NCBI GenBank assembly: GCA_002712335.1
Contig: PATI01000054.1
Location: 3,209 to 25,891 of the forward strand
Origin: Rhodospirillaceae bacterium
GTDB lineage: Bacteria > Pseudomonadota > Alphaproteobacteria > MPNO01 > UBA2964
Length of the DNA stretch: 22,683 nucleotides
Direction of reading: 5' to 3'
Part shown: positions 1 to 22,683 of the stretch, piece by piece
Layout: each line of letters begins with the position of its first letter
How positions within the stretch are numbered: position 1 is the stretch's first letter
Position numbers and translations under genes: made by a program
Notes under the pieces: generated by a model
The model's database searches: none
The model's input: only the letters and a program-made list of their open reading frames with translations
What the model was told of the DNA's origin: nothing

Positions 1-638
1 CAGACGGTAGCGAAGTAGAAGCATGTGGTAACGCTACAAGATGCGTGGCCGAAATGATAATCTTAGAACATTCTTTTACTAAAGTGAAAATAGCCACTGT
101 AGCCGGGACATTAGAGGCTGAGAAACTGCCTAATGGATTGATTGCCGTCGATATGGGAGAACCTAATTTTAATTGGGAAGAAATTCCATTGGCAACGGCA
201 GCCGACACTTTATATTTAAACATTCAAGCTGGCGAGTTAAGTAATCCGTCCGCGGTCAATATTGGGAATCCTCATTGTATATTTTTCGTAGAAGACGCTA
301 GCAAAGTGGCGCTTCAACAATTGGGTAAAAATTTAGAACAACATCACCTCTTCCCTGAGAGAGCAAACATTAGCGTTGCAGAAGTTAGGAATAATCAGAG
401 TATATATCTAAGGGTATGGGAACGGGGAGTAGGAATTACAAACGCCTGTGGAACGGCAGCTTGTGCTGCCGCGGTAGCCGCCCATAGACGAAGCCTTACC
501 GAGCGGGATGTTCTGGTGCAACTTGAAGGGGGAAGTCTTAATATCACCTGGAAGACTGATAACCATGTAGTATTGATCGGACCAACAGAAACTAGTTTTC
601 AAGGCTCCTTTAATTCAAAATTAATCAGGGGAGTTTAA
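1..638 (+). CDS. dapF: Diaminopimelate epimerase, 5'-truncated by the window edge
   Basis: This gene makes the cytoplasmic epimerase that converts LL- to meso-diaminopimelate for lysine and peptidoglycan synthesis. The reading frame is open from base 3, giving about 211 residues where the family usually has about 275, so roughly the first quarter lies outside the window. The visible start carries the first catalytic cysteine motif (ACGNATRC, Cys codon at 24-26). The second catalytic cysteine is in NACGTAAC (Cys codon at 447-449). The stop TAA at 636-638 is followed at once by the mtaB ATG, so the two are almost certainly co-transcribed. An internal ATG at 45 is not the true start, because it would remove the first catalytic motif. 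Both active-site cysteines are present and nothing suggests loss of function. Confidence 0.97.
   Translation, partial: DGSEVEACGNATRCVAEMIILEHSFTKVKIATVAGTLEAEKLPNGLIAVDMGEPNFNWEEIPLATAADTLYLNIQAGELSNPSAVNIGNPHCIFFVEDASKVALQQLGKNLEQHHLFPERANISVAEVRNNQSIYLRVWERGVGITNACGTAACAAAVAAHRRSLTERDVLVQLEGGSLNITWKTDNHVVLIGPTETSFQGSFNSKLIRGV
627..633 (+). promoter_or_regulatory. Shine-Dalgarno site of mtaB
   Basis: AGGGGAG lies five bases before the ATG at 639, inside the last codons of dapF. It supports the mtaB start and translational coupling between the two genes. Confidence 0.7.
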
Positions 639-1889
639 ATGGCCGAAACGCAAGTTCTTACATTCGGATGCAGACTAAATGCCTTTGAATCTGAGATAAT
701 ACGTGATCACACAAAAGCTATGAACGTCGAAAACACCATAGTGGTTAATACCTGTGCTGTGACCGCAGAGGCGGAGCGTCAGGCAAAGCAGGCCATACGA
801 CGGGCTAGGAGAAACAACCCCGGGACCAAAATCGTTGTTACCGGCTGCGCCGCGCAGATAAATCCTGATCGATATGAATCAATGGAAGAGGTCGACTTTG
901 TATTAGGAAATGAAGAAAAATTGAAGGGTGAAACTTGGTCAGAAATTAAAAACTTTGAATCCTATACCCAAGTCAGTGACATTATGTCTGTTTCTGAAAC
1001 CTCCACTCAACAGATAAATGGTTTGGAAAATAAAGCGAGAGCGTTTGTTCAAATCCAACAAGGGTGTGACCATCGCTGCACCTTTTGCATTATACCTTTT
1101 GGCAGGGGTCAAAGCCGTTCAACACCAGTAGGAGAGATAGTTCGTCAAGTTCGTCAACTCGTCAAAACTGGTTACAAAGAAGTCATATTCACTGGTGTGG
1201 ATTTAACGGACTACGGCAAAAATTTACCAGGCAAACCAACACTCGGGAATCTGTGCCGCAGGGTTTTAATGCAGGTTCCTGAGCTCCCTCGACTTCGCAT
1301 TTCCTCAGTTGACCCATCAGAGATTGATACGGATCTGTTAAAGGTCATCGCACAAGAACATCGTTTGTTACCTCATTTCCATTTTAGCCTGCAAGCCGGC
1401 GATAACATTATCCTTAAGCGCATGAAACGGCGTCATTGCCGTAATGATGCTATTGAAATCTGCAACCACATTCGTAATTTACGGCCAAACGCAACCTTTG
1501 GAGCTGATCTTATAGCTGGCTTTCCTACCGAAACCCAGGAAATGTTTTCAAATACACTCAAAATAATCGAAGAATGTGACTTAACGCACCTCCATGTATT
1601 TCCCTATTCCGAACGTAATGGCACGCCAGCGGCAAAAATGCCGCCAATACCCCAAAAAGAGAGACGCAGGCGCGCAACTCTTCTCAGGGAAGCTGGTAAA
1701 AGGCGGATGCACAATCTTCTTAAAGATAGCATAGGTAAAGCTGCGAGTGTCCTTGTCGAAAAAAATGGTATAGGACATTGCGAACGCTACTTACCTTTTC
1801 AACTGATTACCCCAGTACAAGATGGAACCTTGATTAGGTGTCTCATAAAAGAAGCGAATGGCGATGTCCTGCAAGCGGAAGAAATATGA
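639..1889 (+). CDS. mtaB: tRNA t6A37 methylthiotransferase MtaB (radical SAM)
   Basis: MtaB adds a methylthio group to N6-threonylcarbamoyladenosine at position 37 of ANN-decoding tRNAs. The 416 residues show the full family layout. The N-terminal UPF0004 domain has its three cluster cysteines in FGCRLN (Cys11), NTCAVT (about 39) and TGCAAQ (about 71). The radical SAM core has CDHRCTFC (Cys143, Cys147, Cys150), binding the SAM-cleaving 4Fe-4S cluster. The last 60 or so residues sit where the TRAM RNA-binding domain is expected. It begins directly after the dapF stop and overlaps the ftsY start by four bases (ATGA), so the three genes form one unit. MiaB and RimO are paralogues; the lengths and the opening QVLTFGCRLN fit MtaB better. 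Confidence 0.93.
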   Translation: MAETQVLTFGCRLNAFESEIIRDHTKAMNVENTIVVNTCAVTAEAERQAKQAIRRARRNNPGTKIVVTGCAAQINPDRYESMEEVDFVLGNEEKLKGETWSEIKNFESYTQVSDIMSVSETSTQQINGLENKARAFVQIQQGCDHRCTFCIIPFGRGQSRSTPVGEIVRQVRQLVKTGYKEVIFTGVDLTDYGKNLPGKPTLGNLCRRVLMQVPELPRLRISSVDPSEIDTDLLKVIAQEHRLLPHFHFSLQAGDNIILKRMKRRHCRNDAIEICNHIRNLRPNATFGADLIAGFPTETQEMFSNTLKIIEECDLTHLHVFPYSERNGTPAAKMPPIPQKERRRRATLLREAGKRRMHNLLKDSIGKAASVLVEKNGIGHCERYLPFQLITPVQDGTLIRCLIKEANGDVLQAEEI

Positions 1890-2818
1890 ATAAAAAGTCT
1901 GGGAGCTGGCTTTTAAAACTAAAATCGGGCCTCGGACGCTCATCGGAGCAGCTTACCGGCAAAATTTCCAAAATACTTTCCAGAAAAAAACTAGACGCCC
2001 AAATGATTGAGGAATTAGAGGATGCACTTATAGCCGCTGACCTTGGTTTATCTACAGCATCTAGACTATCCTCTTCCCTATCAGAGCAAAAATTTGATAA
2101 CGAAATTAGTGATGAAGAAGTCAGACAAATTTTATCAGATAATATAGCAAAAATTTTACAGCCGATTGCAATCCCCCTCGAGATTGATAAACACCTTAAG
2201 CCACATGTTATATTAGTTGTTGGTGTAAACGGCTCCGGTAAAACAACAACCATTGGCAAACTTGCCAAACTGTGGTCTCAAAATGGAAAGAAAGTACTCT
2301 TGGCGGCTGGTGATACATTCCGGGCTGCAGCTGTCGAACAACTTGCTATTTGGGGAGAACGGGCCCGCTGTGATGTTATTTCTGGTGATACAGGCGCCGA
2401 CCCTGCAGGTCTGGCCTACAAAGCATTGGAACAAGCCAAAGCTATGGGAGTTGATATACTTCTTATTGACACTGCGGGCCGACTTCAAAACCGCGAAGAT
2501 TTGATGGGTGAATTATCTAAAATTATTCGTGTGCTGCGTAAACTCGACCCTGATGCGCCTCACACCTGTCTTCAGATACTCGATGCAACGGTCGGACAAA
2601 ATGCACACTCCCAAGTTGAAAATTTTAAGGACATCACAAATGTTAGCGGACTGGTAATGACGAAGCTTGATGGGACAGCGAGGGGCGGTGTAGTGGTAGC
2701 TCTTGCAGAAAGATTTGGACTTCCCATGTATGCCATAGGTGTTGGTGAAGGGGAGGAAGATTTACAACCCTTCGATGCAGAGGCTTTTGCAAAAAATCTT
2801 TTAGGTTTGGACCTTTAA
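1886..2818 (+). CDS. ftsY: Signal recognition particle receptor FtsY
   Basis: FtsY is the SRP receptor GTPase that docks ribosome-SRP complexes at the inner membrane. I start it at the ATG at 1886, which overlaps the mtaB stop (ATGA) and has a GGAAG ahead of it; an in-frame start at 1838 would lie inside mtaB. The 310-residue product is an NG domain with only a short basic N-terminus and no long acidic A domain. GTPase motifs appear in order: GVNGSGKTTT (about 112-121, P-loop), DTFRAAAVEQL, DTAGRLQN, TKLDGTARGG and the closing GVGEGEEDLQPFD. With dapF and mtaB it reproduces a common alphaproteobacterial gene order. Ffh is the closest paralogue, but it is longer and has an M domain that is absent here. 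Confidence 0.96.
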   Translation: MNKKSGSWLLKLKSGLGRSSEQLTGKISKILSRKKLDAQMIEELEDALIAADLGLSTASRLSSSLSEQKFDNEISDEEVRQILSDNIAKILQPIAIPLEIDKHLKPHVILVVGVNGSGKTTTIGKLAKLWSQNGKKVLLAAGDTFRAAAVEQLAIWGERARCDVISGDTGADPAGLAYKALEQAKAMGVDILLIDTAGRLQNREDLMGELSKIIRVLRKLDPDAPHTCLQILDATVGQNAHSQVENFKDITNVSGLVMTKLDGTARGGVVVALAERFGLPMYAIGVGEGEEDLQPFDAEAFAKNLLGLDL

Positions 2819-2985
2819 AGCACATGTTATAAAATCGTTGGTTTAAAATACTTACGATCTTTTTATCGTCCACTAATGTAAGAATTTTATCTGGGATTTT
2901 AGTAATAGCTTTGGTATGAAACTGATAATAATCAAGGGCTATAGCTAAACAACAAATTAAATTAGGCCGAGGAAAAACAGCTCAA

Positions 2986-5316
2986 ATGGATGGTAAAGTA
3001 TTTGGTGGTCGCGTTAAGCGGGTAGAGGACCCAACGTTTTTGCGCGGTCAGGGCCGTTATGTTGACGATATCAAACTGGTGGATATGGTTTCAGCAGCCT
3101 TTGTTCGGAGCCCATTTCCTCATGCGCGACTAAAAGCCATAGACAAATCTAAAGCCGAAGAGATGGCAGGCGTCCACGCTGTTTTTACATTCGAGGATCT
3201 TAAACCACACCTTACAAATAATCGATTACCGGTCGAGTTTCCTGGTGGAGTCCCAAATGCTGAAACCGCTGGTCCTGTAATCATGGTTTTCGATGAAACT
3301 ATGTATGTTGGTGAATGTGTAGCAATAGTCATCGCAGATACCCGCCATATTGCAGAAGATGCTGCCGCATTAGTCGAAGTAGATTGGGAACCCCTCCCAG
3401 CGGTGGGGGATTGCAAGAAAGCTTTAGAGCCCAATGCTCCGACGGTATCAATCCATGTAAACGATAATCTAATGATGGAAATGGTACAAGAGTATGGCGA
3501 TGTGGATAACGTATTTAAATCAGCACCTCATACTTTTCGAGAGGAAATTTGGCAGCATCGCGGCAGCGGTCATCCAATTGAATGCAGGGGTGCTGTTAGC
3601 CGTTATGATCCCATTCAGGATCTTACCACCCTGTGGTCATCGACTCAGATGCCAAATTTAGTACAAGGTTTCATCATAAAGTTGTTGGGTGTGCATGAAG
3701 ACCAGCTTCGAGTAATTACGCCTGATGTTGGAGGTGGTTTTGGTCCAAAATTTGTTTTTTATTCTGAAGAATTAATAGTAGCTCTTTGCTCCAAACTTTG
3801 CGGCCGTCCAATAAAGTGGATAGAAGATCGCCGTGAACATTTCATCTCCACGGTTCAAGAACGTGATCAATATTGGGATGCTGAGATCGCTGTTGATGAT
3901 GATGGTTTAATTCTTGGAGTGCGAGGTACACTAATTCACGACCATGGGGCATATACAATTCAGGGAATAACGCTTCCATACAACGCCGCAGCCTGTATCC
4001 CCGGCCCTTACAAAGTTCCTCACTATAGAATGGAACAAAAGCTAGCATTTACAAATATGATGCCGTGCGCGCCAGTACGCGGCGCTAGTCATCCACAAGG
4101 GACATTCGTTATGGAACGTCTTTTAGACCGTGCTTCATATGAATTAAAAATGGATCGGGCCGACATTCGATTAAAAAATATGATTCCCGGTAATGAAATG
4201 CCTTACGAAAAACCATTAAAAACCAGGGCCGGGGTCAATATTACATACGATTCTGGGGACTTTCCCAAAGCATTAAAAATGGCAATAAATACCTCTGGAT
4301 ATTCAACATTTAAAGATCGACAAAAAACCGCTCTTTCTGAAGGACGTCACCTAGGTATTGGTTTGTCGTTTGGTGTAAAGGGAACTGGCCGAGGACCATT
4401 CGAGACCGCTATCGTCCGTATAGGCACATCGGGGAAAATTTCTGTTTATACCGGAGCTGCTCCTATGGGACAAAGTACCCGTACAATGATGGCTCAGGTT
4501 GTTGCCGAACAGCTCGGTGGTGATATGTCTAATATAGAAGTGATAGCAGGTGATACAGCTCAAATACCCATGGGAATGGGTGGGTTTGGCAGCCGTCAAG
4601 CAATCACTGCAGGGTCTTCCGGCCATATAGCCGCCATAGAGGTTCGTGAAAAAGCATTAAAAGTTGCTGCACATTTGTTGGAAACTTCCGAAGAAGATCT
4701 GGAAATTATTGGTGGAAAAATATGTGTCAAAGGAGTTCCAGACCTATCGATCACGTTGGGCGAAGTCGCTCATGCCGTCGCCGGAACACCTGGTTACGCA
4801 CTGCCAGGGGGTATTACTCCGGGAATGGAATCCACTAAAAATTTCCTGACAGACCCTTTAGCTTATTGTTATGGCGCCCATATTTGCGAGGTTGAAGTTG
4901 ATCCGGAAACGGGCGGAGTCAAAATTCTTAAATACACGATAGTTCATGATTCCGGTACTCTAATTAACCCTATGATCGTCACCGGTCAGGTGCAAGGGGG
5001 TGTTGCTCACGGTATTGGGAATGCAATGTTTGAATGGATGGGCTATGATGAAGATGCCAACCCAGTAACCACAAACTTTGGTGAGTATTTGCTGCCTTCG
5101 GCGCCGGAAATGCCCAACTTTGATATCGAATTCCTCGAGAGTCCCTCCCCATTAAATCCGTTAGGTGTAAAAGGGGCAGGCGAAGGGTCAACTGTTCCTG
5201 CAGCAGCGTCGGTCATATCTGCAATTGAAGATGCTCTAAGACCTTTCAATGCAAAAATCACCGAAGCACCTATAAGTCCTTCACGAATAGTGGATTTGGT
5301 CAAAACAGGTCAATGA
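2986..5316 (+). CDS. Molybdenum hydroxylase large subunit (CoxL/XdhB-like), orphan
   Basis: This is a 776-residue molybdopterin-binding subunit of the xanthine dehydrogenase/aldehyde oxidase/CO dehydrogenase family. A Shine-Dalgarno GAGGAAA (2969-2974 region) precedes the ATG. The N-terminal a/b hammerhead opens with the typical GGRVKRVEDPTFLRGQGRYVDD. The cofactor motif GGGFGPK is at about 249-255, GMGGFGSRQA lies near 530, and the catalytic glutamate sits in GVKGAGEGS (about 727-735). The active-site loop reads CAPVRGASHP (about 360-370). This is neither the AYRCSFR of true aerobic CO dehydrogenase nor the AYRGAGR of form II enzymes, so CO is an unlikely substrate. The CoxM-like FAD and CoxS-like 2Fe-2S subunits that normally adjoin it are absent on both sides. 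The family is certain, but the substrate is unknown. Confidence 0.9.
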   Translation: MDGKVFGGRVKRVEDPTFLRGQGRYVDDIKLVDMVSAAFVRSPFPHARLKAIDKSKAEEMAGVHAVFTFEDLKPHLTNNRLPVEFPGGVPNAETAGPVIMVFDETMYVGECVAIVIADTRHIAEDAAALVEVDWEPLPAVGDCKKALEPNAPTVSIHVNDNLMMEMVQEYGDVDNVFKSAPHTFREEIWQHRGSGHPIECRGAVSRYDPIQDLTTLWSSTQMPNLVQGFIIKLLGVHEDQLRVITPDVGGGFGPKFVFYSEELIVALCSKLCGRPIKWIEDRREHFISTVQERDQYWDAEIAVDDDGLILGVRGTLIHDHGAYTIQGITLPYNAAACIPGPYKVPHYRMEQKLAFTNMMPCAPVRGASHPQGTFVMERLLDRASYELKMDRADIRLKNMIPGNEMPYEKPLKTRAGVNITYDSGDFPKALKMAINTSGYSTFKDRQKTALSEGRHLGIGLSFGVKGTGRGPFETAIVRIGTSGKISVYTGAAPMGQSTRTMMAQVVAEQLGGDMSNIEVIAGDTAQIPMGMGGFGSRQAITAGSSGHIAAIEVREKALKVAAHLLETSEEDLEIIGGKICVKGVPDLSITLGEVAHAVAGTPGYALPGGITPGMESTKNFLTDPLAYCYGAHICEVEVDPETGGVKILKYTIVHDSGTLINPMIVTGQVQGGVAHGIGNAMFEWMGYDEDANPVTTNFGEYLLPSAPEMPNFDIEFLESPSPLNPLGVKGAGEGSTVPAAASVISAIEDALRPFNAKITEAPISPSRIVDLVKTGQ

Positions 5317-5343
5317 TATTAGATAAAGCGAGCGACTTCAGTA

Positions 5344-5685
5344 TCAATCAAATGATTTGAGTCTTTCTTTAGGCGGAACAATATCTGTAACCAAATCCCT
5401 AATCAGACCTTTATTGGCTAGCGGTTCTATTGTCACAACGCCAGTATTTAATCTTGCAGTACAGGCATAATTGACCTTTCCATCAACTAATACCATACAC
5501 TCTTTGCAAGCATTAGCGCTTACACATGAATACCGGAACGCCAATGATGGATCTCTATTCTCACGAACCCAAACTAGTGCGTCAAGTACAGAGGCTCCAT
5601 CTTCATGGGGAACCTCAAATTCATCGTAACGAGGGTCCTCACCATTAGAACCACGATAAATAATAAGTTTTGTTATTTGTGTCAT
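5344..5685 (-). CDS. Stand-alone 2Fe-2S protein resembling the N-terminal half of SdhB/FrdB
   Basis: The 113-residue protein matches only the plant-ferredoxin-type N-terminal domain of succinate dehydrogenase/fumarate reductase iron-sulfur subunits. The FRYSC...ACKEC motif and later cysteine give ligands Cys54, Cys60, Cys63 and Cys75. Spacing is C-x5-C-x2-C-x11-C, one residue longer in the first gap than usual. It ends at the IRDLVTD boundary where a full subunit (about 240 residues) would go on into the 3Fe-4S/4Fe-4S domain. Only 27 bases separate it from the convergent gene, and they hold no remnant of that domain, so it looks naturally short. Its ATG overlaps the flavoprotein stop (ATGA), implying coupled translation. 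It probably carries electrons to or from that flavoprotein. No membrane anchor subunit is nearby. Confidence 0.85.
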   Translation of the reverse strand: MTQITKLIIYRGSNGEDPRYDEFEVPHEDGASVLDALVWVRENRDPSLAFRYSCVSANACKECMVLVDGKVNYACTARLNTGVVTIEPLANKGLIRDLVTDIVPPKERLKSFD

Positions 5686-7400
5686 ATGTCGGCAAAACGC
5701 TTTTCTTCAAGAGTATAGCTAAATCTCGGTACTTCCGCCCATCCGGTAATAATTTCTTCATCTCGTAGCTCAAGAACCTGATTTTTCTCAAAATCAGGCG
5801 ACGCCTCTGGAATGTCCTCTCTTTGATGGGCACCCCTACTTTCCGTACGATTTATAGCAGACAAAGTAACAGACTCCGCACAAAGAAGACCTGCACGAAG
5901 TTCATACCAGTCTAATAGTGCCTGATTAAAGGGTTTATCGTCAGGAATAAAAACTCTATCTAAATCCTGTGTTCGCATTTCACGTATTCGAGCCAAACCT
6001 TGTTTAAGTTTTTCAGCGGTTCTAAAAAGTCCAACTTTTTCCCACATTAACTCCTGCAATTCGGTCATCAGAGCTGTTGGACTAGGTTCGGAAAGTTTAT
6101 TGGATTGAAGCCTCGGTGATATTCCAGAAAGAATACCCTTAGCTGCGTCTTCTTCAATTGGAACACGTTTTTTTAATTTGGAATACTGAGCACCAAATCG
6201 ACCAGCGCGCTCACCGAAAACAAATGCCTCTGGAATGGCATTACCGGAAAGCCGGGTCGCACCATTTGCTCCACCCACTGCTTCACCCGCAGCATATAAG
6301 CCCGGCACCCTCGTCTTCATTTCATTATCCACGCGTATTCCACCCATATGATAATGGGCAATAGGTGAAACTTCGATAGGGGATTTCTGTAGATCTATTC
6401 CATTTTTGGCAAGACGACCAATCATTGGTCCGAATTTTTCTTTCATTACGTCTTCGTCAATGTGCTCAAAACTCAACCAAACCCCACCATGCGGTGATCC
6501 GCGTCCCTGTTCAACCTCTTTATATATTGCATAAGACGCGACATCCCTTCTTGCAGTATAAGTACCGCCATCTGAGGCACCATAATTGTGAATGAATTCT
6601 TCAAAATCACCATTGAGTAATCTGCCCCCGACTTTATATCGAAAGGGGTCCCACATGATAGGATCCATCCCTACCATTCGAGGGGCAAGGTGCCCAATCG
6701 GAAAAAATTGTACAAACTCCATATCGATTAGCTCTGCCCCTGCCCGCAGCGCCATCGAATAAGCTTCACCACCCATATTAATTGAAGCGCTGTTTCTTTT
6801 ATAAAGCCGCGTCAATCCTCCTGCCGCTAAGATAATTGCAGATGCCTCAATTATAACGGTCTCGCCACTCTCAACATCAATTGCCACAGCACCGACTGCC
6901 TCTTCGTCCTGCAACACAATCTCAATGACAGCCAATCCGCTTGCTCGCCTTATACCGGTGCGTTGAGCCACTTCACCTCTCAATGCACGAGCAACTGCAG
7001 GGCCGGTATTTAAATAATCAACATACACACATCGCTTAAGACCATGTCCGGGAGCGTGAACCTGTGTCATGCGTCCATCTACCCGTGCCCAACCAACTTT
7101 CCAATCATCCATTTGGTGAATCCTAGAAACCGATTCTTCGCAAAGGATTGCGGAGAGTTCTTCGTTACATAACCCATGACCAGCCTCAATTGTATCAGAC
7201 AAATGGTGTGTCCAATGATCGGGCTCTTCGTGGCCAACTGCTGATGCCACCGTCATTTGTGCCATCACGGTCGCACCACCACGACTAATTAAGCTTTTGT
7301 CGGCTAGAATGACGTCTACTCCATCACGAGCGGCTGCAACCGCCGCATACATTCCAGCGCCACCGGCTCCTATTACAAAAACATCCGTTGATATTTTCAT
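5682..7400 (-). CDS. FAD-binding oxidoreductase, fumarate reductase/succinate dehydrogenase flavoprotein type
   Basis: This 572-residue flavoprotein belongs to the SdhA/FrdA/AprA/NadB superfamily. The Rossmann FAD motif GAGGAGMYAA is at 11-20. The following segment is SRGGATVMAQ (39-48), which lacks the histidine that covalently holds FAD in SdhA, so FAD is probably bound non-covalently. HYHMGG (about 349-354), ATRLSGNAIPEA (about 381-392) and TARRDVA (about 281-287) keep the substrate-site histidine and arginines of the family. The usual QFHPTG reads QFFPIG (about 225), so one dicarboxylate-binding histidine is replaced by Phe. The C-terminal helical domain is present. It is the first gene of a two-gene unit with the small 2Fe-2S protein. 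The substrate may not be succinate or fumarate. Confidence 0.85.
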   Translation of the reverse strand: MKISTDVFVIGAGGAGMYAAVAAARDGVDVILADKSLISRGGATVMAQMTVASAVGHEEPDHWTHHLSDTIEAGHGLCNEELSAILCEESVSRIHQMDDWKVGWARVDGRMTQVHAPGHGLKRCVYVDYLNTGPAVARALRGEVAQRTGIRRASGLAVIEIVLQDEEAVGAVAIDVESGETVIIEASAIILAAGGLTRLYKRNSASINMGGEAYSMALRAGAELIDMEFVQFFPIGHLAPRMVGMDPIMWDPFRYKVGGRLLNGDFEEFIHNYGASDGGTYTARRDVASYAIYKEVEQGRGSPHGGVWLSFEHIDEDVMKEKFGPMIGRLAKNGIDLQKSPIEVSPIAHYHMGGIRVDNEMKTRVPGLYAAGEAVGGANGATRLSGNAIPEAFVFGERAGRFGAQYSKLKKRVPIEEDAAKGILSGISPRLQSNKLSEPSPTALMTELQELMWEKVGLFRTAEKLKQGLARIREMRTQDLDRVFIPDDKPFNQALLDWYELRAGLLCAESVTLSAINRTESRGAHQREDIPEASPDFEKNQVLELRDEEIITGWAEVPRFSYTLEEKRFADI

Positions 7401-7527
7401 TGTTAAATTTTTATCCCAAAATTCCGTTCGCGTTTATACACTGGAAACCATTTATTAACCAGCACTAGAGCTTGCGCCAAACCGACCCGCTCGATAGTTT
7501 TATAAATATTCCTTGAGGAGAGTAAAT
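7401..7527. promoter_or_regulatory. Divergent intergenic region, presumed promoters
   Basis: This AT-rich stretch of 127 bases separates the leftward flavoprotein gene from the rightward ExxH protein gene, so both promoters should lie here. I cannot see a convincing -35/-10 pair. TATAAA at 7501-7506 is the best-looking -10 element but has no well-spaced partner. Confidence 0.4.
7515..7520 (+). promoter_or_regulatory. Shine-Dalgarno site fixing the start at 7528
   Basis: GAGGAG lies seven bases before the ATG at 7528. A possible TTG start at 7513 overlaps this site, so the ATG is chosen. Confidence 0.7.
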
Positions 7528-8268
7528 ATGAATTTCACGATGCAACAACTTATAAATATCGGAACGCCCTACTGGGATGCTGAGGCAGAGATTGCACGAA
7601 AATTTTATAAGACTGCTCAACGAAATGATCACGCATTTTATTTACGAGCCCAGTTATGGAAAGAACTTAATCCTGTAGATGGTTTTTTTAACGGGTTACA
7701 CAAGGAGTTAACCCGAGCTGCCGCTTTATTCCCGAAGGTTGGTAAAACTATAGATCGACACGATTATCTATTTCTACTGGACCAACTTGTTTCAGAGTAT
7801 AATCACTTTGTTTTGCTTGCTGATGTTTTAGAACATGTTCAAGGTCGAAAACTTTCAAAACGAGATTTAAAACAACTTCCACAAGAGAAAATACTAGGTG
7901 ACATACGACGCCACTACGTAAACAAGGGCGGAAAAATTGGAAGGGCTGCAGTTGGTATAACGGAAGGAGGAGGCACAGCTTTATTCAGAGTCGGAAAAAA
8001 TTTGAAAGGAAGCAAAATTAACCAAATGACCGCCAAGGCTATGAAAGTTATTTGGGAAGATGAAAAAGATCATTATATGGTACAAGCACAAATAGCCGCA
8101 AAAATAATTAAAACTAAATCAGATATGAATAAAATGAGAGAGGCAATGTTAGAGGTCAGCTTACAAAGGGTTTGGATGCGGAATGAAATGTTTCAAAACC
8201 CAATGACAAAGGAAGAAGTTGAAAATTATATTGATCGGCGAAAAAGATCTATCGAAAAGAATTTTTAA
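7528..8268 (+). CDS. Unrecognised 246-residue protein with two ExxH motifs; possible ferritin-like di-iron protein
   Basis: I do not recognise this gene by name. The product is predicted mostly helical and soluble, with no signal peptide or membrane segment. Two ExxH motifs stand out, EYNH (90-93) and EKDH (179-182), about 89 residues apart. Other glutamates that could complete a site are Glu60 (HKELTR) and Glu146 (GITEGGGTALF). One E plus one ExxH, repeated, is the signature of four-helix di-iron carboxylate proteins, so a ferritin-like oxygenase or oxidase is possible; this is inference. The C-terminal third is rich in Lys, Arg and Glu. It diverges from the flavoprotein gene and converges on pgk with one base between stop codons. 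An alternative is a helical protein of another kind, with the motifs arising by chance. Confidence 0.75.
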   Translation: MNFTMQQLINIGTPYWDAEAEIARKFYKTAQRNDHAFYLRAQLWKELNPVDGFFNGLHKELTRAAALFPKVGKTIDRHDYLFLLDQLVSEYNHFVLLADVLEHVQGRKLSKRDLKQLPQEKILGDIRRHYVNKGGKIGRAAVGITEGGGTALFRVGKNLKGSKINQMTAKAMKVIWEDEKDHYMVQAQIAAKIIKTKSDMNKMREAMLEVSLQRVWMRNEMFQNPMTKEEVENYIDRRKRSIEKNF

Positions 8269-8269
8269 A

Positions 8270-9487
8270 CTAGCCAATCACCTCCAGAGCTGAGACTCCG
8301 GGTAGAACCCTTCCCTCTAGCCATTCCAGAAACGCTCCACCCGCCGTGGATACATAAGAGAAAGAACCTAATGCTTTTGCAGAAGATAAGGCCGCAACAG
8401 TATCGCCGCCTCCAGCTACCGATTTTAGTACACCGTCTACTGTAAGTTTTGCGACCGCTTGCGCAACAATATTTGTACCGTTATCAAATGGTCTGATCTC
8501 AAAAGCCCCAAGCGGGCCATTCCAAATAACTGTTTTACAATCTCTTATACTCTTAGCTATGGCACTAGCCGAACCTGCTCCAATATCAAGGATCATCGTC
8601 TCTTTCCTGACTGCCGCAACCGGCACCGTCTCGCTTGGGGTTCCAGCTTCAAACTTTTTTGCAATGACCACGTCGCTAGGCAAAATAATTTCACACCCTA
8701 CCTCATCTGCATTTGCCATGACATCTCTGGCCGTACCTGCCATATCAAATTCACACAACGACGCCCCGACGTCAGTTCCAAGCGCGTGCAAGAATGTATT
8801 TGCCATAGCTCCACCAATAACCAAACGATCAACCTTAGGAACAAGATTACTTAAAACATCTAGTTTAGTTGATACTTTGGCACCTCCAACAACAGCAAAG
8901 ACTGGTCGGTTGGGATTGCCCAATGCCCCCTCGAGCGCTTCTAATTCTGCCTGCATGGAACGCCCTGCTGCTGAAGGCATTAACCGTGCAATACCTGCAG
9001 TAGAAGCGTGGGCGCGGTGTGCTGCTGAGAAAGCATCATTGACGTAGATATCTCCGAGTGATGCTAAAGCCTCGACAAAACCGGAATCATTACTTTCTTC
9101 ACCGGGATGAAAACGTAGATTCTCCATCAACGCGACCCCACCATTTGGCAGTGCATTAATAGCTTTTACAGCTGCTTCACCTATACAACTCTCAATAAAT
9201 ATCACCTCACGTCCACCCAACGACTGCCTTAAAGGCCCCAACAAAGGCTTGGTGGACATTTCAGGCACATGCATTCCCATTGGGCGATCAAAATGGGACA
9301 TGACTATAACCTTGCAACCTCTGTTCGCCAGCTCAAGAATTGTTGGAGCCAACCTATCAATTCGGGTTGCCTCTGTTACCAAGCCGTTACGCATTGGTAC
9401 ATTAAGATCACCGCGCAACAACACACGGCAACCAGTAGAGTTCTTTTTTAAAACTGGCAGAGTATCAAGGGTTTCAAACTGCGGCAT
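8270..9487 (-). CDS. pgk: Phosphoglycerate kinase
   Basis: This cytoplasmic enzyme interconverts 1,3-bisphosphoglycerate plus ADP with 3-phosphoglycerate plus ATP. The 405 residues cover the whole family length. The substrate-binding RGDLNVPM is at about 25-32, SHFDRPMG replaces the more usual SHLGRP, and the nucleotide side has GGAKVSTKLD, NGPLGAFE and GGGDTVAAL. It is the last gene of the tkt-gap-pgk unit and starts 26 bases after gap. I see no strong Shine-Dalgarno before its ATG, so translation may depend on re-initiation. Its stop is one base from the stop of the convergent gene, leaving no room for a separate terminator. Confidence 0.97.
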   Translation of the reverse strand: MPQFETLDTLPVLKKNSTGCRVLLRGDLNVPMRNGLVTEATRIDRLAPTILELANRGCKVIVMSHFDRPMGMHVPEMSTKPLLGPLRQSLGGREVIFIESCIGEAAVKAINALPNGGVALMENLRFHPGEESNDSGFVEALASLGDIYVNDAFSAAHRAHASTAGIARLMPSAAGRSMQAELEALEGALGNPNRPVFAVVGGAKVSTKLDVLSNLVPKVDRLVIGGAMANTFLHALGTDVGASLCEFDMAGTARDVMANADEVGCEIILPSDVVIAKKFEAGTPSETVPVAAVRKETMILDIGAGSASAIAKSIRDCKTVIWNGPLGAFEIRPFDNGTNIVAQAVAKLTVDGVLKSVAGGGDTVAALSSAKALGSFSYVSTAGGAFLEWLEGRVLPGVSALEVIG

Positions 9488-9513
9488 AGAAAGAACAATA
9501 TTTTATTATAGGA

Positions 9514-10524
9514 TCAACCTAACTTACCCATCATTACCGCCGTATCTGACATACGATTTGAAAAACCCCATTCATTATCATACCAAGAAGCAACACGACA
9601 AAGTTTTCCCTCTATGACCTGTGTTTGGGTAAGATCAAAAATTGAGCTAGCCGCATTATGATTAAAATCTGATGAAACCAAAGGCTCATCATTAGTTATC
9701 AGAATTTTTTTAAACGCTGCAGAGCCGGCTGCTTTGATTATAGCTTTATTTATTTCTTCAACCGAAGTCTTACGTTTTGCCGTAAAATTGAGATCGACAA
9801 TGGAAACATTGGCCGTCGGCACCCTTATAGACGTGCCATCCAGTTTTCCGTTTAGCTCTGGTAAAACTAAGCCAACAGCTTTAGCCGCACCGGTTGAAGT
9901 GGGTATCATTGAATAAGCAGCTGCCCTAGCCCGGCGGGGATCGGGATGTAAAGTATCCTGCAAACGTTGATCGCCAGTATAAGCGTGAATTGTTGTCATA
10001 TAACCCTGCTGTATTCCTATTGCTTTATGCAAAACCGCCGCTACTGGCGCTAAACAGTTGGTAGTGCAGGACGCATTGGAGACTACGGAGTGGCTTTTTC
10101 TTAGCTTTTTGTCATTTACGCCACAAACTACTGTCAAATCCTCACCCGTTGCTGGCGCAGAAATCAGTACCTTCTTGGCACCGGCTGCAATATGCGCTTC
10201 AGCATGTTCGCGTTTCGTAAAAATCCCAGTGCACTCGAGAACAACATCAATCCTAAGTTTACCCCAAGGGAGTTGCGCTGGATCACGTTCAGAAAAAACC
10301 TTAATGGTACCTTTACCGAAATTAATGCCCGTTTTTGTAGCCCTTACTTTTCCTGGAAACGGACCATGAATAGTGTCGCGCTGCAGCAATAAGGCATTCG
10401 CTTCAACACTACCTAGGTCGTTAATCGCAACAAACTCAATATCCTTACGTTTACTTTCATAGGCTGCACGTAAAACTAATCTTCCTATCCTTCCAAACCC
10501 GTTGATGGCCACCCTTACTGCCAT
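9514..10524 (-). CDS. gap: Glyceraldehyde-3-phosphate dehydrogenase, type I
   Basis: This enzyme oxidises glyceraldehyde-3-phosphate to 1,3-bisphosphoglycerate (or the reverse), next to the Pgk step. The 336 residues open with the NAD(P)-binding INGFGRIGR. Asp in AINDLG is at the usual NAD-selecting position. The catalytic cysteine is in [12 protein letters not shown] (first Cys about 153) and the closing [13 protein letters not shown] is complete. GGAGGA lies directly upstream of the ATG, the clearest ribosome binding site in this unit. It lies 24 bases after tkt and 26 before pgk. Whether it serves glycolysis, gluconeogenesis or a Calvin cycle cannot be told here, since no rubisco or phosphoribulokinase gene is in view. 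Confidence 0.97.
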
Positions 10525-10528
10525 AATA

Positions 10529-10534
10529 TCCTCC
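10529..10534 (-). promoter_or_regulatory. Strong Shine-Dalgarno site of gap
   Basis: On the minus strand GGAGGA precedes the gap ATG by four bases. It sits in the 24-base spacer after tkt and suggests high expression of gap. Confidence 0.7.
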
Positions 10535-10548
10535 GTACTAAGTTATAA

Positions 10549-12525
10549 CTATAATCGCTTTTTAACCGCAAGCACGACCTCATCAGCGGTTATTTTAAAA
10601 TGGTTAAATAAATCCTCGGCCGGTGCAGATGCACCAAAACTTGACATACCGATGAATACACCGTCAGGACCAATATATTTTTCCCAGCCCATAGAAACAG
10701 CTGCTTCAATCGCAACTTTAAAAGTGTTTTCTCCGAGGATAGTTAAACGGTAGTCATCAGTTTGCTCATCAAACAATTCCCAACAGGGCAATGAAACAAC
10801 ATTAGAAATAATTCCATCCCTCGCCAGCAGCTCCTGAGTTTTAATGGCTACCGAAACTTCCGAACCTGTCGCTATCAGGGTAACTGTCGCTTCGCTCTCC
10901 GCTTTGGAGATTATATAACCGCCCTTGGCACAATAATTTTGTCCACTGCAATCCGTTCTAACGGTTGGGACACCTTGTCGGGTAAGTGCAATAGCCGATG
11001 GCGTGTTTTCAGCGGATATAGCTAATTCCCAACACTCTGCCACCTCTACCGCATCCGCGGGACGAAAAACTCTTAAATTTGGTATAGCCCTCAAACTTGC
11101 CAAGGTTTCAACAGGTTGATGGGTTGGTCCATCTTCACCAAGTCCAATAGAGTCATGGGTAAGTACATGAATTACACGCTGCCGCATTAGAGCGGACAAC
11201 CTTAAAGCTGGCCGGAGATAATCAGCAAATACAAGGAAAGTACCAGCATATGGAATAATACCTCCATGCTGTGCCAAACCATTCATCACCGCGGCCATTC
11301 CATGTTCGCGAATACCGTAATGAATATATCGACCATCAAATTCGTTCTTAGATATAGAGATCATGTTGGATGTTCGCGTATTTACGGAACCAGTAAGATC
11401 AGCAGAGCCTCCCATCAGCTCTGGTACATCAGCAATTAATTTTTCTAATACCGCCCCTGAGGAAACACGGGTTGCCTGATTAGGAGTATTGGATATAAAT
11501 TCATTTTTGATGTCGTTTATGGCCTTTTCCCAACCCACAGGCAAACCACCCAAAACTGCACGCTGAAACTGTTCTCTAATGTTTGAGTCACAACTTGCGA
11601 GGCGTTTTTCCCAAGCTACGCGCTCTCCTGATCCTCGTTCTCCCGCCTCGCGCCATACGGACATAATTTCATCTGGAACTTCAAATGGCGTATATGGCCA
11701 ACTTATTTTTTCTCTCACCCCGGCAATCTCTTCATCACCCAAGGGTGCACCATGCGAGCCGGCAGTCCCAGCTTTGTTGGGTGCCCCGTAGGCAATTGTA
11801 GTTTTACAGGCAATCAATGAAGGTTGCTTTTCGTCTCTTGCAGCTTTTATGGCTGCAGTGACAGCCTCCGCATTATGGCCATCCACAACACTGGTATGCC
11901 AACCGTAAGAGGCAAACCTTGCAGGAACATTATCTGACCACGCTAATTCGGTACTACCGTCTATGGAAATCCCATTATCATCATACAACACAATCAGACG
12001 TGAAAGCCCAAGATGTCCAGCGAATGAAGCGGCTTCGTGGCTAATTCCTTCCATGAGATCGCCATCGCCAGCGATCACATAGGTATAATGATCAACTATA
12101 TCTTCACTGAAACGCGAAGCCAGTATGCGTTCGGCTAACGCCATACCAACTGCAGTCGAAATTCCCTGACCTAATGGGCCAGTGGTGGTCTCTATACCTG
12201 CTGCATGACCATATTCGGGATGTCCGGCCGTTTTACTTCCTAATTGTCGGAAGTTTTTGATCTCATTGATATCAATATCTGAATAACCAGTGAGATAAAG
12301 AAGGGCATAGAGAAGCATCGAACCGTGTCCCGCAGACAAAATAAACCTATCGCGATCAGCCCAATCGGGATTTGATGCATCATATTTAAGGAACCGTGTA
12401 AATAATATTGTGGCTACATCCGTCATGCCCATGGGCATACCTGGATGGCCAGAGTTAGCCTTCTGAACAGCGTCCATCGCTAGAGCACGGATTACGTTAG
12501 CAAGATCTTTTTGTTCGACAGTCAC
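10549..12525 (-). CDS. tkt: Transketolase
   Basis: Transketolase moves two-carbon units between sugar phosphates using thiamine diphosphate. The 658 residues match the full-length bacterial enzyme. SGHPGMPMG is at 25-33, the thiamine/Mg site GDGDLMEG...DDNG spans about 153-184, and FADYLRPALRLSALM and HDSIGLGEDGPTHQP mark the pyrimidine domain. The predicted start is GTG at 12525, with CGGAAAAA upstream; no in-frame ATG nearby fits better. It leads the tkt-gap-pgk unit, a common alphaproteobacterial order. In relatives zapA often lies upstream, but here an unrelated acyl-CoA operon ends there. Confidence 0.96.
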   Translation of the reverse strand: MTVEQKDLANVIRALAMDAVQKANSGHPGMPMGMTDVATILFTRFLKYDASNPDWADRDRFILSAGHGSMLLYALLYLTGYSDIDINEIKNFRQLGSKTAGHPEYGHAAGIETTTGPLGQGISTAVGMALAERILASRFSEDIVDHYTYVIAGDGDLMEGISHEAASFAGHLGLSRLIVLYDDNGISIDGSTELAWSDNVPARFASYGWHTSVVDGHNAEAVTAAIKAARDEKQPSLIACKTTIAYGAPNKAGTAGSHGAPLGDEEIAGVREKISWPYTPFEVPDEIMSVWREAGERGSGERVAWEKRLASCDSNIREQFQRAVLGGLPVGWEKAINDIKNEFISNTPNQATRVSSGAVLEKLIADVPELMGGSADLTGSVNTRTSNMISISKNEFDGRYIHYGIREHGMAAVMNGLAQHGGIIPYAGTFLVFADYLRPALRLSALMRQRVIHVLTHDSIGLGEDGPTHQPVETLASLRAIPNLRVFRPADAVEVAECWELAISAENTPSAIALTRQGVPTVRTDCSGQNYCAKGGYIISKAESEATVTLIATGSEVSVAIKTQELLARDGIISNVVSLPCWELFDEQTDDYRLTILGENTFKVAIEAAVSMGWEKYIGPDGVFIGMSSFGASAPAEDLFNHFKITADEVVLAVKKRL

Positions 12526-12663
12526 AATTTTTCCGAAGTTAAGTTTTTCAATTTTATTCTTCTATTATTCAGTTATTAAAAAAACTTCATACTTAAATTT
12601 TTACAGTTTATATTAACGCGAATCGTTCTGAGGTTGGAGTCACACTGATAAAAGAATTCTACA
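12526..12663 (-). promoter_or_regulatory. Intergenic region carrying the presumed tkt promoter
   Basis: These 138 bases separate the end of the 3-hydroxyacyl-CoA dehydrogenase gene from the tkt start. The tkt-proximal part is very AT-rich, including T7 on the minus strand, as expected near a promoter. No clear -35/-10 pair or terminator hairpin could be assigned by eye. Confidence 0.4.
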
Positions 12664-14190
12664 TTAATTCTCCATTGTCAAAAGTGAAACACCAAGTAAA
12701 GCTCGACGTTTCAACCATGGACTTGCCCGATATCTTGGATCCCCATAAAAGTCACACATCGCATTTAGTATCTTCAATACTCGCTTAGCACCAACATTAT
12801 CGCCCATCGATAAAGGGCCCATTGGGTAGCCAAGACCCAAGGTCACCGCCTTATCAATATCCGATGGGCTAGCAATTCTTTGCTGCGCAATGTCACAAGC
12901 AATGTTGACGATAGTTGCAACAACTCGCTGATTTACAAAACCCGGACTATCATGAATTACCGTTACGGTGTGACCATCAGCGGCTAGTGCCGCATGAACT
13001 AAATCACGAAGATCCGGATCAGAAACTGGTGTGCTCATGAGCGTACGCCGGCCATCCAATCCGAATAAAGTATCAACGCCAAATGAACGTTCCGCTTCAA
13101 CTCCTTCCGTTGTAGCCGCACTGGTTACATCGGATCCAGTCGGCGTAAATAAACATAGACTGCGTGTTGATGGTTTTTGACCCTTATCAATTTCGATCAC
13201 TTCACGCAAAGCACCTAGAAGTACATCATACCCCTCTGGCTCGGCTTTGCTAATCCATATAGATTCTGGCATCACTTCTGGAGCACCTTCCTCCAAATTC
13301 TGCATTTTCTTATTATTTTTATAGGTATAAAAACCCCGACCGGTTTTACGACCATGCAAACCCGCCACTGAACGTTGAAGGGTCAAGGGGTTAGGACGAA
13401 AACGTGGTTCACCATAAAATTGTTGATAAATAGACTCCATAACTGGGTGGGATACATCTAAGCCAGTTGTATCCATAAGCTCAAATGGGCCCATACGAAA
13501 ATTTGGTCCTCCCTCCCGCAGGAGATCATCAACACCCGAGAAATTTGTGATTCCTTCTGACACAATGCGGACCCCTTCCGTATTAAGTCCTCGGCCAGCA
13601 TGATTAACCAAAAACCCGGGTGTATCTTTTGCGCGAACAGGCTCATGTCCAACGCGCCTAGAAATTCTGACCAATATTTCACAGGTTTCTTCATTTGTTT
13701 CCAATCCGTTCACAACTTCCACTATTTTCATTAGAGGTACCGGATTAAAAAAATGAAATCCTGCAAACCGTCCTGGATATTTCATTACTGCTGCAATCGC
13801 AGTCACGGAAAGGGACGAAGTGTTTGTCACTAACACACAGTCCTTTGTCACACACTCTTCTAATGACAGAAAAACTTGACGTTTAACATCGAGATCTTCA
13901 ATCACAGCTTCAATTACTAAATCTGCGACTGCTAAATCCGATAGTTTGCCTGCAACCGCAAGCCTCTCAACTGCTCCTTTTGCCTCCTCTTCGCTCATTA
14001 GACCTTTTTCACAGGCCCGGAAGATCATTCTGTCCGCGAAATCCCTTCCTGCTGCCGCTGCTTCATCGTTCGTGTCATAGAGTAAAACCTCGAGTCCCCC
14101 CGTCGCCATTATTTGTGCGATACCCCGTCCCATGGCGCCAGCACCTATAATACCAACAACAAAGTCTGGGCTATTTGGTTTTTTAGGCAT
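12664..14190 (-). CDS. 3-hydroxyacyl-CoA dehydrogenase, two-domain PaaH/PaaC type
   Basis: This protein oxidises a 3-hydroxyacyl-CoA to the 3-oxoacyl-CoA with NAD+. The N-terminal Rossmann motif is GIIGAGAMGRGIAQ (about 13-26), followed by NTSSLSVTAIA and GFHFFNPVPLMKIVEVV with the catalytic His. The first C-terminal domain holds DTPGFLVNHAGRGLNTEG. A second such domain repeats the pattern (DSPGFVNQRV...GLGYPMGPL), giving 508 residues, like the 3-hydroxyadipyl-CoA dehydrogenases of phenylacetate degradation. It is the last gene of the eight-gene minus-strand operon, 11 bases after the NMO-like gene, with GAGGTAA upstream of its ATG. It would feed the thiolase in the same operon. The exact substrate cannot be read from sequence. 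Confidence 0.92.
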   Translation of the reverse strand: MPKKPNSPDFVVGIIGAGAMGRGIAQIMATGGLEVLLYDTNDEAAAAGRDFADRMIFRACEKGLMSEEEAKGAVERLAVAGKLSDLAVADLVIEAVIEDLDVKRQVFLSLEECVTKDCVLVTNTSSLSVTAIAAVMKYPGRFAGFHFFNPVPLMKIVEVVNGLETNEETCEILVRISRRVGHEPVRAKDTPGFLVNHAGRGLNTEGVRIVSEGITNFSGVDDLLREGGPNFRMGPFELMDTTGLDVSHPVMESIYQQFYGEPRFRPNPLTLQRSVAGLHGRKTGRGFYTYKNNKKMQNLEEGAPEVMPESIWISKAEPEGYDVLLGALREVIEIDKGQKPSTRSLCLFTPTGSDVTSAATTEGVEAERSFGVDTLFGLDGRRTLMSTPVSDPDLRDLVHAALAADGHTVTVIHDSPGFVNQRVVATIVNIACDIAQQRIASPSDIDKAVTLGLGYPMGPLSMGDNVGAKRVLKILNAMCDFYGDPRYRASPWLKRRALLGVSLLTMEN

Positions 14191-14201
14191 TAAATTTTAC
14201 C

Positions 14202-15200
14202 TCAATCATTCCCTAAAGATAATTTATATAGTCGGCAACGCATTAAAACCGCATCCTTAACAATATCATCAAATATTTCTTGAACACTGGCAATTTTATT
14301 AGCAAAAGCACAACTCTGGCCCATGGACAGAGTACCTTGCTCAAAGTTGCCAGACTCATAGGCCGCCTTTTGGTTGGACCCCTCTACCAGCAATCTATAT
14401 TTTTCGAAATCTTTAATACCCTGTTTCTCAAGTTCATTGACAGTTTTAGCAGTAGCATTATCAAGGACACGCGAATTGTCATTAAAAATAGACATAACGA
14501 TTCTTGTATCACTCTCAACGGTTTCCACTACTCGCTGTTTATATTTATTATCCGCCCAAATTTCTTCGGCTACGGTCATTCGCGAACCCAACAAAATTCC
14601 ATCTGCACCGAGAACCAAAGCAGCGAGCAGCTGACGACCAGTACCGAGACCGCCCGCTAATACAACGGGGATATCCAAGTCTTGGGGAACTACGGCTCCC
14701 TGAACAATCCCGCCAATCATATTCATCCCCGGGTGCCCACCCGCTTCTGCGCCAAGAATAGTGATAGCGTCTACTCCAGCAGCAGCAGCACTTCTAGCGT
14801 GACGCAAGGTAGTGCATTTATGTATTACTTTCATTCCAGCATCTTTAATTCGAGGCAAAAAAGCCTTTGGGCTAAAACCAGCCGTCTCTACAAATTCTAC
14901 CTTTTCTTCAATCGCAATATCTAAAAAGATAGCTAGTTCTTCATTTGCCTCGGGACGCGCCGATACGTAAATATTTACTCCAAATGGTTTTCCACCGGTT
15001 ATTTCGCGACATTTCCTAAGCTCTTTACGATAGGCATCTTTTGTTGCAAAGCTCCGTGGAGTTATAAACCCCATGCCTCCAGCATTAACCACAGCGCCGA
15101 CAAATTTTGCATCAGCCAACCACATTAACCCACCGCATAGAATTGGATGTGTAATATCGAACAATTCCGTAATTGGGGTCTTAAAAACTGGTGATACCAT
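14202..15200 (-). CDS. NAD(P)H/FMN-dependent oxidoreductase of the nitronate monooxygenase (2-nitropropane dioxygenase)/FabK family
   Basis: The 332-residue TIM-barrel flavoprotein shows THPILCGGLMWLAD at the start, VNAGGMGFIT, the catalytic-His motif GAEAGGHPG (about 149-157), and the FMN-phosphate region AGGLGTGRQLLAALVLGADGILLGS. Database names would be nitronate monooxygenase, but the fold is shared with the enoyl reductase FabK. A relative, IpdC, acts on CoA thioesters in steroid ring degradation. Inside an acyl-CoA operon a reductase of a CoA thioester is at least as likely as nitronate oxidation. I start it at the ATG at 15200; a TTG at 15206 is also in frame and neither has a clear Shine-Dalgarno. 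It follows the DUF35 gene by about nine bases. Confidence 0.85.
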   Translation of the reverse strand: MVSPVFKTPITELFDITHPILCGGLMWLADAKFVGAVVNAGGMGFITPRSFATKDAYRKELRKCREITGGKPFGVNIYVSARPEANEELAIFLDIAIEEKVEFVETAGFSPKAFLPRIKDAGMKVIHKCTTLRHARSAAAAGVDAITILGAEAGGHPGMNMIGGIVQGAVVPQDLDIPVVLAGGLGTGRQLLAALVLGADGILLGSRMTVAEEIWADNKYKQRVVETVESDTRIVMSIFNDNSRVLDNATAKTVNELEKQGIKDFEKYRLLVEGSNQKAAYESGNFEQGTLSMGQSCAFANKIASVQEIFDDIVKDAVLMRCRLYKLSLGND

Positions 15201-15209
15201 TATCAAATA

Positions 15210-15626
15210 CTATTCTGCAGGAATGAATTTGGTACCATACCTAATGATACCCTCTTGATCATAAAGGCGGCGTACAACGCCTCTTATTTTCATTCCAATT
15301 TCAAGCTTATCGGGATTCACTTCAGAGAGACGCACCATAACTTTAGGCCCCTCCCTGAGTTCAACAACGCCACACAGTATATCACCGGTCATGGTTTGTT
15401 CATCGTCGAATTCGGAAGGTGCTCCATTCCCAGCAACGAGACTATACGTATAAAGCACGCCTTCTCCGGAAAGTGGGGTGTTAATAAACTCATCACCGCC
15501 GCAATTTATACAAACGGATCTTTTTGGGTAGGCAAGCAGACCACAGCTGCTGCATTTTCCAGCAACCATCCTGAGTCTATCATCAATGCTACTGCTAAAA
15601 ATTGGGAGAGATATATATGAAGTCAT
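15210..15626 (-). CDS. DUF35 Zn-ribbon/OB-fold protein (thiolase partner)
   Basis: Small DUF35 proteins bind CoA-enzyme partners and are needed by SCP2-type thiolases, for example BbsA with BbsB, and in the archaeal thiolase/HMG-CoA synthase complex. The 138 residues begin with a rubredoxin-like Zn ribbon with Cys25, Cys28, Cys39 and Cys42 (KCSSCGL...CINCGG), followed by an OB fold (GVLYTYSLV, GVVELREGPKVMVRL, IGMKIRGVVRRL). The ATG overlaps the stop of the HMGCS-like gene (ATGA). Its ribosome binding site is the G9 tract at the end of that gene. It lies two genes after the thiolase, so it most likely forms a complex with the thiolase and the HMGCS-like protein. Confidence 0.92.
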   Translation of the reverse strand: MTSYISLPIFSSSIDDRLRMVAGKCSSCGLLAYPKRSVCINCGGDEFINTPLSGEGVLYTYSLVAGNGAPSEFDDEQTMTGDILCGVVELREGPKVMVRLSEVNPDKLEIGMKIRGVVRRLYDQEGIIRYGTKFIPAE

Positions 15627-16633
15627 GCCCCCCCCCTAAATTTACTTGATAGCACCCTACGATGTTTTAAATAGGTGATGTAATCTACAAGCTCTCCTCC
15701 AACAATCAAATCAGCCACTTTAGAACCTTTTCTTCGCCTTTTTCTTAATTGAGACCCGGCACCAAACCAGGCAGCCGTAGCGCCAGCACCAATCCCCGCA
15801 CTTAGGATTTCCTCTCCTACTCGAGCTTTATCTAAAGAAGCAGCTAGAGCAAGTGGCGCTGAAGCAGCACCCGCATCACCGATCATACACCACAACGCAT
15901 CTATTTCTGCTTTTGGACATCCTAAAATTTTTCCAGCCCTTCTTCCTAGACTGGTTTCAATACCCAAAGCTAGGCGTCGGACCTTATCAACTTTTTTAAT
16001 TGATAGCAGACCTCCAAGGTCCTGTAGAACAATCAAGTTATCGCGCGTGCGCAGTTCCAAATCAGTTAAAGTTTCCTCACCATGCCGCCTAAACCGCGAG
16101 CCAAAGGTCTCCCGAGTCAGACTTATGGAATCCTTGTATACGGCTACCATACCTTGCGAACCAACTATGAAGGCGGCAGCGGCAGCGCCAAGAGAGTGCT
16201 CAAAACCTGAGTCCACTTTTCCCACAGGCGCGTCAGCGGCAATAGCCAATGCGTATTGCCCTTTATGCGTCAAACAAAACTCGATAGCTGAGATTAGAGC
16301 TTGTAATCCTGCTTGGGGTGATCCGGTTATTTCTGTAACCCTGATGGCCCTGTTGTTAAATAAAGCTGTTGGCAGTGTGGCCGCCGAAGGTTTTTCATCA
16401 TAAGGCGGCGTAGTTACCCCAAAAAATAATGCGGAGACCTCTATATCAAAAGGTATACGTTCCAGGGACTGTCGAGCGGCTTCTATACCTAGGGTAACCG
16501 GATCTTCATCATACGAACAGAAGGCTTTTTGTTTAAGACCTCTAGCGGAACAATTTCCCCAAGCTTCAACATAAGCGCTTGCTGGCAAACGAAAGTGGGG
16601 CAGTGCCACACCGTAACTCTCAATCCCAACCAT
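15623..16633 (-). CDS. HMG-CoA synthase-like thiolase-fold protein lacking the catalytic residues
   Basis: The 336 residues follow archaeal-type HMG-CoA synthase closely: GIESYGVALPHFRL at the start, DEDPVTLGIEAAR, PYDEKPSAATLPTAL (78-91) and QYALAIAADAPVGK...HSLGAAAAAFIVG (127-158). Toward the C-terminus it has DAGAASAPLALAASLDKARVGEEIL. Catalytic positions differ. The Glu of SES is Thr (VTT, 73-75), the Cys of ACKAG is missing (TGSPQAG, 103-109, with no Cys nearby), and no FHQPNG motif with its His is found around 205-235. Condensation by the normal mechanism therefore looks impossible. The operon order thiolase-HMGCS-DUF35 resembles the archaeal complex, so a structural, CoA-channelling or altered catalytic role is likely. 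It starts four bases after the thiolase stop. Confidence 0.85.
   Translation of the reverse strand: MVGIESYGVALPHFRLPASAYVEAWGNCSARGLKQKAFCSYDEDPVTLGIEAARQSLERIPFDIEVSALFFGVTTPPYDEKPSAATLPTALFNNRAIRVTEITGSPQAGLQALISAIEFCLTHKGQYALAIAADAPVGKVDSGFEHSLGAAAAAFIVGSQGMVAVYKDSISLTRETFGSRFRRHGEETLTDLELRTRDNLIVLQDLGGLLSIKKVDKVRRLALGIETSLGRRAGKILGCPKAEIDALWCMIGDAGAASAPLALAASLDKARVGEEILSAGIGAGATAAWFGAGSQLRKRRRKGSKVADLIVGGELVDYITYLKHRRVLSSKFRGGA
15628..15636 (-). repeat. G9 homopolymer (minus strand) at the HMGCS-like/DUF35 junction
   Basis: Nine consecutive G (C on the plus strand) encode the final Arg-Gly-Gly-Ala of the HMGCS-like protein. They also act as the purine-rich ribosome binding site directly ahead of the DUF35 ATG at 15626. 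One extra G, or a -1 ribosomal shift, would read through the overlap into DUF35 in frame. Confidence 0.85.
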
Positions 16634-16637
16634 TTTC

Positions 16638-17810
16638 TTAATTCACCGCCTTAAGAATGTGCACGGCTACCGCCGCTCCGGATCCACCAACATTTTGTGT
16701 GAGACCATAACGCTTATTATTGAGTTGACGTTCTGAGGTATCAGCACACCCACGAAGCTGCTTAACCACTTCATAAATTTGCCCGGTTCCTGTGGAACCG
16801 ATTGGGTGTCCTTTGGCAATAAGACCACCAGAGTTATTAACCGGCCGAGCGCCATCTCGGCCGGTGGCTCCACTTGCAATATAATTTCCTGCTTCACCTT
16901 TTCCGCAAAACCCAAGATCCTCGTAGGCCAACAACTCAGCAATTGCAAAACAATCATGAACCTCAGCAAAATCAATGTTTTTGGGGCCAATTCCTGCCAT
17001 CTCATAAGCCTGTTTAGCTGCACGCCTTGTACCCTCCAACGCGGTCATAGTGTAACGATCGTGGATAGCTACATAATCGCTAGCACCACCACTACCCACA
17101 ACCAAAACTGGTTGATTCGTAAAACTGGATGCAAGATCGGCACGGCACATAATTACTACCGATGCACCGTCGGTAATACCACAAGCATCAGATAATGACA
17201 GTGGGGAAGCCAAATTTGGAGATTTCATCGCACGCTCAAGGTCAAGGGGCACTCGGAACTGAGCTTTAGGATTAGCCATGGCATTGGCACGATTTTTTAC
17301 TGAAGCTATCTTGATTTGTTTTTCCTCTGTACCAAATTCGTACATATGTCTTCGGGCCATCATAGCGTAAATTCCGGCAAAATTAGTCCCAGCCAGCCTC
17401 TCCCATTCTACGTCTCCGGAAATGCCAAGCCAAAGCCGATTTCTTCCTCTGGGAAGATCAGACATTTTTTCAATTCCCCCAGCCACCGCAATCTTGGTTC
17501 TACCGGATGCTATTGCTGCAACTGCATCACGCATGGCAAAGCCAGATGAAGCACAGGCATTCTCAATGTGGCGCGAACTTGCACCAATCATCCCTGCAGC
17601 TTCCATCATCAAGGGTGCAAAGTTACCAAGTTGTGCACCTCCAGTGGACAAAGATCCGATGTATGCCTCTTCTACCTCTAATGGATCAAACCCCTTATCA
17701 ACATCATTGAAGGCGTCAACTGCCGCTTCATGAAACAAATCCTTAAGGGTTTTATGAGGGTACATCCCATAGCATGTTTGCCCTACACCGATGACCACGA
17801 CATCTACCAT
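16638..17810 (-). CDS. Thiolase, SCP2 type (acetyl-CoA acetyltransferase family)
   Basis: Thiolases cleave 3-oxoacyl-CoA with CoA, or run the reverse condensation. The 390 residues carry the nucleophilic cysteine Cys86 in ENACASSG. HDCF (His about 285) and GHPIGSTG (about 333-340) provide the other catalytic groups. The C-terminal CxG cysteine of classic thiolases is absent (VGGSG, about 373-378), as in the SCP2 and archaeal groups. Members of that group usually need a DUF35 partner, and one is encoded two genes downstream. It begins 12 bases after the crotonase, with GGAAAG upstream of its ATG, and ends four bases before the HMGCS-like gene. It likely does the final C-C cleavage after the 3-hydroxyacyl-CoA dehydrogenase of this operon. 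Confidence 0.93.
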   Translation of the reverse strand: MVDVVVIGVGQTCYGMYPHKTLKDLFHEAAVDAFNDVDKGFDPLEVEEAYIGSLSTGGAQLGNFAPLMMEAAGMIGASSRHIENACASSGFAMRDAVAAIASGRTKIAVAGGIEKMSDLPRGRNRLWLGISGDVEWERLAGTNFAGIYAMMARRHMYEFGTEEKQIKIASVKNRANAMANPKAQFRVPLDLERAMKSPNLASPLSLSDACGITDGASVVIMCRADLASSFTNQPVLVVGSGGASDYVAIHDRYTMTALEGTRRAAKQAYEMAGIGPKNIDFAEVHDCFAIAELLAYEDLGFCGKGEAGNYIASGATGRDGARPVNNSGGLIAKGHPIGSTGTGQIYEVVKQLRGCADTSERQLNNKRYGLTQNVGGSGAAVAVHILKAVN

Positions 17811-17822
17811 ATCGACTTTCCG

Positions 17823-18590
17823 TCACCTAAAGGCGGGTTTGCGCTTATCTAAAAATGCAGACCTACCCTCCTCGAGTTCTGGACCAATGAAAGCTGTTGA
17901 TTGCGACAAACTTTCTAATTCAAGTGCCGCTTCGAGAGATTGAGGTTCTATTGAAAGATGACGCTTTGTAAGAGCAAAGGCATGTGGTGGCATATCTATT
18001 AGACATCTAACTTTTTCGATCGCCTGTTTTTCAGCCTCCCCATCGGGAACCAGCTCATCCGCAAGTCCGATTTCTCTAGCCTCTTGAGATTTCACCATTT
18101 GAGCATAAAGCAAAATTTGTCGCGCCCTAGAGTGCCCCACTTTTCTTTTCAGAGTAAACAGTATGCCATAGTCTGGTGTAAGCCCAACTCGAAAGAAGGG
18201 AAATCCAATGGTGCCGCTCTGAGCAAGAATAATACTATCACAAAGTAAAACGAGGCCGGCTCCTGCTCCAACGGCAAAACCTTCCACTCCCGCGACTATT
18301 GGCTTTTCGGCCTCAGCCAGCAGCCGTACCAACCGATGATTTTCTTTCATCCTTGCTCGACCAGATCTGATATCCATTTCAGTCATGGTGTCTATATCAC
18401 CTCCGGCACAGAAGTTACCGTCAGTGCTCCCTAGCACTATACCTTCAACCGCATTATCGCTAAGTGCTCCAGATAATTTATCAATCAGAGCATCACGTAT
18501 GTCTGGACTTAAAACATTTCTTTTTTCTGGCCGATTAATTGCAACCCTTATTATACCAGGCGCTACAGTTTCTGAATTCAGAACAGGCAT
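17823..18590 (-). CDS. Enoyl-CoA hydratase/isomerase family protein, PaaG-like
   Basis: This is a 255-residue crotonase-fold protein with both oxyanion-hole segments (FCAGGDI at 60-66 and GFAVGAGAG at 104-112). The two glutamates of classic hydratases are replaced, the first by Gly112 and the second by Phe (FPFFRVG, about 130-136). It keeps GLTPDYG with Asp140, the position used by the PaaG-type isomerases of phenylacetate breakdown. An isomerase is therefore more likely than a hydratase. I use the ATG at 18590, preceded by GGAG at good spacing, rather than a TTG at 18596. It lies 24 bases after the LplA-like gene and 12 before the thiolase. Confidence 0.88.
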   Translation of the reverse strand: MPVLNSETVAPGIIRVAINRPEKRNVLSPDIRDALIDKLSGALSDNAVEGIVLGSTDGNFCAGGDIDTMTEMDIRSGRARMKENHRLVRLLAEAEKPIVAGVEGFAVGAGAGLVLLCDSIILAQSGTIGFPFFRVGLTPDYGILFTLKRKVGHSRARQILLYAQMVKSQEAREIGLADELVPDGEAEKQAIEKVRCLIDMPPHAFALTKRHLSIEPQSLEAALELESLSQSTAFIGPELEEGRSAFLDKRKPAFR

Positions 18591-18614
18591 GACCAAAGCT
18601 CCAATAAATTATTA

Positions 18615-19727
18615 CTATAATTCCACAGGCGACATTTTATCGAGTGCTATTTCAATTGCAGCTAAGATATCGTTAGCCGTCACTCCCGCAAACTCAACAT
18701 CATCCCGGTCCAGAAATCTCGCTACACAATTACTCAGACTATCAAGATTTGCGGAGCACCCTGTCAAAGATTCTTCCAACCAAGCAACGCTCACCAAAGG
18801 ACGTGGATGCCAATCACCGTTAATAATTGCCTTTAGAACCTCGCCATTCCGTATTACTAACGTGGCCCAAATCAGGCCTCCAACGGCCTTTGCCCTGCCT
18901 AGACCCATCATATCACCGTTCCTTAATACCCCGCCAAGCATTGTCTTTCTGCTATTAGCAAACAACCATTCATCACTCTCATATTCTGAACGGAAATCAT
19001 CTGCATAACTGCGTTCAATATCTATTACCCTACCTTTCACCAAATCGCCCTCTTGAAAAGCATGAGCCGTCGTCTCTCGTACTAGGGTTTCCAACTCTTT
19101 CGCATCTATAATTTTCTTAGCTTCTCTTTCCAACCAGGTGAAACGGGAAGTCATATCCTTCAAAGCCTTATCTTTCACCTTTTCAGGCGGCATAGGCATT
19201 ATTTTTCCAGCCAACTCTGTATCGATGGGTTTAACGTTAACCACGATTCGGAAGGTCATTACCCCATCCTCGATTTTTAGCGAAGTGGGAACTAACTTAC
19301 GACCCTCCACTTGGATATCATTTAGGGGACGATATTCTGCAGCAAACCCATAGCGCTTAGATAAAGTTTCCGCAAAAGCTTTCAAAATTTTAGGAAAGGC
19401 CTCGGTCGTGGTGTCCGGTACTTCCGGATGATCTGTTGGTAAAAAATAAACGAGAAATGCAGAGCCTTCCCCCGCATAAACCGGGCCACCACCATTTGGC
19501 CGGCGTCTGATTGAAACATTATTCTCTCGACAAAAATTTAGGTCTAATGCTTGTTCTGGATCTTCGTTCACCCCAATTGTAATTGAATCAGCATCAAATA
19601 TATTAAGATACACGGTTGGCGGTGCTTCACCCTTAATGACGGCTTTCTCTATTGCCGGCGAGACAGATACCGAAAAATCAGCATAAGAATTTTTATCCAC
19701 AATTAAACGCCATGTATTATCCGCCAT
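18615..19727 (-). CDS. Lipoate-protein ligase A family protein
   Basis: The 370 residues match LplA with its C-terminal accessory domain (DEWLFANSR near 258, then INGDWHPRP...LEESLTGCSANLDSL). The N-terminal catalytic domain has RRRPNGGGPVYAG (about 75-87), where RRxSGGGAVFHD is usual, and NDIQVEGRKLVP with the lysine expected to contact the acyl-adenylate. The downstream SGSAYR and HHGTLL stretches are much changed (PTSLK, TFRIVV). LplA enzymes adenylate lipoate and attach it to a lysine of E2 or GcvH domains, but no lipoyl domain is encoded in this window. It starts two bases after the PaaK-like gene, with GAGAGGA inside the end of that gene. The true acyl substrate and acceptor are open; the family call is firm. 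Confidence 0.85.
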   Translation of the reverse strand: MADNTWRLIVDKNSYADFSVSVSPAIEKAVIKGEAPPTVYLNIFDADSITIGVNEDPEQALDLNFCRENNVSIRRRPNGGGPVYAGEGSAFLVYFLPTDHPEVPDTTTEAFPKILKAFAETLSKRYGFAAEYRPLNDIQVEGRKLVPTSLKIEDGVMTFRIVVNVKPIDTELAGKIMPMPPEKVKDKALKDMTSRFTWLEREAKKIIDAKELETLVRETTAHAFQEGDLVKGRVIDIERSYADDFRSEYESDEWLFANSRKTMLGGVLRNGDMMGLGRAKAVGGLIWATLVIRNGEVLKAIINGDWHPRPLVSVAWLEESLTGCSANLDSLSNCVARFLDRDDVEFAGVTANDILAAIEIALDKMSPVEL

Positions 19728-19729
19728 CT

Positions 19730-20905
19730 TTATTTTTTCCTCTCATCTACAACCAACGGACCTTCATCAAGTTCCGGTGAAATAACAACTTCATCAACAG
19801 AGATTAGCGTCTGACTTTTAAAACGTTTAGAAACAATTTCTGCAGTCTGATCCCCGCCTGCACCTTTAAGCATTAATGACAACCTATCACTGCCAGCGGC
19901 TGTAGCCGATACTATCAACCTGTAAACACCTTTCAATTCTTCCAATCCCAAAAGTATGGTTCTGAGCTCTGAAGGATAGATTTTGACTCCTTTCACCTTT
20001 ACCATCTCATCCGTCCTACCAAAAACAACATTGGGCAAACAAATTGTCCGCCCAAAAACTGAGGGCGTTTCAACCTTAATAGTAAGATCACCAGTCCGAT
20101 AACGAATTAAGGGTTGGGCTTCCTTATGTAGATGGGTGAGAACCAGTTCTCCTCGTTCTCCATCCTCGACGGGCTTCAAAGTCTCCGGGTCGATCACTTC
20201 CGCATATACAAGCTCGTCAAATATATGTACACCCTGCCCGCCAGGGAATGTTCTTCCAACGGGCAAAAACTCAGACAGGGAAAATGAATCCACTAACATT
20301 GTATCAGGCATTGCATTGGCAACCAAATTGTACAGGGTCTTGTTACCTGAAAAAGCTTCACCACCTGCAAAAAACACTTTGGGAGCTCTAACACCGGATT
20401 CAAGGAGACGCAGCGAAAAGCTTGGATTACCTGCAAGAATATTTACATTGTGAGCGTTACAAATTTCTGCTGCCCGGTCTGCCTCACCCGGCCCTAAGGG
20501 AATACAGGTTACGCCGTGCGCTTCCATTTGCGACTGATAAAATAGCCCTGCAACAAAAAGATGGTAGCCGAAAAATACCGCGCATACATCTCCATCATCA
20601 ACCCCACAGGCATCAAGATGAGTTCGACAAGAAGCTATCATCCGGTCAAGGTCTCCCCTAGTCTGCATAACCGGCACTAATCCGCCTCCCATTGGGCTTA
20701 GGTTCATCCTTACGGTTCTAGTGCCTCCAAAAGTACCGTAATTCGGTTTTTGCATTTCAGATACAAAGTCAGCCCGAGACATTAAGGGAATAGAACTTGC
20801 AAACTCGGTCAATCCCGAAACGGCATCTGGTAACCGCCCCGAATAAAAAGGGTGTCGGGCTAGACGGTCAAGCACCGCGTTTATAGCTTCAAGAGGAAAG
20901 GTCAT
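19730..20905 (-). CDS. Phenylacetate-CoA ligase (PaaK)-family adenylate-forming protein, altered active site
   Basis: The 391-residue product resembles PaaK-type acyl-CoA ligases, which are about 440 residues long. It keeps the adenylate-binding FDELVYAEVIDPETL, the strongly conserved GELVLTHLHKEAQPLIRYRTGDL, and the hinge GRTDEMVKVKGVKIYP. The Ser/Thr-Gly-rich P-loop (SSGTTG in PaaK) is replaced by SPMGGG (70-75). Near the C-terminus the GKA that normally carries the catalytic lysine reads GPL (DEGPLVVDER). The adenylation half-reaction may therefore be impaired or changed. It is the first gene of the eight-gene operon. The ATG at 20905 has no clear Shine-Dalgarno. It lies 60 bases after the dioxygenase-like gene and could be co-transcribed with it. 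Confidence 0.85.
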   Translation of the reverse strand: MTFPLEAINAVLDRLARHPFYSGRLPDAVSGLTEFASSIPLMSRADFVSEMQKPNYGTFGGTRTVRMNLSPMGGGLVPVMQTRGDLDRMIASCRTHLDACGVDDGDVCAVFFGYHLFVAGLFYQSQMEAHGVTCIPLGPGEADRAAEICNAHNVNILAGNPSFSLRLLESGVRAPKVFFAGGEAFSGNKTLYNLVANAMPDTMLVDSFSLSEFLPVGRTFPGGQGVHIFDELVYAEVIDPETLKPVEDGERGELVLTHLHKEAQPLIRYRTGDLTIKVETPSVFGRTICLPNVVFGRTDEMVKVKGVKIYPSELRTILLGLEELKGVYRLIVSATAAGSDRLSLMLKGAGGDQTAEIVSKRFKSQTLISVDEVVISPELDEGPLVVDERKK

Positions 20906-20965
20906 GGTGTATCTTGTAAAATGCCCGAATTAGGGCGGCAAGTACCTGTATATGGTTGAGACATT

Positions 20966-21346
20966 TTATTTTCCTTTACGATCTGATACCGAAACCAATC
21001 GATCCTCATTTAATGGTAATTTATCCCCAAGCCAAAATCCGAAAATTAAATGGTCATTGTACGCATTTGCAGTATTTGGATGAACGAGAATGCTAAGACC
21101 ATCACGATTGACAGTAAGCCATTGAACAAAGGGGTCAAAGTGGTCCACTTTAAACGCAACCTGATACATTGAGACAAGATGTGGTCCAACAGCCTCATCA
21201 TGCCAGCGTCCAATTGTGGTATATGGGAATTTTTCCATTATTTTTTGTCGAAGCGCCGCAGCGATTTCACGGGTATTGCTTAGTTGATAATAAACGTGTG
21301 CATGCCAACTGTTGATGGCCTGAACTGGTTGATTCGGAAATATCAT
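20966..21346 (-). CDS. DOPA 4,5-dioxygenase family protein
   Basis: This 126-residue protein matches the small DOPA 4,5-dioxygenase family, which performs extradiol cleavage of catechols in some fungi, plants and bacteria. Candidate metal or substrate ligands are the histidines of SWHAHVYY (about 13-20), GRWHDEAVGPH and ILVHPNT, followed by the closing DHLIFGFWLGDKLPL. I start it at the ATG at 21346 because GAGGT stands right upstream at family-typical length; an upstream in-frame ATG at 21403 would add a poorly conserved stretch. It diverges from the fumarylpyruvate-hydrolase-like gene, which suggests a shared aromatic pathway. The true substrate need not be DOPA. Confidence 0.85.
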   Translation of the reverse strand: MIFPNQPVQAINSWHAHVYYQLSNTREIAAALRQKIMEKFPYTTIGRWHDEAVGPHLVSMYQVAFKVDHFDPFVQWLTVNRDGLSILVHPNTANAYNDHLIFGFWLGDKLPLNEDRLVSVSDRKGK

Positions 21347-21505
21347 ATTTACCTCAAGTCCAATAGTCGGCTTTATAATAACCTCATACAACCCCAAACG
21401 CATAACATGAAAAAACAGCCATAGACACCCGCAAGCTCACCTTGCCCTTTGGCTCTGGTTGGGTCACATTCACGTCCCCAGTTGATATGTGTTGGAGTAA
21501 TCGAA
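21347..21505. promoter_or_regulatory. Divergent control region between the dioxygenase and FAH genes
   Basis: These 159 bases separate two divergent genes and lie close to a MarR gene, so promoters and a MarR operator are expected here. GAGGT at 21351-21355 (minus strand) is the dioxygenase ribosome binding site, and GGAG at 21494-21497 (plus strand) serves the FAH gene. I found no convincing palindrome or -35/-10 pair; TATAAT at 21374-21379 lacks a partner. Confidence 0.45.
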
Positions 21506-22189
21506 ATGAACTATGTAATTCCAAGTTGGAATTTGCCAAGTCTACCCGTAGAAGGCAGCGAAGAGCGATTTCCAGTGCGACGGATATATTGTATCGGTCG
21601 TAATTATACCGCTCATGCCCGCGAAATGGGAGCAGACGAACGCGAGCCACCTTTCTTTTTTTTAAAGCCGGGAGACGCCATTGTGGAGAACAATGCTACG
21701 ATCCCTTACCCACCTGCGACTGAAAACCTTCATTATGAGGCCGAACTTGTTGTAGCATTAGGTAAATGTGGTTCCAATGTTTCTGTCGAAAATGCAAACG
21801 ATCATGTTTTTGGATACGGTGTCGGAATAGATCTCACGCGCCGTGACCTCCAGGAAGAAGCAAAGGGAATGCGACGCCCTTGGGATATGGGTAAGGGTTT
21901 TGATTCTTCAGCACCTTGTAGCAAAATTTATCCAGCATCCTCCATTGGTCATCCCGAAAATGGATCTATTACCTTAACGGTCAATGGTGAGTTACGACAG
22001 TCCGGCAATATTGGGGACATGATTTGGGATGTTCCAGAAAGTATTGCATACTTATCTACCCTGGTAACACTTGAACCGGGTGATCTTATTTATACTGGCA
22101 CCCCCGAAGGAGTGGGAGCGGTAAGAAGGGGTGAACAAATTGTTGTTCATGTTGAAGGTGTCTGCGACCTAACATTAAATATCAATTAA
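21506..22189 (+). CDS. Fumarylacetoacetate hydrolase family protein, probable fumarylpyruvate hydrolase type
   Basis: Enzymes of this family hydrolyse C-C bonds of ring-cleavage products, for example fumarylpyruvate to fumarate and pyruvate in the gentisate pathway. The 227 residues show CIGRNYTAHAREMG, PPFFFLKPGDAIV and the metal-binding HYEAELVVALG with its ExE pair. GVGIDLTRRDLQEEAKG adds the Asp ligand, and RPWDMGKGFDSSAP and YTGTPEGVGAV complete the core. TRRDLQ and the KxFDxSAP-like segment fit the fumarylpyruvate hydrolase branch best, but acylpyruvases look similar. The ATG at 21506 with GGAG eight bases upstream is preferred to longer in-frame options. MarR follows 16 bases later, likely in the same transcript. 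Confidence 0.9.
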   Translation: MNYVIPSWNLPSLPVEGSEERFPVRRIYCIGRNYTAHAREMGADEREPPFFFLKPGDAIVENNATIPYPPATENLHYEAELVVALGKCGSNVSVENANDHVFGYGVGIDLTRRDLQEEAKGMRRPWDMGKGFDSSAPCSKIYPASSIGHPENGSITLTVNGELRQSGNIGDMIWDVPESIAYLSTLVTLEPGDLIYTGTPEGVGAVRRGEQIVVHVEGVCDLTLNIN

Positions 22190-22205
22190 TTGGTGAAAAA
22201 CAGGA

Positions 22206-22683
22206 ATGGTTGAAAATACCGGAAACACCCAGACCACCCAAATGGGGGGGTTGCATGATTTAATTGGCTATAATTTGCGATGTGCTCAGATTGCAGTCTT
22301 TCAACATTTTAAAAACACCGTGGGGAATTTCAATATTTCCCCACCGCAGTACGGCGCAATGGTGCTTATTAAGGCCAATAAAGGGATAAGCCAATCGGCA
22401 ATAGCTAGTGCGCTTCGTTTTGATCGTTCGACGTTAGTCCAAATTATTGACCGACTTGAAAGCCGAAATTTAGTCGTACGGGAAGCGTCTATAAATGACC
22501 GCAGATCATATGCATTGCGATTAACCAAGTCTGGATCTGCCATGCTTAACCGTCTTAGAAAACTCGTAGAAAAACACGAGAAATATATGACGGAAAATCT
22601 AACTGATAGTGAACGCCAAACTCTGATCCAACTTCTTGCCAGAGTTCATAAAGAAGTAGATGATAATAAAAACACTGGAGGCG
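22206..22683 (+). CDS. MarR-family transcriptional regulator, 3'-truncated by the window edge
   Basis: Reading from the ATG at 22206 gives 159 residues with no stop before the window ends. The sequence has a helical dimerisation start, then a winged helix-turn-helix. SQSAIASALRFDRSTLVQII and DRLESRNLV form the recognition region, followed by the wing NDRRSYALRLTKSG. MarR dimers usually repress a nearby divergent operon and release DNA on binding an aromatic ligand. That would fit control of the dioxygenase gene and perhaps the CoA operon behind it. A run of seven G lies at 22244-22250 near the N-terminus, and an ATG at 22242 is an alternative start. The last residues (DNKNTGG) look close to the natural C-terminus. 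Confidence 0.9.
   Translation, partial: MVENTGNTQTTQMGGLHDLIGYNLRCAQIAVFQHFKNTVGNFNISPPQYGAMVLIKANKGISQSAIASALRFDRSTLVQIIDRLESRNLVVREASINDRRSYALRLTKSGSAMLNRLRKLVEKHEKYMTENLTDSERQTLIQLLARVHKEVDDNKNTGG

What the first reader, a model, noticed from the sequence alone, without database searches (positions are those of the whole stretch)
12664..20905. Eight-gene CoA-thioester operon of unknown substrate with several re-modelled active sites
Transcription order is PaaK-like, LplA-like, PaaG-like, SCP2-type thiolase, HMGCS-like, DUF35, NMO/FabK-like and two-domain 3-hydroxyacyl-CoA dehydrogenase, with spacers from 24 bases down to overlaps. The composition matches no catabolic pathway I can name. 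At least three members lack canonical catalytic residues, and an LplA-type ligase sits inside. Inference: a degradative pathway for an aromatic or alicyclic acid handled as a CoA (or other acyl carrier) thioester.
Basis: partly seen in the sequence, partly recalled or inferred. Interest (0 to 1): 0.72.

Follow-up and report, generated by a model that had tools for sequence, protein, structure and literature searches.

The report
Aromatic-acid operon with paired activators
A conserved gene set in uncultured marine bacteria probably breaks down an aromatic acid attached to coenzyme A, and it pairs a CoA ligase that has lost its ATP-handling parts with a lipoate-ligase relative that has kept its own, so the two may share one reaction.

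Summary
The eight-gene operon is real, and its order recurs in 10 loci from marine alphaproteobacterial MAGs. A ninth gene (PF08883 dioxygenase) lies just upstream in the 9 that reach that far. The order-wide core is PaaK-LplA-ECH-(NMO)-HCDH; the thiolase/HMGCS-like/DUF35 trio was found in 8 of 22 genomes.

Neighbours point to aromatic catabolism: gentisate 1,2-dioxygenase over its curated cut-off in 5 of 5 loci tested, and BoxB in 22 of 27 genomes of the order.

The new element is the first gene pair. The PaaK-like protein belongs to one clade without P-loop (21 of 21 rows) and A10 lysine (20 of 20 scorable), both used in adenylation. Its LplA-like partner keeps lipoyl-AMP-site residues (17 of 17 rows). 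They co-occur in Thermodesulfobacteriota (7 of 8 genomes with such a PaaK, among 297), though kinship inflates the statistics and 4 of 11 LplA genomes lack such a PaaK.

The HMGCS-like subunit lacks both catalytic residues, like PhlA, beside an intact SCP2-type thiolase; the ECH is PaaG-type.

Best reading: CoA-dependent aromatic-acid catabolism. Split activation (LplA makes acyl-AMP, PaaK makes acyl-CoA) is the boldest reading. Substrate and activities are untested.

The parts
19730..20905 (-). PaaK-like ANL-family protein (391 aa) without P-loop (A3) and A10 lysine; first of the eight
18615..19727 (-). LplA-like protein (370 aa) with RR..GG and ND....GRK residues kept; proposed partner of the PaaK-like protein
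17823..18596 (-). PaaG-type crotonase (isomerase-like, no hydratase glutamates); TTG start, ATG two codons later
16638..17810 (-). SCP2-type thiolase with ENACASSG, HDCFA and KGHP motifs intact
15623..16633 (-). HMG-CoA-synthase-like protein without catalytic Cys and Glu (PhlA-like state)
15210..15626 (-). DUF35 (zf-ChsH2 + OB fold) protein, expected linker of the trio
14202..15206 (-). NMO/FabK-like protein (FMN inferred), nearest solved relative PA1024; missing or broken in several relatives
12664..14190 (-). two-domain 3-hydroxyacyl-CoA dehydrogenase, over the cut-off of NF006124
20966..21403 (-). PF08883 (DOPA 4,5-dioxygenase family) protein, 60 bases upstream on the same strand; start uncertain, about 19 codons further in by comparison with relatives
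21449..22189 (+). FAA-hydrolase family protein, divergent
22206..22682 (+). MarR regulator (runs to the window end), nearest NCBIfam model Saro_0803 family, below its cut-off

Best explanation
The operon encodes catabolism of an aromatic (or aryl-alkanoic) acid as CoA thioester. The acid is activated by the PaaK-like/LplA-like pair. The intermediate passes a PaaG-type isomerase and an NAD-dependent 3-hydroxyacyl-CoA dehydrogenase. The resulting 3-oxoacyl-CoA is cleaved by the SCP2-type thiolase, which sits in a complex with DUF35 and a catalytically dead HMGCS-like subunit, as in PhlACB. The NMO-like protein serves an auxiliary, dispensable redox step. Ring cleavage is by the neighbouring dioxygenases (gentisate type and PF08883) under the MarR regulator. 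Shown by sequence: genes, order, conservation, intact thiolase motifs, lost residues, neighbours. Inferred: every reaction, the complex, the substrate, and the link to gentisate.
For: Order conserved in 10 loci. The PaaK-like gene is in 22 of 27 genomes of the order, with LplA next to it in all 21 whose contig continues. Thiolase motifs are intact wherever they could be read (some bases unread in L001 and L004, some motifs not aligned in L003, L010, L020), and the closest PDB thiolase is the archaeal trio subunit 6esq. HMGCS-like best PDB hits are PhlA entries and 6esq; PhlA is reported to lack Cys and Glu while PhlC carries the active Cys (PMC6392133 passages). HCDH is over the NF006124 cut-off. 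Gentisate dioxygenase is over the TIGR02272 cut-off in 5 of 5 loci tested. FAH and PF08883 are over Pfam cut-offs. BoxB is in 22 of 27 genomes, and in one it lies about 6 kb from the PaaK-like gene (L116). One relative scanned (L107) carries a 3-phenylpropionate-type MFS just over its cut-off (260 against 259 bits) and a Rieske protein nearest benzoate dioxygenase but far below cut-off. The trio locus L014 carries a family III CoA-transferase and TRAP/TAXI genes instead of the pair, as expected if the pair activates the acid. LipB is in 23 of 27 genomes, so LplA* is not needed for housekeeping lipoylation.
Against: Gentisate genes were seen only beside trio-bearing loci; they were not noticed in the fetched stretches of trio-less members or Roseobacter, which were not scanned for them. 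Among the scanned window ORFs there is no hydratase with two glutamates, no acyl-CoA dehydrogenase and no CoA-ester hydroxylase. BoxB and the operon are each in 22 of 27 genomes with 19 shared (G003, G406 and G411 have the operon without BoxB; G413, G417 and G425 have BoxB without it), so no link beyond shared ancestry is shown. MarR and FAH are below NCBIfam cut-offs. Neighbouring genes need not act on the same substrate.
Confidence: 0.5

Rival explanations
1. The PaaK-like protein still makes the acyl-CoA alone with an unusual site, and the LplA-like protein attaches an acyl or lipoyl group to a lysine of a carrier protein encoded elsewhere.
For: LplA-like keeps lipoyl-AMP-site residues and the LplA fold with its C-terminal domain. 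Eight of 22 other PaaK-type rows also lack the A10 lysine but keep the P-loop, so motif loss alone does not prove loss of activity. Four of 11 Thermodesulfobacteriota genomes with the LplA-like gene have no P-loop-less PaaK.
Against: No carrier gene among the 22 window ORFs scanned (ORFs under 80 aa not scanned). In the 43-row alignment joint loss of A3 and A10 is confined to the clade that co-occurs with LplA. Changes in the A3 loop are tabulated with up to 2,000-fold loss or no activity (PMC8388817 passages).
Confidence: 0.2
2. Ordinary beta-oxidation of an aliphatic or alicyclic acid; the aromatic neighbours are unrelated.
For: In Roseobacter L020 the set lies beside FadJ, a thiolase, an acyl-CoA ligase and a TRAP-TAXI transporter; in Thermodesulfobacteriota beside acyl-CoA dehydrogenases and a carboxyl transferase.
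Against: PF08883 and FAH genes keep their place in 9 of 9 loci that reach upstream, and the gentisate dioxygenase in the five tested plus four by N-terminus.
Confidence: 0.2
3. A biosynthetic set: the trio forms a C-C bond (PhlACB-like C-acylation or reverse beta-oxidation) and the FabK-like protein reduces an enoyl thioester.
For: Trio state resembles PhlACB; NMO/FabK-like gene present.
Against: No polyketide-synthase or carrier gene among the 22 window ORFs scanned; NMO is broken or absent in L008 and L009 and not found in 5 of 10 trio-less loci that carry ECH and HCDH; nearest solved relative of the NMO is PA1024, not FabK; neighbours are ring-cleaving.
Confidence: 0.1
4. Lipoate, biotin or fatty-acid salvage, with LplA-like as a true lipoate ligase.
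For: Fold and key lysine.
Against: 68.9 bits against a cut-off of 280 for TIGR00545; LipB in 23 of 27 genomes; constant partnership with the PaaK-like gene in the order.
Confidence: 0.07

Closest known systems
PhlACB Friedel-Crafts acyltransferase (2,4-diacetylphloroglucinol)
   Same: Thiolase with active Cys, HMGCS-like subunit without Cys and Glu, and a DUF35 linker.
   Different: The thiolase here is closer to the archaeal 6esq subunit (280 bits) than to PhlC (121.5 bits); setting looks catabolic.
Archaeal acetoacetyl-CoA thiolase/HMGCS/DUF35 complex (6esq)
   Same: Same three gene families side by side.
   Different: HMGCS Cys and Glu lost here; 53 of 73 aligned sequences keep both, 20 of 73 (the window protein included) lack both.
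Phenylacetate (Paa) pathway
   Same: PaaK-, PaaG- and PaaH-like genes plus a thiolase.
   Different: No PaaABCDE or PaaZ among the window ORFs scanned; ligase lacks A3/A10; thiolase of another type.
Salicylyl-AMP ligase / salicylyl-CoA synthetase (Streptomyces sp. WA46)
   Same: Acid activation reported as split between two proteins (the second 'probably'), with gentisate 1,2-dioxygenase downstream (review PMC4600096 passages).
   Different: Original paper not held, sequences not compared; an LplA-fold partner is not mentioned in the passages seen.
Benzoylsuccinyl-CoA thiolase BbsAB
   Same: Thiolase plus DUF35.
   Different: No HMGCS-like third subunit (recalled); scores below cut-offs.

Membership tests
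PaaK phenylacetate-CoA ligase | TIGR02155 curated score (646.3) | tested here: not met
   128.9 bits
PaaK phenylacetate-CoA ligase | A3 P-loop | tested here: not met
   absent in 21 of 21 clade rows; recognisable, in part as variants, in the 22 others of the alignment
PaaK phenylacetate-CoA ligase | A10 lysine | tested here: not met
   absent in 20 of 20 clade rows scored, one not scorable; present in 13 of 22 others, absent in 8, one truncated
PaaK phenylacetate-CoA ligase | A7 and A8 motifs | tested here: met
   YRTGDLT and GRTDEM..KG in the window protein
Lipoate-protein ligase LplA | catalytic domain PF21948 | tested here: met
   81.4 bits, cut-off 27
Lipoate-protein ligase LplA | TIGR00545 curated score (280) | tested here: not met
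   68.9 bits
Lipoate-protein ligase LplA | RR..GG and ND....GxK residues | tested here: met
   RR, second G, ND, G, K in 17 of 17 rows chosen; their role recalled
Lipoate-protein ligase LplA | lipoyl transfer to a carrier | not testable with these tools
   needs an assay
HMG-CoA synthase | catalytic Cys and Glu | tested here: not met
   Pro and Thr at these columns
HMG-CoA synthase | NF003274 curated score (244) | tested here: not met
   171.6 bits
SCP2-type thiolase | nucleophile Cys, HDCF and GHP motifs | tested here: met
   window protein and relatives; HDCF as SCP-2 thiolase motif from PMC12329534 passages
PhlACB-type complex | assembled complex and C-acylation | not testable with these tools
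   no complex prediction offered
Enoyl-CoA hydratase | two catalytic glutamates | tested here: not met
   no Glu at either place in 21 of 21 rows of the order, 19 distinct contigs; positions recalled
PaaG-type isomerase | Asp in GLxPDxG | tested here: met
   20 of 21 rows of the order, the residue unread in L004; best PDB hits 6slb/6sl9/3hrx, their PaaG identity recalled
3-hydroxyacyl-CoA dehydrogenase NF006124 | curated score 508 | tested here: met
   644.6 bits
Gentisate pathway | gentisate 1,2-dioxygenase nearby | tested here: met
   in relatives only: 5 of 5 tested loci over TIGR02272; the window ends before that gene
Paa pathway | PaaABCDE epoxidase in the cluster | tested here: not met
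   none among the 22 window ORFs scanned
Split salicylate activation (WA46 type) | homology to the two WA46 proteins | not tested
   sequences not at hand; original paper not held

The most novel reading that the evidence does not exclude
The first two genes encode a two-protein acyl-CoA ligase made from two unrelated folds: the LplA-like protein makes the acyl-adenylate from acid and ATP, and the PaaK-like protein, stripped of P-loop and A10 lysine, only swaps AMP for CoA. The module is found in two phyla, seems to have moved into Roseobacter together with the trio, and stands where other trio loci have a CoA-transferase.
Probability: 0.3. Interest if true: 0.78.

Novelty: new variant of a known kind. 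Interest (0 to 1): 0.6.

Why it matters
CoA ligases of the ANL superfamily normally do adenylation and thioesterification in one protein. A natural pair in which one partner has lost the adenylation motifs and the other is a lipoate-ligase relative would be a new way to activate acids, and would change how many 'PaaK' and 'LplA' annotations in ocean metagenomes are read. The 20 HMGCS-like sequences without catalytic residues also suggest that PhlA-like scaffold subunits are commoner than the characterised case. A RefSeq Roseobacter record not labelled as a MAG (L020) carries the core, so the question looks testable.

Tried and rejected
HMG-CoA synthesis or mevalonate role: rejected because Cys and Glu are lost. 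Housekeeping lipoylation: disfavoured because LipB is in 23 of 27 genomes. ThDP enzyme as a fixed member: directly upstream of the PaaK-like gene in 11 of 22 genomes, but in three genomes of the window's sub-clade that I looked at its relative lies elsewhere, between UbiD-type genes, so it is not part of the unit. Box pathway as the operon's own downstream: not shown, 19 of 27 genomes have both. A structure model of the PaaK-like protein was too poor to use (pLDDT 63). A plasmid search with the Roseobacter PaaK-like protein found nothing at E 1e-60. A literature search for both ligase names together gave no paper; other combinations gave none or one off-topic paper. The A10 loss alone was dropped as a specific mark because 8 of 22 controls share it. 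The profile search finds LplA-like matches in all 13 genomes asked, including two (G911, G999) that one search missed at its stricter limit, but it also hits other paralogs, so the table 7/1/4/285 uses only; the Fisher value is inflated because five of the seven genomes are close kin. One search counted the column before the HMGCS Cys by mistake; one search is the right count (53 of 73 Glu+Cys, 20 of 73 neither).
Full report
1. Observation. Pfam and NCBIfam give, in transcription order, AMP-binding/PaaK-like (PF00501 at 26 bits, just below its cut-off of 29.9), LplA-B_cat, ECH_1, Thiolase_N/Thiolase_C_1, an HMG-CoA-synthase-like protein, zf-ChsH2/OB (DUF35), NMO, and 3HCDH. Spacers are 2, 18, 12, 4, -4, 3 and 11 bases. 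A PF08883 protein (DOPA dioxygenase family) lies 60 bases upstream on the same strand, with a divergent FAA hydrolase and a MarR gene beyond it. Downstream lie transketolase, GAPDH and PGK genes. No whole genome is held for the window.

2. Conservation. A genome scan with an alignment of the HMGCS-like family gave 80 loci. Ten (L001-L010) carry the same order, whole-gene identities 57-97%: L001, L002, L005 and L006 complete; L004 cut in the last gene by the contig end; L010 with several genes in pieces; L003 starting inside the thiolase; L008 with the NMO in three pieces; L009 without NMO; L007 matching only through DUF35, HMGCS gene in pieces. Nine of the ten reach upstream, and all nine have the PF08883 and FAH genes in place; the gap from PF08883 to PaaK is 59-60 bases in seven of them, 86 in L009 and 178 in L008. 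Their titles name Rhodospirillaceae or Alphaproteobacteria (eight), one Rickettsiales and one Flavobacteriales MAG.

3. What is core. In the order of L001's genome, 22 of 27 genomes have the PaaK-like gene at E up to 1e-50. LplA follows it in all 21 whose contig continues. The trio was found beside it in 8 of 22 (G001-G006, G411, G415), not found in the fetched stretch in 11, and cannot be judged in 3 cut by contig ends (G406, G416, G418); the rest of those genomes was not searched for the trio. Of the 11, G405 has PaaK-LplA but none of the other queried genes in the 7 kb that follow; the other 10 have ECH and HCDH, 5 of them also NMO. So the core is PaaK-LplA-ECH-(NMO)-HCDH. A ThDP enzyme (NCBIfam NF006203, over its cut-off) lies directly upstream of the PaaK-like gene in 11 of 22. 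Outside the order the PaaK-like gene is rare: 2 of 394 genomes of the Roseobacter family at E 1e-60; LplA was in 5 of 385 genomes of the class at E 1e-45, all in the order. In Roseobacter L020 the pair, the trio and a PaaH-type HCDH overlap head to tail, beside FadJ, a thiolase, an acyl-CoA ligase and TRAP-TAXI genes.

4. The PaaK-like protein. Compared with PaaK of known structure it lacks the A3 P-loop. In 297 genomes of the phylum of a MAG titled Thermodesulfobacteriota, the same protein type was sought with the L143 homologue: eight genomes give full-length matches at E up to 1.4e-118, one (G911) a partial match, and the next hits start at 6.9e-66. All nine of the first group have SPxxxxLxP in place of the loop; the 21 other fetched hits have a recognisable loop, some as variants such as SSTGSPG. 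The A10 lysine is missing in the clade: 20 of 20 scorable rows, one not scorable. Of the 22 other rows 13 keep it, 8 lack it and one is truncated. So only the joint loss is specific. A7 and A8 are kept; the A5 glutamate is kept in the alphaproteobacterial rows and lost in the scorable Thermodesulfobacteriota rows. A tree puts the 21 rows in one clade against 23 others, support 100/98. In the review PMC8388817 (passages) the P-loop binds ATP phosphates, changes in it are listed with up to 2,000-fold loss or no activity, and the A10 lysine acts in the adenylation conformation.

5. The LplA-like protein. It scores 81.4 bits with PF21948 but far below lipoate-ligase cut-offs. RR, G, ND, G and K of the lipoyl-AMP site are kept in 17 of 17 rows chosen from both phyla (the role of these residues is recalled). 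The model (pLDDT 88.7) matches LplA structures best (6jom, 8cri, TM by target about 0.8).

6. Pairing. In the same 297 genomes LplA is in 11 and the full-length P-loop-less PaaK in 8; 7 share both (Fisher 6.9e-11). Five of the seven are close kin with the genes on different contigs, so independent cases are few. G1082 has PaaK-ECH-LplA, and G848 has PaaK-LplA overlapping by four bases, followed by a family III CoA-transferase. G911 has a diverged LplA (27%) directly before its partly matching PaaK, with two acyl-CoA dehydrogenases (one of them checked by Pfam) and an HCDH-like gene. Against a strict pair: four LplA genomes (G012, G821, G827, G950) have no such PaaK, and G999 has the PaaK but no LplA at the limit.

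7. The trio. The thiolase keeps ENACASSG, HDCFA and KGHP. The HMGCS-like protein lacks Glu and Cys together with 19 relatives (20 of 73 rows); 53 of 73 have both. PhlA has lost the same residues, and only PhlC residues are reported to act in the acyl transfer (PMC6392133 passages). The trio locus L014 carries a family III CoA-transferase and TRAP/TAXI genes (L016 and L019 similar by sequence only), which fits a role of the PaaK-LplA pair in acid activation.

8. Context for the substrate. Beyond FAH the relatives carry gentisate 1,2-dioxygenase: 5 of 5 tested are over the cut-off (451.7-459.0 against 442.1); four more show the same N-terminus. The MarR is nearest the Saro_0803 family (123.4 bits, cut-off 200), whose namesake is described as a resveratrol-responsive regulator (PMC10046596, search listing and abstract start). 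BoxB is in 22 of 27 genomes, 19 shared with the operon. The ECH has the PaaG pattern. Together this favours an aromatic acid handled as CoA ester and ending in gentisate-type cleavage, but gentisate genes were seen only near trio-bearing loci.

9. Mechanism. Likely: activation, isomerisation, oxidation to 3-oxoacyl-CoA, thiolysis, ring cleavage; all inferred. The boldest step, split activation (LplA makes acyl-AMP, PaaK makes acyl-CoA), explains why one partner lost just the adenylation motifs while the other kept its nucleotide site. [quoted passage not shown] original not held). No paper in the library holds both 'lipoate-protein ligase' and 'phenylacetate-CoA ligase'.

10. Verdict. Real, conserved and mostly built from known families; a new variant because of the paired activators and the dead HMGCS-like subunit in a catabolic-looking setting. 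Function is inferred, not shown.

Noticed in passing
window 2986-5316, 5344-7400: Aerobic CO-dehydrogenase-type Mo hydroxylase large subunit and an SdhA-like flavoprotein (both below NCBIfam cut-offs) with a 2Fe-2S protein between; the flavoprotein gene lies near PGK in L001, L006 and L010 too, and all three genes in L009.
   Followed up: no
window 7513-8268: 251-aa protein without any Pfam or NCBIfam match at the limits used, conserved at 75-91% near PGK in L001, L002, L006, L008, L010 and L119.
   Followed up: no
L014 (also L016, L019): Trio without the PaaK-LplA pair but with family III CoA-transferase and TRAP/TAXI transporter (checked in L014; others by sequence only).
   Followed up: partly
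L106, L111, L113, L114, L115: A second PaaK-type gene (25-28% identity; P-loop and A10 lysine checked and kept in L106) followed by a PF08883 gene upstream of the operon.
   Followed up: partly
L106, L107, L111: A DUF123-type gene sits between LplA and ECH in trio-less members; Pfam checked in L107 only.
   Followed up: no
L159, L160, L161, L162, L168, L173, L175, L176: Another PaaK subgroup in the Thermodesulfobacteriota genomes keeps a P-loop-like stretch but lacks the A10 lysine.
   Followed up: no
L139:9468-12641: Two LplA-like genes (37% and 41% identical to the window's) lie convergent about 1 kb apart in one chromosome.
   Followed up: no
L185-L187: ThDP enzyme and divergent 3-phenylpropionate-type MFS between two UbiD-family genes, conserved in three genomes (UbiD checked by Pfam in L185 only).
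   Followed up: partly
L020:10972-11394: The Roseobacter DUF35 protein has lost the zinc-ribbon cysteines.
   Followed up: no
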